64,000 nt of DNA, taken from positions 124,001 to 188,000 of the forward strand of contig NZ_BCSM01000002.1 in NCBI RefSeq assembly GCF_001570865.1. The letters run 5' to 3'. The stretch comes from Rothia kristinae NBRC 15354. Lineage in GTDB: Bacteria; Actinomycetota; Actinomycetes; Actinomycetales; Micrococcaceae. Position 1 is the stretch's first letter. Each line of letters starts with the position of its first letter. Below are positions 1 to 64,000 of this stretch, one piece after another. A program made the position numbers and the translations under genes. A model generated the notes under the pieces. That model saw nothing but the letters and a program-made list of their open reading frames with translations. It was not told where the DNA came from and ran no database searches.

Positions 1-54
1 CGCGCCGGCCCTGACCGGGCTCGGCTCGGGGCCGGAAGGGGGTCCGGCTCGGCG

Positions 55-80
55 CCGGGGTGGAGCCAGCTCCACCCCGG
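55..80. terminator. Short perfect hairpin at the window edge
   Basis: Two 12-bp arms (CCGGGGTGGAGC and its complement, 55-66 and 69-80) are separated by 2 bp. There is no U-tract. It probably ends a gene lying left of the window, but that gene cannot be seen, so the terminator role is inference. Confidence 0.45.
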
Positions 81-99
81 CCTCCGCCCTGAGGATGAG

Positions 100-141
100 A
101 TCCCGGCCGTTTCCTCGCTGTGCTGCGGGAGCGGCCGGGAT
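100..141. promoter_or_regulatory. Inverted repeat upstream of the ABC transporter genes
   Basis: A perfect 10-bp inverted repeat, ATCCCGGCCG at 100-109 and CGGCCGGGAT at 132-141, lies about 80 bp before the ABC ATPase start. A TTATACAGT stretch follows at about 145-153 and could be a -10 region. The position suits an operator or leader hairpin for the ABC operon; no bound regulator can be named. Confidence 0.3.
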
Positions 142-217
142 CTCCTTATACAGTGGGTCACACACGCCGGAGAAGACCAGAAGACCACCAAGACCCCTGC
201 AGAACGGGAGCGATTCC

Positions 218-1183
218 ATGATCGAGGTCAGCGGCCTCACCAAGACGTACGGCCCCAAACGGGCCGTGGATGATGTGTCCTTCACGGTGCAACCCGGGAA
301 GGTGACCGGCTTCCTCGGGCCCAACGGCGCCGGGAAGTCCACGACGATGAGGATGATCCTCGGGTTGGAGCACCCCACCCGCGGGCAGGCGCTGGTGGAC
401 GGGCAGCGGTATGCGGCCCTGCGCTCGCCGCTGATGTCGGTGGGCTCCCTGCTGGAGGCGCGCGCGGTGCACCCCCGGCGTTCGGGGGTCAACCACCTGC
501 GGGCGATGGCCGTGACCCACGGGATCCCGAAGTCCCGGGTGGATGAGGTCATCGAGATCACCGGCCTGGCCTCGGCCGCGAAGCGGAAGGTGGGCGGGTA
601 CTCCCTGGGGATGGGTCAGCGCCTGGGCATCGCGACGGCGATCCTGGGGGACCCTTCCACGGTGATCCTGGATGAGCCGGTGAACGGCCTGGACCCGGAG
701 GGTGTGATCTGGGTGCGGCAGATGGCCCGGCACCTGGCCTCGGAGGGCAAGACGGTGTTCCTGTCCTCGCACCTGATGTCGGAGATGGCGCAGACCGCGG
801 ATCATCTGATCGTGATCGGGCAGGGCAGGATCCTCGCGGATGAGCCCCTGCAGAGCTTCCTGGATGCCAACGGGGAGCACCGGGTGCTGGTGCGCACGGA
901 CGACGCCGCGGCCTTCGCGGATCGGCTGCGGGCCGACGGCGTGGAGTCCACCCCGTATGAGCAGGACGGTCTGCTGGTGGCGGCCGAGGCCCGCGAGGTG
1001 GCCGAGCGGGCGCAGTCGGCCGGCGTCCTGCTGTATGAGATCACCCCGCAGCGGGATTCCCTGGAGCAGGTGTACATGCGGATGACCCAGGATTCCGTGG
1101 AGTACCGCTCCGCGGACCCGAACGCCCCCCAGGCCCAGCAGGCCCCGCAGGCCCAGCACGTCGCGAAGGAGAGCCGAGCATGA
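218..1183 (+). CDS. ABC transporter ATP-binding protein
   Basis: ATPase of an ABC-2 type exporter, 321 aa. It hydrolyses ATP to drive the permease encoded next to it. Walker A (GPNGAGKST, about residues 34-42), a signature-like YSLGMGQ, Walker B (VILDEP) and a switch-region SSH are all present. A C-terminal extension of about 100 residues follows the nucleotide-binding domain and ends in a Gln/Ala-rich tail. The ATG at 218 is chosen because homology starts there with MIEVSGLTKTYG; an upstream in-frame ATG at 95 would add unrelated residues. The stop overlaps the next start by 4 bp (ATGA), so the genes are translationally coupled. The substrate is unknown; relatives export lantibiotics or small peptides or are uncharacterised. 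Confidence 0.9.
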   Translation: MIEVSGLTKTYGPKRAVDDVSFTVQPGKVTGFLGPNGAGKSTTMRMILGLEHPTRGQALVDGQRYAALRSPLMSVGSLLEARAVHPRRSGVNHLRAMAVTHGIPKSRVDEVIEITGLASAAKRKVGGYSLGMGQRLGIATAILGDPSTVILDEPVNGLDPEGVIWVRQMARHLASEGKTVFLSSHLMSEMAQTADHLIVIGQGRILADEPLQSFLDANGEHRVLVRTDDAAAFADRLRADGVESTPYEQDGLLVAAEAREVAERAQSAGVLLYEITPQRDSLEQVYMRMTQDSVEYRSADPNAPQAQQAPQAQHVAKESRA

Positions 1184-2076
1184 GCACCGCCGTTTCCGAG
1201 ACCCCCCGCACCGACCGCGCCGCGCACACTTCCCCGTACCGGCTGAGCTTCCTGGGGATCCTGCGCGCGGAGGTGCTGAAGTTCCGCACCCTCGTGTCCT
1301 CGTGGGTGCTGATGATCGTGACGATCGCGCTGATGGCGGGCATGGCCTCCATGGCCGCGTGGAGCGTGAACTTCATGACCTCCGCGAGCGAGTCCGTGCC
1401 GCAGGATCCCGCGGCCGCGGAGGGCGGCGCGGAGATGCAGGCCTCGCTGTCCGGGAACGTGCATGACCTGGCGGTGATGACGCCGACGGCGGGCGCGACC
1501 CTGGGGTTCATCGTGGTGGGTGCGATGGCGGTGATGATCCTGTCCACGGAGTTCGGCACCAAGTCCATCATCTCCACGTTCACCGCGGCCCCGCGCCGGT
1601 GGGCGGTGTACGTGGCGAAGGCGCTGGTGATCTCCGTGTTCTCCGCGCTGGTGGCGCTGATCTCCGCGGTGGTCTCCTACCCGCTGACGCAGCTGATCCT
1701 GTCCGATGATGACGCGCACTTCGACTTCACGGATTCCGGGTACTGGACCTGTGTGCTGGGTCTGCTGGTGGTCTTCGTGCTGACCTCCTGGATGGGCCTG
1801 GGGCTGGCGGCGCTGCTGCGCAACAGCGCGGGGGCGATCGTGGTCGTGGTGGTGGTGCTGTTCGTGCTGCCGCTGGTGTGGTCCTTCCTGACCAACCTGG
1901 ATTGGGCCAATGACTTCATGCCGTATCTGCCGATGAACCTGGCGAACACCCTGACCACCGCCTCGGACCCGGTGGGTGATCCGCAGCGGGTCCCGGCCGG
2001 CTGGTGGTACGCCCTGTGGTGCGCGGTACCGCTGGTGGCGGGGTTCTTCTCCTTCACTCGCCGGGACCCGAAGTAG
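1180..2076 (+). CDS. ABC-2 type transporter permease
   Basis: Membrane partner of the upstream ATPase, 298 aa. Roughly six hydrophobic segments are visible: about residues 42-62, 108-125, 149-170, 195-218, a Val-rich stretch at 222-237, and a final one near 275-290. A large soluble loop follows the first segment. The N-terminal cytoplasmic part contains LRAEVLKFRT, typical of ABC-2 permeases. The ATG overlaps the stop of the ATPase, and a strong hairpin follows 21 bp after the stop, so the two genes form a complete bicistronic operon. The substrate is not predictable. Confidence 0.85.
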   Translation: MSTAVSETPRTDRAAHTSPYRLSFLGILRAEVLKFRTLVSSWVLMIVTIALMAGMASMAAWSVNFMTSASESVPQDPAAAEGGAEMQASLSGNVHDLAVMTPTAGATLGFIVVGAMAVMILSTEFGTKSIISTFTAAPRRWAVYVAKALVISVFSALVALISAVVSYPLTQLILSDDDAHFDFTDSGYWTCVLGLLVVFVLTSWMGLGLAALLRNSAGAIVVVVVVLFVLPLVWSFLTNLDWANDFMPYLPMNLANTLTTASDPVGDPQRVPAGWWYALWCAVPLVAGFFSFTRRDPK

Positions 2077-2096
2077 GAAACCCTTCGGATCACCGG

Positions 2097-2146
2097 GTGG
2101 TCATCGTCGTAGGGTCTGCGCCGGCAGGCCCCACGACGATGACCAC
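2097..2146. terminator. Terminator hairpin after the ABC operon
   Basis: A perfect 14-bp stem, GTGGTCATCGTCGT at 2097-2110 and its complement at 2133-2146, with a 22-nt GC-rich loop. It begins 21 bp after the permease stop. It lacks a U-tract, like the other host hairpins, but its sequence is unrelated to the repeated families. Confidence 0.6.
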
Positions 2147-2182
2147 TTGAGGTTCAGCCCTTCGTCGCACCCCGGGTGTAGT

Positions 2183-2353
2183 GTGGGTCACATCATCCTC
2201 ACCGTCCTGATCATCCTGTTCTCCTGGACCCTGGTGATTCCGGCTCTGATCGGCACCGCCCAGTTCATCTGGCTGGTCGTCGACGCCTGCCTCATCCCCG
2301 GGTGGACCGCCCGCAGCAACCACCCCCAGCCTCAGGCCTACGGTCTGCGCTGA
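2183..2353 (+). CDS. Small membrane protein resembling the end of a TM2-domain protein
   Basis: 56-aa frame starting at a GTG. Residues 3-22 are very hydrophobic, and the segment FIWLVVDACLIPGW (about 29-42) resembles the second helix of TM2-domain proteins, which typically end in a W-x-x-D-x-x-LIPG pattern. The usual first helix and the Asp-rich turn are not clearly present, so this is either a short variant or the 3' remnant of a longer gene. It lies between the ABC terminator and the flavoprotein gene. The start is a guess; no good Shine-Dalgarno sequence is seen. Confidence 0.4.
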   Translation: MGHIILTVLIILFSWTLVIPALIGTAQFIWLVVDACLIPGWTARSNHPQPQAYGLR

Positions 2354-2502
2354 CCGGCATCGAGCCGTCGTCGTGCGTCTGCCCAGGTCAGCGGGGTTCC
2401 GGCGGCCGCTGCCGCGCAGTAGCGTGGAATGAGGAACGACGCTCGGTCCGCGCCACCCCGCCCACCGGGGTGCCGCCCGCGGACCGGAAGGGAGCAGCAC
2501 CC

Positions 2503-3738
2503 ATGGACGCATCACACACCCAGCAGGAGACCCGCGCAGCGCGGGAATCGGGCACGGAGCGGTTCGACTACCTCATCACCGGCGCCGGCATGGCCGCGGA
2601 CACCGCCGCCCGCGGCATCCGGGAGATCGACGCGACCGGCAGCATCGGCATCCTCGGGGCCGAAGACGACGAGCCCTACGCCCGCCCGCCCCTGTCCAAG
2701 CTGCTCTGGCTCAACCCGGACGCGAAGCTCGACGACTTCTTCACCGGCACCGCCGAAGCCACCGGGGCGCAGGTGCGCACCGGCACCACCGTGACCGGCA
2801 TCGACCGGGAGAACCGCCGGGTGAGCACCGCGGACGGCCAGCAGATCGGCTACGGCAAGCTCCTGCTCGCCACCGGCGCGGAGCCGAACCGCTTCGACGC
2901 CCCACAGCACCCGCACATCCTCACCTACCGCACCGCCGAGGACTACCGGCGCCTGCGCGAGCTCACCCGCACCCACCGCGAGTTCGTGCTCCTCGGCGGC
3001 GGGTACATCGGCGCGGAGCTCGCCGCCGTCCTCAGCCAGGAGGACGTCTCCGTGCACCTGATCATCCCGGAGACCACCCTCGGGGACGCCAAATTCCCCG
3101 CGGACCTCGCCGTGCAGTACCAGGCACTGCTCACCGACGCCGGGGTGCAGGTCAGCGGCGGGCACCGGGCCGAGCGCGCCGACGTCGACGGCGATCGCAT
3201 CCGGGTGCGCCTGGACGACGGCACCGACGTCGAGGGCGACGTGCTCATCCTCGGCCTCGGCGCCACCCCCCGCACCGAGCTCGCCGAAGCCGCCGGACTG
3301 GAGCTGGCCGACGGCGGGGTGCGCGTGGACGAGCAGCTGCGCACCTCCGACCCCCACATCTGGGCCGCCGGGGACATCGCCTCCTACCCGGACGTGATCC
3401 TCGGGCGCACCCGCGTGGAGCACAAGGACAACGCCCTGCAGATGGGCACCACCGCCGGACGCTCCATGGCCTCCGGCGGGGAGCGGTACGCCCACACCCC
3501 GTACTTCTACTCCCTCGTCAACGGCACCCGCTGGGAGGCCGTCGGCACCCTGGACTCCACCCTGGAGACCCTCGAGGACGACCTCGGCGACGGCCGCCGC
3601 GTCGTCTACTACCTCGACGCCGACCGCCGCCCCGTCGGCGTCCTGCTGTGGAAGGTGGAAGACGCCGTCGACGCCGCCCGGGAGGTCCTCGCCGCCCCGC
3701 CGGCCGACCCCGAGCAGCTGCGCGGACGCATCGGCTGA
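2503..3738 (+). CDS. Ferredoxin/rubredoxin reductase-like FAD oxidoreductase
   Basis: 411-aa pyridine-nucleotide disulfide oxidoreductase of the AIF/ferredoxin-reductase branch, which moves electrons from NAD(P)H through FAD to a small redox partner. An N-terminal FAD site (GAGMAAD, about residue 27), the family hallmark PYARPPLSKLLW (about 60-71), a second Rossmann motif for NAD(P)H (LLGGGYIGAELA, about 165), and the FAD-binding end motif (WAAGDIA, about 287) appear in order. The first glycine motif is GxGMAA rather than the usual GGGxAG. The ATG at 2503 follows AAGGGAG at suitable spacing. No ferredoxin gene is adjacent, so the electron acceptor is unknown. Confidence 0.8.
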   Translation: MDASHTQQETRAARESGTERFDYLITGAGMAADTAARGIREIDATGSIGILGAEDDEPYARPPLSKLLWLNPDAKLDDFFTGTAEATGAQVRTGTTVTGIDRENRRVSTADGQQIGYGKLLLATGAEPNRFDAPQHPHILTYRTAEDYRRLRELTRTHREFVLLGGGYIGAELAAVLSQEDVSVHLIIPETTLGDAKFPADLAVQYQALLTDAGVQVSGGHRAERADVDGDRIRVRLDDGTDVEGDVLILGLGATPRTELAEAAGLELADGGVRVDEQLRTSDPHIWAAGDIASYPDVILGRTRVEHKDNALQMGTTAGRSMASGGERYAHTPYFYSLVNGTRWEAVGTLDSTLETLEDDLGDGRRVVYYLDADRRPVGVLLWKVEDAVDAAREVLAAPPADPEQLRGRIG

Positions 3739-3780
3739 CCCCGCGTGACCCGGCCCCTGGGTGCCGCGGCGCGGATGGGG

Positions 3781-3906
3781 TAGACTCGGGCAGGTTGTGC
3801 CGAGACCGGGACCGTTCCCGGACCCCTCGCGCACCGCACCCGCGCAAGCGAACCTCCTGCTGCGGAGAGACCGCAGCCGCCGAGACCGAAGGAGGTGGGT
3901 TCCCAC
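3781..3906 (+). promoter_or_regulatory. Promoter and long leader of the rpsF operon
   Basis: TAGACT at 3781-3786 is a good actinobacterial -10 hexamer; no clear -35 is seen. About 115 nt of leader follow before rpsF, with a CCGGGA/TCCCGG hairpin (about 3806-3821) and a strong AAGGAGGTGG ribosome site (about 3890-3899). In several bacteria the S6:S18 complex binds the rpsF leader and represses it; whether this leader has that structure is inference and would need folding. Confidence 0.45.
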
Positions 3907-4212
3907 ATGCGTGAATACGAACTCATGGCACTGATCAGCCCCGAGGTTGACGACCGCGCCGTCGAGCCGACCCTGCAGAAGTTCCTCGACGTCGTCCGCA
4001 AGGGCAACGGCACCATCGAGAACATCGACATCTGGGGCCGCCGCCGCCTGGCCTACGAGATCCAGAAGAAGAGCGAGGCCATCTACGCCGTCGTGAACTT
4101 CACCTCGGAGCCGGACGTCGCCAAGGAGCTGGACCGCGTCCTGAACCTCAACGAGAACATCATGCGGACCAAGATCATCCGCCCGGAAGAGCAGAAGATC
4201 TCCTCCAAGTAG
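3907..4212 (+). CDS. rpsF: 30S ribosomal protein S6
   Basis: 101-aa S6, which binds S18 and 16S rRNA in the small-subunit platform. The whole protein is recognisable: [12 protein letters not shown] start, [20 protein letters not shown] core and a basic end. The length is normal. The start at 3907 is set by the AGGAGG ribosome site and by family alignment; an ATG 12 bp upstream (3895) overlaps that site and is rejected. First gene of the rpsF-ssb-rpsR-rplI cluster. Confidence 0.97.
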
Positions 4213-4303
4213 CTTCCACAGGGGGCCCCGGGACATTGGATCTGTCAGTCCCCCGTGGTCCACTGGTAGGAGCACCACTCGCTACGACTGCAAGGAGGTC
4301 ATG

Positions 4304-4933
4304 ATGGCCGGAGAGACCATCATCACCGTCGTCGGCAACCTCACCGCCGACCCCGAACTGCGCTTCACCCCCTCCGGGGCGGCGGTCGCAAACTTCACGA
4401 TCGCCTCCACCCCCCGCACCTTCGACCGCCAGACCAACGAATGGAAGGACCAGGAAGCCCTCTTCCTGCGCTGCTCCATCTGGCGCGAAGCCGCGGAGAA
4501 CGTCGCCGAGTCCCTCACCAAGGGCCAGCGCGTCATCGCCCAGGGGCGGCTGAAGGCACGGTCGTACGAGACCAAGGAGGGCGAGCGCCGCACCTCGATG
4601 GAGCTGGACGTCGACGAGATCGGCCCCAGCCTGCGCTTCGCCACCGCATCCGTGAACCGCAACCAGCGCTCCGGCGGAGGGAACTTCGGCGGAAACCAGG
4701 GCGGTCAGGGCTTCGGCGGCGGACAGCAGAACTTCAACCAGGGCGGCGGCCAGCAGCAGGGCTTCGGCGGGGGTAACCCCAGCCAGGGGCCCGGCAACGG
4801 CTACGGCGGCAGCGGCTACAACCAGGGAGGCAACCGCGGAGGCCAGCAGGCCCCGGCGGCGGACCCCTGGGGGCAGAGCTCCGGCGGCAGCTACGACTGG
4901 GGTGCCGGCCAGGACGACGAACCGCCGTTCTAG
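4304..4933 (+). CDS. ssb: Single-stranded DNA-binding protein
   Basis: 209-aa SSB that coats single-stranded DNA in replication, repair and recombination. An OB fold occupies residues 1 to about 115 ([19 protein letters not shown]). A long Gly/Gln/Asn-rich disordered linker follows, then the acidic C-terminal tip DDEPPF, which recruits partner proteins. Two ATGs are adjacent (4301 and 4304). The second gives 5 bp to AAGGAGG, the first only 2, so 4304 is preferred. Placement between rpsF and rpsR is the standard bacterial arrangement and marks this as the essential housekeeping copy. Confidence 0.97.
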
Positions 4934-5017
4934 ACCGCACCCGCCCTCCCCTGACACCCACCCATCCCGCGGGGCACGAACCCGCGGGCTCCAACTGAGA
5001 GAACAAGGAGCACCACG

Positions 5018-5254
5018 ATGGCCAAGGCTGAACTCCGCAAGCCGAAACCCAAGCAGAACCCGCTCAAGGCTGCTGACATCACCGAGATCGACTACAAGGA
5101 CGTCGCGCTGCTGCGCAAGTTCATCTCCGATCGCGGCAAGATCCGCGCCCGTCGCGTCACCGGTGTGACCGTGCAGGAGCAGCGCAAGATCGCGCAGGCC
5201 GTGAAGAACGCCCGCGAGGTCGCCCTGCTGCCCTACTCCGGCGCCGGCCGCTGA
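5018..5254 (+). CDS. rpsR: 30S ribosomal protein S18
   Basis: 78-aa S18, partner of S6 in the ribosome platform. The motif [18 protein letters not shown] and the basic, Arg-rich second half are typical. There are no zinc-binding cysteine pairs, so this is the C-minus form. The ribosome site AAGGAG lies 8 bp upstream. rplI follows after 21 bp. Confidence 0.97.
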
Positions 5255-5275
5255 TCGAGAAGGAGACCAGAACAC

Positions 5276-5725
5276 ATGGCTAAGATCATTCTTTCCCAGG
5301 AAGTCACCGGCCTCGGCGCCGCTGGCGACGTCGTCGAGGTCAAGGACGGCTACGCCCGCAACTACCTGTTCCCCCGCGGTCTGGCGACCGTGTGGACCAA
5401 GGGCGGGGAGCGCCAGGTCGAGTCGATCCGCGCCGCCCGCGCGGCCCGTGCCCAGCACAACCTCGAGGACGCCCAGGCCCAGGCCGAGCGTCTGACCGGT
5501 GAGACCGTCTCCGTGCCGGTCAAGGCCGGGGCCGAGGGCCGCCTGTTCGGCACCGTCAAGCCCGCCCAGATCGCCGAGGCGATCGAGGCCGCCGGCCTCG
5601 GTGCCGTGGACAAGCGGACCATCACCATCGAGAAGAGCATCAAGCGCACCGGCCGCCACGTGGTCGCCGTCCGCCTGCACGAGGACGTCGTCGCCTCCGT
5701 GGAGCTGGACGTCGTCGCCGCGTAG
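5276..5725 (+). CDS. rplI: 50S ribosomal protein L9
   Basis: 149-aa L9, an elongated 23S rRNA-binding protein at the base of the L1 stalk. The N-terminal rRNA-binding domain ([20 protein letters not shown], then [13 protein letters not shown]) is joined by a long helix to the C-terminal domain. The length is normal. A GC-rich nested hairpin begins 25 bp after the stop, closing the operon. Confidence 0.97.
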
Positions 5726-5749
5726 CACCCGCGCCTGACGCCTGCCGAT

Positions 5750-5796
5750 CCAGGGCCCGCCCCCGCACCCACCGTGGTGCGGACGGCGGGCCCTGG
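5750..5796. terminator. Nested terminator hairpin after rplI
   Basis: A 12-bp perfect outer stem (CCAGGGCCCGCC at 5750-5761 and its complement at 5785-5796) encloses an inner CCGCACC/GGTGCGG stem. No U-tract. It lies 25 bp after the rplI stop. Confidence 0.65.
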
Positions 5797-5845
5797 CGCA
5801 TCCACCCCGCGGATGCTCCCAGCCGCCGATGCGAAGATGGAGCCC

Positions 5846-6199
5846 ATGACCCCCAGCCACACCACCGCCGACGACGCCCGCCCCGGCCGTCCTGGATCCC
5901 GCCGTCGCTGGCTGCCCAGCACCCGCCTGTTCGCGATGGGTCTGGGGTTCTGGCTGGCCGCGATGCTGCTGATCATCCTCGGGTTCTTCGGCGGGAACTG
6001 GGGGAGCAACCAGGTGATCCTCGCGATCTTCCTGATCTGCCTCGTCGTCTCCTCGATCGCGGCGGCCTTCGCCTCCTTCTTCGCGGTCTTCGGCTTCTTC
6101 AAGTACCGACGCCGCCGCGTTCTGAACCTGCTGCTGCTCGTGGTCTCCGTGCTCACCAACCCGGTGCTGGTGTTCATGGTCGCCGCCGCCAACAGCTGA
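5846..6199 (+). CDS. Small membrane protein between rplI and dnaB
   Basis: 117-aa protein of unknown function. A basic, Pro-rich N-terminus of about 28 residues is followed by three hydrophobic segments: about 29-49, 57-81 and 92-113. A basic FKYRRRRVL loop lies between the second and third. The start at 5846 is chosen for the GGAG just upstream; an in-frame ATG at 5837 would add three residues. The gene stands alone between the rplI terminator and a family A hairpin. Confidence 0.6.
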   Translation: MTPSHTTADDARPGRPGSRRRWLPSTRLFAMGLGFWLAAMLLIILGFFGGNWGSNQVILAIFLICLVVSSIAAAFASFFAVFGFFKYRRRRVLNLLLLVVSVLTNPVLVFMVAAANS

Positions 6200-6237
6200 C
6201 CCTGGCTCCGGCCCCCGCCCCCGCCGGAATCGCGTTA

Positions 6238-6297
6238 GGGACGGGTTCGTCTCTTCGGGACGGGATATTCCGGTCCCGAAACGACGAACCCGTCCCG
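6238..6297. repeat. Conserved intergenic hairpin, family A copy 1
   Basis: Long stem-loop with arms GGGACGGGTTCGTC and GACGAACCCGTCCC and an inner second GGGAC/GTCCC pair, loop near GATATTCC. It starts 39 bp after the membrane-protein stop. It has no U-tract. The sequence is nearly the same as the copies at 17615 and 19381. Probable terminator. Confidence 0.75.
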
Positions 6298-6342
6298 AAA
6301 TCTGGCTTCGGGGCCGGGTCCGAGGGGGCGGGAGCGGGTAGG

Positions 6343-6495
6343 GTTATCCACAGGATGCGCGCGGCGTCGTCCGCCCCCATCCCCACCGCTGTCCACAGTT
6401 TCTGTGGAAGAACGCGGCGAACCTGTGGATGAACCGCCCCGAACGGTGCACATCCGGTGCACATCGGCCCACCGCGGGCCTAACCTGTGGATAAC
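6343..6495. promoter_or_regulatory. Cluster of DnaA-box-like sites before dnaB
   Basis: The interval 6200-6512 has no gene. Besides hairpin A it contains a perfect DnaA box TTATCCACA (6344-6352), a second perfect box in reverse (TGTGGATAA, 6486-6494), a one-mismatch reverse box TGTGGATGA (6424-6432), and two half-matching sites (TGTCCACAG near 6390, CTGTGGAAG near 6402). DnaA could regulate dnaB here or be titrated; the sites are seen, the role is inferred. Confidence 0.6.
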
Positions 6496-6512
6496 TACGA
6501 CGAGGAGAGCAC

Positions 6513-9152
6513 GTGTCTGAGGTTGTCTCCGAACGCGACGGCGGGGGCCGCACCCCGCCCCAGGACAACGTCGCCGAGCAGTCCGTGCTCGGCGGGATGA
6601 TGCTGTCCAAGGACGCGATCGCCGACGTCGTCGAGGTCCTGCGCGGCGTCGACTTCTACAAGCCCGCCCACGAATCCATCTACGAAGCGATCATCGACCT
6701 CTACGGCAAGGGCGAACCCGCCGACGCCATCACCGTCGCCGACGAGCTCACCAAGCGTGGGGAGCTCGGGCGCGTGGGCGGTGCCGCGTACCTGCACTCC
6801 CTGATCTCCTCCGTGCCCACCGCCGCCAACGCCGGGTTCTACGCCGAGATCGTGCGGGAACGGGCCGTGCTGCGGCGGCTGGTCGGGGCCGGAACCAAGA
6901 TCGTGCAGCTCGGGTACTCCCAGGACGGCGAGGTGGACGACCTCGTCAACCAGGCGCAGACCGAGATCTACCAGGTGGCCGAACGGCGCACCGCCGAGGA
7001 CTACGTGATCCTCAAGGAGGTCATCGGGGAGACCGTCGAGGAGATCGAAGCCAACGGCGACAAGGCCGACGGCATGCAGGGCGTGCCCACCGGCTTCTAC
7101 GAGCTGGACGACCTCACCCACGGGCTGCTCGGCGGGCAGATGATCGTCGTCGCCGCCCGCCCCGCCGTCGGCAAATCCACCCTCGCCCTGGACATCGCCC
7201 GCTCCGCCGCCATCCACCACGACATGGCCACCGTGATCTTCTCCTTGGAGATGTCCCGCAACGAGATCGCGATGCGCCTGCTCTCCGCGGAGGCCTCCCT
7301 GAACCTCTCCGACCTGCGCCGCGGCTCCCTCGAGGACGCCCAGTGGTCCAAGATCGCCGAGGTCATGGGGCGGATGGACAAGTCCCCGCTGTTCATCGAC
7401 GACTCCCCGAACATGTCCATGATGGAGATCCGCGCCAAGTGCCGCCGGCTCAAGCAGAAGAACAACCTGCGCCTGGTGGTCCTGGACTACCTGCAGCTGA
7501 TGAGCTCCGGCAAGAAGGTGGAGTCTCGCCAGCAGGAGGTCTCCGAGTTCTCCCGCTCCCTGAAGCTGCTGGCCAAGGAGCTGGACGTGCCCGTCATCGC
7601 CCTGTCCCAGCTCAACCGCGGCTCCGAGCAGCGCACGGACAAGAAGCCCATGGTCTCCGACCTTCGCGAATCGGGCTGCCTCACGGCCGACACCCGGATC
7701 CTGCGCTCGGACACCGGGGCCGAGACGAGCATGGGCGAGTTGTACGCCTCCGGCGCCCGGGACGTGCCCGTCTGGTCCCTGGACGAGAACATGCGCTACG
7801 TGGAACGGCACCTGACTCACGTGTTCCCCACCGGCAGGAAGCCCGTGTTCCGGCTCAGCCTCGCCTCCGGCAAGACCATCACCGCCACCGCGAACCACCC
7901 CTTCTTCACCTACCGCGGCTGGAAGCCCCTCGGTGAGCTGGCCGTCGGGGATCGCCTCGGCGTGCCCCGGCACACCGACGGCCCCACCCAGCGCACCCGG
8001 TGGAGTGACGACGAGGTGATCCTGCTGGCGCACCTGCTGGGGGACGGGTCCTTCGTCAAGCGCCAGCCCATCAGGTACGCCTCCGTCGACGAGGAGAACC
8101 TCGAGGCGGTCCGTGCGGCGGCGGAGCACTTCGGCGTCACCGCCGTCCTAGACGACCGTCCGGCCGCGCGCGTGACCTCGCTGCGTCTGCCGGCTCCGCA
8201 TCATCTGACCCACGGCCGCCGCAACCCCATCGCGGCATGGCTGGACGGCCTGGGTCTGTTCGGCCTGCGGTCCTGGGAGAAGTTCATCCCGGCGCCGGTG
8301 TTCTCCCTTCCGAAGCGCCAGATCGCCCTGTTCATCAAGCATCTGTGGGCTACGGACGGCTCCGTCACGCTGACGAGGAGCCGACGCTCCGGTAGGATCT
8401 ACTACGCCTCCACCTCCCGCCGGATGCTGGATGAGCTCAGCCTCCTGCTGCTGAGGTTCGGCATCTCCACGCGCCTGCACCTGACGGCCCTGAAGGGCGA
8501 GTACCGGCAGGGATACACCCTGGATGTCTCCGGGCGGGACGACCAGCTGCGCTTCCTCCGGGAGATCGGCGTGCACGGTGAGAGGGCGGGCAACTGCGCG
8601 GCGCTGCTGCGCGCACTGGAGGTCTCCACCTCCAACACCAACGTGGACACGGTGCCGGTGGACGTGTGGCAGGACGTGAAGAGGGTGCTGGAGGACCGGG
8701 GCATGACCCACCGTCAGTTCCAGTCCGCCATGGGCTCCGCCTACTGCGGCAGCACGTACTACAAGCACGCCCCGTCCCGGCAGAGGATCGGCGCCGTCGC
8801 CGCGCTGCTGGAATCCGCGGAGCTGGAGATGCTGGCCGTCAACGACCTCCTCTGGGACCGGATCACGGCGATCCAGCCGATGGGGGAGCAGGAGGTCTTC
8901 GACGCGACCGTCCTGGGAACCCACAACTTCGTGGCCAACGGCATCACGGTGCACAATTCGATCGAGCAGGACGCGGACATGGTGATGCTGCTGCACCGCG
9001 AGGACATCTACGACAAGGAGTCCCCGCGCGCCGGGGAGGCCGACGTCATCGTCGCCAAGCACCGCAACGGCCCCACCAAGACGATCACGGTCGCCTTCCA
9101 GGGCCACTACTCCCGCTTCGCCAACATGGCCGCCGACGCCGGCGGCTTCTGA
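6513..9152 (+). CDS. dnaB: Replicative DNA helicase DnaB with an intein
   Basis: 879-aa precursor of the replicative helicase, a ring hexamer that unwinds DNA at the fork. The N-terminal primase-interaction domain starts at about residue 10 (PPQDNVAEQSVLGGMM). Walker A is RPAVGKST (about 216-223), followed by the DnaB core with VVLDYLQLM and LSQLNRGSEQR. After DLRESG the frame enters a 427-residue intein (389-815), then resumes with SIEQDADMVMLLHRED. Spliced DnaB would be 452 aa, a normal length. The start is GTG at 6513 with GAGGAG 5-6 bp upstream. The gene is preceded by DnaA boxes and followed by a family B hairpin. Confidence 0.95.
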   Translation: MSEVVSERDGGGRTPPQDNVAEQSVLGGMMLSKDAIADVVEVLRGVDFYKPAHESIYEAIIDLYGKGEPADAITVADELTKRGELGRVGGAAYLHSLISSVPTAANAGFYAEIVRERAVLRRLVGAGTKIVQLGYSQDGEVDDLVNQAQTEIYQVAERRTAEDYVILKEVIGETVEEIEANGDKADGMQGVPTGFYELDDLTHGLLGGQMIVVAARPAVGKSTLALDIARSAAIHHDMATVIFSLEMSRNEIAMRLLSAEASLNLSDLRRGSLEDAQWSKIAEVMGRMDKSPLFIDDSPNMSMMEIRAKCRRLKQKNNLRLVVLDYLQLMSSGKKVESRQQEVSEFSRSLKLLAKELDVPVIALSQLNRGSEQRTDKKPMVSDLRESGCLTADTRILRSDTGAETSMGELYASGARDVPVWSLDENMRYVERHLTHVFPTGRKPVFRLSLASGKTITATANHPFFTYRGWKPLGELAVGDRLGVPRHTDGPTQRTRWSDDEVILLAHLLGDGSFVKRQPIRYASVDEENLEAVRAAAEHFGVTAVLDDRPAARVTSLRLPAPHHLTHGRRNPIAAWLDGLGLFGLRSWEKFIPAPVFSLPKRQIALFIKHLWATDGSVTLTRSRRSGRIYYASTSRRMLDELSLLLLRFGISTRLHLTALKGEYRQGYTLDVSGRDDQLRFLREIGVHGERAGNCAALLRALEVSTSNTNVDTVPVDVWQDVKRVLEDRGMTHRQFQSAMGSAYCGSTYYKHAPSRQRIGAVAALLESAELEMLAVNDLLWDRITAIQPMGEQEVFDATVLGTHNFVANGITVHNSIEQDADMVMLLHREDIYDKESPRAGEADVIVAKHRNGPTKTITVAFQGHYSRFANMAADAGGF
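7677..8957 (+). other. Intein with LAGLIDADG endonuclease inside DnaB
   Basis: 427-residue protein-splicing element. Block A begins with Cys (CLTADTRIL). Block B has the T-x-x-H motif (TATANHPFF). Two LAGLIDADG-type blocks, LAHLLGDGSF and KHLWATDGSV, are both present with their acidic residues. The end is VFDATVLGTHNFVANG followed by the terminal VHN. The +1 extein residue is Ser. The insertion site is the conserved DLRESG/SIEQD junction of the RecA core, a known actinobacterial DnaB intein position. All splicing residues and both endonuclease acids look intact, so splicing and homing activity are plausible. Confidence 0.93.
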
Positions 9153-9178
9153 CCCGCGGGGGCGGGGAACCGGCCGGG

Positions 9179-9242
9179 TTGGGAGCGGTTTCGGTGTTTG
9201 GGAGTGTCCTCGAGGCTCCCAAACCACGAAACCGCTCCCAAA
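9179..9242. repeat. Conserved intergenic hairpin, family B copy 1
   Basis: Stem of about 26 bp with arms GGGAGCGGTTTCG and CGAAACCGCTCCC. A second internal GGGAG/CTCCC pair brackets the loop TGTCCTCGAGG. It starts 27 bp after the dnaB stop. No U-tract. Confidence 0.8.
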
Positions 9243-9441
9243 CGCGGGTGGAGGCGGGCGGAGGGGCACGGGAGCGCGCAGGGGCGCGGGTCACCGGGTC
9301 CATCTCACGGCGACATGCTGTTGAACAGCAGGTGACCCCTCATTAGACTTCGATGGGTTCGGCGCGTCCCCGCCATGAATCCGCATGGCCCATCCCGAGG
9401 TGTCCCCCGGTGGAGCGCGCACGCGAGGAGGAGAGCACACG

Positions 9442-11004
9442 ATGGCAGGACGCATCGGCACGGCCACCCGCGCCGTCGGGCGGGTGCTCGGCCGGATCCT
9501 CGCCTACCTGCTGCTGTGGCTGGGCCTCACCTGCCTCATCGCCGCCCTCGGCATCCGCCACTACTGGGGCCCCATCACCTTCGACCAGCTGCGCACCAAC
9601 CTCTTCTCCGTGCAGACCGACGGCGGCGGCGGGGCCATCGTCTGGAAGGGCATCCTCGGCGTCGGCGTGCTGCCCGTGGTGGTGACCCTCGCCGTCGCCG
9701 GGATCATCGCCTGGCGCCGCCGGGTGGTGCGCCGGCGCATGGCCGACGGCGCCCCCCGCCCGCCGCGCAGCTGGCGCTGGCCCCGCAACATCCTCGCCAC
9801 GCTCTCGGTTCTGGCCCTGGGCATCGGCGGAACGAGCGCCTTCGCCAGCACCGTCGGCATCCGCGACTACCTGCGCGCCGCCAACTCCCCGTACACCCTG
9901 GACGACTACTACGCGGCCCCGACCGTCACCTCCGACGCCGGCAAGCGCAACCTCGTGGTCATCTACCTGGAATCCGGGGAGCAGACCCTGGCCGATGACC
10001 AGCTGTTCGAGAAGGACGCCTTCCAGGGCCTGGAGGAGGCCACCTCCGAAGCTGAGGGCTGGCAGTCCATCCCGGACTACCGGCAGTACGACGGCGGGGG
10101 GTGGACCATGGCCGGGATCGTCTCCACCCAGTGCGGTGTGCCGCTGAAGGGCGGCTCCGGCTCCAGCTCCATCGCCGACTCCGCGGAGAAGGACGAGAAC
10201 GCGGCGTACCTGGGCGGGCTGACCTGCATGGGCGACGTCCTCAAGGAGCACGGGTACAAGAACGTGTTCCTCGGCGGGGCCAACGGCGACTTCGCCGCCA
10301 AGAGCAAGTTCCTCGGCGGGCACGGCTACGACGAGCAGAAGGACCTCCACGACTGGCGCGCCGCCGGGGAGCCCGAGGAGAACTTCCGCAGCGACTGGGG
10401 CCTGAGCGACCAGCGGCTGATGGCCCACGCCAAGGACGAGATCGACCAGCTGCACGCCGAAGCCCAGCACACCGGGCAGCCCTTCAACCTCTCCATGCTG
10501 ACCCTGGACACCCACGAGCCGGTGCACGTGTTCGACTACTGCTCCGTGGACACCCAGAGCGAGGTCACCTCCGTGTACGCCTGCTCGATGAACCAGGTCG
10601 CCGACTACGTGCAGTACATGAAGCAGAAGGGGTACCTGGAGGACACGGCCGTCGTCATCATGGGCGACCACCTCAAGCACATGAGCGCCGGGGACGCCTT
10701 CCACGAGGAGCTGGACGACCACCCGAACCGCACCATCTTCAACCGCATCTGGGTGCCGGAAGCCGACCGGAAGAAGGGCGCCCTGCGCTCCGGGGCGGAC
10801 CAGCTGAACATGTACCCGACCATGCTCGAGGCCGCGGGCCTGGAGCTGAAGGACCACGAGGCAGGGCTGGGCGTCTCCGCGTTCACCGAGAAGATCCCGG
10901 AGGGCTCCGCCCAGTCGCTGAGCCCCGAGGACTACCGGCTGCTGCTGGAGGCCCGTTCCCAGGAGTTCTACGACCGCGCCTGGCAGGGCGCCGGACGGAA
11001 CTGA
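9442..11004 (+). CDS. MdoB/LtaS-like phosphoglycerol transferase, membrane sulfatase fold
   Basis: 520-aa membrane-anchored enzyme of the alkaline-phosphatase superfamily. Three hydrophobic segments (about 17-38, 71-91, 116-136) lead into an extracytoplasmic domain. That domain holds NLVVIYLESGEQT (about 173-185), the MdoB-type signature GGWTMAGIVSTQCGVPL (about 220-236), TLDTHEP (about 354) and the metal motif MGDHLKH (about 409). Relatives move glycerol phosphate from phosphatidylglycerol onto glucans or teichoic acid. The signature is closer to MdoB (OpgB) than to LtaS. GAGGAGGAG precedes the start. The alarmone synthetase gene starts 3 bp after the stop, so they are co-transcribed. Confidence 0.85.
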   Translation: MAGRIGTATRAVGRVLGRILAYLLLWLGLTCLIAALGIRHYWGPITFDQLRTNLFSVQTDGGGGAIVWKGILGVGVLPVVVTLAVAGIIAWRRRVVRRRMADGAPRPPRSWRWPRNILATLSVLALGIGGTSAFASTVGIRDYLRAANSPYTLDDYYAAPTVTSDAGKRNLVVIYLESGEQTLADDQLFEKDAFQGLEEATSEAEGWQSIPDYRQYDGGGWTMAGIVSTQCGVPLKGGSGSSSIADSAEKDENAAYLGGLTCMGDVLKEHGYKNVFLGGANGDFAAKSKFLGGHGYDEQKDLHDWRAAGEPEENFRSDWGLSDQRLMAHAKDEIDQLHAEAQHTGQPFNLSMLTLDTHEPVHVFDYCSVDTQSEVTSVYACSMNQVADYVQYMKQKGYLEDTAVVIMGDHLKHMSAGDAFHEELDDHPNRTIFNRIWVPEADRKKGALRSGADQLNMYPTMLEAAGLELKDHEAGLGVSAFTEKIPEGSAQSLSPEDYRLLLEARSQEFYDRAWQGAGRN

Positions 11005-11006
11005 CC

Positions 11007-11747
11007 ATGGGGGACGTGCTGGGGTCCGAGGCCCTGGATCCGGCGGAGCTGAGCCGGCACCGCAGGACGGTGGAGCGGTTCCTCCTGGAGTACGAGTGCG
11101 CCATCGACGAGGTGGAGACCAAGGTGCGCGTGCTGCGTCGGGAGCTGTCCGCCATCCACTCCTACAACCCGATCGAGAGCTTCTCCTCCCGCCTGAAGTC
11201 CCTGGACAGCCTGGCCCGCAAGGCCCAGAAGCGCGGGCTGGGCTCCCTGGCGCAGATCCGAGAGTCCCTCACGGACATCGCCGGGGTGCGGGTGATCTGC
11301 TCCTTCACCGCGGATGTGTACCGGGTGCGGGATATGCTCTGCCGCCAGGACGACGTGCGCCTGGTGGTGGAGAAGGACTACATCGCCCGCCCCAAGCCCA
11401 ACGGGTACCGCAGCCTGCACCTGATCCTGGAGATCCCCGTGTTCCTGTCCACCGGGCCGGTGACCGTGCCGGTGGAGGTGCAGCTGCGCACCATCGCCAT
11501 GGACTTCTGGGCCCGCCTGGAGCACAAGATCTTCTACAAGTACGACGGCGACGTCCCCTCCGGGCTGGTCGCCGACCTCACCCGCACCGCCGACTCCGCC
11601 GCGTCCATGGACGGGGAGATGGAGCGGCTGCACCGGGAGATGCAGTCCTTCCGCACCCCCGACGACGAGGTCGAGGTCACCGAGGCCGAGGTCACCGAGG
11701 CCGTGCTGCGCACCCTCACCCGCCTGGCCCGCGGCCTGGGGGACTGA
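11007..11747 (+). CDS. Small alarmone synthetase (RelA/SpoT domain)
   Basis: 246-aa GTP pyrophosphokinase that makes (p)ppGpp-type alarmones from ATP and GTP or GDP. Only the synthetase domain is present; there is no hydrolase, TGS or ACT domain. Visible motifs are SFSSRLKSLDSLARKAQKRG (about 58-77), TDIAGVRVICSF (89-100), the nucleotide-site RPKPNGYRSLH (128-138) and VEVQLRTIAMDFWARLEHK (about 155-173). The size fits RelQ/YjbM-like synthetases. The C-terminus is acidic. It follows the phosphoglycerol transferase by 3 bp, linking alarmone synthesis to an envelope enzyme. Confidence 0.9.
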   Translation: MGDVLGSEALDPAELSRHRRTVERFLLEYECAIDEVETKVRVLRRELSAIHSYNPIESFSSRLKSLDSLARKAQKRGLGSLAQIRESLTDIAGVRVICSFTADVYRVRDMLCRQDDVRLVVEKDYIARPKPNGYRSLHLILEIPVFLSTGPVTVPVEVQLRTIAMDFWARLEHKIFYKYDGDVPSGLVADLTRTADSAASMDGEMERLHREMQSFRTPDDEVEVTEAEVTEAVLRTLTRLARGLGD

Positions 11748-11927
11748 GGGAGCGCTCCGCCCGTTCCGCACACTGACTTGTTCCGCACCGTGAGACGACC
11801 GCGGCGGGGAAAACCGCCGGAAACCTTTCCGGGGGTAGCCTGGATCACCGTGGGCCACCACCCCATATGCTGAGGGAAGCATTCGACCGGTCGGCGTGCG
11901 GCGTCGGCCCCCACGGAAGGCCCAGCC

Positions 11928-13442
11928 ATGACCGAATCCCCCGCGAGCACCCCCGACGCCGCGGCGTCCTCCGGGCGCGTCCCGGCCGACGTCGCCAGCG
12001 GTGAGAACGAAGGCGGGCTGGCCCGCGGGCTGCACAACCGCCACCTGCAGCTGATCGCGATCGGCGGGGCCATCGGCACCGGCCTGTTCTTCGGCTCCGG
12101 GCAGACCATCCACCTGGTGGGTCCCGCGATCCTCCTGGTCTACGGGCTGATCGGCTTCATCCTGTTCCTGGTGATGCGCCAGCTCGGGGAGCTGCTGCTG
12201 TCCAACCTGCACTACAAGACCTTCGGGGACATCGCCAAGGACCAGATCGGGCCGTGGGCCGGGTTCATGGTGGCCTGGAACTACTGGCTGTCCTGGGTCA
12301 TCGGGTGCGTGGCGGACCTCGTGGCGATCACCGCGTACGTCCAGTACTTCTGGCCCGAGGTGCCCGTGTGGCTGCCGGCCGTGGCGACGGCGCTGGGCCT
12401 GATCCTCCTGAACCTGCAGCCGGTGCGCGCCTTCGGGGAGACGGAGTTCTGGTTCGCGATCATCAAGATCGTCACGATCCTCGCGCTGATCGTCGTCGGC
12501 ATCATCCTGGTGGCCACCGGCTTCCGCAACCCGGCCGGGCAGGAGGCGCAGGTCGCGCACCTGTGGAACCACGGCGGCTTCTTCCCCACCGGCTTCCACG
12601 GCTTCCTGATGGGCTTCCAGCTGGCGATCTTCTCCTTCATCGGGGTGGAGCTGGTGGGCACCACCGCCGCGGAGACGGAGAACCCGCACCGGAACCTGCC
12701 GCGCGCGGTCAACTCCATCGTGCTGCGCATCGCGATCTTCTACATCGGCTCCCTCGCGGTGATCATGATGGTCACCCCGTGGGATTCCATCGACCCCGCC
12801 CAGAGCCCGTTCATCACGATGTTCGGCAACGTCGGCTTCGCGGGGGCGGCCTTCGTGGTGAACCTCGTGGTGCTGACCTCCGCGGCCTCCAGCGCCAACT
12901 CCGGGGTGTACTCCGCGACCCGCATGGCCTACGGCCTGGCCAAGGACGGGCACGCCCCGCGCTGGCTGCGCTTCGCCTCCTCCCGCGGGGTGCCGCGCAA
13001 CGCGGTCTTCTTCTCCACCGTGTTCCTGTTCGCCTCCGTGCCGGTGCTGCTGGCCGGGGACGCCCTCACCCAGGCGTTCACGATGGTCAGCTCCCTGTGC
13101 TCGGCGTACATCCTGTTCACGTGGGGCACCATCGTCGTCAGCTACATCCTATACCACCGGCGCCACCCCACCCACCACGAGGCCTCCCGCTTCCGGGTGC
13201 CCTTCCCCAAGGTCACCCCGTGGATCTCGCTGGCGTTCTTCGCGTTCATCGCCTGCTGCCTGGCGCTGTCCCCGGACACCCGCGTGGCGCTGTACGTCAG
13301 CCCCGTCTGGTTCGGGTTCCTGGCGGTCATGTGGCAGGTGGTCAAGCGCCGCCTCATCTCCCAGGACCGGCCGCTGACCGCCGAGATCCCGACGGTCACC
13401 GCGGAGCAGATCCGCAAGCAGTTCTCCGAGCACCTCGACTGA
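11928..13442 (+). CDS. Amino acid permease (CycA-like, APC/AAT family)
   Basis: 504-aa proton-coupled amino acid importer with about 12 membrane helices. The family start GLHNRHLQLIAIGGAIGTGLF (about 33-53) with the IGGAIGTGLF helix-break motif is clear, as are FSFIGVELVGTTAAETENP (about 234) and SAASSANSGVYSATRM (about 324). Overall it looks most like D-serine/D-alanine/glycine transporters, but specificity cannot be fixed by sequence alone. The 180 bp upstream holds no other gene. A family D hairpin starts 21 bp after the stop. Confidence 0.85.
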   Translation: MTESPASTPDAAASSGRVPADVASGENEGGLARGLHNRHLQLIAIGGAIGTGLFFGSGQTIHLVGPAILLVYGLIGFILFLVMRQLGELLLSNLHYKTFGDIAKDQIGPWAGFMVAWNYWLSWVIGCVADLVAITAYVQYFWPEVPVWLPAVATALGLILLNLQPVRAFGETEFWFAIIKIVTILALIVVGIILVATGFRNPAGQEAQVAHLWNHGGFFPTGFHGFLMGFQLAIFSFIGVELVGTTAAETENPHRNLPRAVNSIVLRIAIFYIGSLAVIMMVTPWDSIDPAQSPFITMFGNVGFAGAAFVVNLVVLTSAASSANSGVYSATRMAYGLAKDGHAPRWLRFASSRGVPRNAVFFSTVFLFASVPVLLAGDALTQAFTMVSSLCSAYILFTWGTIVVSYILYHRRHPTHHEASRFRVPFPKVTPWISLAFFAFIACCLALSPDTRVALYVSPVWFGFLAVMWQVVKRRLISQDRPLTAEIPTVTAEQIRKQFSEHLD

Positions 13443-13462
13443 CGCGCCCCTTCCCTTCTCTG

Positions 13463-13533
13463 CGCAAAACGGGAGATGCTTCTTATAACTGGGCGCTACA
13501 CGTCCCGATATGGGAAGCATCTCCAGTTTTGCG
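13463..13533. repeat. Conserved intergenic hairpin, family D copy 1
   Basis: Arms GCAAAACGGGAGATGCTTC and GAAGCATCTCCAGTTTTGC pair over 19 bp with one mismatch. The loop GGGCGCTACACGTCCC is identical to that of the copy at 16131. It lies 21 bp after the permease stop. Confidence 0.8.
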
Positions 13534-13603
13534 GAAGAGGAGGAGGTGGGGTGCCCTGTCAGGGTCTCCCTCCGGGCGCCCGGTGCGGCTTAGCCTCGAA
13601 GAC

Positions 13604-14590
13604 ATGGACCAATCCGCCGAGATCCGCGAATTCCTCTCCTCGCGGCGCGCCAAGATCACCCCGGAGCGGGTGGGCCTGCCCGCCGGGCCCGGTCCCCGCC
13701 GGGTGCCGGGGCTGCGTCGCTCCGAGGTGGCGCAGCTGGCCGGGATCAGCGTCGAGTACTACACCCGCCTGGAGCGCGGCGCCCTGGCCAGCGCCTCCCC
13801 GGCGGTGCTGGACGGGCTGGCCGCGGCCCTTCAGCTCGACGACGCCGAGCGCGCCCACCTGCTGGACCTCGCCCGCCCCGCCGAGCGCACCCGCTCCCCG
13901 CACTCCCGGGATCCCGGCCGGGGCGGCGTCGGGCCCGCGCCCGTGCGCCCGGCCCTGCAGCAGATGGTGGATGCGATCACCGGCGCCGTCGCGTTCGTGC
14001 GCGACGAGGCCCAGAACATGCTCGCCGTCAACGCCCTGGGTCGGGCCTTCTACGCCCCGGCCATCGGCTCCGTCGGCGCCCTGCCCAACCTGGCCCGCTT
14101 CCAGTTCCTGGACCCCGCCAGCCGGACGCTCTACCCGGAGTGGGAGACCATGGCCCGCATGTGCGTGGGCATCCTCCGGGCTGACGCCGGCCGGAACCCG
14201 CATCACCGCGGCATCCAGGAGCTGGTGGGGGAGCTGTCCACCCGCAGCGACCTGTTCCGCACCCTGTGGGCCGCCCACGACGTGCGGGTGCACGGCAACG
14301 GCCTCAAGCGCTTCGACCACCCCGAGGTCGGGCGGCTGGAGCTGGCCTACGAGGAGCTGGCCGTGACCGCGGACCCGGGGCAGGTGCTCTACGTCTACTC
14401 CGCCCCGGCCGGCTCGGAGGCGGATCAGAAGCTGCGGCTGCTGGCCTCGCTCGCCGCGACCGACGCGGCGGCCGACGCCGCGCAGCAGGCCGCCGAGCGG
14501 CGGGGTGCGGCGAAGCATCAGGGCACCGGGCAGGTCGCCGGGAATCAGACCAACGGGAACCAGACCATCGAGAACCAGAGGAAGGCATGA
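13604..14590 (+). CDS. XRE-family regulator with MmyB-like ligand domain
   Basis: 328-aa DNA-binding regulator. The N-terminal helix-turn-helix has the family motif RVPGLRRSEVAQLAGISVEYYTRLERG (about 32-58). A central MmyB-like domain follows (NMLAVNALGRAFYAP, about 145-159; WRTLWAAHDVR-like segment near 225; HPEVGRLELAYEEL near 242). An Ala/Gln/Asn-rich tail may be disordered. The gene shares a 4-bp or near overlap with the cupin gene and lies upstream of an alcohol dehydrogenase, so it may control both. Relatives repress adjacent oxidoreductase genes. Confidence 0.85.
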   Translation: MDQSAEIREFLSSRRAKITPERVGLPAGPGPRRVPGLRRSEVAQLAGISVEYYTRLERGALASASPAVLDGLAAALQLDDAERAHLLDLARPAERTRSPHSRDPGRGGVGPAPVRPALQQMVDAITGAVAFVRDEAQNMLAVNALGRAFYAPAIGSVGALPNLARFQFLDPASRTLYPEWETMARMCVGILRADAGRNPHHRGIQELVGELSTRSDLFRTLWAAHDVRVHGNGLKRFDHPEVGRLELAYEELAVTADPGQVLYVYSAPAGSEADQKLRLLASLAATDAAADAAQQAAERRGAAKHQGTGQVAGNQTNGNQTIENQRKA

Positions 14591-14592
14591 CC

Positions 14593-15003
14593 ATGGCACA
14601 CCGCGTCATCGAGCACGGGGCGACGACCAAGAACCCGCCGGAGAACTTCACGGGGGACGTGTGGGTGGACCCCATCGCCGTCCCCCAGGAGGAGGGCCAG
14701 CGGATGGTCGTCGCGAAGGTGCGCTTCGCCCCCGGCGCGCGCACCGCCTGGCACTCCCACGCCCACGGGCAGACCCTGCACGTCACCGATGGCGTCGCCC
14801 TGTTCGGCACCCGCGACGGCGAGGTGCTGCGCGCCCTGCCCGGGCAGACCGTGTACTGCCCCGCCGGGGAGGAGCACTGGCACGGGGCGGACCCGGAGCA
14901 CTTCATGGAGCACCTGGCGATGCTGGAGAACGCCGAGGACCCGTCGACCACCACCACCTGGCTGGAGCACGTCAGCGACGAGGACTACGTCCGCCGCCCC
15001 TGA
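14593..15003 (+). CDS. Cupin-domain protein
   Basis: 136-aa single-domain cupin. The two metal-binding cupin motifs are seen as WHSHAHGQTLHVTDG (about 54-68) and CPAGEEHWHGA (about 94-104), so a metal site is likely intact. Its function is unknown; relatives sit with carboxymuconolactone decarboxylases and oxidoreductases. The second ATG (14593) is preferred because GAGGAAGG is 7 bp upstream; the ATG at 14587 overlaps the regulator stop as ATGA and is also possible. Confidence 0.8.
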   Translation: MAHRVIEHGATTKNPPENFTGDVWVDPIAVPQEEGQRMVVAKVRFAPGARTAWHSHAHGQTLHVTDGVALFGTRDGEVLRALPGQTVYCPAGEEHWHGADPEHFMEHLAMLENAEDPSTTTTWLEHVSDEDYVRRP

Positions 15004-15070
15004 CCCCAGACGGGGCACCACAGAAGTGCGGCTTACGGCCGCGATCATCCACAGCTGAAGGAGAGCCATC

Positions 15071-16093
15071 ATGCGAGGAGTCGTCCTGCACGGCGCCGGA
15101 GACGTCCGGGTGCAGCAGCGCCCGGACCCGAGGATCGAGGACCCCAAGGACGCCGTCATCCGGATCGAAGCCGCCTGTGTGTGCGGTTCGGACCTGTGGC
15201 CCTACCGCGGGGACGACCCCGGTGAGGACCTGCCCATGGGCCACGAGTACGTGGGCGTCGTGGAGCAGGTCGGCGATGAGGTGAGCACCCTGACCCCGGG
15301 GGACTGGGTGGTCGGCTCCTTCGTCATCTCGGACAACACCTGCGAGATCTGCCGGGCCGGGTACCAGTCCCGGTGCGTGCACGCCGTGTTCGTGCACGGG
15401 GAGATCGGCACCCAGGCGGAGAGGGCCCGCATCCCGTGGGCCGACGGCACCCTCGTGCGTCTGCCAGGGGAGCCCGACGAGGACCTCATCCCGTCCCTGC
15501 TGGCGGCCTCCGACGTGCTGGGCACCGGGTGGTTCGCCGCCGACGCCGCCCAGGCCGGGCCGGGGAAGACGGTGGCCGTGGTCGGCGACGGCGCCGTCGG
15601 CCTGATGGGCGTGCTCGCGGCCCGTCAGCTCGGGGCCGAGCGGATCATCGCCATGTCCCGGCACGAAGACCGGCAGGCCCTGGCCCGCCGGTTCGGGGCC
15701 ACGGACGTCGTCGCCGAACGCGGGGACGACGGCGTGGCGCGGATCAAGGAGCTGACCGACGGGCTCGGCGCGCACAGCGTGATCGAGGCCGTGGGCAACC
15801 AGGGCTCGATGATGCAGGCCATCCGCAGCACCCGCCCCGGTGGGCACGTGGGGTACGTGGGGGTCTCCCACGACGTCCAGCTGCCGGGGGATGAGCTGTT
15901 CTTCGGCCTGATCCACCTGCACGGCGGGCCCGCCCCCGTGCGTCGGTTCCTGCCGGACCTGATCCGGCGGATCTGGGACCGGGAGATCGACCCGGGGAAG
16001 GTCTTCGACCGCGTCCTGCCGCTGGAGGAGGCCGCCGAGGCGTATCGGCTGATGGATCAGCGGGAGGCCGTGAAGGTCATGCTCCGCCCCTAG
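15071..16093 (+). CDS. Zinc-dependent alcohol dehydrogenase
   Basis: 340-aa medium-chain dehydrogenase/reductase. Catalytic zinc ligands are in CVCGSDLW (about 36-43) and GHEYVG (about 57-62). The structural-zinc loop is reduced: only the two cysteines of CEICRAGYQSRC plus its flanks remain (about 95-106). NAD(P) binds at VAVVGDGAVG (about 169-178). GAAGGAG precedes the ATG. It is downstream of the XRE regulator and cupin and probably co-regulated with them. The natural substrate is unknown. A family D hairpin follows the stop by 38 bp. Confidence 0.85.
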   Translation: MRGVVLHGAGDVRVQQRPDPRIEDPKDAVIRIEAACVCGSDLWPYRGDDPGEDLPMGHEYVGVVEQVGDEVSTLTPGDWVVGSFVISDNTCEICRAGYQSRCVHAVFVHGEIGTQAERARIPWADGTLVRLPGEPDEDLIPSLLAASDVLGTGWFAADAAQAGPGKTVAVVGDGAVGLMGVLAARQLGAERIIAMSRHEDRQALARRFGATDVVAERGDDGVARIKELTDGLGAHSVIEAVGNQGSMMQAIRSTRPGGHVGYVGVSHDVQLPGDELFFGLIHLHGGPAPVRRFLPDLIRRIWDREIDPGKVFDRVLPLEEAAEAYRLMDQREAVKVMLRP

Positions 16094-16130
16094 CCTTCTC
16101 CCCCTCTCCCTCTCCCACCCTCTCCCCTCC

Positions 16131-16200
16131 GCAAAACGGGACATGCTTCCCATATCTGGGCGCTACACGTCCCGATGTGGGAAGCATGTCCCGTTTTGCG
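16131..16200. repeat. Conserved intergenic hairpin, family D copy 2
   Basis: Arms GCAAAACGGGACATGCTTCC and its complement pair over about 25 bp with one mismatch. The loop GGGCGCTACACGTCCC matches that of the copy at 13463. It starts 38 bp after the dehydrogenase stop. Confidence 0.8.
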
Positions 16201-16246
16201 CCGGGAGGGGAGAGGAGGGCGCACAGCGGACTGATAGCGTTTTCCC

Positions 16247-17584
16247 ATGGGAGACGCATCACATCCGTACCTGGAGATCCTCGAGCGACGCACCGCACGG
16301 CGTCGGGAGACCGCCCAGCACCACCTCGCCCCGCACGACGGCGCCCCCGCGGCCGTCGTCGACGCCCTGGAGCGCGCCGTCGATGCCCAGGAGGGCGAGC
16401 TGACCGCCATCCTGCACGACCTGCACGAGCACCCGGAGACCGCCTTCCGGGAGCACCACGCCGCCGACGTCGTCGTGGGCCACCTGGCATCCCACGGGAT
16501 CGCGGCGCAGCGTCCCGCCCACGGGCTGGACACCGCCGTGCGCGCCGAGGTGCGCTCGCAGGACTTCGACCCGACGCGGGACCGCACCGTCGGCATCCTC
16601 GCGGAGTACGACGCGCTGCCGGAGATCGGGCACGGGTGCGGGCACAACGTCATCGCCGTGGCCGGGCTGGGGGCGTTCACCGCGCTCGCGGACCTGCTGC
16701 GCGCCGAGCCCCGCGCCTTCCGCGGGCGGGTGGTCTTCCTCGGCACCCCCGCGGAGGAGGGGCAGGCGGGCAAGGAGCTCATGGCCCGGGACGGCGCCTT
16801 CGACGATCTCGACGCCGCCGTGATGGTCCACTCCTACTTCACGGACACCGCGGACCAGGCGTGGCTGGGGCGCCGGGACTGCCGGGTGCGCTTCACCGGG
16901 CGGGCCGCCCACGCCTCCTCCCACCCGTTCCTGGGCCGCAACGCGCTGGATGCGGCGAGCCTGGCCTACCAGGGGATCGGGCTGCTGCGTCAGCAGACCC
17001 CGCCCACCGACCGCATCCACGCGGTGATCACCGAGGGCGGCAGCCAGCCGAACATCATCACGGAGTCCGCGCAGATGCTGCTGTATGTGCGCTCCCAGGA
17101 CCCGGAGACCCTGGCGGAGCTGTCCGCGCGGGTGGAGCAGGTGCTGCGCGGGGCCGCGATGATGGCCGGCGTCGAGGCGCAGGTGCGGTGGGATGAGGCG
17201 CCGGCGACCCTGCCGGTGCGCTCCAACGGGCCGCTCACGGATCGGTGGGTGCTGGCCCAGCGGCGTCGGGGGCGGGACCCGTACCCGGGCGGGACGGTCT
17301 CCGAGGTGCTGGCGGCCTCCACGGACTTCGGCAACGTCAGCCACCGGGTGCCGGGCATCCACCCGCTGATCCGGGTCTCGGCCGACGGGGTGGGGCTGCA
17401 CACCCGGGAGTTCGCCGCCGCCGCGGGCACCCCCGACGCCGAGCGGGCCGGGATGGACGGGGCCTTCGGCCTGGCCTGCGCCGCCCTGGACTTCCTGCAC
17501 GACGACGCCCTGGCCGCCGCGGTGCGCGAGGACTTCGAGCGGGCCGGCGGCTTCGCGACGGCGCAGGACTACTTCCGGTCGTGA
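16247..17584 (+). CDS. M20-family amidohydrolase
   Basis: 445-aa metallopeptidase-like hydrolase that removes acyl or aminoacyl groups from amino acids or small amides. LHEHPETAFREH (about 62-73), ILAEYDALPEIGHGCGHN (about 122-139) and GTPAEEGQAGKEL (about 167-179) are the M20D hallmark motifs. The dimerisation domain holds FTGRAAHASSHPFLGRNA (about 213-230). It resembles AbgB/hippurate-hydrolase-like proteins; substrate unknown. A family A hairpin follows 31 bp after the stop. Confidence 0.85.
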   Translation: MGDASHPYLEILERRTARRRETAQHHLAPHDGAPAAVVDALERAVDAQEGELTAILHDLHEHPETAFREHHAADVVVGHLASHGIAAQRPAHGLDTAVRAEVRSQDFDPTRDRTVGILAEYDALPEIGHGCGHNVIAVAGLGAFTALADLLRAEPRAFRGRVVFLGTPAEEGQAGKELMARDGAFDDLDAAVMVHSYFTDTADQAWLGRRDCRVRFTGRAAHASSHPFLGRNALDAASLAYQGIGLLRQQTPPTDRIHAVITEGGSQPNIITESAQMLLYVRSQDPETLAELSARVEQVLRGAAMMAGVEAQVRWDEAPATLPVRSNGPLTDRWVLAQRRRGRDPYPGGTVSEVLAASTDFGNVSHRVPGIHPLIRVSADGVGLHTREFAAAAGTPDAERAGMDGAFGLACAALDFLHDDALAAAVREDFERAGGFATAQDYFRS

Positions 17585-17614
17585 GCGCCCCCGCCCGTCG
17601 CCCATCACCTCGTC

Positions 17615-17677
17615 TCGGGACGGGTTCGTCGCTTCGGGACCGGAATATCCCGTCCCGAAGCGACGAACCCGTCCCGA
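17615..17677. repeat. Conserved intergenic hairpin, family A copy 2
   Basis: Arms TCGGGACGGGTTCGTCGCTT and its complement form a stem of about 28-30 bp around a GGAATAT loop. It lies 31 bp after the amidohydrolase stop and is almost identical to the copy at 19381. Confidence 0.8.
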
Positions 17678-17843
17678 ATCTCCTGTCGGGCGGGGCTGCC
17701 CACCGCTGCGTTGCGGGAGATGACCGCCGGCGTCGTCGTGTCCCCGGATGACGCGACCCTCGACGACGCCGCGACCGCCCGCGTAGCTTCGGGCCAGGCC
17801 CGCGATCGGCGGGCCACCCACTCGCGACGGAAACGGGGCACCC

Positions 17844-19346
17844 ATGATCCTCACCGGACTCGGCATCGGCATCCTCCTCGGCATCATCATGCAGCGCGGC
17901 CGCTTCTGCGTCACCGGGATGCTCCGGGACATCTTCCTGCAGCGCTCGTGGCGCGGGTTCACCGCCCTGCTCGTGGTGATCTCCGTGCACGGGCTGGGCC
18001 TGGCACTCCTCACCGCCACCGGGGCGATCACCCCCGAGTACCCGGCCTTCGCCCCGGCGGCCGTGGTGATCGGCGGACTCGTCTTCGGCCTCGGCATCGT
18101 CCTGGCCGGCGGCTGCGCCTCCGGCACCTGGTACCGCTCCGGGGAGGGGCTGGTGGGCTCCTGGGTCGCGCTGGCCCTGTACGCCACCTCCGCGGCCGTG
18201 ATGAAGTCCGGTCCGCTGAGCGGCTTCACCACCTGGATGAAGTCCGGGACCACGGGGCTGACCACCATCCCGGAGGCCCTCGGCCTGCCCGCCTGGGTCT
18301 TCGCCGTCGGTCTGGCCGTGATCACGGCGCTCGCGGTGGCCCGCTACCGCCGGGCCGACGCCGCCCGGCCCCGTCCCGCGCGCCTGGACGGGCGCCCGAC
18401 GTGGCAGCGCCCGCTGGGACTGTGGAGCGCCGGGATCCTGGTGGGGCTGCTCGGCGTCATCGCCTGGCCGCTGTCCGCCGCGACGGGACGCAACGACGGT
18501 CTCGGCATCACCACGCCGTCGTCCAACCTCATGGGGTTCCTCATCACCGGGGAGCCGCAGAAGCTGGACTGGGGCGTGCTGTTGGTGCTCGGCCTGCTCG
18601 CGGGTTCGTTCCTCGCGGCCAAGGCCACTGGGGAGTTCCGGGTGCGGGTGCCCGACGCCCAGACCACCGTCCGCGCGGCGGCCGGCGGCGTGCTGATGGG
18701 CGTGGGCGCCTCCTTGGCCGGCGGCTGCACCGTCGGTAATGGCATGGTGCAGACCGGCCTGTTCACCGTGCAGGGTTGGGTCGCGCTGGTCTTCATCGCC
18801 CTGGGCGTCGGCCTGGGCGCCAAGCTGTGGCTGGCCCCGGTGCGCGACCGGCCCGCCGCCACCGGGGCCGGCGCCGGGTCTGAGGCTGAGGGCACCTACA
18901 CCACCGCGCAGAGCCTGGATCAGGCCCTGCCGGAGGAGGACCGGGAGGCGACGTCGGCGGGGTCCGTCCCCGCTGCCCCCGCCGGGCCCTCCGTCGGCGC
19001 TCCCGCCGCCGCGTCGACCGTGTTCGCGGGGATCGCGATGGCCCCGGGCGGCGTCGGGGTGCTGCAGCGGCTCGAGGAGAAGGAGCAGGTGCGCGACCTC
19101 GGTGACGGCCGCTACGCCCTGGACTCCCTCGGCGCGGTCTGCCCCTTCCCGCTGCTGCAGGCCCAGCGGGTCATGGGTGAACTGTCCGCCGGTGACAGGC
19201 TGGTCATCGACTTCGACTGCACCCAGGCCACCGACGCCATCCCCCAGTGGGCCGCCAAGGACGGGCACGCCGTGGAGGACTTCCGCGAGACGGGCTCGGC
19301 GAGCTGGCAGATCACCCTGCGCAAGGGCGGGGCCGCCCGGGCCTGA
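17844..19346 (+). CDS. YeeE/YedE (TsuA-like) thiosulfate permease fused to a TusA domain
   Basis: 500-aa fusion. Residues 1 to about 330 are a YeeE/YedE membrane domain with about nine helices; the three functional cysteines of TsuA-type thiosulfate importers are at C22 (GRFCVTG), C91 (AGGCASG) and C295 (AGGCTVG). An Ala/Pro/Glu linker (about 335-400) leads to a TusA-like sulfur carrier domain with catalytic CPFP at C433. Thiosulfate would be imported and its sulfur handed to the attached carrier. In many bacteria TsuA and a TusA-like TsuB are separate neighbouring genes. No other sulfur gene is adjacent. A family A hairpin lies on each side of the gene. Confidence 0.88.
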   Translation: MILTGLGIGILLGIIMQRGRFCVTGMLRDIFLQRSWRGFTALLVVISVHGLGLALLTATGAITPEYPAFAPAAVVIGGLVFGLGIVLAGGCASGTWYRSGEGLVGSWVALALYATSAAVMKSGPLSGFTTWMKSGTTGLTTIPEALGLPAWVFAVGLAVITALAVARYRRADAARPRPARLDGRPTWQRPLGLWSAGILVGLLGVIAWPLSAATGRNDGLGITTPSSNLMGFLITGEPQKLDWGVLLVLGLLAGSFLAAKATGEFRVRVPDAQTTVRAAAGGVLMGVGASLAGGCTVGNGMVQTGLFTVQGWVALVFIALGVGLGAKLWLAPVRDRPAATGAGAGSEAEGTYTTAQSLDQALPEEDREATSAGSVPAAPAGPSVGAPAAASTVFAGIAMAPGGVGVLQRLEEKEQVRDLGDGRYALDSLGAVCPFPLLQAQRVMGELSAGDRLVIDFDCTQATDAIPQWAAKDGHAVEDFRETGSASWQITLRKGGAARA

Positions 19347-19380
19347 GCTCTCAGCCCTGTTCTCCCATCTCTCCGATCGA

Positions 19381-19445
19381 TTCGGGACGGGTTCGTCGCT
19401 TCGGGACCGGAATATCCCGTCCCGAAGCGGCGAACCCGTCCCGAA
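19381..19445. repeat. Conserved intergenic hairpin, family A copy 3
   Basis: Arms TTCGGGACGGGTTCGTCGCT and complement, with one base change (GCGGCGAA for GCGACGAA in the right arm) relative to copy 2. It starts 35 bp after the TsuA-TusA stop. Confidence 0.8.
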
Positions 19446-19485
19446 TCTGGTTCCCAGGGGTGATGGCCTGTGGTGCAATGGGCCC

Positions 19486-20229
19486 ATGAGCGACACCGCC
19501 CGCCGCCGCCTTCCGTTCCTGACCTGCGGCCTCATGGTGCTCACGGTCGCGGTGCTTGCGGGAATGCTGCCCATGGTCGGTCCGGAAAGCTGCGGCATCC
19601 ACGATGCGGCGTGCTCGGAGGCCGGGGTCGCGCGTCGTCGGGCGGTCACGGCGGGCCTGGGGATCGCCTGCCTGGCCTGGGCCGGGAGCGTGCTGTGGGT
19701 GGGTCTGGCGCTGTCCGCCGCGTCGTCGCCGTCGACGCCGGGCGGCGGGGGTTCCGGACGGGTCGGGGCCGGGATCTGGGGGCCGGGGGCGCTGATGCTG
19801 CTGGCGCTGATCGTGCTGGCGGTGTGGGTCGTGCAGATGGCGGTGCCCTTCGACCTCCTGTACTCGGTGACCTTCCTGCTCGGGGTGGGGATGCAGCTGG
19901 TCGCGGCTCGCTCCTGGTGGCGCGCGGGTGTTCCGGCTCGTCCCGCCTGGCTGATCGGTGTGCTCCTGCCGATCGCCGTGATCTTCGGTGGCCACTGGCT
20001 GCTGGGCGCGGTGCCCATGGCGTGGTTGGGACTGGGGATCTTCGGGTCCTCCACGGCGCTGGCCCTGGCGTGGCTGGGCTTCGCCTGCGGCATCGCGGTG
20101 CTCCTGTGGCAGCTGGTCGCCGGGCAGTTGGGTGACGCCTCAGCGCGGAGTTCCCGGGGCGCCACCGCGCGCTGGATCCTCGGAGGCGCACTGCTCGGCA
20201 TCGGGGTGCTGGTGTCCGGGATCGGGTGA
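19486..20229 (+). CDS. Membrane protein of unknown function
   Basis: 247 aa with about six hydrophobic segments (near residues 11-30, 53-77, 99-121, 123-139, 155-175, 180-210, last near 230-246). A Gly/Ser-rich loop lies near 80-95. Two cysteines (about 36 and 43) sit in the first extracytoplasmic loop and could form a disulfide. No family is recognised. It converges with the acyltransferase gene; the stops are 32 bp apart and no strong hairpin lies between them. Confidence 0.65.
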   Translation: MSDTARRRLPFLTCGLMVLTVAVLAGMLPMVGPESCGIHDAACSEAGVARRRAVTAGLGIACLAWAGSVLWVGLALSAASSPSTPGGGGSGRVGAGIWGPGALMLLALIVLAVWVVQMAVPFDLLYSVTFLLGVGMQLVAARSWWRAGVPARPAWLIGVLLPIAVIFGGHWLLGAVPMAWLGLGIFGSSTALALAWLGFACGIAVLLWQLVAGQLGDASARSSRGATARWILGGALLGIGVLVSGIG

Positions 20230-20261
20230 ACCGGGCGGGTCGCAAGCTCAGGCCCGGCGGG

Positions 20262-22217
20262 TCACTGCCCGAGCCCGCGCACGAACTCCCCCAGCAGCGT
20301 CGCCGCGCGCGGCAGGGCGGCCAGGAACTCCTCCGGGGCGTCGGCGGTGTCCCGGTGCCAGGTCAGGCAGTACTCGATGGCCTCCGGGTGCGGGGTGTAG
20401 CTGATGCCGAAGCCCTCCGGGACGGTGGGCGCGAAGGCGTAGCGCACGATCTGCTGCGCCCCGCCGATCGAGGTGGTGGACAGGAAGTCGGTCGTCGCCG
20501 CGGCCACCCCCGGGTCCTCCAGGAACGCCCGCGCCGGGGCGTCGACATCACGGCCCTCCGCGGCGATGCGCCGCAGCCCCAGCAGGTGCCGGTCCACGCC
20601 CTCCCCGCGCTTGCAGGCCTTGACCCAGGAGCGATGAGCTTCCAGCGCCTCGGAGAACATGTCGAGTGCGGCATCTTCACTGATCAGAGCGTGGGCGAAG
20701 GCCACGGCCTCCGGCGTCACCGGCCGCAGGCACTCGGTGCGCCCGGCCCGATACTCTCGCATGTCCACGGCTTCATATACGGCGCGCGTGCGGCTGTAGG
20801 CCAGCTGCTGGGCAACGGTGAGGATCAACTGGGAGACCGCATCGACGCTGAGCTTCAGCGGCAGTCCCTCCGCCGGCGGTCGCGGGACGCGAACGATGGC
20901 TGTCTTCAGCTCCCGCGCCCGTTCGCGCCCGCGGGCGAAGCCGTCCCGGATCGTCGCGCAGGCGGCGTCGGGCCAGTGCCACACCAGCTCCGCCGGCCCC
21001 TGGACCGAGTCCCGGGTCGCGGTCTCCTCCGGCCGGTTCTCCCCAGCCGCGGCCCGCTCGACGCACCGCCCGGCCTCGGCCGGGGCCGAGCCGGAGACCA
21101 CCCGGGAGGACCCGCCCGCGTCCTCCGCTGCCTCCTGCATCCGTTGGATCGCGGCGACCAGGGTGGCCCCGTCCACGGTGGAGTGCTCGGCGTGCAGGCA
21201 CAGCCAGTCATCGCGCAGGCCGATCTCGTAGCTGATCGGGCGGAGCGCCCACACCCGGGAGGGTTCGAAGGCCAGGCGCCGCAGGTGCTCCGCATCCTCC
21301 AGCACCTCGTCCGTGAGGGTCGCCGTGAAGAGCAGATCCCGCAGACGCGCATACGTCGCGGCGTTGCGCGGATCCTGCAGGGCCTCTGCCAGCAGCGGGG
21401 CCAGCTCGCCGCTGCCCAGGGCCGAGGCCGCCGCGAACGGCAGCGCCCCGGGAGCGATGACGGAGACCCGGCTTCCCGGGGCCTCCTGGTCCTGCTCGGT
21501 CTTCCGCGCCGCTGCCCGCAGCACCGCCCGCAGCGACTCGGTGAGGGTGGAGACCGGCAGGGGCGCGCCGTCGTCGTCCGCGACGGGCACCGCGTAGAGC
21601 CGGCCGACCCGGAACACCCCGATCTCCCGGTGCGCGGCCCCCGCGCGCGGCGCCAGGATCTCATCAACCCCCGGTCGCGGATGCCGCAGCCCGCCGGCAA
21701 GACATTCCCACTGGGTCATATCCACGGGGTTGCCGCGGGGATCCGTCTCCTGGGGGGTCTGCCCGCGAGCCTGGGTCAGGTGCACGGCCGCGGCCCGGTG
21801 GATGAACCGCGCCGCCCGCCCGACGTCGGGAGCCCCGTCCGTCCGCCCCGGATCGGCATCCCCCGACCCCATATCCTCCGCGTCCGCGTCCGTCGGCTCC
21901 CCGCACGTCGAATCCAGGAAGCTCGGGTTGATCTGGAAGGCCACGTTGGTGCTCAGCGGCAGCGGCTCGCGCACCGCGAGGTAGTCGCGCAGCCACCACG
22001 CGGACAGCCAGCTGCGACCGGCCGACGCCTCCCGGGTCGCTCGCTGCCGCAGCCGCTCCTGCAGGGCGGGACCGGGGCCCGCGAGGAAGGCCCGGGCCGC
22101 CGCCTCGGTCGCGCGCAGGGTTGGGGCGTCGACGACGGCGCCCACCGCCCGCACCACCGCCTCCACCGTGTGCTCCAAGGGAGGGACGGGCAGGGGCTTC
22201 GGCGCGGCGGTGCTCAT
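20262..22217 (-). CDS. Choline/carnitine O-acyltransferase family protein
   Basis: 651-aa homologue of carnitine/choline acyltransferases, which move acyl groups between CoA and an amino alcohol. The catalytic-histidine region reads CLHAEHSTVDG with His at about 345, matching the eukaryotic pattern. Also visible are SAWWLRDYLAVREPLPL (early), a YTAVD-like segment near AVYEAVDMREYRAGRTECLRP (about 480-500) and FGISYTPHPEAIEYC near the end, which resembles the family C-terminal motif. The start is the ATG at 22217 just after a family B hairpin; the longer open frame upstream runs through that hairpin and another gene and is rejected. Such enzymes are uncommon in bacteria. The substrate is unknown. 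Confidence 0.82.
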   Translation of the reverse strand: MSTAAPKPLPVPPLEHTVEAVVRAVGAVVDAPTLRATEAAARAFLAGPGPALQERLRQRATREASAGRSWLSAWWLRDYLAVREPLPLSTNVAFQINPSFLDSTCGEPTDADAEDMGSGDADPGRTDGAPDVGRAARFIHRAAAVHLTQARGQTPQETDPRGNPVDMTQWECLAGGLRHPRPGVDEILAPRAGAAHREIGVFRVGRLYAVPVADDDGAPLPVSTLTESLRAVLRAAARKTEQDQEAPGSRVSVIAPGALPFAAASALGSGELAPLLAEALQDPRNAATYARLRDLLFTATLTDEVLEDAEHLRRLAFEPSRVWALRPISYEIGLRDDWLCLHAEHSTVDGATLVAAIQRMQEAAEDAGGSSRVVSGSAPAEAGRCVERAAAGENRPEETATRDSVQGPAELVWHWPDAACATIRDGFARGRERARELKTAIVRVPRPPAEGLPLKLSVDAVSQLILTVAQQLAYSRTRAVYEAVDMREYRAGRTECLRPVTPEAVAFAHALISEDAALDMFSEALEAHRSWVKACKRGEGVDRHLLGLRRIAAEGRDVDAPARAFLEDPGVAAATTDFLSTTSIGGAQQIVRYAFAPTVPEGFGISYTPHPEAIEYCLTWHRDTADAPEEFLAALPRAATLLGEFVRGLGQ

Positions 22218-22268
22218 CCCCTCATCTTCTCGCACCCTCGGCCCGGCTGTGCCGGCCCCACTCAGCAG

Positions 22269-22335
22269 GTTTGGGAGGGGCTTCGACGTTCGGGAGTGTT
22301 CTCTGCGCTCCCAAACGTCGAAACCGCTCCCAAAC
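22269..22335. repeat. Conserved intergenic hairpin, family B copy 2
   Basis: Arms TTTGGGAGGGGCTTCGACGT and CGTCGAAACCGCTCCCAAAC with inner GGGAG/CTCCC and loop TGTTCTCTGCG. It lies 35 bp beyond the stop of the minus-strand acetyltransferase and before the acyltransferase start. Confidence 0.78.
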
Positions 22336-22369
22336 CGTCCACAGCCGCAGCCGCAGCCGCACCCGCCCC

Positions 22370-22864
22370 TCAGTCCAGGGTCAGCTGCAGGAACGCCAGG
22401 TCCAGCCACCGGTCGAATTTGCGCCCCACTTGTGGCAGCAGCCCCACCCGGGTGAAGCCGAGCCGCTCGTGCAGGCGGATGGATCCGGTGTTCCCGGCGT
22501 CGATCCCGGCGACCATCACGTGCATGCCCCGCGCGCGGGCCGCGTCGATCAGCTCTTCCATCAGCGCCCGGCCGATGCCGCCGCCCCGGGCGTCCCGGTG
22601 CACGTACACCGAGTGCTCCACCGTGCGCGCGTACCCGTCGAAATCCCGCCACGGCCCGTAGGTCGCGTAGCCGAGGACGGCGTCGTCCTCATCCACCGCG
22701 ACCAGCACCGGCTGGCCGGCCTCCCGGTGCCGGGCGAGCCATCTCAGCCGGTCGGCGTCGTCCACCGTCGCGTCGTTCCAGATGGCGGTGGTGTTCTCCA
22801 CGGCATCGTTGTAGATCCCGGTGATGGCGGGGACATCGCGGTGCTCGGCGGTTCGGATGCGCAT
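22370..22864 (-). CDS. GNAT N-acetyltransferase, phosphinothricin-acetyltransferase-like
   Basis: 164-aa acetyl-CoA-dependent N-acetyltransferase. The family start (IRTAEHRDVPAITGIYNDAV), YGPWRDFDGYARTVEHSVYV, the acetyl-CoA loop RGGGIGRALM (about 91-100) and the C-terminal LGFTRVGLLPQVGRKFDRW segment match the PAT/YncA group. These acetylate amino groups of small molecules, such as phosphinothricin or methionine sulfoximine; the natural substrate here is unknown. It is divergent from the aldo-keto reductase, start to start 93 bp apart. Confidence 0.85.
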   Translation of the reverse strand: MRIRTAEHRDVPAITGIYNDAVENTTAIWNDATVDDADRLRWLARHREAGQPVLVAVDEDDAVLGYATYGPWRDFDGYARTVEHSVYVHRDARGGGIGRALMEELIDAARARGMHVMVAGIDAGNTGSIRLHERLGFTRVGLLPQVGRKFDRWLDLAFLQLTLD

Positions 22865-22956
22865 GGGGTCAGGGTAGCGGGCCGGGGAAGCGCGATCGCG
22901 AGACAGGTACTGACAGTCCCTGGCTGAGACTCGGGATCAGGGGTCAGGGTGGGGGC

Positions 22957-23862
22957 ATGACCGAGAAGCTCACCGCAGACAGCACCTTCACCCTGAACAA
23001 CGGCGTCGAGATGCCCGTGATCGGGCTGGGCGTGTACCAGTCCTCCCCGGAGGACACCGCCGACGCCGTGCGCACCGCCCTGGAGACCGGCTACCGCCTG
23101 GTGGACACCGCGGCCGCCTACGGCAACGAGAAGCAGGTTGGGCAGGGCCTGCGCGCCTCCGGGATCTCCCGCGAGGAGGTGTTCCTGGAGACGAAAGTCT
23201 GGATCTCCGACTACGGCTACGACCAGACCCGCCACGCCTTCGAGAAGGCCGTCGGCAAGCTCGAGGTGGACCAGCTGGACCTGCTGATCCTGCACCAGGC
23301 CCTGCCCTCCGAGTTCGAGCGGACCCTGGACGCCTACCGCGCCCTGGAGTCCCTCCTGTCCGAGGGGAAGGTCCGGGCGATCGGCGTCTCCAACATCATG
23401 GTTCCGCACCTGGAGCGCCTGCTGGCCGAGACCGACGTCGTGCCGGCCGTGAACCAGATCGAATCCCACCCGTACTTCCGCCAGGCGGACCTGCAGGCCT
23501 TCCACCGCGAGCACGGGATCCTCACCCAGGCGTGGTCGCCCATCGGCGGCATCACCAGCTACCGCGGCATCGACGGCAGGCAGACCTCCACCCTCACGGA
23601 TCCGGTGATCACCGGCATCGCCGAGGAGCACGGCAAGTCCCCTGCGCAGGTCATGCTGCGCTGGCACCTGCAGCACGGGGTGCAGGTGATCCCCAAGTCC
23701 GTGCACGAGCACCGCATCCGGGAGAACCTGGACGTCTTCGACGTCGAGCTGTCCGAGGAGGAGATGGCCCGCATCGACGCCCTCGACGGCGGGGTGCGCG
23801 GCGGTCCCGAGCCGGAGGAGATCACCCTGGAGTCCTTCGGCATGGACATCCCGGAGGCGTAG
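22957..23862 (+). CDS. Aldo/keto reductase
   Basis: 301-aa NADPH-dependent oxidoreductase with a TIM barrel. The catalytic tetrad is visible: Asp in LVDTAAAYGNE with Tyr (about 48-58), Lys in ETKVW (about 78) and His in LILHQ (about 111-115). The cofactor-site IPKSVHEHRIREN lies near residue 247. The closest group is 2,5-diketo-gluconate-reductase-like enzymes; substrate unknown. The start is the ATG at 22957. It is followed by a family B hairpin 52 bp downstream. Confidence 0.88.
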   Translation: MTEKLTADSTFTLNNGVEMPVIGLGVYQSSPEDTADAVRTALETGYRLVDTAAAYGNEKQVGQGLRASGISREEVFLETKVWISDYGYDQTRHAFEKAVGKLEVDQLDLLILHQALPSEFERTLDAYRALESLLSEGKVRAIGVSNIMVPHLERLLAETDVVPAVNQIESHPYFRQADLQAFHREHGILTQAWSPIGGITSYRGIDGRQTSTLTDPVITGIAEEHGKSPAQVMLRWHLQHGVQVIPKSVHEHRIRENLDVFDVELSEEEMARIDALDGGVRGGPEPEEITLESFGMDIPEA

Positions 23863-24303
23863 GAAGGGCCTCCGCGGTGGCCGACCGCCCCCCTCCTCGG
23901 CCCCTTCCCCCGGTGTGGGAGCGGTTTCGGCGTTCGGGAGCCACGAGAACGCTCCAGAACGTCGAAACCGCTCCCAACACCGCGCTCGAGGGGGAGGGAT
24001 GGCGGGGTGTTCCATGCGCGCATCGGCAGCACCTGCGCCTACCGACACCGACGGAGCGTGTCCGCCGCGACTGACGATGCCGCCCCCACGCGCCGTTAGC
24101 GCTCACACCAGACCATGCTGATAAATGGCATGAGCCACATATCCGGACGTAACACGGATTTCACAGATCTTTTTCCCCGATCGCGAAATAATGGCGGCAG
24201 GTCTCCCGTTGTTCCTCCGTGCCTGCCGGGGACGGACGGGCGCCTGCCCGCCGCGCAGCGCCGCACGGTGAGCTGTCTCGAGTCACTGCTGAAGGGAGGG
24301 ATC
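23863..24303. promoter_or_regulatory. Gene-free interval with AT-richer promoter region for the MFS gene
   Basis: About 440 bp without a gene. It holds a family B hairpin (23914-23979) and, from about 24095 to 24200, a stretch much richer in A and T than the surroundings (ATAAATGGCATGAGCC, ATTTCACAGATCTTTTTCC, GCGAAATAATGG). This probably contains the promoter and operator of the MFS gene. I see no convincing paired -35/-10 or regulator gene. Confidence 0.4.
23914..23979. repeat. Conserved intergenic hairpin, family B copy 3
   Basis: Arms GGGAGCGGTTTCGGCGTTC and GAACGTCGAAACCGCTCCC; the inner pair is GGGAGC/GCTCC and the loop CACGAGAAC is reversed in sense compared with copies 1, 2 and 6. 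It starts 52 bp after the aldo/keto reductase stop. Confidence 0.78.
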
Positions 24304-25569
24304 ATGTCGGAGAATCGACTGTTCACCATGCGTCACGCATCACCAAAAGTCGGGTTGGTCACATTCTGGCTGGCCATGGGGACGTTCGCGTTCGGGGCGG
24401 GGGAGTTCGCCTCGATGAGCCTGCTGCCGTCCATCGCCGCGGACCTGGGCACCCAGGAGTCCACCGCCGGCCACATCATCACCGCGTACGCGCTCGGCGT
24501 CGTCATCGGCGCGCCGATCATCTCGGTCTTCGGGGCCAAGTGGCCGCGCAAGCCGCTCATGCTGTCCCTCCTCGCCGCGCTGATCCTCGGCAACCTCTTC
24601 GCGGCCTCGGCCCCGACGATCGGCACCCTCGTGCTGGCCCGGTTCCTCTCCGGCATCCCGCACGGGGCGTTCATCGGGGTGGCCATGCTCTTCGCCTCCA
24701 GCCTGACCCTGCCCACCAAGCAGGCGCGGGCCGTGTCCAACGTGCAGCTGGGCATCACCGTCGCCACGATCGTGGGCGTCCCGGCCTTCACCCTGCTGGG
24801 GCACGTGGCCGGGTGGCGGCTGTGCTTCGTGCTGATGAGCGCGATCGCCGCCGCGGTCCTCGTGGCCCTGTGGCGCACCGCCCCCAACACCGCGGGCAAC
24901 CGGATGACCAGCGCCAAGCTGGAGATGACCGCGCTGAAGAACCCCAAGGTGCTGCTGACCCTGGTCACCGGCGCCGTGGGCTTCGGCGGGATCTTCGCGA
25001 TCTACTCCTACTTCACCTCCGCCTTCCAGGCCACCGGCGCCGGCCCGGGCTGGGCGCTGTCCCTGATCCTCATGCTCTACGGCGTGGGGTCCACGGCGGG
25101 CAGCTTCCTCGCCGGATTCATCAAGCACGAGACGCTGCTGTACTCCGCCCTGGGCTTCCAGGCGGTGCTCGGGCTGTCCTCCGCGCTGTACGCGGTGAGC
25201 GTGGGCAACGCGTGGCTGACCGGGGTGGCCATGGTGATGATCGGGGCCAGCGGCGGCCTGGTGGTGCCGCTGCAGACCCGCCTGATGATGGCCGCCGGGG
25301 ACGCCCAGACCCTGGCTGCGGCCATGAACCACGTGGCCTTCAACCTCGCCAACGGCGTGGGTCCGCTGGTCGCGGGCACCGTGATGGGCATGGGCGGCGG
25401 CTGGGCTTCCACCGGCTGGGTCGCGGTCGCCTTCTCCATGGGCGGTCTGGCCCTGCTGGTCGTCAACGTGCTGGTGGACCGGCGCAGCCCGATCGACAGC
25501 CACGCCGTGCGCTTCGAGGTGCCGACGGCGACCGCGCCGATCACCGGGTTGGTGCCGATCCTGCACTGA
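24304..25569 (+). CDS. MFS transporter, AraJ-like drug/sugar efflux family
   Basis: 421-aa proton-driven exporter of the major facilitator superfamily with 12 predicted helices. FAFGAGEFASMSLLPSIAADL (about 26-46) is the typical first-helix signature of the AraJ/CmlR-like group, and GAKWPRKPLML (about 81-91) is the loop 2-3 motif A. RFLSGIPHGAFIG (about 117-129) contains motif B. Exported compounds may include arabinose polymers, chloramphenicol or purine analogues in relatives; the substrate here is unknown. GGGAGGGATC precedes the start. Confidence 0.85.
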   Translation: MSENRLFTMRHASPKVGLVTFWLAMGTFAFGAGEFASMSLLPSIAADLGTQESTAGHIITAYALGVVIGAPIISVFGAKWPRKPLMLSLLAALILGNLFAASAPTIGTLVLARFLSGIPHGAFIGVAMLFASSLTLPTKQARAVSNVQLGITVATIVGVPAFTLLGHVAGWRLCFVLMSAIAAAVLVALWRTAPNTAGNRMTSAKLEMTALKNPKVLLTLVTGAVGFGGIFAIYSYFTSAFQATGAGPGWALSLILMLYGVGSTAGSFLAGFIKHETLLYSALGFQAVLGLSSALYAVSVGNAWLTGVAMVMIGASGGLVVPLQTRLMMAAGDAQTLAAAMNHVAFNLANGVGPLVAGTVMGMGGGWASTGWVAVAFSMGGLALLVVNVLVDRRSPIDSHAVRFEVPTATAPITGLVPILH

Positions 25570-25641
25570 CCGCCCGGACGCGCCGGGCTGGGCCGCACCG
25601 GATGCGCCGGTGTGGGCCGCCGCTGGCTCGGCCCTTCCTCC

Positions 25642-25706
25642 GCGGGAGATGCCGCGCAGAACGGGAGAGGAGATCTCCCGGACTGCGCGGCATCTCCCGT
25701 TGTGCG
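25642..25706. repeat. Conserved intergenic hairpin, family E copy 1
   Basis: Arms CGGGAGATGCCGCGCAGAAC and its near-complement, with an inner GGGAGAGG/AGATCTCCC pair. Same two-GGGAG architecture as family B but a different stem sequence; its ATGC/CGGGAGA parts resemble family D. It lies 73 bp after the MFS stop. Confidence 0.7.
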
Positions 25707-25846
25707 TCCAGAGGCGACAGGCGCTGGGGATGCCTGCGGGATGCGGGGGCACCGGAGAAGCGCCGGCGCCCTCGGGTCCGGACAGGGCAGAATGGCCCGT
25801 GCCCGGCCATCCCCGGCGACCCGATGAGAAACGGAGCATCCGGCTC

Positions 25847-26932
25847 GTGAGCATCCGCGACATCCTGCAGGACCCCGCCGTCGACGGCGTCCTGCACCTG
25901 GCCATCGCCCTCGGCGTCGTCGTGTACTGCCTGGTGGGCTTCCGCCGGGCCGGGCACCGGCTGCGCTACGGCATCATCCTGCCCATCGGCGTCGTGCTGC
26001 TGATCGGAGCCGTCCTGCGTCTGGCTGGGTCGGCGCGGGTGCCGTGGGTGGACGTCGTCGGCGGCGTCATCGCCCTGCTGGTGTTCCTGGGTCTGTGCCT
26101 GGGGTACCTGGTGCTCACGGTGTTCCTGCTGGTCAACGGGGTCACCATCATGCGCAAGGAGGGGCGGCGCCCGGCCACCCTGCTCTCCTTCGCCGCCGGG
26201 GCGTGGATGGTGCTGCTGCCCGCGCTGCCCGTCGTGCTCGCGGCGACCGGGGCCCTGCGTCAGGACGCGGTGCTGGTGGTCTTCGCCGCGATCTACTCGG
26301 TGCTCTTCGCGGCCACCGCGTACGTCGCGTTCTTCTTCCTCGGGTTCCTGACCTCCGCCGTCGGGTACCGGAAGCTCGCCAGGCGCTTCGCCCCGGACGC
26401 GATCATCGTGCTCGGCGCCGGGCTGAAGGGGGAGGAGCCGACGCCGCTGCTGGCCGGGCGGCTGGATCGCGGCCTGGAGGTGTATCACCGGGAGACGGCG
26501 CGCGGGCGGGCCCCGGTGATGATCCCCAGCGGCGGCCAGGGCCCGGATGAGGTGATCCCCGAGGGGGAGGCGATGCGCCGCTACCTCGCGGACCGCGGCG
26601 TGCCCGCGGAGCACCTGCGCCCGGAAACCCGCTCCACCACCACCCTGGAGAACCTCCTGTTCTCCCGGGAGCTGCTGGAAGACCCCGACCGGCCCGTGGT
26701 GGTCGCCACGAGCGACTACCACGTGTACCGGGCCGCGATGCTCCTGCGGAAGGCCGGACTGCGGGGGCGCGCGGTGGGCTCGCGCACGGCCGGGTACTAC
26801 GTCCCCTCGGCGTTCCTGCGGGAGTACGCGGCGGTGCTGGTGACCAACCGGTGGGCGCATCTCCTGGCGTTCGCCCCCATCATCGCGATGATCCTCGCCT
26901 TCTACGGGGTGGTCCTCACGCAGGTCGTCTGA
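25847..26932 (+). CDS. YdcF-like (DUF218/ElyC-SanA) membrane protein
   Basis: 361 aa. The first half is membrane: about seven hydrophobic segments between residues 15 and 175. A DUF218/YdcF domain follows (APDAIIVLGAGLKGEEPTPLLAGRLDRG about 184-211, SGGQGPDEVIPEGEAM about 228-243, RSTTTLENLLFSRELL about 262-277, ATSDYHVYRAAM about 287-298) and a last helix (about 335-355). Relatives act in envelope maintenance and vancomycin tolerance; the chemical activity is unproven. The start is GTG at 25847; no ATG is in frame upstream of the homology. Confidence 0.8.
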   Translation: MSIRDILQDPAVDGVLHLAIALGVVVYCLVGFRRAGHRLRYGIILPIGVVLLIGAVLRLAGSARVPWVDVVGGVIALLVFLGLCLGYLVLTVFLLVNGVTIMRKEGRRPATLLSFAAGAWMVLLPALPVVLAATGALRQDAVLVVFAAIYSVLFAATAYVAFFFLGFLTSAVGYRKLARRFAPDAIIVLGAGLKGEEPTPLLAGRLDRGLEVYHRETARGRAPVMIPSGGQGPDEVIPEGEAMRRYLADRGVPAEHLRPETRSTTTLENLLFSRELLEDPDRPVVVATSDYHVYRAAMLLRKAGLRGRAVGSRTAGYYVPSAFLREYAAVLVTNRWAHLLAFAPIIAMILAFYGVVLTQVV

Positions 26933-27107
26933 GCCGCCGTTCCCCGACGGCGCCCCTCGACGGCGTTCGCCGGGGGGCCTCCGAGAGGGGCCCTCGCGGT
27001 GCCTCCCCTGGGCGGGGACTGCCGCGCGGGGCGTCGTCGGGGTAGAACGGGAGGTGCGCAGACCGCCCGAGACCGGGCGGAGCGAACCGGCCGATGAGGT
27101 GATGGCG

Positions 27108-27866
27108 ATGTCGGAGGAGCTGACCCGACGCGGCGATGAGGTCTTCGAGCGGCTCTTCGGGGCGGCCCCGGACCCGCAGGCCGGGGATGACCCGGAGTTC
27201 ATGGCGATCCTGCGCCGGGTGATCTTCGGGCAGGTGTTCTCCGTGGGGGAGCTGGAGGACCGCACCCGCGAGCTCATCACGGTCACGATCCTCGCCGCGA
27301 TGCAGTGCCCGGGCCAGCTCACCGCCCACACGCGGGCCGCCCTGCACGTCGGCGCCACCCCGGAGCAGATCCGCGAGGCGATCTACGGGCTGGCCCCGTT
27401 CCTCGGCTTCCCGCGCACCCTCAACGCGATCGCCGCGATGAACGAGGGACTGCGCGCCGCCGGCGTCCAGCTGCCCCTCGCCCCGCGCACCGCGACGCCG
27501 GAGGAGGAGCGCTTCGAACGCGGCACGGTCCTGCAGCAGCGGCTGTACGGGGATGAGATCCGCGAGGAGTTCGACGACGGCACCGCCGCGGGCGCGGCCC
27601 TGCCGCGGCTGCTCACCGAGTTCGCCTTCGGGGACTTCGAGTCCCGGGAGGGCCTGGAGACGGCCGAGCGGGAGCTGCTGATCCTGTGCGCCCTGGTGGC
27701 GATGGGGCTGGCCCCGCAGGTCGCCGTGCACGTGAAGGGGTGCCTGCGGGCGGGCCTGTCCCGGGAGACCGTGGCCGCCGCGATCCTGCACTGCGCCCCG
27801 TACACCGGGATGCCGGCGGCGCTGAACGCGTACCGGCAGCTGCGCGCCGCCGTCGACGACGCCTGA
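27108..27866 (+). CDS. Carboxymuconolactone decarboxylase family protein with two domains
   Basis: About 252 aa with a tandem of two CMD/AhpD-like domains. The first holds DRTRELITVTILAAMQCPGQLTAHTRAAL with a single Cys-His pair, and the second holds ERELLILCALVAMGLAPQVAVHVKGCL. The full CxxC redox pair of AhpD is absent, so an alkylhydroperoxidase role is unlikely; decarboxylase or unknown function is more probable. ATGs at 27102 and 27108 are both possible; 27108 has better spacing to GAGG. Confidence 0.8.
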   Translation: MSEELTRRGDEVFERLFGAAPDPQAGDDPEFMAILRRVIFGQVFSVGELEDRTRELITVTILAAMQCPGQLTAHTRAALHVGATPEQIREAIYGLAPFLGFPRTLNAIAAMNEGLRAAGVQLPLAPRTATPEEERFERGTVLQQRLYGDEIREEFDDGTAAGAALPRLLTEFAFGDFESREGLETAERELLILCALVAMGLAPQVAVHVKGCLRAGLSRETVAAAILHCAPYTGMPAALNAYRQLRAAVDDA

Positions 27867-27914
27867 TCCCCCGAGGGGCCTGCCGCCCCCGCATCCCGGT
27901 GGGAGACTGGGGGC

Positions 27915-29573
27915 ATGCGCTCCTCCTTCCTTCGGGATCTCCCCGAGCTCGGCATCGCGTGGCGCGCGCAGTCTGCACCGGCTCCGCGCAGCGTCCTCGT
28001 CAACGACGGGCTCGCGGCACAGCTCGGCCTGGACCCGCAGCGCCTGCGCACCCGCACCGGTGCCGCCTTGCTCACCGGCACCGACCTGCCCGCCGGCACC
28101 CGGCCCGCCGCCCTGGCCTACGCCGGGCACCAGTTCGGCGGCTGGTCCCCGCGCCTGGGCGACGGTCGGGCCCTGCTGCTGGGTGACCTCCCCGACGTCG
28201 ATGCCGCCCCGCCCAAGACCGCCGGCGGCTGCGCCTCTGCCGGGGCCGAACCGCCCCGGCCACCCGCCGCCGCGGCGACCGGTGCCCGCCGAGCCCCGGA
28301 TCCGGCGTCCCTGCGGGAGCTGCACCTGAAGGGCACCGGACGCACCCCCTTCGCTCGGGGAGCCGCCGACGGCAATGCGGTCCTGGGCCCGATGCTGCGC
28401 GAGCACGTGGTCGGGGAGTTCCTCCACTCCGTGGGCATCCCCACCACCCGGTCCCTGGGGGTGGCCGCCACCGGGGCCCTCGTGTCCCGCCCGGACCGGA
28501 TGGACCCGCGGCGCACCGTCCAGCTGCCGGGAGCAGTGCTCGCCCGCGTCGCGGACAGCCACGTGCGGGTGGGCACCTTCCAGTACGCGCTGAGCACCGG
28601 GGGACCGGAGCTGGTGCGCCGGCTCGCGCATTGGTGCATCACCCGCCACCACCCGGGGGCCGCCGACGCCGCGAACCCGCCGCTGGAGCTGTACCGGAGG
28701 GTCGTGTTCGCCCAGGCGCGGCTGGTGGCCGCGTGGGAGGCGGTGGGCTTCGTCCACGGGGTGATGAATACGGACAACATGGCGATCTCCGGGCAGGGCA
28801 TCGACTACGGCCCCTGCGCTTTCCTGGACGCCCACGACCCCGACGCCGTGTTCAGCTCGATCGACCGCACCGGGCGCTACCGATACCGGAACCAGGCCGC
28901 GGCCGCGCAGTGGAATCTCGCCCGCTTCGCGGAAGCTCTGCTGCCGGTGCTCGACGCCGAGCCGGACCGGGCCGTGGACCTCGCCCAGGAGGCGCTCGCG
29001 GGATTCCCGCCCGTCTACGAGGCCGAGCGGCTCCGGCTCTTCGCCGCCAGGATCGGGCTGCGGGTGCAGGGGGAGGCCGCCGCGCCCTCGACCGCCGCTG
29101 CGGTGGAGGACCTGCTGGGGCTGATGGCCCAGCACGCCGCGGACCACACGGACACCTTCGGCGCCCTGATCCCTGTGGCCGAGTCGGGGGATCCCGCGCG
29201 GGCCGACGGGCATGGCTCCCGCGGCGCCCGGCCGCGGGCCGAACCCGCCGCGGAGGGCACGCGGGATGAGCCGGGAGCGGACCCCTCCCCGGACCCCGGC
29301 CTCGCGGCGGACCCGCGCTTCCGGGAGTGGCTCGCCCGCTGGCATCAGCTGGGGCCGGATCCCGCGCTGATGCGCCGAAGCGCCCCGCGGGTCGTGCCGC
29401 GCAACCACGCGCTGCAGGAGGCCCTGGACGCGGCGGAGGCGGGGGAGATCGGCCCGGTGCTGGAGATCCTCGACGCCGTCTCCCACCCCTTCGAGCACCG
29501 GCCCGGCAACACCCGGCTGGGCGCACCGTCGGGGGCGCAGACCCGCGGGTTCACCACCTACTGCGGCACCTGA
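27915..29573 (+). CDS. selO: SelO-family protein adenylyltransferase
   Basis: 552-aa pseudokinase-fold enzyme that transfers AMP to Ser, Thr or Tyr side chains of target proteins. Hallmarks are YAGHQFGGWSPRLGDGRA (about 69-86), LHLKGTGRTPFARGAADG (about 136-153), MNTDNMAISGQGIDYGP (about 282-298) and the C-terminal CGT. In some organisms the C-terminal Cys is selenocysteine; here it is TGC cysteine. Two Ala/Pro/Gly-rich insertions (about 98-130 and 400-428) make it longer than the roughly 480-aa E. coli protein. A hairpin shared with the convergent secreted-protein gene lies downstream. Confidence 0.9.
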   Translation: MRSSFLRDLPELGIAWRAQSAPAPRSVLVNDGLAAQLGLDPQRLRTRTGAALLTGTDLPAGTRPAALAYAGHQFGGWSPRLGDGRALLLGDLPDVDAAPPKTAGGCASAGAEPPRPPAAAATGARRAPDPASLRELHLKGTGRTPFARGAADGNAVLGPMLREHVVGEFLHSVGIPTTRSLGVAATGALVSRPDRMDPRRTVQLPGAVLARVADSHVRVGTFQYALSTGGPELVRRLAHWCITRHHPGAADAANPPLELYRRVVFAQARLVAAWEAVGFVHGVMNTDNMAISGQGIDYGPCAFLDAHDPDAVFSSIDRTGRYRYRNQAAAAQWNLARFAEALLPVLDAEPDRAVDLAQEALAGFPPVYEAERLRLFAARIGLRVQGEAAAPSTAAAVEDLLGLMAQHAADHTDTFGALIPVAESGDPARADGHGSRGARPRAEPAAEGTRDEPGADPSPDPGLAADPRFREWLARWHQLGPDPALMRRSAPRVVPRNHALQEALDAAEAGEIGPVLEILDAVSHPFEHRPGNTRLGAPSGAQTRGFTTYCGT

Positions 29574-29609
29574 GGATCACCCCTCACGCCGCCTCATCCG
29601 GACACGCGA

Positions 29610-29652
29610 GAGCCCGCGCAGCGCCTCCGGGAAAGGGTGCGCGCGCGGGCTC
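29610..29652. terminator. Bidirectional terminator between selO and the secreted protein
   Basis: Arms GAGCCCGCGC (29610-29619) and GCGCGGGCTC (29643-29652), perfect 10-bp stem, between convergent genes. It lies 36 bp past the selO stop and 24 bp past the stop of the minus-strand gene. Confidence 0.65.
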
Positions 29653-29676
29653 GGGCGTCGGGGGAGGGGGCGGGCC

Positions 29677-30111
29677 TCAGCCCACCCACTGAACGGTGAT
29701 CTGCGGGTCGAAGGCGGCGGTCTTCAGGATGTGGGAGTCCTTCAGATCCAGCCGACCCTCGTGGGAGGTGACCTCGAAGTGCTCGTGCTGATCCCCGCTG
29801 GTCAGATCCACGCTGTAGGTCCCGTCGGGGGCGGGCACCTCGCCGATCCCGTTCGGGGCGGGGGCCTTCAGCCAGTACACGGTGGGCTCGGTGGCCGAGC
29901 GCACGAGGGCCAGGTTCGCGAAGGACTCGGGGCTCTGCGAGGCGGCGGCCTGCTGAGCCGTGGTCTGCTGCGTGGAGGTCGCGGTGCCGGTCGGCGTCGA
30001 CGCGGCGTCCTCGGCCTGCGCGGGACCGGCCACCAGGATGCCGGCGCCCAGGGCGAGGGCGGCTCCGGCGGCGGAGACGGCGGCGATGCGGTGCTGAGGA
30101 TGGCGGGTCAT
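29677..30111 (-). CDS. Small secreted protein of unknown function
   Basis: 144 aa. A signal peptide is clear: basic MTRHPQHR, hydrophobic AAVSAAGAALALGAGILVAG, and cleavage after AQA (about residue 33). A Thr/Ser/Gln/Ala-rich linker follows (about 35-62), then a compact C-terminal domain of about 80 residues ending in ITVQWVG. No lipobox and no cysteines in the mature part. No family recognised. AAAGGAGC is 10 bp upstream of the start. Confidence 0.7.
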   Translation of the reverse strand: MTRHPQHRIAAVSAAGAALALGAGILVAGPAQAEDAASTPTGTATSTQQTTAQQAAASQSPESFANLALVRSATEPTVYWLKAPAPNGIGEVPAPDGTYSVDLTSGDQHEHFEVTSHEGRLDLKDSHILKTAAFDPQITVQWVG

Positions 30112-30431
30112 GATCCGAATGCTCCTTTGCGTGTCGCTGCCCGCGGAAGGGGTCTCCTCCCGGGGGACACCCCCACCGTAGGCCCGCCGCGCCGGGGCTT
30201 CACCGGGCCGTGATCCGCGGTCCGAGAAGGTCACGGGACGGTCACCCCGGGTGCGGCGCCCCGTCGCGGCCGGCGACGGCGGGGCGCACCGCTGCCGGGA
30301 CCGGGTTTCGAGCCTCGCCGTCGGGGCGCTCGGGTGCCGCCGCGTGATCCGAGCGTGACCGGATCCCCAGGAGACTCCCAGCTGCCCGCGCCCGGGCGGG
30401 CGGGACGGGTGCGGGTCTAGGGTGTGGAGTC
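30112..30431. other. Gene-free interval between divergent genes
   Basis: 320 bp separating the divergently transcribed secreted-protein and AI-2E family genes, so it must hold both promoters. I see no open frame with coding character, no hairpin of the conserved families and no confident promoter hexamers. Confidence 0.4.
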
Positions 30432-31589
30432 ATGGAGACCCCCGCGGCCGAGCCGGCCGAGACCACCCCCGCCGCGTCGCCGGCCGCCCCCGTGCGGGGC
30501 CTGTGGCGCGACGCCTACGGGCGGGCCGCGATCCGGTGCCTGCAGACCCTGCTGATCGCGGGCGTCGTCGGCCTGGGGGTGTGGCTGGCGGCGACGCTGA
30601 AGCTGGTGACGCTGCCGCTGCTGATCGCCCTGATCATCGCCGCTGCGATGAACCCCATCATTCGGGCTCTGCGCACCCGCGCCCGCTTCTCCCGGGTGGG
30701 GGCGGCGGTCACCGCGCTGCTGGCGATCCTGCTGGTGCTGGCCGCGATCATCTCCGGGATCGTGATGACGGTGATCGAGGAGTGGCCGGACCTCTCCGCC
30801 CAGGCGCAGCAGGGGGCCAACCAGCTCGCCGAGATCCTCACCGGCTGGGGAGTGCCCCTGGACGAGACGCACCTGAACGAGTACCTGCTCAAGGCCGGGG
30901 AGTACCTGCGCACCAGCGACGCCGGCTCCAGCGCGGTGGAGGGCGTCTCAGTGGTCACCGAGCTGCTGGCCGGGTCCCTCCTGATGGTGGTGATGCTGTT
31001 CTTCTTCCTCCTGGACGGGCCCCGCATGTGGGCCTTCCTGGTGGGGTGGCTGCCGCAGCGGCTGACCGAGCGGGCCAATGAGGCCGGGCGGGCCAGCGTG
31101 CACGTGCTGGGCCGCTACATCCGCGGGACCGTCATCATCGCGGCCTTCGCGGCGATCGTGGACCTGACGGCGATGCTCGTGATGCACGTGCCGCTGGCCT
31201 TCCCGCTGGCCGCGCTGATCTTCCTCGGCGCGTTCATCCCGATCGTCGGCGCCCTGGTCACCGGCTTCGCCGCGGCCCTGGTGGCCCTGGTCGCGGCGGG
31301 CCCGGCGGCCGCGGTGATTCTGACGATCGTGGTGATCATCGTGAACCAGGTGGAGCACCACGTGCTGCAGCCCAAGGTCATGGGCTCGGCCCTGAGCCTG
31401 CACGGGGTGGTCATCATCTCGGTGCTGGCGATCGGGGCCCACGAGGGCGGGGTGGCCGGGGCGCTGCTGGCGGTCCCGCTCACCGCGGTGGTGTGGGCCA
31501 GCGTCCGGGTGTTCCGGGACATGCGCGGGCGCGTCGCGCACCGACTGCCCGCCCCGGACCCGCAGGAGCAGGCCGCTACCGCTCGGTGA
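30432..31589 (+). CDS. AI-2E family (PerM-like) transporter
   Basis: 385-aa integral membrane protein of the AI-2 exporter (TqsA/PerM) superfamily with eight predicted helices. The family core is seen in PLLIALIIAAAMNPIIRAL (about 67-85), LGRYIRGTVIIAAFAAIVD (about 229-247), GAFIPIVGALVTGF (about 270-283) and VEHHVLQPKVMGSALSLHG (about 311-329). Members export diverse small molecules or act as Na+/H+ antiporters, so an AI-2 role should not be assumed. The last 14 bp overlap the convergent arginase-family gene. Confidence 0.85.
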   Translation: METPAAEPAETTPAASPAAPVRGLWRDAYGRAAIRCLQTLLIAGVVGLGVWLAATLKLVTLPLLIALIIAAAMNPIIRALRTRARFSRVGAAVTALLAILLVLAAIISGIVMTVIEEWPDLSAQAQQGANQLAEILTGWGVPLDETHLNEYLLKAGEYLRTSDAGSSAVEGVSVVTELLAGSLLMVVMLFFFLLDGPRMWAFLVGWLPQRLTERANEAGRASVHVLGRYIRGTVIIAAFAAIVDLTAMLVMHVPLAFPLAALIFLGAFIPIVGALVTGFAAALVALVAAGPAAAVILTIVVIIVNQVEHHVLQPKVMGSALSLHGVVIISVLAIGAHEGGVAGALLAVPLTAVVWASVRVFRDMRGRVAHRLPAPDPQEQAATAR

Positions 31590-32490
31590 GCGGCAGCCCG
31601 TCCACCAGGGCCTCCATGGCCAGCACGGAGCGGGGGATGAACTCGGCGATGCTCAGCCCCACGACGTCGGCGGCCTCGTCCAGGTCCGCGATGATGCGGC
31701 GCACCTGCGCCCGAGTCAGCCCGCCGGGCACCAGGCCGAGACCGAGCGCGGCCTCGTCGCTGTCCACGACGTCCACATCCAGGTGCACCGCGACCTTGCC
31801 CGCCCCGGTCCCGGCCAGCCAGTCCAGCAGCGGGCGGGTGCTCTCACGCAGATCCGCCGGGGAGAAGGAGCTCAGACCCCACTCGTCGAGGTGGGCGAGG
31901 GCGTCCTGCTCGCCGTCGTGCAGCCCGGCCAGGGCCACCCGCGCGGGATCCACCGCCGCCGGCAGCCTGTCCAGGATCTCCGGGTCTCCCTGCCCGACGA
32001 TCGCGGAGACGGCCATCGCGTGGTAGCCGTCGTAGCCGGTCTCCGGGGTGTCGACGTCCGGGTGGGCGTCGATCCACACCACCGCGAGGTCCTCCCCGTG
32101 GCGGCGGGCCAGCTCGGTGAAGGGGACGACGCTCACCGAGCACTCCCCGCCGAGGGTGAGGATGCGCGGCGCGTCCCCGTGCCGGGACAGGATCTCCTGG
32201 GCGGCGTCGAGGGAGGCGAGGATCTGCTCGCGGGACTCGATGCCGCCCGTGGAGCCCGACTCCTCCTGCGGGACCGGGACCACCTCGGTGGGTCCGTCGT
32301 GCTCGGGCAGCATGGCCTCGAGGAAGCGGGCGCCCAGGGCGTAGCCGCGGCGGGCCCGATCCAGGGGCGCTTCGGGCAGCAGCTGGGCGACCATCTCCTG
32401 CCCGGCTCCCTGCCACTGCGGCCAGATCAGGCGCAGGGTGCGGCCCTGCTCCCGGGGGGCGTCGGCTGGGGATGCGCTTCCGGTGCTCAT
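31576..32490 (-). CDS. Arginase/agmatinase/formiminoglutamase family hydrolase
   Basis: 304-aa binuclear metal hydrolase that cleaves a guanidino or formimino compound. Metal motifs are GGECSVSV (about 119-126, where GGDHS is usual), WIDAHPDVDTP (about 144-154) and HLDVDVVDSDE (about 240-250). The change from GGDHS to GGECS replaces the first metal-ligand His by Cys, seen in some actinobacterial members; activity is therefore uncertain. GGAGGAG precedes the ATG at 32490. It is divergent from the interrupted monooxygenase gene, 143 bp start to start. Confidence 0.82.
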   Translation of the reverse strand: MSTGSASPADAPREQGRTLRLIWPQWQGAGQEMVAQLLPEAPLDRARRGYALGARFLEAMLPEHDGPTEVVPVPQEESGSTGGIESREQILASLDAAQEILSRHGDAPRILTLGGECSVSVVPFTELARRHGEDLAVVWIDAHPDVDTPETGYDGYHAMAVSAIVGQGDPEILDRLPAAVDPARVALAGLHDGEQDALAHLDEWGLSSFSPADLRESTRPLLDWLAGTGAGKVAVHLDVDVVDSDEAALGLGLVPGGLTRAQVRRIIADLDEAADVVGLSIAEFIPRSVLAMEALVDGLPLTER

Positions 32491-32633
32491 GGGTTCTCCT
32501 CCGTGTGCTCGGGTGCTTCCCCCGGCACAACCGGGCCGCCGCTGCGGATGTTCCGCGCCGCACCGCCGGCGGGGCAGCGGATCCCCGGAATGCCGGCGGG
32601 AATAACCGTCATCCCGGGGCGGTTTGCTTGAAC

Positions 32634-32885
32634 ATGAAAGCATTTGGATTCCTGAGCTTCGGTCATTACGGCACCGGCCCCGCGGGCAACGGGGTGGATG
32701 CCCGGCAGATGCTGCACGACGCCGTGGAGATCGCCGTCGGCGCGGAGGAGCTGGGGGTGAACGGCGCGTACTTCCGGGTTCACCACTTCGCCCCGCAGGC
32801 GGCCGCACCCATGCCGCTGCTGTCCGCGATCGCCGCGCGCACCTCCCGCATCGAGGTGGGCAACGGCGTCATCGACATGCGCTAG
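32634..32885 (+). pseudogene. 5' fragment of luciferase-like monooxygenase gene, cut by the integrated element
   Basis: First 83 residues of an LLM-class flavin-dependent oxidoreductase (FLSFGHY start, ELGVNGAYFRVHHFAPQAA near 38-56, VGNGVIDMR at the end). The frame stops at TAG (32883-32885), and that TA is the integrase crossover. The remaining 267 residues start at 52228 with YENPLHLAEEAA. Joined at TA the codons read ATG-CGC-TAC-GAG (MRYE) and give a normal 350-aa protein. The truncated frame keeps its start and probably its promoter, and would be transcribed straight into the integrase gene. Confidence 0.93.
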
Positions 32886-32900
32886 AGCATGTCGCGGTTG
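32870..32900. other. attL of the integrated element
   Basis: Left junction. Host sequence GACATGCGC ends at 32882, the TA core is 32883-32884, and element sequence GAGCATGTCGCGG follows. The junction is an imperfect palindrome (GACATGC ... GCATGTC), as expected for serine-integrase half sites. The assignment rests on exact restoration of the host reading frame with attR. Confidence 0.88.
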
Positions 32901-32927
32901 TGACACTCGTTCCGTAAGCTTGGTTGC

Positions 32928-34364
32928 ATGGTCGAACTGGTAGCGCTGAGGAAGACGAACGAGGTGGCCGCGTACGTCCGCGCCTCCATGGACCGCAAGG
33001 GCGACCGCTGGACGGTCGATACGCAGCTGAGGAAGATCAGGGCGCTGGCCGAGGCCAAGGACTGGAACGTCGTCGAGGTCTACGAGGACAACGCCGTGTC
33101 GGCGACGAAGAAGCGCCGCGCTGGCACCCGCTGGGCCGAGATGCTGGACGACGCCCGCGCGGGCCGCTTCTCGATGGTGGTCGCCGTGGACATGGACCGG
33201 CTGCTGCGCAGCACGAAGGACCTCAACACCTTGATTGACCTGGGGCTGCGGGTCGTCACCGTGGACGGCGAGATCGACCTCTCGACGGCCGACGGTGAGT
33301 TCCGAGCGACGATGCTCGCGGCACTGGCCCGGTTCGAGGCCAGGCGTAAGGCGGAGCGTCAGATCAGGTCGAACGAGCGCCGACGCTTCGAGGGCATCCC
33401 GACGAGCGCCTGGAAGGCGTTCGGGTGGACGCGAGAGGGCGAGCTGATCCCGGAGGAGGCCGACGCCGTCCGGCGGGCCTTCGCCGCGTTCCTCGGCGAG
33501 CCGTCGCTGTCGATCCGGCGAATCCGCGAGGATCTGAACGGTGCCGGTCATCTCACCGCCCGCGGGTCGGAGTTCTCCGTCGATGCCGTGCGCTACCTCC
33601 TGGCGAACCCGCTCTACGCTGGCTACATCAAGCACTACGCGTCGGGCGAGCTGTACCCGGTGCAGGGCGACGCGTTCCCGCCCATCGTCGGCGAGCAAAC
33701 GTGGCGGGCCGCGGTGGCGAAGTTGGAGGACAACGTGCGAAGGTCGGCGAGGCAGGGTAACCAGCCGAAGTACCTTCTGTCCACGATCGGGCTGTGCGGG
33801 AAGTGCGGCGCGACGCTCGTCTCCGGGACGAACAGTCGCAAGCAGCCGACGTACCGCTGCGGCGAGCAGTTCCATCTCACCCGCCAGCGCGAGCCCGTCG
33901 ATGCGATGGTGACCGAGGCGGTGCTCACCCGCTTGTCCTCGGTGGATGTGCACAACCTCGTGATGCCGCAGGAGGACGATGGGCCAGATCACGAGGAGTT
34001 GCTGACGGAGCGGAACGCCCTGGTCGAGCGGGTGAAGGAGCTGAGCCCGCTGCTGCGTGACATCCATCAGCCGGTCCTGGAGATCACGGCGGCGATCAAC
34101 GACGTGAAGGCCCGCATCGATGAGATCGACGCGGAGCTGCTCGACCGTTCGGTGTCGGTGGCGGCGAAGTTGCTCGCGGACGTGGACGAGCCGGTCGGCA
34201 CCGCGGAGCGCCGCGAGGTGGTCGAGGCGAAGTGGAAGACGTTGGACGTGGACCGCCGCCGGATGCTCGTGGACGAGCTGGTGACGGTGACCATCGAGCC
34301 CATCGCGCCCGGTCATGTGAAGTTCGACCCCGACCTCATTCGTATAGAGCCGCGTCGCGACTGA
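32928..34364 (+). CDS. Large serine integrase of the element
   Basis: 478-aa large serine recombinase. The catalytic domain starts VAAYVRASMDRKGDRWTVDTQ with the nucleophile Ser about residue 20, and continues through AVDMDRLLRS and GEFRATMLAALARFEARRKAERQ. A recombinase domain (IPTSAWKAFGWTREG, about 156) and a zinc-ribbon domain (CGKCGATLVSG ... YRCGEQFH, about 287-325) follow, then a coiled-coil stretch (about 345-440) of the kind that controls direction of recombination. The start lies 43 bp inside attL and in the direction of the disrupted host gene, which may help express it. No recombination directionality factor is recognised; the small genes at 34547-35342 are candidates. Confidence 0.93.
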   Translation: MVELVALRKTNEVAAYVRASMDRKGDRWTVDTQLRKIRALAEAKDWNVVEVYEDNAVSATKKRRAGTRWAEMLDDARAGRFSMVVAVDMDRLLRSTKDLNTLIDLGLRVVTVDGEIDLSTADGEFRATMLAALARFEARRKAERQIRSNERRRFEGIPTSAWKAFGWTREGELIPEEADAVRRAFAAFLGEPSLSIRRIREDLNGAGHLTARGSEFSVDAVRYLLANPLYAGYIKHYASGELYPVQGDAFPPIVGEQTWRAAVAKLEDNVRRSARQGNQPKYLLSTIGLCGKCGATLVSGTNSRKQPTYRCGEQFHLTRQREPVDAMVTEAVLTRLSSVDVHNLVMPQEDDGPDHEELLTERNALVERVKELSPLLRDIHQPVLEITAAINDVKARIDEIDAELLDRSVSVAAKLLADVDEPVGTAERREVVEAKWKTLDVDRRRMLVDELVTVTIEPIAPGHVKFDPDLIRIEPRRD

Positions 34365-34369
34365 CACGC

Positions 34370-34404
34370 GAGTCGACTCGTCAGTGGACTGGTGAGTCGA
34401 CTCG
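34370..34404. repeat. Two copies of a GAGTCGACTCG palindromic site
   Basis: GAGTCGACTCG occurs at 34370-34380 and again at 34394-34404, 24 bp apart, just past the integrase stop. Each copy is itself a 10-bp palindrome. The arrangement suggests an operator or replication-protein site in the 182-bp gap before the next gene; function unknown. Confidence 0.6.
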
Positions 34405-34546
34405 TGGGAGTCTGGTTGCAGACAAGAAGATCCCACCGGGGGCCAGACTTTGAAGCTGGCGGTACTACTCCCGGATGAGTAGCCGGTCAAACAGCCCAAT
34501 TACCGTGGCGGGGAACCGGAAGCACACTCATGTTTGAGGACTTCCG

Positions 34547-34759
34547 ATGTCTGTCGTTATCGACGCTCCCCGCGCATCTGCGCTGGACTGCCCTGGGCTC
34601 GACCAGGATTCGACCCCCGATCCGCAGGCTGATGGGCTCGATCCCGTCATCGCTGCCGCCCTCGCCGCCGGTCGCCGAGCTGGTGAGCGCCTGGCCCGCA
34701 TGCCGCTGACTCCGCGCCAGCGGGCCGCGGTCGCCGCCGTGATGGGTGGTGATCGCTGA
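34547..34759 (+). CDS. Small protein of unknown function, first of three before rep
   Basis: 70 aa: an Ala/Asp/Pro-rich N-terminal half, then an amphipathic basic helix (LAAGRRAGERLARMPLTPRQRAAVAAVMG). GAGGAC is about 11 bp upstream. The stop and the next start share one base (TGATG), so translation is coupled. No family recognised; the position suggests a regulator of rep or excision. Confidence 0.6.
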   Translation: MSVVIDAPRASALDCPGLDQDSTPDPQADGLDPVIAAALAAGRRAGERLARMPLTPRQRAAVAAVMGGDR

Positions 34760-35007
34760 TGAGCGCCAACTCCGCCGCCTTCGCCCACGTGAACGGCTTC
34801 CGCTGGCGTGTGGGCGACCCCACCCTCGCCGACAGCGAAGCGCACCTCTACGACCTCGGCGTGCTCCGCTCCGTGCTGGAGGAGGCCGTCGAGATGGCCG
34901 TCGCCGATGCCCGCGCCGACGGGGTGACCTGGGCCAAGATCGGCGACGCCCTCGGCGTCACGCATCAGGCCGTCATCAAGCGTTACCGCAAGGGTGGTGC
35001 CCGATGA
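34759..35007 (+). CDS. Small helix-turn-helix protein
   Basis: 82 aa. The C-terminal half (ADGVTWAKIGDALGVTHQAVIKRYRKGG) is a clear helix-turn-helix of the sigma-70-region-4/resolvase type found in many actinobacterial plasmid genes. The N-terminal half has an acidic helix. It overlaps its neighbours by 1 and 4 bp. Likely a transcription regulator of the replication/mobilization block, or the excision factor; not proven. Confidence 0.65.
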   Translation: MSANSAAFAHVNGFRWRVGDPTLADSEAHLYDLGVLRSVLEEAVEMAVADARADGVTWAKIGDALGVTHQAVIKRYRKGGAR

Positions 35008-35342
35008 ACGCCGCCGAACGCACCAGCGCCACCGCTCCCGCTGACCTGACCAGCCCGACCGATGGGCCTGGCCTGGCATCCGCCGGAGGCGGGCTGCCCG
35101 TCGTCGTGATGCCCGTCCTCATCCGTGCTCCGCACTCCAAGAGTTCTGGAAGCCTCATCCGTTCCTACGGGCGCGGCAAGGGCTTGTCGATTGCCGCGCC
35201 ATGCAACAACATGCCTGGTCAGCTGCCGGTTTCGCCTTCGCTCCACCGCGTGACCCCGCAGGATCATTTGGGGGTCAATAGGGGGTCATTTAAGGCGCCG
35301 CACGCTCCTTCCGACGTCCTGGGCGGTGGTCGCCGTAGCTAA
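35004..35342 (+). CDS. Hypothetical protein overlapping the rep start
   Basis: 112-aa frame beginning ATGA-coupled to the helix-turn-helix gene and ending 17 bp inside rep. The sequence is low in obvious structure. The second half runs across GGGGTCA repeats, so only the first 50 or so residues look protein-like. It may be a genuine small gene or just the open leader of rep. Confidence 0.35.
   Translation: MNAAERTSATAPADLTSPTDGPGLASAGGGLPVVVMPVLIRAPHSKSSGSLIRSYGRGKGLSIAAPCNNMPGQLPVSPSLHRVTPQDHLGVNRGSFKAPHAPSDVLGGGRRS
35251..35290. promoter_or_regulatory. GGGGTCA repeats before rep
   Basis: Three copies of GGGGTCA: one inverted (TGACCCC, 35251-35257) and two direct (35271-35277 and 35282-35288, the latter two within GGGGGTCAAT and GGGGGTCATT). 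They lie 36-75 bp before the rep start and next to an AT-rich TCATTTAA. They could be the Rep-binding part of the origin or a rep operator. Confidence 0.5.
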
Positions 35343-36747
35343 GCAGGAGAACAACCCGACGAGCATCGGGCTCACGCAGTACCTCGATCCGTCGTACTGG
35401 ACCTGGGCCGCCGAGGACGCGAACGGGGCCGCGCTGCTCCAGCAGGGAGCCGGGGCGATCCTCGCCTACGTGGTGCAGCGGCTCGAGGCGATCGGCTGTG
35501 AGGTCGTCGAGGCCTACGGCATCGTGCACGACAAGGACGAGCGCGAGGTCTGGAGCGACACCGAGAAGACCCTCGTGGTCGAGCCGAAGCCGGATCACCT
35601 GCACGCGGTGATCAAGTTCGCCAGCCGCGCGAAGAGCGCGCCTCTGGATCGGCTCGCGTTTGGCATCGGCGTCGAACCGCAGTACGTCGAGAAGCCCGGT
35701 CGCGGGCGGTACGCCTTCGACAACATGCTCTCGTACCTGACGCACGTGAAGTACGCGGACAAGCACCAGTACGCGCCTTCGGAGGTCGCCACGGTGCGCG
35801 GGCCGGACTACCTCGGCATCGACGCCCAGCGCCGGGAGACGTGGCTCAAGGGTCGCGCCCACGTGAAGAAGAAGGTCGTCGCCGAGAACTTCGAGGACAT
35901 GCGCGAGCGCGTGCTCCAGGGCGAGATCACGCGCGATCAGATCATGCTTACCGATGAACTGTTCGACATCTACTCGCGGCATCAGCGGGAGATCGACGAT
36001 GCCCTGTCCGCCTACGGTCAACGCCGCGCGTACCGGGCGGCGGCGAAGCTCCGCGCCGATGAGTTCTCGACGCACGTGGTATTCGTGCACGGGGATGCCG
36101 GTATCGGCAAGACCCGGTTCGCCACGGACTTCATCACCGAGGCGATCAACGCGGCGAACGCCCACGGCGAGCGGTGGCAGGTCTACCGGGCCGCCACGGG
36201 GAACCCCCTCGATGACTGGCGCGGGGAGGAAGTGCTGCTGCTCGACGATCTGCGCGCCTCGGCGATGGACGCGAACGACTGGCTGCTGCTGCTCGATCCG
36301 TACAACGCCTCCCCGGCGAAGGCGCGCTATAAGAACAAGGGCGAGGTGGCCCCGCGTCTCATCGTCATCACGGCGACGATCGAGCCCGTCGAGTTCTTCT
36401 ACTACGCCCGTCAGAAGGGCAACGTGGACGAGGCGCTGGACCAGTTCATCCGCCGCCTGGCCTCGGTCGTGAAGGTCTACCGTGCCGACGAGATCAACCG
36501 CTACCTCGTGCAGCACATCGGAAGGATCGAGCCCTACGAGTGGCATCAGTGCAGCGTTCCGGCCGCCGCGCACACGCCCGGCATGTACGGGAACGCGTAC
36601 CACCGGAACGCCGGGTCGCGGGAACTGACCTACGGTCCGGAGACCTCGGCCGACCACGACGCGGACGGCGCGGTCGCGGAGCTGCTGAGCGGGCTCGCCG
36701 TGCGGAGTCCGGACGTGCCGCTGGCACTGATCGGAGGTGCCGCATGA
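35326..36747 (+). CDS. rep: Rolling-circle replication initiator with HUH nuclease and SF3 helicase domains
   Basis: 473 aa. N-terminal HUH endonuclease region: motif 2 KPDHLHAVIKF (about 88-98) supplies the two metal-binding histidines, and MLSYLTHVKYADKHQY (about 135-150) contains candidate nicking tyrosines. The C-terminal part is a superfamily 3 helicase: Walker A HGDAGIGKTRFA (about 255-266), Walker B EVLLLDDLRA (about 302-311) and sensor-like LIVITATIEP (about 344-353). This two-domain layout is that of plasmid Reps related to CRESS-DNA virus Reps. It implies the excised circle can replicate. GTG start at 35326 with a weak ribosome site. mobC follows with ATGA overlap. Confidence 0.82.
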   Translation: MVAVAKQENNPTSIGLTQYLDPSYWTWAAEDANGAALLQQGAGAILAYVVQRLEAIGCEVVEAYGIVHDKDEREVWSDTEKTLVVEPKPDHLHAVIKFASRAKSAPLDRLAFGIGVEPQYVEKPGRGRYAFDNMLSYLTHVKYADKHQYAPSEVATVRGPDYLGIDAQRRETWLKGRAHVKKKVVAENFEDMRERVLQGEITRDQIMLTDELFDIYSRHQREIDDALSAYGQRRAYRAAAKLRADEFSTHVVFVHGDAGIGKTRFATDFITEAINAANAHGERWQVYRAATGNPLDDWRGEEVLLLDDLRASAMDANDWLLLLDPYNASPAKARYKNKGEVAPRLIVITATIEPVEFFYYARQKGNVDEALDQFIRRLASVVKVYRADEINRYLVQHIGRIEPYEWHQCSVPAAAHTPGMYGNAYHRNAGSRELTYGPETSADHDADGAVAELLSGLAVRSPDVPLALIGGAA

Positions 36748-37334
36748 GCACCGAACTGGACGCGCTCTTCCAGGGGGTCGAGGGGGCCGGAGGCCCCTCG
36801 CAAGCAGACATGGAGGACACGAGCGTCAGCGATGTGTCCGACATGCCTACTGCTTGCCACTCTGGCGTACAGGTGGAGCAGCAGACCGACTCCCAGGTGA
36901 ACACGGGTCGGGCTGATGCGGAGGCTGTGCGGCAGAGTCACGGCGGCGCGAAGCGTCGTCGTGGGGGCCGCGCGAAGCTCGATACCGACTTCGGAGAGGC
37001 CACGCTCGCGGCGCTTCGCACTCGTGCGAAGCGGCTCGGGCTGGCTCCGAGCACGTGGGTGCGGGCCGTCGTGCGCGATGCCCTCCACGCCTCTCGGAGC
37101 GAGGAGCTGGACGCCGCCGTGGCCGCGCACCTGCTCGGCGTCGAGGCGCGCGCGCAGGTGTCGGCGGACGCGCGCGAGCTGGCCGCGCAGATCCGCCCGC
37201 TGGCGATCAACGTCAACGACCTGGACCACCGAGCACGTGCCGGTGAGGCGGTGGCGCTGTCGTCGGAGGTGCCCGAGCTGATCGAGCTGCTGCGCGAGGT
37301 CCGCGCCCTGCTCGGTGATCGGACGGCGTCATGA
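36744..37334 (+). CDS. MobC-like mobilization accessory protein
   Basis: 196 aa. The N-terminal 70 residues are polar and likely disordered. A basic KRRRGGRAKLDTDF region leads into a ribbon-helix-helix-like segment (LRTRAKRLGLAPSTWVRAVVRDAL, about 90-113), then a helical C-terminus with INVNDLDHRARAGE, which resembles the N-LNQ-ar motif of MobC relaxosome proteins. It would bind oriT and help the relaxase. Coupled by overlaps to rep and to the relaxase gene. Confidence 0.75.
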   Translation: MSTELDALFQGVEGAGGPSQADMEDTSVSDVSDMPTACHSGVQVEQQTDSQVNTGRADAEAVRQSHGGAKRRRGGRAKLDTDFGEATLAALRTRAKRLGLAPSTWVRAVVRDALHASRSEELDAAVAAHLLGVEARAQVSADARELAAQIRPLAINVNDLDHRARAGEAVALSSEVPELIELLREVRALLGDRTAS

Positions 37335-38554
37335 GCACGACGCACTACAGCCCGAGCGCCAGCGCCGCCGACACGGAGCGCTATATCCGGGGCAAGGAGG
37401 ACGAGCGGGGCGTCGCGATCACGTGCGATGTGCCGGGAGGCCCCGGCGCGTTCTCGGCGCGCGCTCGGGCGCTCACGCAGAACACGACGCGCGAGGTCGA
37501 GACGCTGCACTACCGCCAGTCGTTCAGCGACGAGGAGTTCGACCCGAAGAACCCCGAACACGTGCAGCGGGTGAACGACCTGGGCTACCAGCTCGCCAAG
37601 AAGATGCACCCGGATTCCGACTGCCTCGTCGTCAGTCATGTGGATGGGCGGGGAAAGAAGCCGCACAACCATATTTTGGTTCTCAATCACAACAACCGCA
37701 CGGGAAAGGCGCTCTCGGACTATCGCACGTTCCACGACCGCAAGGCCGGGAATCAGAAGGGCGTGCAGTCGGCGAACGACGAGCTGATGCGCGAGCACGG
37801 GCTCTCGGTCGTGAAGCGGCTGGAGCACGCGCCGAAGGACTGGGAGCTGCGCCGCGAAGACTTCGCCGAGGGGTCGCTCGACCGCGAGATGGGCGACCGG
37901 ATGAGTGCGGCGCTGGCCGATCCCCGCGCGGTGGACAAGGCCGGTCTGGTCTCGGTGATCGAGGAGCAGAACCAGCAGCTCGGTGATGACGGGGATCGGG
38001 TGCCACGGATGCGGCTGCACAGCCCCGTCAGCAAGAAGGGCAAACGCGCCGGGCAGGAGACCTGGACGCTCTACATCGAGGACCGCCGCGGCGAGTCCGG
38101 GCGTGCCGAGCGCCGCAAGCGCACGAGCGCACTCTCGGCGGACTTCACCCCGGAGGGCGCGCAGGCGTTCTTCGACTACCACCAGCAGCAGAAGGAGCAG
38201 GAACATGAGCGCAGCACTCGACAGGCTGAAGCAGCAGAACGGGCCCGTGCAGTCGCCGCAACCGCTCGGCAGTCCGGAGACGATGGAGCTGTTGACCTCG
38301 ATCCTCGCCGCCGTCGAGGCGCAGAATACGAGGATCGCCACGCTGACCGAGCAGCAGAAGAAGCTCGCGGGGTTCGTGAAGGTGGACAGCGAGGAGCAGG
38401 AGAAGCAGCTCTCCGCGATCTCGCATCAGCTGACCTCAACGTCGCCGCCGCCGGAGTCGAACGAGAACAGCGAACTGCTCGCCGGAATCGCGTCCACTCT
38501 CGCGGGTATGAGCGTGAACCTCAACGGGGAGAGTCTGAAGGGCTCAGCCTCTAA
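37331..38554 (+). CDS. Relaxase (mobilization protein, HUH type)
   Basis: 407-aa relaxase that nicks oriT and leads the strand in transfer. The N-terminus has a candidate catalytic Tyr in ERYIRGKEDERG (about 16-27). The metal motif is SHVDGRGKKPHNHILVLNHN (about 101-120), with the HxD...PHNH pattern. Residues 1 to about 290 look like a normal relaxase. The last 115 residues are Arg/Ala/Glu-rich and overlap the next gene in another frame, so the true functional end may be near 38200. No linked primase or TraI helicase domain. It depends on a helper conjugation system. Confidence 0.83.
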   Translation: MSTTHYSPSASAADTERYIRGKEDERGVAITCDVPGGPGAFSARARALTQNTTREVETLHYRQSFSDEEFDPKNPEHVQRVNDLGYQLAKKMHPDSDCLVVSHVDGRGKKPHNHILVLNHNNRTGKALSDYRTFHDRKAGNQKGVQSANDELMREHGLSVVKRLEHAPKDWELRREDFAEGSLDREMGDRMSAALADPRAVDKAGLVSVIEEQNQQLGDDGDRVPRMRLHSPVSKKGKRAGQETWTLYIEDRRGESGRAERRKRTSALSADFTPEGAQAFFDYHQQQKEQEHERSTRQAEAAERARAVAATARQSGDDGAVDLDPRRRRGAEYEDRHADRAAEEARGVREGGQRGAGEAALRDLASADLNVAAAGVEREQRTARRNRVHSRGYEREPQRGESEGLSL

Positions 38555-39092
38555 GTCCGAGGCTGCCGCCAAGCATCTCGATGAGAGCCGGGCTAAGTTC
38601 GAGCGGGCCGCGAACGGTGCGCAGAAGGCCTGGCGGGAGTCGATCACCCAAGCCAGCGCCGAGGCGACGAGTGCGATCAGCACGGCCCGGGATCAGGCTG
38701 TGCAGTCGATCGAGAGGGCCGCTGCCGTCGCCGGGGCCGTGGCAACAGCCAAGATTGACGCCGCGAACGAGCGGACCGAAAAGATCATCGCCACAACGGC
38801 GAAGCTGGAGGCCCGTCAGCTTTGGTCTGTCGCCGCGTCGATGTGCCTCGCGCTGCTGCCGGTCGCAGTGATCGTCGCGGGTGTTTGGATGGCCGTCGCC
38901 GGGCTTATCACGGGCGCTCACTGGGCCCTCGACGTGGACGGGAGCGTGTGGCTCGGGATCGGTCGCTGGCTCGTGGTCTCCATGGGCCTCGCCGGGGCTG
39001 GCTACGGACTCTTCGCGTCCGTCCGCTGGGTCGCCGGTCTCGTGGAGACCTGGAAGGGCCGCGGGATGCCGAGGTGGCCCCGTTGGCGGTGA
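38205..39092 (+). CDS. Coiled-coil membrane protein overlapping the relaxase gene (MobB-like position)
   Basis: 295 aa. The first 200 residues are polar and helical with coiled-coil character (LLTSILAAVEAQNTRIATLTEQQKKLAG; later Ala/Glu/Lys repeats). Two membrane helices follow at about 207-235 and 246-270, and the tail is basic. A strong AAGGAGCAGGA ribosome site precedes ATG 38205, arguing that it is real although 350 bp overlap the relaxase. The layout recalls ColE1-type mob regions, where mobB (a membrane-associated accessory) overlaps mobA. Function by analogy only. Confidence 0.72.
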   Translation: MSAALDRLKQQNGPVQSPQPLGSPETMELLTSILAAVEAQNTRIATLTEQQKKLAGFVKVDSEEQEKQLSAISHQLTSTSPPPESNENSELLAGIASTLAGMSVNLNGESLKGSASKSEAAAKHLDESRAKFERAANGAQKAWRESITQASAEATSAISTARDQAVQSIERAAAVAGAVATAKIDAANERTEKIIATTAKLEARQLWSVAASMCLALLPVAVIVAGVWMAVAGLITGAHWALDVDGSVWLGIGRWLVVSMGLAGAGYGLFASVRWVAGLVETWKGRGMPRWPRWR

Positions 39093-39110
39093 TGGCTGGA
39101 TCCGATCGAG

Positions 39111-39413
39111 CTACCGGTTCCGATCAGCAGTCGAAGGATTTTCGCAGCAGCCAGTCCTGCGGCCTCGGTGCCGCCGCCGTAGCCTGACGAGCATCCCGGC
39201 CGTGACGGCCATCGCGACGGCGATCCCGGCACCGATGATCCAGGGATTGCCGAGGATCCCTCCGACGCCTGCGAGTGCTCCGCCCGCCGCGATGAGCGGC
39301 AGGCCGCAGGAGAGCAGCAACGGAAGCGCGCAGCATGCCAGTAGGAGCAGCCCGGTCCCTGCGGCGACGATGGGACCGGCGCGCCGTTCGTCGCGGTCGT
39401 GATCGGCGCTCAT
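39111..39413 (-). CDS. Small MerT-like membrane protein
   Basis: 100 aa with two hydrophobic segments (about 13-38 and 43-68). The first carries a Cys-Cys pair (LLACCALPLLLSCG), as does MerT, whose first helix uses vicinal cysteines to take up Hg2+. A further CC near residue 89 follows a very basic loop. It lies 49 bp after merA on the same strand. A mercury-uptake role is inferred from the cysteines and the neighbour. Confidence 0.6.
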   Translation of the reverse strand: MSADHDRDERRAGPIVAAGTGLLLLACCALPLLLSCGLPLIAAGGALAGVGGILGNPWIIGAGIAVAMAVTAGMLVRLRRRHRGRRTGCCENPSTADRNR

Positions 39414-39462
39414 CGTCTGCACCTCTTCCGGATGAGATCTCCCCGATTGCATGCGTTGCCGT

Positions 39463-40887
39463 TCATGCGCAGCACGAGAGCAGTGACGGGTCGGTGGTGA
39501 AGGACTTCGCGGCGATCCGGATGCCTTCGGTCATGGTCAGGTAGGGGGCCCAGGCGTCGGCGACTTCGGCGATGGTCTTGCCGAGCACGTGGACGCCTGC
39601 GGCGGCGAGTTCCCCGGCGTCCTTGGCGACGGCGGTGAGGCCGAGGATCTCGCTCGTATCGGCGTTCACGACGATCTTGATGAACCCGCGGGTGTCGCGG
39701 TTGATCACCGCCCGGGGCACATACTCCAGGGGCAGCACGCGGCAGTCGCAGCGGATCCCCGCGGCGACGACCTCCTTCTCGGTCATCCCGACCGCGCCGA
39801 TCGCCGGTCCGGTGAACGTCACCCGCGGCAGATGGGAGTAGTCGACGGACCGGTCGGCGTCGGCGAACGCGTTCTCGGCAACGAGGGTGCCGTGGTGGGC
39901 CGCGACGTAGACGAACTCCGGGTGCCCTGTCACGTCGCCCGCGGCCCAGATCCGCGGGTTCGACGACTGCAGATGGTCGGAGACGACCACCTCACCGGAG
40001 TCCCCGGTCTTCACCCCGACCGCATCGAGGTTCAAGCCGTCGGTGACGGGACGGCGTCCGAGGGCGACGAGCACCTGGTCGGCGCGGAACTCCTGCGAGC
40101 CGCCGGACACGTCCGCGGTAACCACGACCTGCCCGGTCGCCGCGTCCCGGGACACCCGGGTCGGCACCGCGCGGCGGACCACCCGGATGCCCTCGTCGGC
40201 GAACACCTCCTGCAGTGTCCGGGACACCTCCGGCTCCTCCTTCGACGCGAGCCGGGACCGCACCAGCACGGTGACCTGGGAGCCGAGGCGGGCGAACAGC
40301 TGCGCCTGCTCCAGGGCAACGTAGCCGCCGCCGAGCACCAGCATCGACTCGGGGACCTCGGTCAGGTCCATCGCCGTGGTCGAGGTCAGGTACCCGGCCT
40401 CGTCCAGGCCGTCGATCGGCGGAGCCCACGGCCGCGCACCGGTGGCGACCAGGTAGTGCTCGGCCTCGATCGTCTCGACCGCTCCGTCTGCGGCGGTGAC
40501 CTCCAACACCGGCGCGTCCGGGGTGCCCGCGAACCCGGCGTCTCCCCGCCGGACGTGCCACCCGTATGAATCGGCGACGTCGGCGTACTTCTCGCCCCGC
40601 ATCGTCTCGACCAACGCCTGCTTCCCGGCGATCAGCGCGGGCATGTCCACTGGGCCTGCCGTCGTCGCGATCCCCGGGAACCGGTCGGCGGCGTCGGCGG
40701 CGACGTGCCGTGCATCGGCGGCGGCGATGAGGGCCTTCGACGGCACGCAGCCCGTGTTCACGCAGGTGCCGCCGAGCGTGCCACGCTCGATCATCACCAC
40801 CGACTTCCCGAGCATGGTCGCGCGAATCGCGGCGGCGAACGCTCCGCCGCCCGATCCGATGATGGCGAGATCGTACTTCGTAGGCAT
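39463..40887 (-). CDS. merA: Mercuric reductase
   Basis: 474-aa flavoenzyme that reduces Hg2+ to volatile Hg0 with NADPH. FAD motif IIGSGGGAFAAA (about 9-20), redox-active CVNTGCVPSK (about 42-51), NADPH motif MLVLGGGYVALE (about 183-194), WAAGDVTGHPEF (about 312) and the C-terminal Cys pair SCCA that delivers Hg2+ are all present. There is no N-terminal heavy-metal-associated domain. GGGAG is 5-9 bp before the ATG at 40887. Divergent from merR across a dyad operator. Confidence 0.95.
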   Translation of the reverse strand: MPTKYDLAIIGSGGGAFAAAIRATMLGKSVVMIERGTLGGTCVNTGCVPSKALIAAADARHVAADAADRFPGIATTAGPVDMPALIAGKQALVETMRGEKYADVADSYGWHVRRGDAGFAGTPDAPVLEVTAADGAVETIEAEHYLVATGARPWAPPIDGLDEAGYLTSTTAMDLTEVPESMLVLGGGYVALEQAQLFARLGSQVTVLVRSRLASKEEPEVSRTLQEVFADEGIRVVRRAVPTRVSRDAATGQVVVTADVSGGSQEFRADQVLVALGRRPVTDGLNLDAVGVKTGDSGEVVVSDHLQSSNPRIWAAGDVTGHPEFVYVAAHHGTLVAENAFADADRSVDYSHLPRVTFTGPAIGAVGMTEKEVVAAGIRCDCRVLPLEYVPRAVINRDTRGFIKIVVNADTSEILGLTAVAKDAGELAAAGVHVLGKTIAEVADAWAPYLTMTEGIRIAAKSFTTDPSLLSCCA

Positions 40888-40925
40888 CGCTGCTCCCGTC
40901 AAGGCTTGGACTTCTGTTCCGTTTC

Positions 40926-40967
40926 AGCCATACTGGACCTTCCAGTGCAGGGGAAGGCCAAGCGTGG
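40926..40967 (-). promoter_or_regulatory. mer operator-promoter with MerR dyad
   Basis: Between merA and merR. On the minus strand TTGGCC (-35 like) and CAGTAT (-10 like) are about 19-20 bp apart, the long spacing of MerR-activated promoters. The spacer contains the dyad CCTTCC (40938-40943) and GGAAGG (40952-40957). Twisting by metal-bound MerR would activate merA. Confidence 0.65.
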
Positions 40968-40993
40968 CCCCTGCCGAATGATCGGAGGCCGCA

Positions 40994-41383
40994 ATGCGCA
41001 TCGGAGAACTCGCCGAACGCGCGGGCACCACCTCGAAGACGCTCCGGTTCTACGAAGAGCAGGGACTGCTGCCCCCGGCCGACCGGACGCCATCCGGGTA
41101 CCGCGACTACGCGCCCGACGCCGTCGCCCGGATCGACTTCGTTCACCGTGGCCAGGCCGCAGGCCTCACCCTCGCCCAGATCCACCAAATCCTCGACATC
41201 CGCGACAGCGGCCACGCGCCCTGCGAGCACGTGCGAGACCTCCTCGACGCGCGCCTGGCCGAGATCGAGCAGCAGATCGCCCAGCTCACCGCCCTGCACG
41301 GCACCATCGCCGACCTCCGGCACGACGCCGCGCACCCGGACCCCGACACATGCAGCCCAGACCAGGTCTGCCGGTACCTGTAG
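40994..41383 (+). CDS. merR: MerR-family metal-responsive regulator
   Basis: 129-aa regulator. N-terminal winged helix MRIGELAERAGTTSKTLRFYEEQGLL with the family Arg/Tyr motif, a long dimerisation helix, a Cys at about 79 (GHAPCEHV), and two C-terminal cysteines (DTCSPDQVC, about 118-126). The Cys spacing suits three-coordinate Hg2+ or a CadR/ZntR-like site; the mer neighbourhood favours mercury. Divergent from merA. Confidence 0.85.
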   Translation: MRIGELAERAGTTSKTLRFYEEQGLLPPADRTPSGYRDYAPDAVARIDFVHRGQAAGLTLAQIHQILDIRDSGHAPCEHVRDLLDARLAEIEQQIAQLTALHGTIADLRHDAAHPDPDTCSPDQVCRYL

Positions 41384-41559
41384 AGGGACGCGGACCGAGA
41401 AAACGAGAGCCATAAAACGAACATGCGCTACGAGCACTTAGCTTCATGACGCTCGTGTCGTCGAAGTGGCACAGCAGCCGCTGACACGCCACGCCAGGCG
41501 TGGCCGGGAGACCTCCCGAGGAGTAGGTGATCAGCCTGCTCACGGACGAGGAGGACCCC

Positions 41560-42105
41560 ATGACGACCAGCGCCCGCATCATCCGCCACACCGAGCCCCG
41601 CGCGTGGCTTGGCTGTCTCACGTGTTATTCAGAAGCCGATCTCGTCGGCAGGTGGTACGACGCCGAGGACTGCGACGAGGTCACCCCTGCCCAGCTGCAC
41701 GGTCACGCGACCGACCACGAAGAACTCTGGGTGATGGACCACGAGGGCATCCCTGTCACCGGCGAGATGGACCCCATGACCGCGGCCCAGTGGGGTCGCG
41801 TCCTCACCTCGGTGCCGGAGCACCAGCAGGAAGCCCTCTTCGCCTGGGTCCGGTCCGGCAGCTATGTCGCCGAGGGTGAGGGCGACTTCCCGTCGCTCGA
41901 GGCGTTCGAGGACGTGTACAAGGGCGAGTGGTGCTCATGACGCGAGTACGCCGACCACATGCTTGAGGAGGGCGGCCTCCTTGAGGGTGTCTCCGATGAG
42001 GCCCGCCGCTACATCGACTACGACCAGTGGGCACGTGACCTGCTCATGGACTACACGGTCGAGGACGCCGAGGACGGCGGCGTCATCGTCTTCCGCAACC
42101 TCTGA
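41560..42105 (+). pseudogene. ardA: ArdA antirestriction protein with an in-frame stop
   Basis: DNA-mimic protein that blocks type I restriction during transfer. Acidic N-terminal part with LVGRWYDAEDCDE and EELWVMDHEGIP. After GEWCS an in-frame TGA (41938-41940, codon 127) interrupts the gene, and the same frame continues REYADHMLEEGG ... YIDYDQWARDLLMDYTV to TGA at 42103. Without the stop it would be about 181 aa, a normal ArdA length. A single-base nonsense change, or readthrough, would explain it. GAGGAGG precedes the ATG at 41560. Confidence 0.82.
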
Positions 42106-42106
42106 T

Positions 42107-42149
42107 CTATAGGCGCGTTTACTGCACTGTCACGTAAACGCGCCTATAG
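42107..42149. repeat. Perfect 16-bp inverted repeat after ardA
   Basis: CTATAGGCGCGTTTAC (42107-42122) and its exact complement (42134-42149) around an 11-nt spacer, TGCACTGTCAC. It begins 2 bp after the ardA stop. No U-tract, and the composition is less GC-rich than the local terminators. It may be a terminator or a recombination/replication site. Confidence 0.65.
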
Positions 42150-42188
42150 CATGTCTGACAGATCCCTGCCTCCCATAGGAGCCCCACC

Positions 42189-42527
42189 ATGCGACGCCAC
42201 CTGATCACCGCCACCACGCTCGCCATCGCCGCCACCGCCCTGCTCGCCGGCTGCAGCGGCAACAACCTCGAGGGCACCTACCTCGACGCCAAGGAGGGGC
42301 GCTACATGCTGATCCTCGGCGAGGACGGCACCTGCGGCCACCAGGAGCAGACCAACCCGCATGCCGAGATCGACGACGACTGCTCCTGGAGCCGCAACGG
42401 CGACGAGCTGACCTTCGTCGGCCTGATGAGCTACAACGTCTACGGCACGGTCAACGACGACGGCTCGATCACCATCCCGCACCAGAACCACGTCACCTCG
42501 AAGCTGCTGCAGAAGCAGGAGAGCTGA
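42189..42527 (+). CDS. Small lipoprotein
   Basis: 112 aa. Lipoprotein signal: MRRHLITATTLAIAATALLAGC with lipobox LLAGC (Cys about 22). The mature part is acidic, with GTYLDAKEGRYMLILGEDGTC and CSWSRNGDELTFVG, resembling small secreted proteins that fold as a beta-rich domain; one disulfide (about residues 59-59+20) is possible. Function unknown. A classic U-tailed terminator follows. Confidence 0.7.
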   Translation: MRRHLITATTLAIAATALLAGCSGNNLEGTYLDAKEGRYMLILGEDGTCGHQEQTNPHAEIDDDCSWSRNGDELTFVGLMSYNVYGTVNDDGSITIPHQNHVTSKLLQKQES

Positions 42528-42538
42528 GCGCGATCACG

Positions 42539-42577
42539 AGACCCCCGGGGAGCATCCGCTCCTCGGGGGTCTTTTTC
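42539..42577 (+). terminator. Rho-independent terminator after the lipoprotein gene
   Basis: AGACCCCCGGGGAGC and GCTCCTCGGGGGTCT form the stem, followed by TTTTTCTT. This is the only hairpin with a true U-tract noticed in the window and it lies in the mobile element. Confidence 0.88.
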
Positions 42578-42616
42578 TTGATCTCCGTGAATGCAGGGGT
42601 CAAGGGATAATGAAGC

Positions 42617-43465
42617 ATGCGCATTAGTGATTTCTTCCAGGAGCCAGCAGGGACTGGCAACCCCTGGGATTCATCGAAGCCGGTTCTCAACGCCGACCTG
42701 ATCACCCAGCTCGCACAGGGCACCGCCCACGACCCGAACCCACTGGAGACAGCGCTCGAGCTCACCAGGCTCGTCCGAGCAGAGTACGAGTCCTACGGCA
42801 CCGAGAAGTCGCACCTGCGGACCGACGAGGACGAGGCGAGGGCCGCGCTCAGGGCGCTCCGCATGCTCCTCAAGCGAAGAGGCATCGTCTTCGACCCTCC
42901 GTGGCGCGACTTCTCGTCCTTCCACAGTCACTGGATCGCTGAAGGTGCCTATGGGGATTGGCAAGCTCGGCGCGACATCATCGAGAAGGTGTTCCGGCCG
43001 ATCCAAGATCAGCTCGAGGAGGCAGAGGAACAGCAGTTCATGGGCGAACTGACCGAAGGCATCTCGCCGCACGGCGATCTCGGCTGGACTGACGTCTACG
43101 ATCACATCTCACAGCTGCGGCATCGCTTCAGGTCAGCCTCCACGCCTGTCGACTACAAGGACGTGGGCAACCGCTGCGTCGGCGTCCTCGAGGCGCTCAG
43201 CGCCCATGTCTACGACCCTGAGGTGCACTGCCCACCGGGACTCTCAGAGCCTCCGGTGGACAAGACCGACATCCGCATCGGCGCGTACATCGACCACCGT
43301 TTGCCCGGCAAGTCCAATGAGGAGCTGCGGGGGCTGACCAAGAAGGCATCGGCTCTCGCCCACAAGATGAAGCACTCACCGAAGGCCGACCGGACCACGA
43401 CCGGCATCACCGCGGATGCCGTGATTCTGTTGGCGAACATCTTGCGTCGACTCGAGGACGGCTGA
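42617..43465 (+). CDS. Uncharacterised soluble protein of the element
   Basis: 282 aa, acidic, mostly helical, with no signal or membrane segment. It starts MRISDFFQEPAGTGNPWD, has a central WQARRDIIEKVFRPIQDQLEE helix and ends with a helical KKASALAHKMKHSP ... ADAVILLANILRRL domain. I do not recognise the family. Its place among element cargo, standing alone after a terminator, makes a defence or stress role possible, but nothing in the sequence shows it. Confidence 0.7.
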   Translation: MRISDFFQEPAGTGNPWDSSKPVLNADLITQLAQGTAHDPNPLETALELTRLVRAEYESYGTEKSHLRTDEDEARAALRALRMLLKRRGIVFDPPWRDFSSFHSHWIAEGAYGDWQARRDIIEKVFRPIQDQLEEAEEQQFMGELTEGISPHGDLGWTDVYDHISQLRHRFRSASTPVDYKDVGNRCVGVLEALSAHVYDPEVHCPPGLSEPPVDKTDIRIGAYIDHRLPGKSNEELRGLTKKASALAHKMKHSPKADRTTTGITADAVILLANILRRLEDG

Positions 43466-43685
43466 GGCCCCGCACGCAGAACAGGGCGCCCGTCGATCCT
43501 CCTTCGTCGGATCACCGGGCATCGGGAGGTGTGGTTGTGGCTTCGTTCGCTTGGTGGCGGGGTTTTTGCAGCGCTCTGTGGCGGTCTTGTTGCCGCGATC
43601 ACGCAGGACTGGCTGCAGGTAGGTGTCGCGGTCTGAACCGAGAGGGGTGCGCACGGTCGGGGCCGTTTGGATCGCTGCCGCTACG
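43466..43685. other. Gap between the unknown gene and cadD
   Basis: 220 bp between convergent genes. A 92-codon minus-strand open frame crosses it but lacks a ribosome site and coding character. I see no hairpin or other signal. Confidence 0.35.
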
Positions 43686-44288
43686 TCAGAGTCCGAAGGC
43701 TCCGCCGCTGACGAGGATCACGATGCCGAGGCCGATGAGAACGATGGGGAAGAGGATGTGCTCCCAGCGTTCGAGAACTTCGGCGATCGGGGGGCGGGTG
43801 GCGACGAACTTTGCCAGGGCCACCAGGACCGCGACGAGCGCGAGGAAGACGATGCAGTAGGCGACTACTGCGAGAGGTTCCACGCTGAGGAAGACAGGGG
43901 TGTAGACGCCGATGTTGTCGCCGCCGTTGGCAAGGGTGACGCCTGCGACTGTCCACACGCCGACCTTCTTGCCGGCAACCTTGGCCTCGTCGTCATCGTC
44001 GTCATCGTCTCCGCGCCAGGCCTGCCATGCGGCCCAGAGGCCGAGGCCCAGAGGGATGAGACCGAAGTACGGGATGGCTGCCGAGGGCAGGAATGCTCCG
44101 GCACCGATGGTCACCAGGACCGCGGCACCGAGGATGCCGGCGAATCCGAGGTACTGGCCGGCCAGAATGCGGGCGGTAGTGCCGCGCTGGCCTGCCCCTC
44201 GCGCGAAGAAGAGGGAGAGCACGATGATGTCGTCGATGTTGGTCGCTGCGAACAGGCCCATCGCCTGCAAGACCGAGGTGAGGATCAT
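43686..44288 (-). CDS. cadD: CadD-family cadmium resistance transporter
   Basis: 200-aa membrane protein with about five to six helices. The family start MILTSVLQAMGLFAATNIDDIIVLSLFF and the repeat-related LANGGDNIGVYTPVF are clear. An Asp-rich cytoplasmic loop (eight acidic residues near 93-100) lies between the halves. It confers Cd2+ export or sequestration in relatives. The start overlaps the stop of cmtR by 4 bp, giving a cmtR-cadD operon. Confidence 0.88.
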   Translation of the reverse strand: MILTSVLQAMGLFAATNIDDIIVLSLFFARGAGQRGTTARILAGQYLGFAGILGAAVLVTIGAGAFLPSAAIPYFGLIPLGLGLWAAWQAWRGDDDDDDDEAKVAGKKVGVWTVAGVTLANGGDNIGVYTPVFLSVEPLAVVAYCIVFLALVAVLVALAKFVATRPPIAEVLERWEHILFPIVLIGLGIVILVSGGAFGL

Positions 44289-44644
44289 GCGCCCTCCCCA
44301 GCTGCGTCGCATCCGGGAAGCGAGCAGGCGGGATCGATGCACGGGGCGTCTTCGTCCACTGCCAGGGTGGCATCGACCAGTGCCGTCAGCGCCTGCGCCA
44401 GGTGCGAATCGGCGATCTCATATCGTGTCCGACGACCCTCGGGCTCGGAGACGACGATCCCGCAATCGCGCAGGCATGCCAGGTGGTTGGACACGTTCGG
44501 GCGTGTCAGGTCCAGATCTCGGGCCAGTTCCGCCGGGTAAGCGGGATGGTCGAGCAGGGTCAAGATGATCCGGGATCGAGTGGGGTCGGCCAGTGCACGA
44601 CCCAGGCGGTTCATCACGTCGAGACGCGAAGCAATAGTCAGCAT
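44285..44644 (-). CDS. cmtR: CmtR-type ArsR-family cadmium/lead sensor
   Basis: 119-aa repressor. GRALADPTRSRIILTLLDHPAYP leads to the winged helix DLTRPNVSNHLACLRDCG. The three metal ligands of mycobacterial CmtR are conserved: the two cysteines of CLRDC (about 57 and 61) and the Cys in DEDAPC (about 102). Metal binding should release it from the operator upstream and turn on cadD. Two more cysteines lie in the short tail. The start follows the -10 TATAGT by only 7 bp, so the mRNA is probably leaderless. Confidence 0.9.
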   Translation of the reverse strand: MLTIASRLDVMNRLGRALADPTRSRIILTLLDHPAYPAELARDLDLTRPNVSNHLACLRDCGIVVSEPEGRRTRYEIADSHLAQALTALVDATLAVDEDAPCIDPACSLPGCDAAGEGA

Positions 44645-44671
44645 GCAGTGAACTATACAGCGCGCAGTGAA
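44645..44671 (-). promoter_or_regulatory. cmtR promoter with direct-repeat operator
   Basis: GCAGTGAA occurs at 44645-44652 and 44664-44671, a period of 19 bp, flanking the minus-strand -10 TATAGT (complement of 44652-44657). CmtR is the likely ligand. Confidence 0.55.
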
Positions 44672-44689
44672 TACTCGGTCGCAGGCGTC

Positions 44690-44857
44690 AAGGGCAAACT
44701 CAAAGGCAAGAAGCCCAAGCTCTCGCCCTCTCAGCGCAAGCACCTGCTGACGTTGCACACGGCCGGCGAACACACCCAAGCCGAGCTCGCCGAGCTGTTC
44801 AGCGTCTCCCGCACCACCATCTACCGCGAGCTGCGCCGCACCACGGCCGACACCTGA
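44690..44857 (+). pseudogene. C-terminal remnant of a serine resolvase
   Basis: About 55 codons reading KGKLKGKKPKLSPSQRKHLL ... AELAELFSVSRTTIYRELRR, the HTH tail of a Tn3-type resolvase/invertase. There is no catalytic domain upstream: the sequence before it is the cmtR promoter. So cmtR-cadD joined an older resolvase by deletion. A second, intact resolvase follows. Confidence 0.7.
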
Positions 44858-45053
44858 CCGCGCCTGCACCGCCACTGAGCAATCACAGAAACCCGCCACC
44901 AAGCCATCACATCCACAGTGTGGTCACCTACCAGCTGAGCACCTGTCCAGCGAGGTGTACCCGTTGAACACGGGGCGAGTCCCTGACTACGATCTGTTCA
45001 CCAGGGTCGCATTTTGATAGGATGGACACATCTGCACAGGGGGTCTAGACGAT

Positions 45054-45629
45054 ATGAACACCACAGGTAAGCTCGTCGGCTACGCGCGGGTCAGCTCGGC
45101 CGACCAGCACCTCGACCGGCAGCTCGAGGTGCTCAGCCGGGCCGACAAGATCTTCACGGAGAAGATCTCCGGCAGCAGTCGGGAGCGCCCCGAGCTGACC
45201 CGGATGATCGAGTACCTCCGCGAGGGCGACACCGTGCTCGTCAAGAGCCCCGACCGCCTCGCCCGGTCGACCACCGACCTGCTCGCCCTCGTCGAGCAAC
45301 TGCGCGCCAAGGACGTCCAGATCGAGTTCATCGACAATCCTGCGCTGAACACCGATACGCCGCAGGGAGAGTTCATGCTCACCGTGCTGGCTGCGATGGC
45401 ACAGCTCGAGAGGGCGACCATCCGAGAGCGCCAGGCCGAGGGCATCGCCATCGCCAAGAAGAAGGGCACCTATGCCAGGACGGTGCGCCTGAGCCCCGAG
45501 CAGATCACTGAGGCCCGCGAGCGGGTCGAGGCGGGCGTCGCCCATGCTCGGGTGGCCAGGGAGCTGGGTGTGTCACGCACGACCCTCTACGCCGCCCTGA
45601 GCGGCTCCGGTGCCTACGCGACCACCTGA
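45054..45629 (+). CDS. Serine resolvase/invertase
   Basis: 191-aa small serine recombinase. Catalytic VGYARVSSADQHLDRQ (Ser about 15), KSPDRLARSTTDLL, GEFMLTVLAAMAQLERATIRERQAEG, and the C-terminal HTH ARVARELGVSRTTLYAAL are all intact. The region upstream contains TTTTGATAGGATGGACA near 45014-45030, a likely part of a resolution site. No partner transposase is in the element, so it is probably a leftover of a transposon that carried metal genes, or it keeps the circular form monomeric. Confidence 0.88.
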   Translation: MNTTGKLVGYARVSSADQHLDRQLEVLSRADKIFTEKISGSSRERPELTRMIEYLREGDTVLVKSPDRLARSTTDLLALVEQLRAKDVQIEFIDNPALNTDTPQGEFMLTVLAAMAQLERATIRERQAEGIAIAKKKGTYARTVRLSPEQITEARERVEAGVAHARVARELGVSRTTLYAALSGSGAYATT

Positions 45630-45646
45630 GCCCCCACGACACACAG

Positions 45647-45677
45647 AAGCGCCCCGGACATCTCGTCCGGGGCGCTT
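45647..45677. terminator. Bidirectional terminator after the resolvase
   Basis: AAGCGCCCCGGA (45647-45658) and its exact complement TCCGGGGCGCTT (45666-45677), 7-nt loop, between convergent genes. Confidence 0.75.
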
Positions 45678-45706
45678 GCCGTGTGGGAGGTAACGGAGTG
45701 CGGGTC

Positions 45707-46189
45707 TCACGCAGACTGCCTCCAGTCGCTGTCGTCCTCAGGGACCTCAGGGATGAACCCGGCCTCGTCGGCCGGCGACGGCTTCACGCCCTCGTCCCGG
45801 CGCACATGCTCGACATCGCGGTCGCTCTTGTCCTTCGTGACCTTCACGCCCGTCTTGGAGCCGACCCCCTTGATGAGGTTGCTGATGAGCGTCGGGGCGA
45901 CGATCACCGAGGCGACGAGCGCCGAGATGCCGCCTGCGATCCAGACGTTCTGGAAGATCCCCATCGCCTGCGTCAGCAGCAGCCGCACGACCATGAAGCC
46001 GACCGTGTACAGCACGGCCATGAGCGCGAGCCGCCAGATGGGCGAGCGGGCCTGGAACGCCTGGAACTCCCGCCATGCCGTGCGCAGCGCACCCTTCGTC
46101 TCGCGGGAGTCGGGGCCGTCGTCCTCCGGCAGCACCAGCAGCGCTGCCTTGAGCATGAGGCCGACGAACCGGAACCCTCGCGGGAGCAT
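45707..46189 (-). CDS. Membrane protein of unknown function
   Basis: 160 aa with two hydrophobic helices: about 51-71 and 80-102. The charged C-terminal tail is rich in Lys and Asp (KTGVKVTKDKSDRDVEH). Related hypothetical proteins occur on actinobacterial mobile elements. It is followed (46 bp) on the same strand by arsR transcription from the other side; stop-to-start relations give no clear operon. Confidence 0.6.
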   Translation of the reverse strand: MLPRGFRFVGLMLKAALLVLPEDDGPDSRETKGALRTAWREFQAFQARSPIWRLALMAVLYTVGFMVVRLLLTQAMGIFQNVWIAGGISALVASVIVAPTLISNLIKGVGSKTGVKVTKDKSDRDVEHVRRDEGVKPSPADEAGFIPEVPEDDSDWRQSA

Positions 46190-46234
46190 CGTGGCACCGC
46201 TACGCCGCCCTGCGCCGCTGAACCCCGAATCTCC

Positions 46235-46618
46235 TCAGCAGGAGCCCGCGGGAGTGTCAGTGCTCAGTGTCTGCGGGTCGAGCGCGGCCGAGAGCATCCC
46301 CAGGATCTCGGGAACGACCGCGTAGTAGGCCCACCTGCCGCGCTGCTCACGCGTCACCAGGCCGGCGTCGACGAGCTGCTTCATGTGATGCGAGACCGTG
46401 GGCTGGGAGAGGCCGACAGGCTCGGTCAGATCGCACACACACGCCTCCCCGCCGGACTGCGCAGTGATCATCGACAACAGCCGCACACGGGTCGGATCAC
46501 CGAGCGCCTTGAACAACCGCGCCAACTGCTGCGCATCCTCGACCGCGAGCACCCCACCCGTGACGGGGGCGCAACATCCTCCCGTGTCGGTCGCGACCAG
46601 CGGCAGTGAGATCGGCAT
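46235..46618 (-). CDS. arsR: ArsR arsenic-responsive repressor
   Basis: 127-aa winged-helix repressor. LARLFKALGDPTRVRLLSMI, EACVCDLTEPVGLSQPTVSHHMKQL (metal-site CVCD in helix 4) and a Cys pair CCAPVTGG near the N-terminus are visible. The CVCDL motif is the As(III) site of classic ArsR. The start at 46618 is chosen; two upstream in-frame ATGs would add residues across the operator. Divergent from arsM; likely autoregulated. Confidence 0.88.
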   Translation of the reverse strand: MPISLPLVATDTGGCCAPVTGGVLAVEDAQQLARLFKALGDPTRVRLLSMITAQSGGEACVCDLTEPVGLSQPTVSHHMKQLVDAGLVTREQRGRWAYYAVVPEILGMLSAALDPQTLSTDTPAGSC

Positions 46619-46640
46619 GCCCTCGACCCTACGCCATGCA

Positions 46641-46682
46641 TTGACAACTGTCGATGCATCGACGAGCATCAATATGTTGTCG
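46641..46682. promoter_or_regulatory. arsR/arsM divergent promoter region
   Basis: Contains a perfect 12-bp palindrome TCGATGCATCGA (46651-46662) just after TTGACA (46641-46646), and inverted ACAAC/GTTGT copies on either side (46644-46648 and 46676-46680 region). This is the likely ArsR operator. Confidence 0.5.
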
Positions 46683-46710
46683 GGGCGCCCCGCGGGAAAT
46701 GGAGCAGGCA

Positions 46711-47544
46711 ATGAGCGAGAACGAGAACACCGAGCTGCGCGAACAAGTCCGCGCCCGCTACGCCCAGGCCGCGACCGCGGTCACCACCGGCACCCGCAAC
46801 GCTGATCTCCTGGTCGAAGAGGCGTCTGTCTCTTCGTGCTGTTCCAGCACCTCCGCCACAGAGGGATCGAATGAGGCGGCCGACGACTCGTACTGCGCTC
46901 CGACCGAGCGGAGCTTCGGCGCGGGTCTCTACGACGAGGCGACCGCCGCCGGACTCCCATTGGAGGCGGTCGAGGCCAGCTTGGGCTGTGGCAATCCCAC
47001 GGCGGTCGCTGAGCTGCACGAGGGTGAGCGGGTGCTCGACCTCGGCTCCGGTGGCGGCATCGATGTGCTGCTCTCCGCACGCCGTGTCGGACCGACCGGG
47101 TTCGCCTACGGCGTGGACATGACCGACGAAATGCTCGCCCTGGCCGAGAAGAACAAGATCGAGGCCGGGGCGGAGAACGTCGAGTTCCTCAAGGGCACCA
47201 TCGAGGACATACCGCTTTCGGACGGGTCGGTGGATGTGGTGATCTCCAACTGCGTCATCAACCTCTCCTCCGACAAGCCCGCCGTCCTTGCCGAGATGTT
47301 CCGCGTCCTCGCGCCGGGTGGCCGTATCGGGGTCTCCGATGTCGTCGCCGAAGACCGCCTCACCCCCGAAGAGCGTGCTGACCGCGGTTCCTACGTTGGG
47401 TGCATCGCCGGAGCCCTGTCGAAGACCGAGTCCCTCGACGGCCTCGCCAAGGTGGGGTTCACGGGTGCGAGCGTGGAGTTCACGCACGAGGCCGCGGACG
47501 GGATGCACGCCGCGATCATCCGCGCCACTAAGCCTACGAACTAA
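46711..47544 (+). CDS. arsM: Arsenite S-adenosylmethionine methyltransferase
   Basis: 277-aa enzyme that methylates As(III). SAM motif VLDLGSGGGIDVLLSARRVG, then YGVDMTDEMLALAEKN, ISNCVINLSSDKPAVLAE and SYVGCIAGALSK are hallmark ArsM segments. Arsenic-binding cysteines: SCC (about 41-43), C in DDSYC, C in GCGNP, and NCVIN. Family members produce methyl- and dimethyl-arsenicals. The ATG at 46711 has GGAG 6-10 bp upstream. First gene of arsM-acr3-arsC-arsO. Confidence 0.92.
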   Translation: MSENENTELREQVRARYAQAATAVTTGTRNADLLVEEASVSSCCSSTSATEGSNEAADDSYCAPTERSFGAGLYDEATAAGLPLEAVEASLGCGNPTAVAELHEGERVLDLGSGGGIDVLLSARRVGPTGFAYGVDMTDEMLALAEKNKIEAGAENVEFLKGTIEDIPLSDGSVDVVISNCVINLSSDKPAVLAEMFRVLAPGGRIGVSDVVAEDRLTPEERADRGSYVGCIAGALSKTESLDGLAKVGFTGASVEFTHEAADGMHAAIIRATKPTN

Positions 47545-47582
47545 CCGCATACCCCGAGCTAACGAGGAGACTGAGCAGCACG

Positions 47583-48701
47583 ATGCCCGCACCCCCGAAC
47601 ACCACGAGCACGAATACCCCAGCGCCTGCGCCTGCGGCGAGGCGGCAGTTGTCGACGTTGGATAAGTGGCTGCCGGTCTGGATCGGGCTGGCGATGATCG
47701 CCGGCCTCCTCCTGGGCCGCTTCATCCCCGCCCTGGCTGACGTGCTCACGAGGATGGAGGTCGCGGGCATCTCGGTGCCGATCGGACTGGGCCTGCTGGT
47801 GATGATGTACCCGGTGCTCGCGAAAGTCCGCTACGACAAGATCGCCGCCGTCACCGGCGACAAGAAACTCCTGGTGTCCTCGCTGGTGCTGAACTGGCTG
47901 CTCGGCCCCGCGGTCATGTTCGCCCTCGCCTGGCTGTTCTTGCCCGATCTGCCCGAGTACCGCACCGGCCTCATCATCGTCGGCCTGGCCCGCTGCATCG
48001 CGATGGTCGTGATCTGGAACGACCTCGCCTGCGGTGACCGCGAAGCCACCGCCGTGCTGGTGGCGATCAACTCGATCTTCCAGGTCATCGCGTTCTCGTT
48101 CCTCGGCTGGTTCTACCTCACGACCCTCCCCGGCTGGCTCGGCCTCGACACCCAGGGTCTGGACGTCTCGGTCGGGCAGATCGCCCTCAACGTGCTCGTC
48201 TTCCTCGGCGTACCGCTGGTCGCGGGGTTCGCGACCCGCTGGATCGGTGAGAAACGCAAGGGCCGCGCCTGGTACGAGGAGAAGTTCATCCCGCGCGTCG
48301 GGCCGTGGGCGCTCTACGGGCTGCTGTTCACGATCGTGCTGCTCTTCGCCCTCCAAGGCGAAGCCATCACGCATAATCCCCTCGATGTCGCGAGGATCGC
48401 GTTGCCGTTGCTTGTCTACTTCGCGTTCATGTGGTTCACAGGCCTCCTGCTCGGCAAGGGCATCGGCCTCGGCTACGCCCGATCCACCACGCTGGCGTTC
48501 ACCGCGGCGGGCAACAACTTCGAGCTCGCCATCGCCGTCGCCATCGGCACCTTCGGCGCAACCAGTGGGCAGGCGCTGGCCGGGGTGGTCGGCCCGTTGA
48601 TCGAGGTGCCTGTCCTCGTCGCTCTCGTCTACGTCTCCCTGTGGGCTGCACGCCGCTGGTTCCGCACCGACCCCTACCAGAACGAAACGAGCCCCCGATG
48701 A
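47583..48701 (+). CDS. acr3: ACR3-type arsenite efflux permease
   Basis: 372-aa As(III) exporter with ten helices. The family motif CIAMVVIWNDLACGD with its catalytic Cys (about 138) is present, as are VPIGLGLLVMMYPVLAKV and GLGYARSTTLAFTAAGNNFELA. The Ala/Pro/Thr-rich N-terminus is probably cytoplasmic and disordered. Its TGA overlaps the ATG of arsC. Confidence 0.93.
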   Translation: MPAPPNTTSTNTPAPAPAARRQLSTLDKWLPVWIGLAMIAGLLLGRFIPALADVLTRMEVAGISVPIGLGLLVMMYPVLAKVRYDKIAAVTGDKKLLVSSLVLNWLLGPAVMFALAWLFLPDLPEYRTGLIIVGLARCIAMVVIWNDLACGDREATAVLVAINSIFQVIAFSFLGWFYLTTLPGWLGLDTQGLDVSVGQIALNVLVFLGVPLVAGFATRWIGEKRKGRAWYEEKFIPRVGPWALYGLLFTIVLLFALQGEAITHNPLDVARIALPLLVYFAFMWFTGLLLGKGIGLGYARSTTLAFTAAGNNFELAIAVAIGTFGATSGQALAGVVGPLIEVPVLVALVYVSLWAARRWFRTDPYQNETSPR

Positions 48702-49123
48702 CCACCGATACCACTCCGACGGTGTTGTTCGTCTGCGTCCACAACGCCGGGCGCTCCCAGATAGCCGCCGCCTTCCTAACCCACCACGCCGCGGGCCGCA
48801 TCGCGGTCCGCTCCGCTGGGTCGGAGCCCGCCCACCAGCTCAACCCGGCCGTGGTCGAGGCCATGCGCGAGGTCGACATCGACATCACGGCCGAGCGTCC
48901 GAAGCTGCTGACCCCCGACGCGGTGCAGACCGCTGATGTGGTCATCACGATGGGGTGCGGCGATACCTGCCCGTTTCTCCCCGGCAAGCGCTACGAGGAC
49001 TGGCAGCTCGACGACCCCGCAGGGCTTGGGCTCGAGGAAGTGCGCACTATCCGGAACGAGATCGAGACCCGCGTCCGCATCCTCATCGCCGAACTGCTCG
49101 GTCCTCAGGAGACCGATGAGTGA
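48698..49123 (+). CDS. arsC: Arsenate reductase, low-molecular-weight phosphatase fold
   Basis: 141-aa enzyme. The P-loop VCVHNAGRSQIA (nucleophile Cys about 14) is the PTP signature; CGDTCPFLPGKRYEDWQLDDP carries the second and third thiols of the thioredoxin- or mycothiol-coupled relay. It reduces As(V) to As(III) for export by Acr3. Overlaps acr3 by 4 bp and arsO by 8 bp. Part of its 3' end is duplicated as a remnant at 51830. Confidence 0.92.
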   Translation: MTTDTTPTVLFVCVHNAGRSQIAAAFLTHHAAGRIAVRSAGSEPAHQLNPAVVEAMREVDIDITAERPKLLTPDAVQTADVVITMGCGDTCPFLPGKRYEDWQLDDPAGLGLEEVRTIRNEIETRVRILIAELLGPQETDE

Positions 49124-50184
49124 GCATGCCGACGTCGTTGTGATCGGCGGTGGCCAAGCGGGCCTGGCCGCCGGCTACTATCTGCGCCGGGCGGGGCTGA
49201 ACTTCGTGATCCTCGACCGGCAGGACCGTGCAGGCGGCGCCTGGCGTCACGGCTGGGACTCGCTGCGACTGTTCTCCCCGGCCGAGTACAGCCCGTTGCC
49301 GGGCTGGCCGATGCCGCGCCAGCGGGGCGAGAGGTTCCCCACCGCCGGTCACGTCGTCGAGTACCTGCACGACTACGAACAGCGCTACGAGCTGCCCGTG
49401 CACCGGCCCGTCCAGGTCAGCGACGTCCGCGCCCACAGCCGCGGGCTCAGCGTTGAGACCGACCGGGGCACCTGGCACGCCGCGTTTGTCATCAGTGCTA
49501 CCGGCACCTGGGAAACCCCCCTTCATGCCCGCCTATCCGGGCATGGCCGAGTTCGCGGGCGAGCAGCTACACACGGTCGACTATTCCGTCCCGGAGCGAT
49601 TCTGCGGCCAGCGGGTGCTGGTCGTCGGTGCCGGCAATTCCGCCGCGCAGATCGTCGCCGAGGTCTCCACCATCGCGGAGACGACCTGGGCGACCCGACA
49701 CCCGCCCCGGTTCATGCCCGATGATGTCGATGGCCGCGTGCTCTTCGACACCGCCACCCGAGAAGAAGCCGCCCGGAAGGCGGGAACACATGCCGATGGG
49801 GTCTCCGGTCTGGGCGACATCGTCATGGTCCCCAGTGTCCGTGCTGCCCGCGACCGCGGCGTGCTGCGTCCCCGCCCCCTGTTCGACCGGCTCACCGCCG
49901 AGGGAGCGGCCTGGAGCGACGGCACCATGGATCCCTACGACGCGATCATCTGGTGCACCGGTTTCCGTCCCGCCCTGAACCATCTCGCCTCCCTGGGCCT
50001 GAGGCGCGAGAACGGCGTGCCCAAGACCATCGGCACACGCTCCGCCGACGAGCCCCGCCTGCACCTGCTCGGGTACGGGGACTGGACCGGCTTCGCCTCA
50101 GCCACCCTGATCGGGACGGGCAGGACGGCCAAGGACGCAGTCCATGACATCACCAGCCATCTCCCCGCGGCGTCACCCCCATAA
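49116..50184 (+). pseudogene. arsO: ArsO-like flavin monooxygenase with a frameshift
   Basis: FAD/NADPH oxidoreductase often found with arsenic genes. The first frame has VVVIGGGQAGLAAGYYL and the BVMO-like WRHGWDSLRLFSPA and reaches ISATGTWETP. The homologous sequence then continues in the next frame (FMPAYPGMAEFAGEQLHT, then RVLVVGAGNSAAQIV and IIWCTGFRP to the end at 50184). The shift lies in a run of six C (about 49517-49522); removing one C restores a 355-aa protein. Possible real mutation, slippage-prone switch or sequencing error. Confidence 0.85.
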
Positions 50185-50188
50185 TAGA

Positions 50189-50222
50189 TAAGCCGTCGTT
50201 TGTGTCATAAGCAGTCGCTTGT
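50189..50222 (+). promoter_or_regulatory. Direct repeats upstream of the second arsR
   Basis: TAAGCCGTCGTTTGT (50189-50203) and TAAGCAGTCGCTTGT (50208-50222), two mismatches, period 19 bp. Located 13 bp before the arsR2 start, so the ArsR2 operator is the natural reading. Confidence 0.55.
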
Positions 50223-50234
50223 TAGTGTGGAGGT

Positions 50235-50630
50235 ATGTCTTCACCGATACAAATTCCGGCCGTGGCCTCGGACCTCTCGGCCAAAGAACGCGCCGCCTAC
50301 CTGGCCCCCACCCTCTCGGCTCTGGCCGACGAGAACCGTCTGACAATCGTGCTGTGCCTCGCCGATGGCGCCAAGACGAACAAGCAGCTGCAGGAGGCCA
50401 CCGGCCTCAGCCAGGCACTGGTCAGCCACCACGTCTCCGCCCTGCTCAAAGCGGAACTGATCGAAGTGGCCCCGCAGGGCCGGTCGAACCTCATCTCGAT
50501 CTGCTGCGAACAGTTGGCCGCCCCAGTCCAATGGCTGGCCCACCTTGCAACCCTGACTCCCGCCGGACAGCGAGCCTGCTGCACCGAGGCCGAGATCCCG
50601 GCACGCAGTGTGGTGACCGATGCTGACTGA
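50235..50630 (+). CDS. ArsR-family regulator upstream of arsP
   Basis: 131-aa winged-helix regulator (LSALADENRLTIVLCLADGAKTNKQLQEATGLSQALVSHHVSAL). The CxC of classic ArsR is absent; instead Cys-Cys pairs occur at about 93-94 (SICCEQ) and 119-120 (RACCTE), suggesting a soft-metal site in the C-terminal helix. It overlaps arsP by 11 bp and likely senses methylated arsenicals. The GGAGGT is unusually close to the ATG. Confidence 0.82.
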   Translation: MSSPIQIPAVASDLSAKERAAYLAPTLSALADENRLTIVLCLADGAKTNKQLQEATGLSQALVSHHVSALLKAELIEVAPQGRSNLISICCEQLAAPVQWLAHLATLTPAGQRACCTEAEIPARSVVTDAD

Positions 50631-51498
50631 CACGCTCGGCACCTTCGCACTGCTGCTGGGCGAGCTGCTGGCCCTCTTCCTCGTCGTCTCGACCGTCGTC
50701 GCGCTGATCAACCGGCGATTCGGCCCGGAGAAGATGCGCGACTGGATGAGCAGCGGGAAAGTCCCCGGACCCATCAAGGGACTACTTTTGGGGGCGGTGA
50801 CTCCATTCTGCTCCTGCTCGACACTGCCGATGCTGGTCGGAATGCTCAACGCCGGGGTCGCCTTCCAGACAGCGATGACCTACCTCATCGCCTCACCGCT
50901 GCTCAACCCGATCATCGTCGGCGGCATCGGAATCATCTTCGGGTGGACGACCGCCATCGTCTACACGCTCTTCACCCTGGCCGTCTCACTGCTCGCCCCG
51001 TGGGTATGGCGCGGCCTGGGCCTGGAGAAGGCGCTCAAGCGCGTGCGCGTACAGGGCGAGAAGACGCCCGAGCCGTGGAAAGGAATGCGCGACGAGATGC
51101 CCGGAGCGCTCCGCCAAGCCTGGACCGATCTGCGCCCCCTGCTTGTGCCCATGCTCATCGGCGTGGCGATCGGAGCCGCGATCTACGAGTTCGTCCCCGA
51201 GGATCAGCTGACCGCCTTCGCCGGAGCCAACATCTGGTGGGCGGTGCCCCTCGCGGCGATCATCGGCATCCCACTTTACATCCGCTTGGAGACCATGCTC
51301 CCGATCGGGCTGGCCCTCCAGTCCGCCGGTGTGGCCCTCGGCCCGATCTTCGCCCTGATGATCGGCGGGGCCGGGGCCTCCCCGCCAGAGGTCTCGATGC
51401 TCACGGCGGTCTTCAAGCCACGGCTTCTCGTGACATTCGTCGTTACCATCCTGGCCGTCGCGATCGCCGGCGGCTACATCCTCACGATCACAGCCTGA
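50620..51498 (+). CDS. arsP: ArsP-like organoarsenical efflux permease
   Basis: 292-aa permease with about eight helices (DUF318/YraQ family). The helix-2 motif TPFCSCSTLPML with two cysteines is the proposed methyl-As(III) site of ArsP. The internal repeat has an equivalent GVALGPIFALMIGGAGASPPEV. ArsP exports trivalent methylarsenicals and roxarsone-type compounds in Campylobacter. Together with ArsM it would remove the methylated products made by this element. Coupled to arsR2. Confidence 0.85.
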   Translation: MLTDTLGTFALLLGELLALFLVVSTVVALINRRFGPEKMRDWMSSGKVPGPIKGLLLGAVTPFCSCSTLPMLVGMLNAGVAFQTAMTYLIASPLLNPIIVGGIGIIFGWTTAIVYTLFTLAVSLLAPWVWRGLGLEKALKRVRVQGEKTPEPWKGMRDEMPGALRQAWTDLRPLLVPMLIGVAIGAAIYEFVPEDQLTAFAGANIWWAVPLAAIIGIPLYIRLETMLPIGLALQSAGVALGPIFALMIGGAGASPPEVSMLTAVFKPRLLVTFVVTILAVAIAGGYILTITA

Positions 51499-51543
51499 TC
51501 CCGACAACTGTCCCCGTAAACCCACCACAGGAAAGGAACCACC

Positions 51544-51711
51544 ATGGGACTGAAGGACCTGTTCACCGGACGCTCGAAGAACGAGCAGTCGGACTGCTGC
51601 AACGTCGAGATCGTCCCGGCCGACGAAGACGATAAGCAGCAGAACACCAACACTGAAGCACCTCGGCAGGCAGACATGAGCTGCTGCCAGGACGCCAAGA
51701 CAGAAGGCTGA
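51544..51711 (+). CDS. 55-residue cysteine-rich peptide downstream of arsP
   Basis: Starts MGLKDLFTGRSKNEQSDCCN and ends MSCCQDAKTEG, with two Cys-Cys pairs (about 18-19 and 47-48) in an acidic, otherwise polar chain. AGGAAAGGAACC is just upstream. The dicysteines suggest a soluble metal or organoarsenical carrier for ArsP. Such short genes follow some permease genes; I do not recognise a named family. Confidence 0.65.
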   Translation: MGLKDLFTGRSKNEQSDCCNVEIVPADEDDKQQNTNTEAPRQADMSCCQDAKTEG

Positions 51712-51753
51712 TCCTTCCCACGGAACTTCGATGCTGTGTCATAGGAACAGCCA

Positions 51754-51782
51754 CGAGGGCCTCGCCACTGGCGAGGCCCTCG
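51754..51782 (+). terminator. Terminator hairpin after the arsP unit
   Basis: CGAGGGCCTCGC (51754-51765) and GCGAGGCCCTCG (51771-51782), 12-bp perfect stem with a 5-nt loop, 43 bp after the Cys-rich peptide. Confidence 0.75.
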
Positions 51783-51829
51783 CCGTGTGCGCAATCCAAC
51801 CCTTCGACCATGCCACGCTGCTCGCCACC

Positions 51830-52015
51830 GATACCGCGCAGACCTCGGCTGCAGTGAGCACGACGAGATGTGGCGACACCTGCCCGATCTTCCCCGGCAA
51901 ACGCTACGAGGACTGGCAGTTGAACAACCCCGCAGGACTTGAGCTCGACGCGGTGCACCCCATCCATAACGAGATCGGATCCCGCATCCGCGACCTCATC
52001 ACCGAACTCACCTGA
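51830..52015 (+). pseudogene. 3' remnant of a second arsC
   Basis: About 60 codons similar to the end of arsC: CGDTCPIFPGKRYEDWQLNN, then IHNEIGSRIRDLITELT. The P-loop half is missing. Divergence from the intact arsC (NNPAGLELD for DDPAGLGLE and others) points to an older, separate arsC rather than a recent copy. Confidence 0.78.
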
Positions 52016-52076
52016 CCCAAGATCACGACCGGCCCAGCGCACCTGCCGAGCATGGACCTCTCCCTCTTCACCGATA

Positions 52077-52100
52077 GCCCCGGCCGGCCCTGGCCGGGGC
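52077..52100. terminator. Hairpin near the right end of the element
   Basis: GCCCCGGCC (52077-52085) and GGCCGGGGC (52092-52100), 6-nt loop. It would block transcription leaving the element toward the host fragment. Confidence 0.55.
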
Positions 52101-52115
52101 ATTCCGTCATCTCCA

Positions 52116-52220
52116 TCATCGGACCCTGCCGGTGATCCTGCGCGCCTCGTCCTCATGACGAAGCGCCTCGTTCTCGAGCTGCTTGCCCAGCGCCCGCAGC
52201 ATGTCGACCCGCTCCATCCG
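52116..52220 (-). other. Possible small frame at the right end, intact only in the circle
   Basis: A minus-strand frame, MERVDMLRALGKQLENEALR and 13 more residues, helical, ends at 52116. In the excised circle it would extend across attP to begin MLYDERMERV. No family recognised; coding status uncertain. Confidence 0.3.
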
Positions 52221-52245
52221 CTCGTCGTACGAGAACCCGCTGCAC
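52199..52245. other. attR of the integrated element
   Basis: Element sequence CATCCGCTCGTCG, TA core at 52228-52229, then host CGAGAACCCGCTGC. CTCGT and ACGAG flank the core as a short inverted repeat. GCATGTCG (52199-52206) matches GCATGTCG at 32887-32894 near attL, a probable repeated part of attP. Confidence 0.85.
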
Positions 52246-53031
52246 CTGGCGGAGGAGGCCGCGGCCCTGGACCTGCTCTCCGACGGCCGGGTGGCCCTGG
52301 GGGTGTCCCGGGGATCCCCCGAGCCGGCCCTGCGCGGCTGGGAGACCTTCGGATACACGGGGTCGAAGGATCCCCGCGGGGCGGACCTGGCCCGGGCGAA
52401 GTTCGACCTCTTCCTGCGCGCGGTGCGCGGGGAGGCCCTGGCCACGGCGGACCCGGAGCAGTACGGGCCCGGTCGGAAGCTGACGGTGGAGCCGCATTCC
52501 CCGGGGCTGGATCGGCGCATCTGGTGGGGCGCAGGCTCCCGGGACACCGCCGAGCAGGCCGGGCGCATGGGGGTCAACCTGATGAGCTCGACCCTGCTCA
52601 CCGAGGCCACCGGCGACGCCTTCGGGGACCTGCAGGCCGAGCAGATCCAGCGCTACCGGGCCGCCTGGAAGGAGGCCGGACACGAGGGCAGCCCCCGGGT
52701 GTCCGTCTCCCGGTCGGTGTTCCCGGTGGTGGATCAGCGGGACCGGATGCTCTTCGGCGCCGGGGGCACGGACGGGGACCAGATCGGCATCATCGACGGG
52801 TACCGCGCCACCTTCGGCCGCACCTACGCGGGCGCGCCGGATGAGCTGGTCGCGCAGCTGAAGAACGACGCCGCCGTGCAGGCCGCGGACACCCTGATGC
52901 TCACGATCCCCTCGCAGATCGGGGTGGACCTGAACGTGCACATCCTGCGGAACTTCGCCGAGCACATCGCCCCGGAGCTGGGCTGGAAGCCCAACACCGA
53001 GGGGCCGGTGCAGGGGGAGCCGCTGGCGTAG
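52228..53031 (+). pseudogene. 3' fragment of the interrupted luciferase-like monooxygenase gene
   Basis: 267 residues continuing from the fragment at 32634: YENPLHLAEEAAALDLLSDG, GVSRGSPEPALRGWETFGY, WWGAGSRDTAEQAGRMG and a C-terminal TLMLTIPSQIGVDLNVHILR. All typical of LLM-class flavin oxidoreductases (FMNH2/F420-type TIM barrel). The open frame can be read from an upstream ATG at 52183 in element sequence, giving 15 foreign residues, but without the N-terminal barrel strands it should be inactive. A family C hairpin follows its stop by 25 bp. Confidence 0.93.
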
Positions 53032-53055
53032 GGGCTGCTCTCAGGAGCTCTGTCG

Positions 53056-53121
53056 TTTTGGGAGCCGTCCGGTGTTTTGGGAGCACTCGCAGTGCTCCCG
53101 AGACATCGCACGGCTCCCATA
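53056..53121. repeat. Conserved intergenic hairpin, family C (B-like variant)
   Basis: TTTTGGGAGCCGT and ACGGCTCCCATAT outer arms with an inner GGGAGCAC/GTGCTCCC pair and loop TCGCA. Same double GGGAG plan as family B. It starts 25 bp after the monooxygenase stop, the position seen for all other copies. Confidence 0.72.
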
Positions 53122-53175
53122 TCGCCTGGGCATCGCCGGAGGGCTCGGCGGGCGGGGCGTGAAAGGATCGGAGTC

Positions 53176-53841
53176 ATGCGCTTGATCCTCATCCGCCACG
53201 GGCAGACCCCCTCCAACATCCACGGCCTGCTGGACACCGACGCCCCCGGTCCCGGTCTCACCGAGCTGGGCGTCGCGCAGGCCGAGGCCGTCCCCGAAGC
53301 GCTCGCGCGGCAGGCGGTGGACGGGATCTTCGTCTCCACCCTGGTGCGCACCCACCTCACGGCGGCCCCGCTGGTGCGCGCCCGCGGCGTCGAGCCCGTG
53401 GAGCTGGACGGCTTCCGGGAGGTGCAGGCCGGGGACCTGGAGGGGACCAACACCGCGCAGAACCAGCGCACCTACATCGGCACCGCCTTCGCCTGGGCCC
53501 GCGGGGACAGGGAGCTGGCGATGCCCGGCGGTCCCACGGGTGTGCAGTTCTTCGCCCGGTACGACGACGCCGCGGCCCGCGCCGCGGCGGCCGTCGGCCC
53601 GGAGGGCACCGCCGTGGTGTTCTCCCACGGCGCGGCGATCCGCTGCTGGTCCTCCGCCCGGATCCGCGGTCTGGATGTGGCGCGGATGGAGGACACCCCG
53701 CTGGCCAACACCGGGTACGTGATCGCCGAGGGGGACCCGGACAGCGGCTGGGACCTCGTGGAGTTCCACAACGCCCCGGCCGGCGGTGAGGCCCTGGCGG
53801 TCGCCACCCCCGCGGGGGACCCCACCGGCGCCCAGGGCTGA
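53176..53841 (+). CDS. Histidine phosphatase family protein
   Basis: 221-aa phosphoglycerate-mutase-like phosphatase. RHGQT motif at the N-terminus (LILIRHGQTPSNIHG, about 3-17), GLTELGVAQAEAV (about 27-39), a catalytic Glu in the DGFREVQAGDLEG region (about 76-88) and the second His in VVFSHGAAIR (about 149-158). The substrate is unknown; relatives include cobalamin and sugar phosphatases. GAAAGGATCGGAG precedes ATG 53176. Confidence 0.85.
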   Translation: MRLILIRHGQTPSNIHGLLDTDAPGPGLTELGVAQAEAVPEALARQAVDGIFVSTLVRTHLTAAPLVRARGVEPVELDGFREVQAGDLEGTNTAQNQRTYIGTAFAWARGDRELAMPGGPTGVQFFARYDDAAARAAAAVGPEGTAVVFSHGAAIRCWSSARIRGLDVARMEDTPLANTGYVIAEGDPDSGWDLVEFHNAPAGGEALAVATPAGDPTGAQG

Positions 53842-53876
53842 CCCGCCTCGCCCCCTACTCCGCCTGCCCCGCCCGG

Positions 53877-53941
53877 TGTGGGAGGGGTTTCGGTGTTTGG
53901 GAGCCACGAGGACGCTCCCACACGTCGAAACCCCTCCCAAA
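53877..53941. repeat. Conserved intergenic hairpin, family B copy 4
   Basis: GGGAGGGGTTTCG and CGAAACCCCTCCC with the inner GGGAG/CTCCC and loop CCACGAGGACG in the reversed sense. It starts 36 bp after the phosphatase stop. Confidence 0.8.
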
Positions 53942-54089
53942 TGCGGCGGGAGTCCCCGCGGGGGGGGGAGGGGGGCGGCGGAGGTCCCCGTGCACAGGAG
54001 GGCCACAGGCGCGGCCGGTGCGGCGCACACGCGCGGGCGCCACCGTGGAGGCAGATTCCGCTTCCGCAACCCCGTGCAAGGAGACCCTC

Positions 54090-56393
54090 GTGGCCACCCA
54101 GTCCCTCCCGAAGCGCCCCGCCCGATCCCCGCGGATCGCGCGCTCGCGCCGCTTCCGCCGTCACGACGACGCCGTCGAGCCTCCCACCGCCACCACCGCG
54201 CGGGTCCGCTGGTCCTGGCCGGTGTGGCTGCTGCTGGCGCTCACGGCCGCCGCCTACCTGTGGAACCTCGGCGCCAACGGGTGGGGCAACGGCTTCTACG
54301 CCGCGGCCGCCCAGGCGGGGGCGGATAACTGGGAGGCCTTCCTGTTCGGCTCCTCGGACATCGGCAACTCCATCACCGTGGACAAGCCGCCGGCCTCCCT
54401 GTGGCCGATGGCGCTATCGGTGAAGCTGTTCGGGCTGTCCACCTGGTCCCTGATGGTCCCCGAGGTGCTCATGGGGGTCGCCTCGGTGGCGCTGGTGTAC
54501 GCCTCGGTGGCGCGCGCCGTCGGGCGCGGCCCGGGGCTGCTGGCCGGGTACGCGCTGGCGGCCACCCCGGTGGCGGCCCTGATGTTCCGCTACGACAACC
54601 CGGAGGCCCTGCTCCTGCTGCTGATGTCCCTGGCGGCCTATGCGACGGTGCGGGCCATCGACTCGGGGCGGATCCGCTGGATGGTGCTGTGCGGTGCCGC
54701 CCTGGGCTTCGCGTTCCTCACCAAGCAGCTGCAGGGTCTGCTGGTGGTCCCGGGCTTCGGCCTGGCGTACCTGGTGCTGGCCCGGGGCACGCTCCGACGC
54801 CGGCTGGCAGGGCTCGCGGCGGCGCTCGCGGCCCTGGTGGTCGCGGCCGGCTGGTGGGTCGCGCTGGTGATGCTCACCCCGGCGTCGGATCGGCCGTACA
54901 TCGGCGGATCGCAGACCAACAGCTTCTGGGATCTGACCTTCGGGTACAACGGCCTGGGACGGATCTCCGGGGAGGAGACCGGGTCGGTCGGCGGGGGCGC
55001 TACCGCCAGCCCCACGATGTTCCGGATGTTCGACTCCTCCTTCGGCGGGCAGATCTCCTGGCTGATGCCGGCCGCGATCATCCTCACCGCGGCGGCCCTG
55101 TGGATCACCCGGCGGGCCGCCCGCACCGACCGACGCCGCGCGACGCTGGTGGTGTGGGGCTCGTGGTTCCTCACCACCTGGGTGGTGTTCTCGATCATGC
55201 AGGGCATCCAGCACGCCTACTACTCGGTGGCCCTGGCCCCGGCGATCGCCGCGATGATCGGCACGGGTGCCGCGATCGTGTGGGATGCGGCGCGGGCTGA
55301 GCGGTGGTTCGCCCGCGACGTCGCCGACGCACCGACCGTGAAGGGCGCGGCGGGTGCGCCGGAGGTGGAGGTCGCAGTGGATCCGCAGACGGCCCCGCTG
55401 CACCGGGCCGACGTCGGGCAGGCCCAGCGGCGCGAGGCGCCCGAACGGGTGGGCAGCTGGCGGGAGGCCCTGGCCGGGGGCACGTGGCAGTTCGCGGTGC
55501 TCGGGTTCTGCACGGCGATCACGGGGGTCTGGGCCTTCGTGCTGCTGGGTCGGGACGGGTACCTGCCGCTGCTGCGCTGGGTGATCCTGTTCCTCGCGCT
55601 GATCAGCGGGGCGGCCCTGGCCTTCGGGGCGCAGCTGCACCGGCAGCTGCTGGGTCTGGCGGTGGCCGGGGCGGTGCTGGCCTCCCTGGCCGGACCCACC
55701 GCATACACGGCCGCCACGCTGAACACCGGACACACCGGGTCCATCATCACCGCCGGACCCGGTGGCGGCGGGATGGGCGCCCCCGGCGGCGGTGGCGGTG
55801 CCGCGACGGGCGGCGGCCCCGGGGGATCCGGCGGCGGCGCCGGGGGAGCCGGAGCCGGCGGTACGGGCGGCGGCACCGCCGGTGCGTCAGGCTCCGGGCA
55901 GACGGGAGCGGGATCGTCGAGCGCGGGCCAGGCCGGAACCTCCTCCGGGGAGGACGCGACCCAACCGGGCGCCGCGGGCGGTGCCGGCGGCGGGATGGGC
56001 GGCGTCGGGCTGATGCTGAACACCTCCGAGCCCAGCGACGAGCTGATCAGCTACCTCTCCCAGGACGCGGACCGCTACCAGTGGATGCTGGCGGTGGTCG
56101 GCTCCAACAACGCCGCCGGGTACCAGCTGGCCTCGGGGGAGTCCGTGATGCCGGTCGGCGGGTACAACGGGACGGACCCCGCCCCCACCCTGGAGGAGTT
56201 CCAGAAGCTCGTGGCCCAGGGGAAGATCCACTACTACATCGCCGGGACCATCAGCTCCGGGATGGGCGGCTCCTCCAGCGGATCGGATGCCGCCGAGCAG
56301 ATCGACGAGTGGGTGCAGGCCCACTTCACCTCGACGACGGTGGACGGCACCACGGTCTACGACCTCACCGACGCCACGCAGGCGGGGTCGTGA
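54090..56393 (+). CDS. GT39/ArnT-like membrane glycosyltransferase
   Basis: 767-aa polytopic enzyme of the dolichyl-phosphate mannosyltransferase-like (GT-C) group. An Arg-rich cytoplasmic N-terminus precedes helix 1 (about 48-66). The acceptor-loop WGNGFYAAAAQAGADNWEAF (about 73-92) and GNSITVDKPPASLW (about 101-114) contain the GT-C acidic and DKPP motifs. About 12 helices follow. A Gly/Ala/Ser-rich linker (about 560-640) joins an extracytoplasmic C-terminal domain with AVVGSNNAAGYQL and VMPVGGYNGTDPAPTLEEF, typical of actinobacterial YkcB/ArnT relatives. It would transfer a sugar from a lipid carrier to an envelope acceptor. GTG start at 54090, AAGGAG upstream. Confidence 0.85.
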   Translation: MATQSLPKRPARSPRIARSRRFRRHDDAVEPPTATTARVRWSWPVWLLLALTAAAYLWNLGANGWGNGFYAAAAQAGADNWEAFLFGSSDIGNSITVDKPPASLWPMALSVKLFGLSTWSLMVPEVLMGVASVALVYASVARAVGRGPGLLAGYALAATPVAALMFRYDNPEALLLLLMSLAAYATVRAIDSGRIRWMVLCGAALGFAFLTKQLQGLLVVPGFGLAYLVLARGTLRRRLAGLAAALAALVVAAGWWVALVMLTPASDRPYIGGSQTNSFWDLTFGYNGLGRISGEETGSVGGGATASPTMFRMFDSSFGGQISWLMPAAIILTAAALWITRRAARTDRRRATLVVWGSWFLTTWVVFSIMQGIQHAYYSVALAPAIAAMIGTGAAIVWDAARAERWFARDVADAPTVKGAAGAPEVEVAVDPQTAPLHRADVGQAQRREAPERVGSWREALAGGTWQFAVLGFCTAITGVWAFVLLGRDGYLPLLRWVILFLALISGAALAFGAQLHRQLLGLAVAGAVLASLAGPTAYTAATLNTGHTGSIITAGPGGGGMGAPGGGGGAATGGGPGGSGGGAGGAGAGGTGGGTAGASGSGQTGAGSSSAGQAGTSSGEDATQPGAAGGAGGGMGGVGLMLNTSEPSDELISYLSQDADRYQWMLAVVGSNNAAGYQLASGESVMPVGGYNGTDPAPTLEEFQKLVAQGKIHYYIAGTISSGMGGSSSGSDAAEQIDEWVQAHFTSTTVDGTTVYDLTDATQAGS

Positions 56394-56419
56394 CCCCCTG
56401 ACCCCGTCCGCGACGCGGG

Positions 56420-56484
56420 TTGGGGAGCGGTTGCGGTGTCTGGGAGCGCTGAGAACACTCCCAGACACCGCAACCGCTCCCATA
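56420..56484. repeat. Conserved intergenic hairpin, family B copy 5
   Basis: GGGAGCGGTTGCGGTGTCTG and its complement, inner GGGAG/CTCCC, loop CGCTGAGAACA. The arm bases that differ from copy 1 (TTGCGG for TTTCGG, TGTC for TGTT) are matched by compensating changes on the other arm. It lies between convergent genes, 27 bp and 31 bp from the two stops. Confidence 0.8.
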
Positions 56485-56514
56485 TGAGGCACCGGGCAAC
56501 GGCCTGGGGCCGGA

Positions 56515-58656
56515 TCAGCTTCTGACGGCTCGGGTGTTGTGAGTGGTCAGGTCGTACTCCAGGGACCAGCCCTTGGAGAAGTCCTGCCGCATGGTGTTGC
56601 CGCTGCGGTATTCGTCGCTCACGGGCCAGCCGTACTTCCCGGTCTCACGGCCGCCGGCGGCCCAGGAGGCCCCGATGGCGCCGTACTGCTTGATGGCGTG
56701 CGCCCCGCGCTGCGGGGTCCACATGACCAGGGTGGACTTCCACTGGCCGTCGAGGGATCGGTAGAACTGGTAGGCCCCGGTATCTCCGATCCGCTTCTCC
56801 TGTGAGACGGGCATTCCCAGGCCGCTCTGGGCGCCGTGGGAGGTCCAGTACTTCCCGATGTTGTAACGGCGCTCCACCGTGAAGGTCCCCGTGCCGGACT
56901 TCCAGAAGGCGATGGGCTTCTTCCCGTCATCGAACCACTTGTCGAAGGACTGGTACCGCGCTCCGGCACCGGCGCTTGCTTCCTCGGAGTCGGGATACCC
57001 CCACCCGTTCTCCCATCCCGCCGCGGCGAAGGCATTGGGGATGGCGCTGCCCCATCTGAGGCTGTGCGCTCCGGTGCGCTGCGTCCAGTAGATGCCATAC
57101 CCGTTGGCGTAGTTCTGGGTGCGGCCCCCGTTGGTGACGCTGAGCTCGTTCATGGTCGGAGCCCCGAAGCGGGCGGCTCCTCCGTTCGCGTCGTAGAAGC
57201 GCTTGATGTTGCCCTCAAGGCGATACTGCGGGGTGACGGCGGCGACGGCCGCCCGGGCATCCACCGTGCGGTACCCGGCGTTGTAGGTGCCCGTGGAGTA
57301 CAGGATGCTGCGGATCTGCTCGACGCTCAGGCTCGGATTGCGCTCCTTCATCAGGGCGATCACCCCGGTGATGTGGGGCGCGGCCATCGAGGTCCCGTTC
57401 ATGTAGCGGTAGGAGGCGGCGCCGGGCTGAGACCACCCGTTGTTCCAGGTGGAGAAGACCTGTCCTGCTCCCACGGCCCCGCCGGGAGCCATGATGTCCA
57501 GCATGGAACCCCAGTTCGAGTAGCCGGTGATGATGTCGTTCGTGGTCGTCGCGCCGACGACGATCGCGCCGAGGCAGTTGGACGGGGTGGCGTAGTCGGC
57601 GTTGGTCCCGGTGTTGCCGGCCGCGACGACCACGGGCACATTGCGCGCGTGGGCGGAGTCGATTGCGTTCTTCATGATCTGCGGGCAGGTGCCTGAGGGC
57701 CAGGAGATGGAGGCGTTGATGACGCCCGACGGGTTGGGGTTCCGGGGCACCCCGGGGACGGTGCCTCCGGAGAGCCAGACGATGGAGTCGGCGATGTCCG
57801 ACTGGTAGCCGCTGGCCCCGGTCCCGAGAGAACGTGCCATGGAGATCCTGGCGTCGGGGGCGACCCCGGCGATCCCCAGGCCGTTGTTGGTCTTGGCCGC
57901 AGCGATGCCGGCGACGTGGGTGCCGTGCCAGTTCTCGCTGCTGTTGAGGACACCGGGATCGGTGGGGTCCCCATCCCGCCCGCCGGTGCCGTCCCGGTCG
58001 TAGTCTCCGCTGACGAAGTCGTAGCCGGTGCCCGTCTTGCCGCTGAATTCCGGGTGGGAGGTGATGCCGGTGTCCGTGATCCCGATGGTCACGTTCTTCC
58101 CTGTCGCCAGCTTCCAGGCCGCGGGGACATCGATATCCCGGAGGTTCCACTGGGAGGAGAAGTAGGAGTCCGACGGGTTGTCCTGCCAGGCGGCGGTGGC
58201 GCGGTGCACGATGGTGTCCGGTTCGGCGGAGACGACGGCGGGATCAGCCTGCAGGTCTCGCACCACGCTCTTCTGCTCGGTGGGGGTCAGCTTCTCCGCC
58301 GAGGCGACGACGGTCTGTCCGGTGGCGGTCTCCTTGATCTCCTTGGCGTCCCGCAGCGGCTGGGATTCGGCGTCGGTCTCGGCGATGACGCGCTGCTTCG
58401 TCGCATCATCCACCCCATCGGCGAAGTCCACGAGGATCCGGTCCGTATCCGGTTCAGTGCTGGCCTGCTCGGCTTTGCCCGTACCTTCGGCGGTGCGGGC
58501 CAGTGTGGGCCCCGACGTGTCGGACTGGGCGGTCTGCGCCGAGGGGATCGGCCCGCTCGGCGGGGCCGCATCGGCTGCTGGCGCGCCCGCACCGAGCAGC
58601 AGGGCGGCGCTGATGGTCAGGGCGAGCCAGGGACGTGATGGGGTGCAAGATCTCAA
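56515..58656 (-). CDS. Secreted subtilisin-like serine protease with LGFP repeats
   Basis: About 713 aa. Signal peptide MRSCTPSRPWLALTISAALL ... PAADA; an inhibitor-like propeptide (about 35-150); S8 catalytic domain with Asp in ITDTGITSHPE (about 194), His in HGTHVAGIAAA (about 244) and Ser in GTSMAAPH (about 421); then at least four LGFP repeats (ARFGAPTMNE, WGYPDSEEA, LGMPVSQEKR, YGWPVSDEYR), which bind cell-envelope glycans in actinobacteria. It is an exported, wall-associated protease. A TTG start at 58656 is inferred: GAGG lies 9 bp upstream and the next in-frame ATG upstream falls inside a hairpin. Confidence 0.87.
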   Translation of the reverse strand: MRSCTPSRPWLALTISAALLLGAGAPAADAAPPSGPIPSAQTAQSDTSGPTLARTAEGTGKAEQASTEPDTDRILVDFADGVDDATKQRVIAETDAESQPLRDAKEIKETATGQTVVASAEKLTPTEQKSVVRDLQADPAVVSAEPDTIVHRATAAWQDNPSDSYFSSQWNLRDIDVPAAWKLATGKNVTIGITDTGITSHPEFSGKTGTGYDFVSGDYDRDGTGGRDGDPTDPGVLNSSENWHGTHVAGIAAAKTNNGLGIAGVAPDARISMARSLGTGASGYQSDIADSIVWLSGGTVPGVPRNPNPSGVINASISWPSGTCPQIMKNAIDSAHARNVPVVVAAGNTGTNADYATPSNCLGAIVVGATTTNDIITGYSNWGSMLDIMAPGGAVGAGQVFSTWNNGWSQPGAASYRYMNGTSMAAPHITGVIALMKERNPSLSVEQIRSILYSTGTYNAGYRTVDARAAVAAVTPQYRLEGNIKRFYDANGGAARFGAPTMNELSVTNGGRTQNYANGYGIYWTQRTGAHSLRWGSAIPNAFAAAGWENGWGYPDSEEASAGAGARYQSFDKWFDDGKKPIAFWKSGTGTFTVERRYNIGKYWTSHGAQSGLGMPVSQEKRIGDTGAYQFYRSLDGQWKSTLVMWTPQRGAHAIKQYGAIGASWAAGGRETGKYGWPVSDEYRSGNTMRQDFSKGWSLEYDLTTHNTRAVRS

Positions 58657-58689
58657 GGTGCGGTTCCTCGGCGGGGTGATCGACGATTC

Positions 58690-58756
58690 TGTGGGAGTGG
58701 TTTCGGTGTTTGGGAGCGTTCTCGAGGCTCCCAAACGCCGAAACCCCTCCCCAACG
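58690..58756. repeat. Conserved intergenic hairpin, family B copy 6
   Basis: GGGAGTGGTTTCGGTGTTT and complement arms, inner GGGAG/CTCCC, loop CGTTCTCGAGG. It lies 36 bp past the stop of the minus-strand gene at 58792 and before the subtilase start. Confidence 0.8.
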
Positions 58757-58791
58757 CGGCGGGAGCGGCCGCGGGGAAGGGGAGGGGCCAG

Positions 58792-59229
58792 TCAGCTGAC
58801 GCGGAAGGGGTCCAGGTAGGACGGAGCGGCCTCGCGCGGGGATCCCGACGAGCGGCGGGACTCGGCGTCCGGCCCCGGCTCTGCGGCAGAAGGGCCCGAC
58901 CCGCGATCGGCGTCACCGGCCGGCGTCGTCGGTGCGGCGGGGGCGGGCAGGTCGAAGGGGGAGCCGGTCTGATCCGCGGGGCGCCGGGTGCGGCCGGTGG
59001 CCTGCGGCGGCAGGAAGCCGACCGGGATCTGCAGGTACTCCTCGTCGTCGTGGAAGGGGAGGTAGGTGTCCGGGCCGGTCTGGATGACCCGCGGGGTGAT
59101 CTTCTGGATGCACGCGACCGAGCCGCCCGCCAGGATCCAGTCACCCACCTGCAGCTGCTCGCCGCGCACCGACTGGGCCCCGGCCTCGCGCAGGGCATGG
59201 CGGAGGTCCTGGACAGGAGTGGGATTCAT
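58792..59229 (-). CDS. Hypothetical protein with disordered tail
   Basis: 145 aa. The first 80 residues form a compact domain (LRHALREAGAQSVRGEQLQVGDWILAGGS then a beta-rich region). The remaining 65 are Pro/Ala/Ser/Arg-rich and likely disordered. No family recognised. It lies between the aquaporin and the subtilase genes, all on the minus strand, but a hairpin separates it from the protease. Confidence 0.6.
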   Translation of the reverse strand: MNPTPVQDLRHALREAGAQSVRGEQLQVGDWILAGGSVACIQKITPRVIQTGPDTYLPFHDDEEYLQIPVGFLPPQATGRTRRPADQTGSPFDLPAPAAPTTPAGDADRGSGPSAAEPGPDAESRRSSGSPREAAPSYLDPFRVS

Positions 59230-59283
59230 GCGCCCATCCTTTCACACCCGCCCGACGTCGAACACCGGATTCGGCCCCGCCGC

Positions 59284-60402
59284 TCAGTCCAGCGGACCCC
59301 GCCCGTCGGGCCGGTGCGGATCCCCGGAGCGGACCCCGCGCGTGCCCCCGGCCGGACCCGGGCGCAGACCCTCCCGGTCGGTAACCGCCCGACGACGATC
59401 GGCCGGATCCGAGCCCTCCTCGGGGGAGGCGTCCCCGGCGTCGTCCCCGGCCTGCTGGACCACCACCCGCGGGATCGCCCCGGTGGGGATGTAGGTGGCC
59501 GCCCCAGCGGCCGCCGTGGCCACGGTCGTCTCGCCCTCCGGGACCACCTCGGCCGAGGCGGAGCGGGGCATGTGGGTGTTGGCCCACATCCCGAACAGCA
59601 GCACGGCCACCGCACACGCCATCGAGATCCACAGCCACGGGGTGAACTGGCCGCGGTAGTACAGGGAGAAGAACGCCCCGCCCATGAACCCGCCGGACAG
59701 GCAGGCGAACACGGGCACCCAGGCGTAGTACCAGCGGGAGGAGCCCTTCCCGTGGATGGGCAGGATCGCGTGCATGATCCGCGGGCCGAGATCGCGCGCC
59801 GGGTTCAGCGCGTACCCGGTCTGCCCGCCCAGCCCGACGACCAGCACCGCGACCATGAACCCGTAGGCCAGGGGCTTGAGGACGTCGTTGAGGTTCAGGG
59901 TCAGCGCGGAGCCCCCCAGGCCCGGGGTGAAGTTCACGCCGGTGTACAGCGCGGAGAAGACCAGCATGAAGGTGCCGATCATCTCCGAGAGGGAGTTGGT
60001 GAAGTAGTTGTGGATCGCCGGGACGGTGGCGAACACGCCGAGCTTGATCTTGGGGTCCGCGGTCGCCTTCCAGTGCGGCAGGTAGTTCAGGAAGACGAAG
60101 CCGGCCCCGACCATGGCCCCGCCGAGCTGGGCGAGCATGTACCCGGGGACGCGGGCCCACGGGAACTCGCCGTAGGCGGCCAGGCCCAGGGTCACGGCGG
60201 GGTTCAGGTGCCCGCCGGAGTAGTGGTGGGAGGCGTACACGCCGAAGGCGACGGCGAAGCCCCAGCCGAAGGCGATGGTGAAGAAGTTGTCTCCGTGCCC
60301 CTTGGAGCGGCGCAGCTCCACGGTGGCGATGGCGCCGCAGCCGATGATGCACATGATCATCGTGCCGAGGAACTCGGCGGCGTAGGGATTGATCTCGTAC
60401 AT
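59284..60402 (-). CDS. Aquaglyceroporin (MIP family)
   Basis: 372 aa. Both NPA pore motifs are present: GGHLNPAVTLG (about 64-74) and YALNPARDLGPRI (about 200-212). The Asp after the second NPAR is the mark of glycerol-conducting GlpF-type channels. Six helices end near 275; a further 95 residues are cytoplasmic, acidic and Pro-rich, longer than in GlpF. No glycerol kinase gene is adjacent. The ATG at 60402 is chosen by alignment to MIP proteins. Confidence 0.88.
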   Translation of the reverse strand: MYEINPYAAEFLGTMIMCIIGCGAIATVELRRSKGHGDNFFTIAFGWGFAVAFGVYASHHYSGGHLNPAVTLGLAAYGEFPWARVPGYMLAQLGGAMVGAGFVFLNYLPHWKATADPKIKLGVFATVPAIHNYFTNSLSEMIGTFMLVFSALYTGVNFTPGLGGSALTLNLNDVLKPLAYGFMVAVLVVGLGGQTGYALNPARDLGPRIMHAILPIHGKGSSRWYYAWVPVFACLSGGFMGGAFFSLYYRGQFTPWLWISMACAVAVLLFGMWANTHMPRSASAEVVPEGETTVATAAAGAATYIPTGAIPRVVVQQAGDDAGDASPEEGSDPADRRRAVTDREGLRPGPAGGTRGVRSGDPHRPDGRGPLD

Positions 60403-60553
60403 CGCGGACCTCCGCAACCCCCACGTGTGGGGTCATGTGGCTTCGAGTGGGAATGATTGCCTATATCCAATCACCGCCGCCCAGGCCGCTCAACACGGCG
60501 CGCGATTGTGACCCGGGATCTCCCCTCCGGGGACTCCCGTCCGAGCCCCCGGC

Positions 60554-61756
60554 TCAGCCCGCGGCCGGCGCCGTGCGAACCCGCCGCAGCAGCGCGATGA
60601 CGGCGGCGCAGGAGACGATCAGCCAGTGCGCGGCCAGCAGTAGGGTCAGCGCGATGGACACCGCATCCCAGCCCATCAGGTGCGACCCCAGAGCGCAGGT
60701 GCCCACCGGGAAGGTGGTGGCGAACCAGCCGGGCACGAACCCCGCCCCGTGGGCCCACGCCGAGTAGGTGCGGATCATGGCCCACACCAGCAGCGGCGCG
60801 CCGATCGCCAGCATGACGATGCCGTAGGCGTGTGCGATCTGGTGCAGCGCCTGCACGGCGTCCGGGTGCAGGAAGTTCCGGGTCGCGGTGACCAGCGCCT
60901 GCGCGGCCGCGGTGGACTGGCCGATCACCCCCAGCGGGATGAAGGTCGTGGCCGCGGCGTCGTGCCCCAGGGGGTCGCGCAGCCAGCGGTGGTGGTAGGC
61001 GATGCCGAAGATCGAGATGCCCAGGGAGAGGGCCGCGAAGAAGCATCCGGCGCAGATCACGTTGACGAGCATCCGGGTCAGCTCGTTCGGGGTGTGGCTC
61101 ATCAGGGCGGCGCCGGTGGTCGCGGAGACCATGGGCGGCACGATGGGCAGACCCCAGGTGAAGTGCGGGCGCCCGCAGTCCTTCGCGGTGAGCATCAGGG
61201 TGAAGGCCACCCAGGAGAACAGTCCGATCACGGTGCCGAGGATCCACATCACCCAGTCGACCGTCCACGCCGCGCGGGTGAGGCCAGGGGCCAGCGCGGG
61301 CACGACGGCGGAGGTCGCCGAGCCCACGGAGAGGATGCCCATCGAGACCATGCCCCAGGCGGGCAGCTGCCCCGGATCCGCGACGGACCGGCGCAGCACC
61401 TCCGGATCCCTGAGGCAGCGGGCGGCGAATCCGATGCTCAGCCACAGCAGGATCACCCACCCGATCACCAGGATCGGCACCGACGGGATGAGCCCCGCAT
61501 GGGTGAAGGAGAGGTTGGCGAGGATGCCGGTGCCCATGACGGCGCCGTACCAGCCGGGCCCGGCGGGCGGGACCAGGGCGGGAGCCCGACGGGGCTCGCG
61601 CCGCCCGCTCGGGGCGGCCTCCGGGTGATCCTCGGGGTAGGAGCGGGCTCCGCCGGAGCCGGGGGGCAGGGGCCGGGATGCGTCGTCGGAGGAGGGGGCT
61701 TCCTGCGGCGTCGGAGCGGGGCGCGCCGTCGTGGGTGCGGCGGCTGAGGTCTTCAT
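60554..61756 (-). CDS. TDT-family (TehA/Mae1-like) transporter
   Basis: 400-aa membrane protein with ten helices and a Pro/Ala-rich N-terminus of about 65 residues. GWYGAVMGTGILANL (about 69-83) and the regular helix pattern identify the tellurite-resistance/dicarboxylate transporter group, which moves organic anions such as malate or sulfite or acts as an anion channel. Divergent from the LysR gene, 94 bp apart start to start, so the LysR protein probably controls it. Confidence 0.82.
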   Translation of the reverse strand: MKTSAAAPTTARPAPTPQEAPSSDDASRPLPPGSGGARSYPEDHPEAAPSGRREPRRAPALVPPAGPGWYGAVMGTGILANLSFTHAGLIPSVPILVIGWVILLWLSIGFAARCLRDPEVLRRSVADPGQLPAWGMVSMGILSVGSATSAVVPALAPGLTRAAWTVDWVMWILGTVIGLFSWVAFTLMLTAKDCGRPHFTWGLPIVPPMVSATTGAALMSHTPNELTRMLVNVICAGCFFAALSLGISIFGIAYHHRWLRDPLGHDAAATTFIPLGVIGQSTAAAQALVTATRNFLHPDAVQALHQIAHAYGIVMLAIGAPLLVWAMIRTYSAWAHGAGFVPGWFATTFPVGTCALGSHLMGWDAVSIALTLLLAAHWLIVSCAAVIALLRRVRTAPAAG

Positions 61757-61849
61757 GCTCCCCACGCTAGGGAGGCCCCGGCGGGTCCGGTAGAGAGCAG
61801 CTGCCTGTCCCCCCACAACCTGGGTTTGTGGCCGGGGTAGGGTGGGGCC

Positions 61850-62854
61850 ATGCGCGTCGAGAAGCTCCCGGATCTGCCCACCTGGCTCCTGCTCGACGCC
61901 GTGGACCGCCTGGGCAGCGTGGGGGCGGCGGCGCGTCGGGCCGGCTTCAGCCAGCAGGCGGCCTCCGCCAGGGTCCGCGCGGCCGAGCGGGTCCTCGGCG
62001 TTGCGCTCTTCGCGCGCTCTCCGCGCGGGACCCGCACCACGGAGCAGGGTCGGGCCGTGCTCGATGCCGCCGCTCCCTACCTGGACGCGGCCCGGTCCCT
62101 CGCCGAGGCGGTGGGGGCTGTGGGTGCGGGGGCGGCCGCTCGGCTGCGGGTGGCCGTGAGCAACACCGTGGCGGAGCACTACCTGCCCTCGTGGCTGCAG
62201 ACGGTGCTGGGCGGACACCCCGGGGCGCGCGTGGACGTGCACGCGGTCAACTCCCGGGAGGTGCTGCGCCAGGTGCGCGAGGGACTGGCGGAGCTGGGCT
62301 TCGTGGAGAGCCCGGCGACCCTGGACGCCGTCGATCCGGCGGGCCCGGATCCGGACCGGGGTCTGCTGTTCCGCACGGTGGCCCGGGACGCGGTGGTCCT
62401 GGCGGCCCCCGCGGGACACCCCTGGGCCCGCGCCGGACAGGTCTCCCGGGCGGAGCTGGCCCGCACCGGAGTGCTGGTGCGGGAGGAGGGCTCCGGCACC
62501 CGGGTGGCCGTGGAGCGGGCCCTGCCCGAGCTCGCCGAGCCTGCCGGAGAGCTGGGCTCGCTGTCCGCGCTGATCTCCACGTCCAGGGCCACGGGGATCC
62601 CGGCCTTCGTGCCGCGCCGGGCCGTGGCCGCGCCGCTGCGGGAGATCCGCGTGCCCGGGGTGGCCGTGGTCCGCCCGATCCGCGCGGTGGTCCGCCCGGG
62701 CGCGGTGCACCCGCTGGCGGCGGCGCTGGTGCGCGCCGCCGTCGAGGACGGCACCGGGGACGGAGCCGCGGGGGAGGGCGTCGCGGACGGCACCCCGGGG
62801 GAAGCCTCCCCCCGGGTTCAGCCCCGGGCTCGCTCCAGGACCGCCAGCAGGTAG
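61850..62854 (+). CDS. LysR-family regulator
   Basis: 334 aa. N-terminal winged helix (LLLDAVDRLGSVGAAARRAGFSQQAASARVRAAERVLGVALFARS) and C-terminal effector domain (NTVAEHYLPSWLQTVLGGHPG, GVLVREEGSGTR). The tail after about residue 300 is Gly/Arg-rich. It faces the TDT transporter gene and likely regulates it. Its last 37 bp overlap the convergent peptidase gene. Confidence 0.85.
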   Translation: MRVEKLPDLPTWLLLDAVDRLGSVGAAARRAGFSQQAASARVRAAERVLGVALFARSPRGTRTTEQGRAVLDAAAPYLDAARSLAEAVGAVGAGAAARLRVAVSNTVAEHYLPSWLQTVLGGHPGARVDVHAVNSREVLRQVREGLAELGFVESPATLDAVDPAGPDPDRGLLFRTVARDAVVLAAPAGHPWARAGQVSRAELARTGVLVREEGSGTRVAVERALPELAEPAGELGSLSALISTSRATGIPAFVPRRAVAAPLREIRVPGVAVVRPIRAVVRPGAVHPLAAALVRAAVEDGTGDGAAGEGVADGTPGEASPRVQPRARSRTASR

Positions 62855-64000
62855 CGCTGGCAGGCCTCGATCTGCTCCAGGGCCACCCACTCGTTCGCGG
62901 TGTGCGCCTGGGCGATGGATCCCGGTCCGCACACGATCGCGGGGATCCCGGCCTCGTAGTACTGACCGGCCTCCGTGCCGTAGGAGACGTACGGGACCTC
63001 CCCGCCGCCGTCGAGCACCGCGCCCAGCTCCTGAGCCAGACGCACCACGGGGGCCTCCGGGGACTCGCTCAGCGCGGGCACGCTGGCCAGCACCTCGTGC
63101 TCGGTGCCCACCCGGGCCAGGGCCTGCTCATCGGCCCCGCCCAGCTCCCGCACCCGGCGGACCTCCTCGGCCAGGGCCGGTTCGATCTCCTCGTCCAGGA
63201 AGGTCTGGATCCGGGCGCGCAGCTCCTCCGGGTCCGTGGCGGGCACGATGCGCAGGTCGTACTCCAGCGTCACCTCCTCGGCGACGATGTTGTGGGCTGC
63301 GCCGCCGCGGATCACGTTGACCCCGCCGGTGGTCCAGGGGATGTTGAAGCCCTCGGCCTGGGGGCCGTCGGTGCGCTCGCGCTCCACGAGGTCGTCGAAG
63401 AACGCGATGAACCGGGCGGCGGCGGAGACCGCGTTGATGCCGTACGGGGCCAGGGAGGAGTGCTTGGGCACCCCGTGGAAGGTCACCTTCCCGCGGAAGG
63501 GCGCCTTGTGGGCGACGACGATGTTCATCAGCGTCGGCTCCCCGACCAGGGCGAAGTCCGGGCGGATGCCGCGCTCGGCCAGGTCCGCGATCAGCCGCGG
63601 GGCCCCGAGGCAGCCGGGCTCCTCGTCGTAGGTGAAGGCGAAGTGCAGCGGCTCGGCCAGCTCGGCCTCGGCCGCCTGACCGAGCAGCCACAGCATCACC
63701 CCGACGTAGCTCTTCATGTCCGCGGCACCCCGGGCGTACAGCCGCCCGTCGCGGATCACCGGCTCGAAGGGATCGGTGTCCCACGGCTGACCCTGCACCG
63801 GCACGACGTCGGTGTGCCCGGACAGCAGCACGCCCCCGGAGGTGGCGCCGTCCGCGGCGGACACGGTGATGAGCAGGTTGGCGCGGTTGTGCTCGTCGGC
63901 CCAGGTCAGGTGCGCGGTGAGCCCGAGGCGCTCGGCTTCGGCGCGGATGAGTTCCAGCAGGGCCTCGTCGGACTCGTAGGAGACGGTGGGGATGCGCAGC
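62818..64000 (-). CDS. M20 peptidase/ArgE-like deacetylase, partial
   Basis: At least 393 residues; the N-terminus lies beyond the window. M20A motifs: LLSGHTDVVP (first metal His), GRLYARGAADMKSYVG (second motif with Asp), FAFTYDEEPGCLGA (catalytic Glu pair) and HTANEWVALEQIEA near the end. It removes the acetyl or succinyl group from an amino acid; best match by eye is acetylornithine deacetylase (ArgE), though DapE-like roles are possible. Ends inside the convergent LysR gene. Confidence 0.85.
   Translation of the reverse strand, partial: LRIPTVSYESDEALLELIRAEAERLGLTAHLTWADEHNRANLLITVSAADGATSGGVLLSGHTDVVPVQGQPWDTDPFEPVIRDGRLYARGAADMKSYVGVMLWLLGQAAEAELAEPLHFAFTYDEEPGCLGAPRLIADLAERGIRPDFALVGEPTLMNIVVAHKAPFRGKVTFHGVPKHSSLAPYGINAVSAAARFIAFFDDLVERERTDGPQAEGFNIPWTTGGVNVIRGGAAHNIVAEEVTLEYDLRIVPATDPEELRARIQTFLDEEIEPALAEEVRRVRELGGADEQALARVGTEHEVLASVPALSESPEAPVVRLAQELGAVLDGGGEVPYVSYGTEAGQYYEAGIPAIVCGPGSIAQAHTANEWVALEQIEACQRYLLAVLERARG

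Follow-up and report, generated by a model that had tools for sequence, protein, structure and literature searches.

A 64,000-nucleotide stretch of the Rothia kristinae NBRC 15354 genome (contig NZ_BCSM01000002.1, positions 124,001 to 188,000; hereafter the window) carries a gene for a Rep-type initiator beside genes for an integrase and a relaxase. This arrangement raises the question of whether the integrated element also replicates as an excised circle, as a preliminary description of this DNA had proposed. According to a 2017 review, the replication of excised integrative mobilizable elements (IMEs) had never been studied (PMC5704250). Our analysis indicates that positions 32883-41430 probably constitute such an IME, essentially a rolling-circle plasmid (origin, rep, mobC-mobA-mobB) combined with a serine integrase, which would replicate as an excised circle.

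Rep combines an HUH endonuclease with an SF3 helicase

The rep open reading frame comprises 497 codons from stop to stop and is present as a single intact copy in the genome. Its start had been placed at 35251, where the frame contains a TGA stop codon; the frame opens with the GTG at 35326 and ends at 36747 (plus strand), yielding a protein of 473 amino acids of the YLxH type. Apart from this coordinate, the protein agrees with the preliminary description, as motifs, two Pfam models and Foldseek concur on an HUH endonuclease with an SF3 helicase. The HLH motif is located at residues 91-93 (DNA 35596-35604), motif III (YLTH) at residues 137-140 (35734-35745) with Y149 as the second tyrosine, the P-loop (Walker A) GDAGIGKT at residues 256-263 (36091-36114) and the Walker B motif LLLDD at residues 304-308 (36235-36249). 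In an alignment of nine Reps with identities down to 26%, H91, H93, Y137, H140, K146, Y149, G256, G261, K262, D307 and D308 were invariant. The Pfam models Rep_OBD (residues 60-162; 7.7e-8) and RNA_helicase (SF3-type; residues 252-350; 1.4e-8) both scored above their gathering cut-offs.

The AF2 model of Rep was of moderate confidence (pLDDT 74, pTM 0.49), and Foldseek matched it with a probability of 1.00 both to the origin-binding domain of pMV158 RepB and, for the helicase, to the Vientovirus (CRESS) Rep hexamer. A sequence-profile search with Rep likewise retrieved CRESS-type Rep helicases. The two domains are secure; how the model arranges them relative to each other is not reliable. The identification of Rep itself is far beyond chance.

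Rep resembles the YLxH plasmid Reps

The YLxH motif is the mark of the pCRESS4-8 supergroup, also called the pCPa-like cluster (PMC6668415). To judge from its features, the Rep fits this group of plasmid Reps, as it exhibits the invariant HLH of the HUH domain, the YLTH motif, and Walker A and B motifs within the Pfam helicase match, and is encoded by an element integrated at one and the same TA site in all 30 cases that could be read. The domain layout and the plasmid/CRESS-type family suggested earlier are thus corroborated by Pfam, Foldseek and the YLxH motif. According to PMC6668415, 97.5% of the Reps outside groups 7 and 9 reside in site-specifically integrated elements, none of which has viral structural genes, and the YLxH pCRESS Reps lie at the base of a tree that includes CRESS-virus Reps. 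Integrated pCRESS plasmids are therein an already known kind (Kazlauskas et al. 2019, PMC6668415).

The plasmid relatives of the Rep comprise pCPa, other phytoplasma plasmids, Staphylococcus plasmids and 3,978-bp Lactococcus plasmids. In our Rep tree, which has long branches and few references and leaves out virus Reps, it grouped with the pCPa-like and Lactococcus Reps. All pCRESS5 Reps share >90% identity (PMC8780604), from which pCRESS5 as its subgroup would be a guess only. A plasmid of the pE194/pMV158 type was rejected, because this type needs a Rep without a helicase and the Pfam helicase domain is present here.

As the helicase half of Rep resembles CRESS-virus Reps, the element might also be viewed as an integrated CRESS-DNA-like virus. 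We give this practically no credence, since no structural PHROG was detected among the six backbone proteins scanned and the mobilization genes as well as the YLxH signature point to plasmids.

The element has the gene content of an integrative mobilizable element

The element encodes, in this order, a serine integrase, two small ORFs, rep, mobC-like, mobA, mobB-like, merA and a MerR-type regulator. The integrase and the relaxase named in the preliminary description could both be recognized: the large serine integrase (32928..34364, plus strand; 478 aa) by Pfam Resolvase (2.4e-23), Recombinase (1.4e-11) and phrog_95 integrase (2.9e-87), and the MobA relaxase (37331..38554, plus strand; 407 aa) by Pfam Relaxase PF03432 (2.5e-13), with a 32% match to the relaxase of the Lactococcus plasmid pUC073G, which is typed MOBP. 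Between integrase and rep lie a small ORF without family match, whose position is conserved in relatives (34547..34759, plus strand; 70 aa), and a small HTH DNA-binding protein (34759..35007, plus strand; 82 aa; phrog_686 3.6e-8, weak HTH_23), a candidate regulator or excision factor.

Downstream of rep, the MobC-like protein (36744..37334, plus strand; 196 aa) has no Pfam match and is conserved in relatives; its putative role as a relaxosome accessory protein derives from its position, which corresponds to that of mobC in pUC073G. ATGA overlaps connect rep with the mobC-like gene and the latter with mobA. The MobB-like ORF (38205..39092, plus strand; 295 aa) covers the 3' end of mobA in a different reading frame and likewise has no family match; almost all relatives retain it at 54-62% or more. 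The cargo consists of the mercury(II) reductase MerA (39463..40902, minus strand; TIGR02053 5.8e-164, above cut-off) and a MerR-family metal-responsive regulator (40994..41383, plus strand; CadR/ZntR/MerR models, all below cut-offs).

As no conjugation-pore gene was apparent among the ORFs of 32883-41430, we read the element as mobilizable and not conjugative; with its own integrase and relaxase it has the composition of a canonical IME. The rep-mobC-mobA order in common with the Lactococcus plasmid suggests either that the element arose from a mobilizable rolling-circle plasmid by gain of an integrase or, conversely, that the plasmid arose through loss of one. Directly 3' of the integrase gene we observed an 11-bp inverted repeat (CGAGTCGACTC/GAGTCGACTCG; 34369-34404), followed by a conserved non-coding block (34420-34545), both candidates for an oriT or control site.

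Integration occurs at one TA in either orientation

The element interrupts a gene which we take to be that of a probable LLM-class flavin-dependent oxidoreductase. The amino-terminal part of this target gene (32634..32882, plus strand) reads in frame from MKAFGFLSFGHYG through GVIDMR to the junction, and a TA core with its carboxy-terminal part occupies 52228..53031 (plus strand); related elements likewise lie between homologous gene halves. The gene is split at one conserved place, with TA at both ends in all 30 readable elements; in the window the left core, on the integrase side, is 32883..32884 and the right core is 41429..41430, where the elements of loci L003 and L004 end.

A segment of 10.8 kb (41431..52227), with TA on both sides, separates the right end of the element (41429) from the remaining target gene (52228). 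It is absent from the otherwise identical L003 and L004 and is probably a second accreted segment. Its genes include cadmium (CmtR, CadD) and arsenic (ArsR, ArsM, ACR3) resistance determinants, a small serine recombinase and others. Plasmids of other actinobacteria carry copies of the cadmium cassette with 97-99% identity.

Analysis of the junctions of loci L002-L044 revealed 15 elements in the same and 19 in the opposite orientation relative to the target gene (p 0.61 against 1:1). Even groups of elements that are ≥98.5% identical contained both orientations. The reconstructed attP arms showed fair symmetry, at a mean of 15 of 22 positions, whereas the attB arms were not symmetric (6.4 of 22). 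With its palindromic TA core and mixed orientations, the element provides a natural example of serine-integrase insertion that is blind to orientation. We found no report of a natural element with two-way integration in a search with partial literature coverage. Two copies in Actinomyces oris, L017 (7770-16987) and L025 (7451-16980), lie next to an intact target gene with its carboxy-terminal half duplicated; their integrase is truncated (from residue 337), and they are apparently immobilised.

The element is patchily distributed across actinobacteria

Strict peptide patterns applied to 84,980 species genomes yielded 43 loci, with Reps mostly 92-99% identical, in about 20 actinobacterial genera. 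Representing several orders, these include Brevibacterium, Kocuria, Actinomyces, Arachnia, Gordonia, Corynebacterium and Nakamurella. Brevibacterium permense and Kocuria palustris carry the 8.5 kb of 32883-41430 at ~100% identity. The distribution is patchy, since among 396 genomes drawn evenly from the phylum only three gave any match, of which only the window's own was close. Our literature search returned no paper naming the element.

A conserved hairpin and iterons precede rep

When the sequences preceding rep were aligned, a group of 11-bp repeats just 5' of the gene stood out as a strongly conserved island. It consists of two tandem iterons, GGGGGTCAATA and GGGGGTCATTT (35270..35291, plus strand), with a third, degenerate copy at 35261-35269; these candidate Rep-binding sites adopt clade-specific forms at the same location in relatives. 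A second conserved block further upstream contains a perfect hairpin (35170..35200, plus strand) with the arms GGCGCGGCAA and TTGCCGCGCC and the loop GGGCTTGTCGA, a candidate origin (dso). The hairpin is intact in 40 of the 43 loci. In divergent relatives compensatory changes alter both stem arms (GGTGCGGCAA/TTGCCGCACC; GGCGCGGCGAA/TTCGCCGCGCC) and the loop retains GGGCTTGT. As the single-strand folding energy of the 111-base region was unremarkable (z -0.79), the assignment is based on conservation and not on energy.

A hairpin with the same loop was located 5' of rep in seven of nine autonomous plasmids tested, from phytoplasma to Lactococcus, with unrelated stem sequences. The distance to rep was ~250-280 bases in the Lactococcus, Staphylococcus (GGGCTCGT) and phytoplasma plasmids, and pCPa exhibited the near-variant loop GGGCTGTC ~410 bases upstream of rep. 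The chance level, determined from shuffled plasmids, was two such hairpins in 6.9 Mb. Because the loop motif had been noticed in the window's element family before it was searched in plasmids, the plasmid hairpins represent an independent test. The hairpin or a near variant also accompanies two more Reps of 25-32% identity from sampled genomes; L047 and L060, which encode a related Rep, showed no such hairpin in the stretch searched. A full-text search with partial literature coverage gave no earlier report of the loop motif, and we could not find this conserved origin loop described before.

The same hairpin, flank and iterons recur in a 3,450-bp IMG/VR contig that is circular (terminal repeat of 127 bp) and encodes a related Rep. 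This circle, L059 (IMG/VR 3300027374_000443), codes for the Rep and a probable MobV-type relaxase (judged by eye), has no evident capsid gene and looks like a plasmid despite its place in a virus collection. Two further IMG/VR contigs, L049 and L050, were set aside, as they fitted the loop pattern but had no hairpin of the rep type.

The hairpin could alternatively belong to transfer. For 73 streptococcal IMEs, relaxases of the rolling-circle initiator type have been proposed, 15 of them combining PF01719 with a helicase (PMC5704250). By analogy, Rep might be a non-canonical relaxase or transfer factor and the hairpin its oriT, and the location of rep in one operon with the mob genes is in line with this. 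The presence of a canonical relaxase gene in the element weakens such a role, and the hairpin is kept in L034, L039 and L043, where no mob gene is recognisable near rep, as well as in phytoplasma plasmids without an annotated mob gene. Replication is therefore favoured over transfer, an oriT is disfavoured, and we consider a relaxase function of Rep unlikely.

The excised circle is predicted to replicate

Selection on rep is purifying, with a dN/dS of about 0.05-0.08 at a dS of about 0.3. No copy of the backbone was present among 72,556 plasmid records, and a pattern search of 37 host assemblies for the excised (attP) junction matched integrated junctions only; the reverse-strand matches in the L006 and L009 genomes are right junctions of inverted copies. 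The small contigs L012, L018, L021 and L040 were dismissed as free circles for want of a terminal repeat. The metagenome contig L018 starts exactly at the TA core (1-10), which could reflect a mixed occupied and excised population or a mere assembly break.

Among the integrated copies, rep is broken by a nonsense codon in L033 (10001-11386) and by a frameshift in L042 (10001-11418), and the origin hairpin is missing in L017, so that the element can persist without replication. Together with the missing free form, these copies would suit a Rep that is merely a relic in an element that is only integrated and mobilized, its circle being non-replicating. The low dN/dS and the hairpin preserved in nearly all loci indicate sustained selection, and we regard a relic as quite improbable.

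A replicating circle is thus a well-supported inference. The catalytic residues, the conserved hairpin and iterons, the autonomous relatives with the same origin, the purifying selection, the gene order of pUC073G, and the intact integrase and attachment sites all support it. Of the extrachromosomal phase first proposed, the replicative machinery has gained a conserved origin and circular relatives, whereas the free form itself did not appear in plasmid records or host assemblies; the case now appears much stronger than motifs alone allowed.

In the mechanism we propose, the integrase would excise the element as a circle, joining its ends at the palindromic TA. Rep would bind the iterons and thereby help to expose the hairpin, and its HUH domain, probably via Y137, would nick within the GGGCTTGT loop or at CTACG at the hairpin foot and stay covalently attached to the 5' end. 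The SF3 domain would then unwind the circle for copying by a host polymerase, and the circle would be maintained until MobA and MobC mobilize it through the conjugation pore of another element, or until it reintegrates.

Implications and comparison with known systems

The question of IME replication becomes directly testable in this element family, for which an initiator can be named, a candidate nick site is at hand and hosts are numerous. Furthermore, the conserved loop provides a candidate origin sequence for the YLxH pCRESS Reps, and the element carries metal-resistance genes across distant actinobacteria. Rep and the element belong to an already known kind; what we could not find described are the conserved loop of the origin and integration in either orientation. 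Two further ideas are advanced jointly, with slightly more doubt than confidence: that the Reps of the whole YLxH pCRESS group, across at least three bacterial phyla, nick at the GGGCTTGT hairpin, which would be the bacterial equivalent of the nonanucleotide stem-loop of CRESS viruses, and that an initiator with its own helicase and a palindromic TA core used in either orientation let the element move nearly unchanged across actinobacterial orders.

The nuclease half of Rep shares its fold with pMV158 RepB (Foldseek), but RepB lacks the helicase domain, and its nick site is TACTACG/ACC (PMC8056398) as opposed to the GGGCTTGT loop of the element family. The streptococcal PF01719-helicase IMEs (PMC5704250) also combine integration and mobilizability with a Rep of this kind; they are devoid of a canonical relaxase, with Rep proposed in that function, whereas the element described here has a MobA/VirD2-type relaxase. 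Its nearly even orientations compare with those of the A118 integrase, which in the laboratory yields about half of each product on a symmetric core (PMC3556126). With the pCRESS4-8 plasmids it has in common the HUH and SF3 Rep, the YLxH motif III, site-specific integration and the lack of a capsid gene, while the origin hairpin and two-way integration are absent from the main text of PMC6668415. Finally, Lactococcus pUC073G (CP068704) is an autonomous circle of 3,978 bp that carries no annotated integrase gene. It shares the rep-mobC-mobA order with the element, its Rep is 37-41% identical to that of the element, and a hairpin 5' of its rep displays the same loop, GGGCTTGTCGA.
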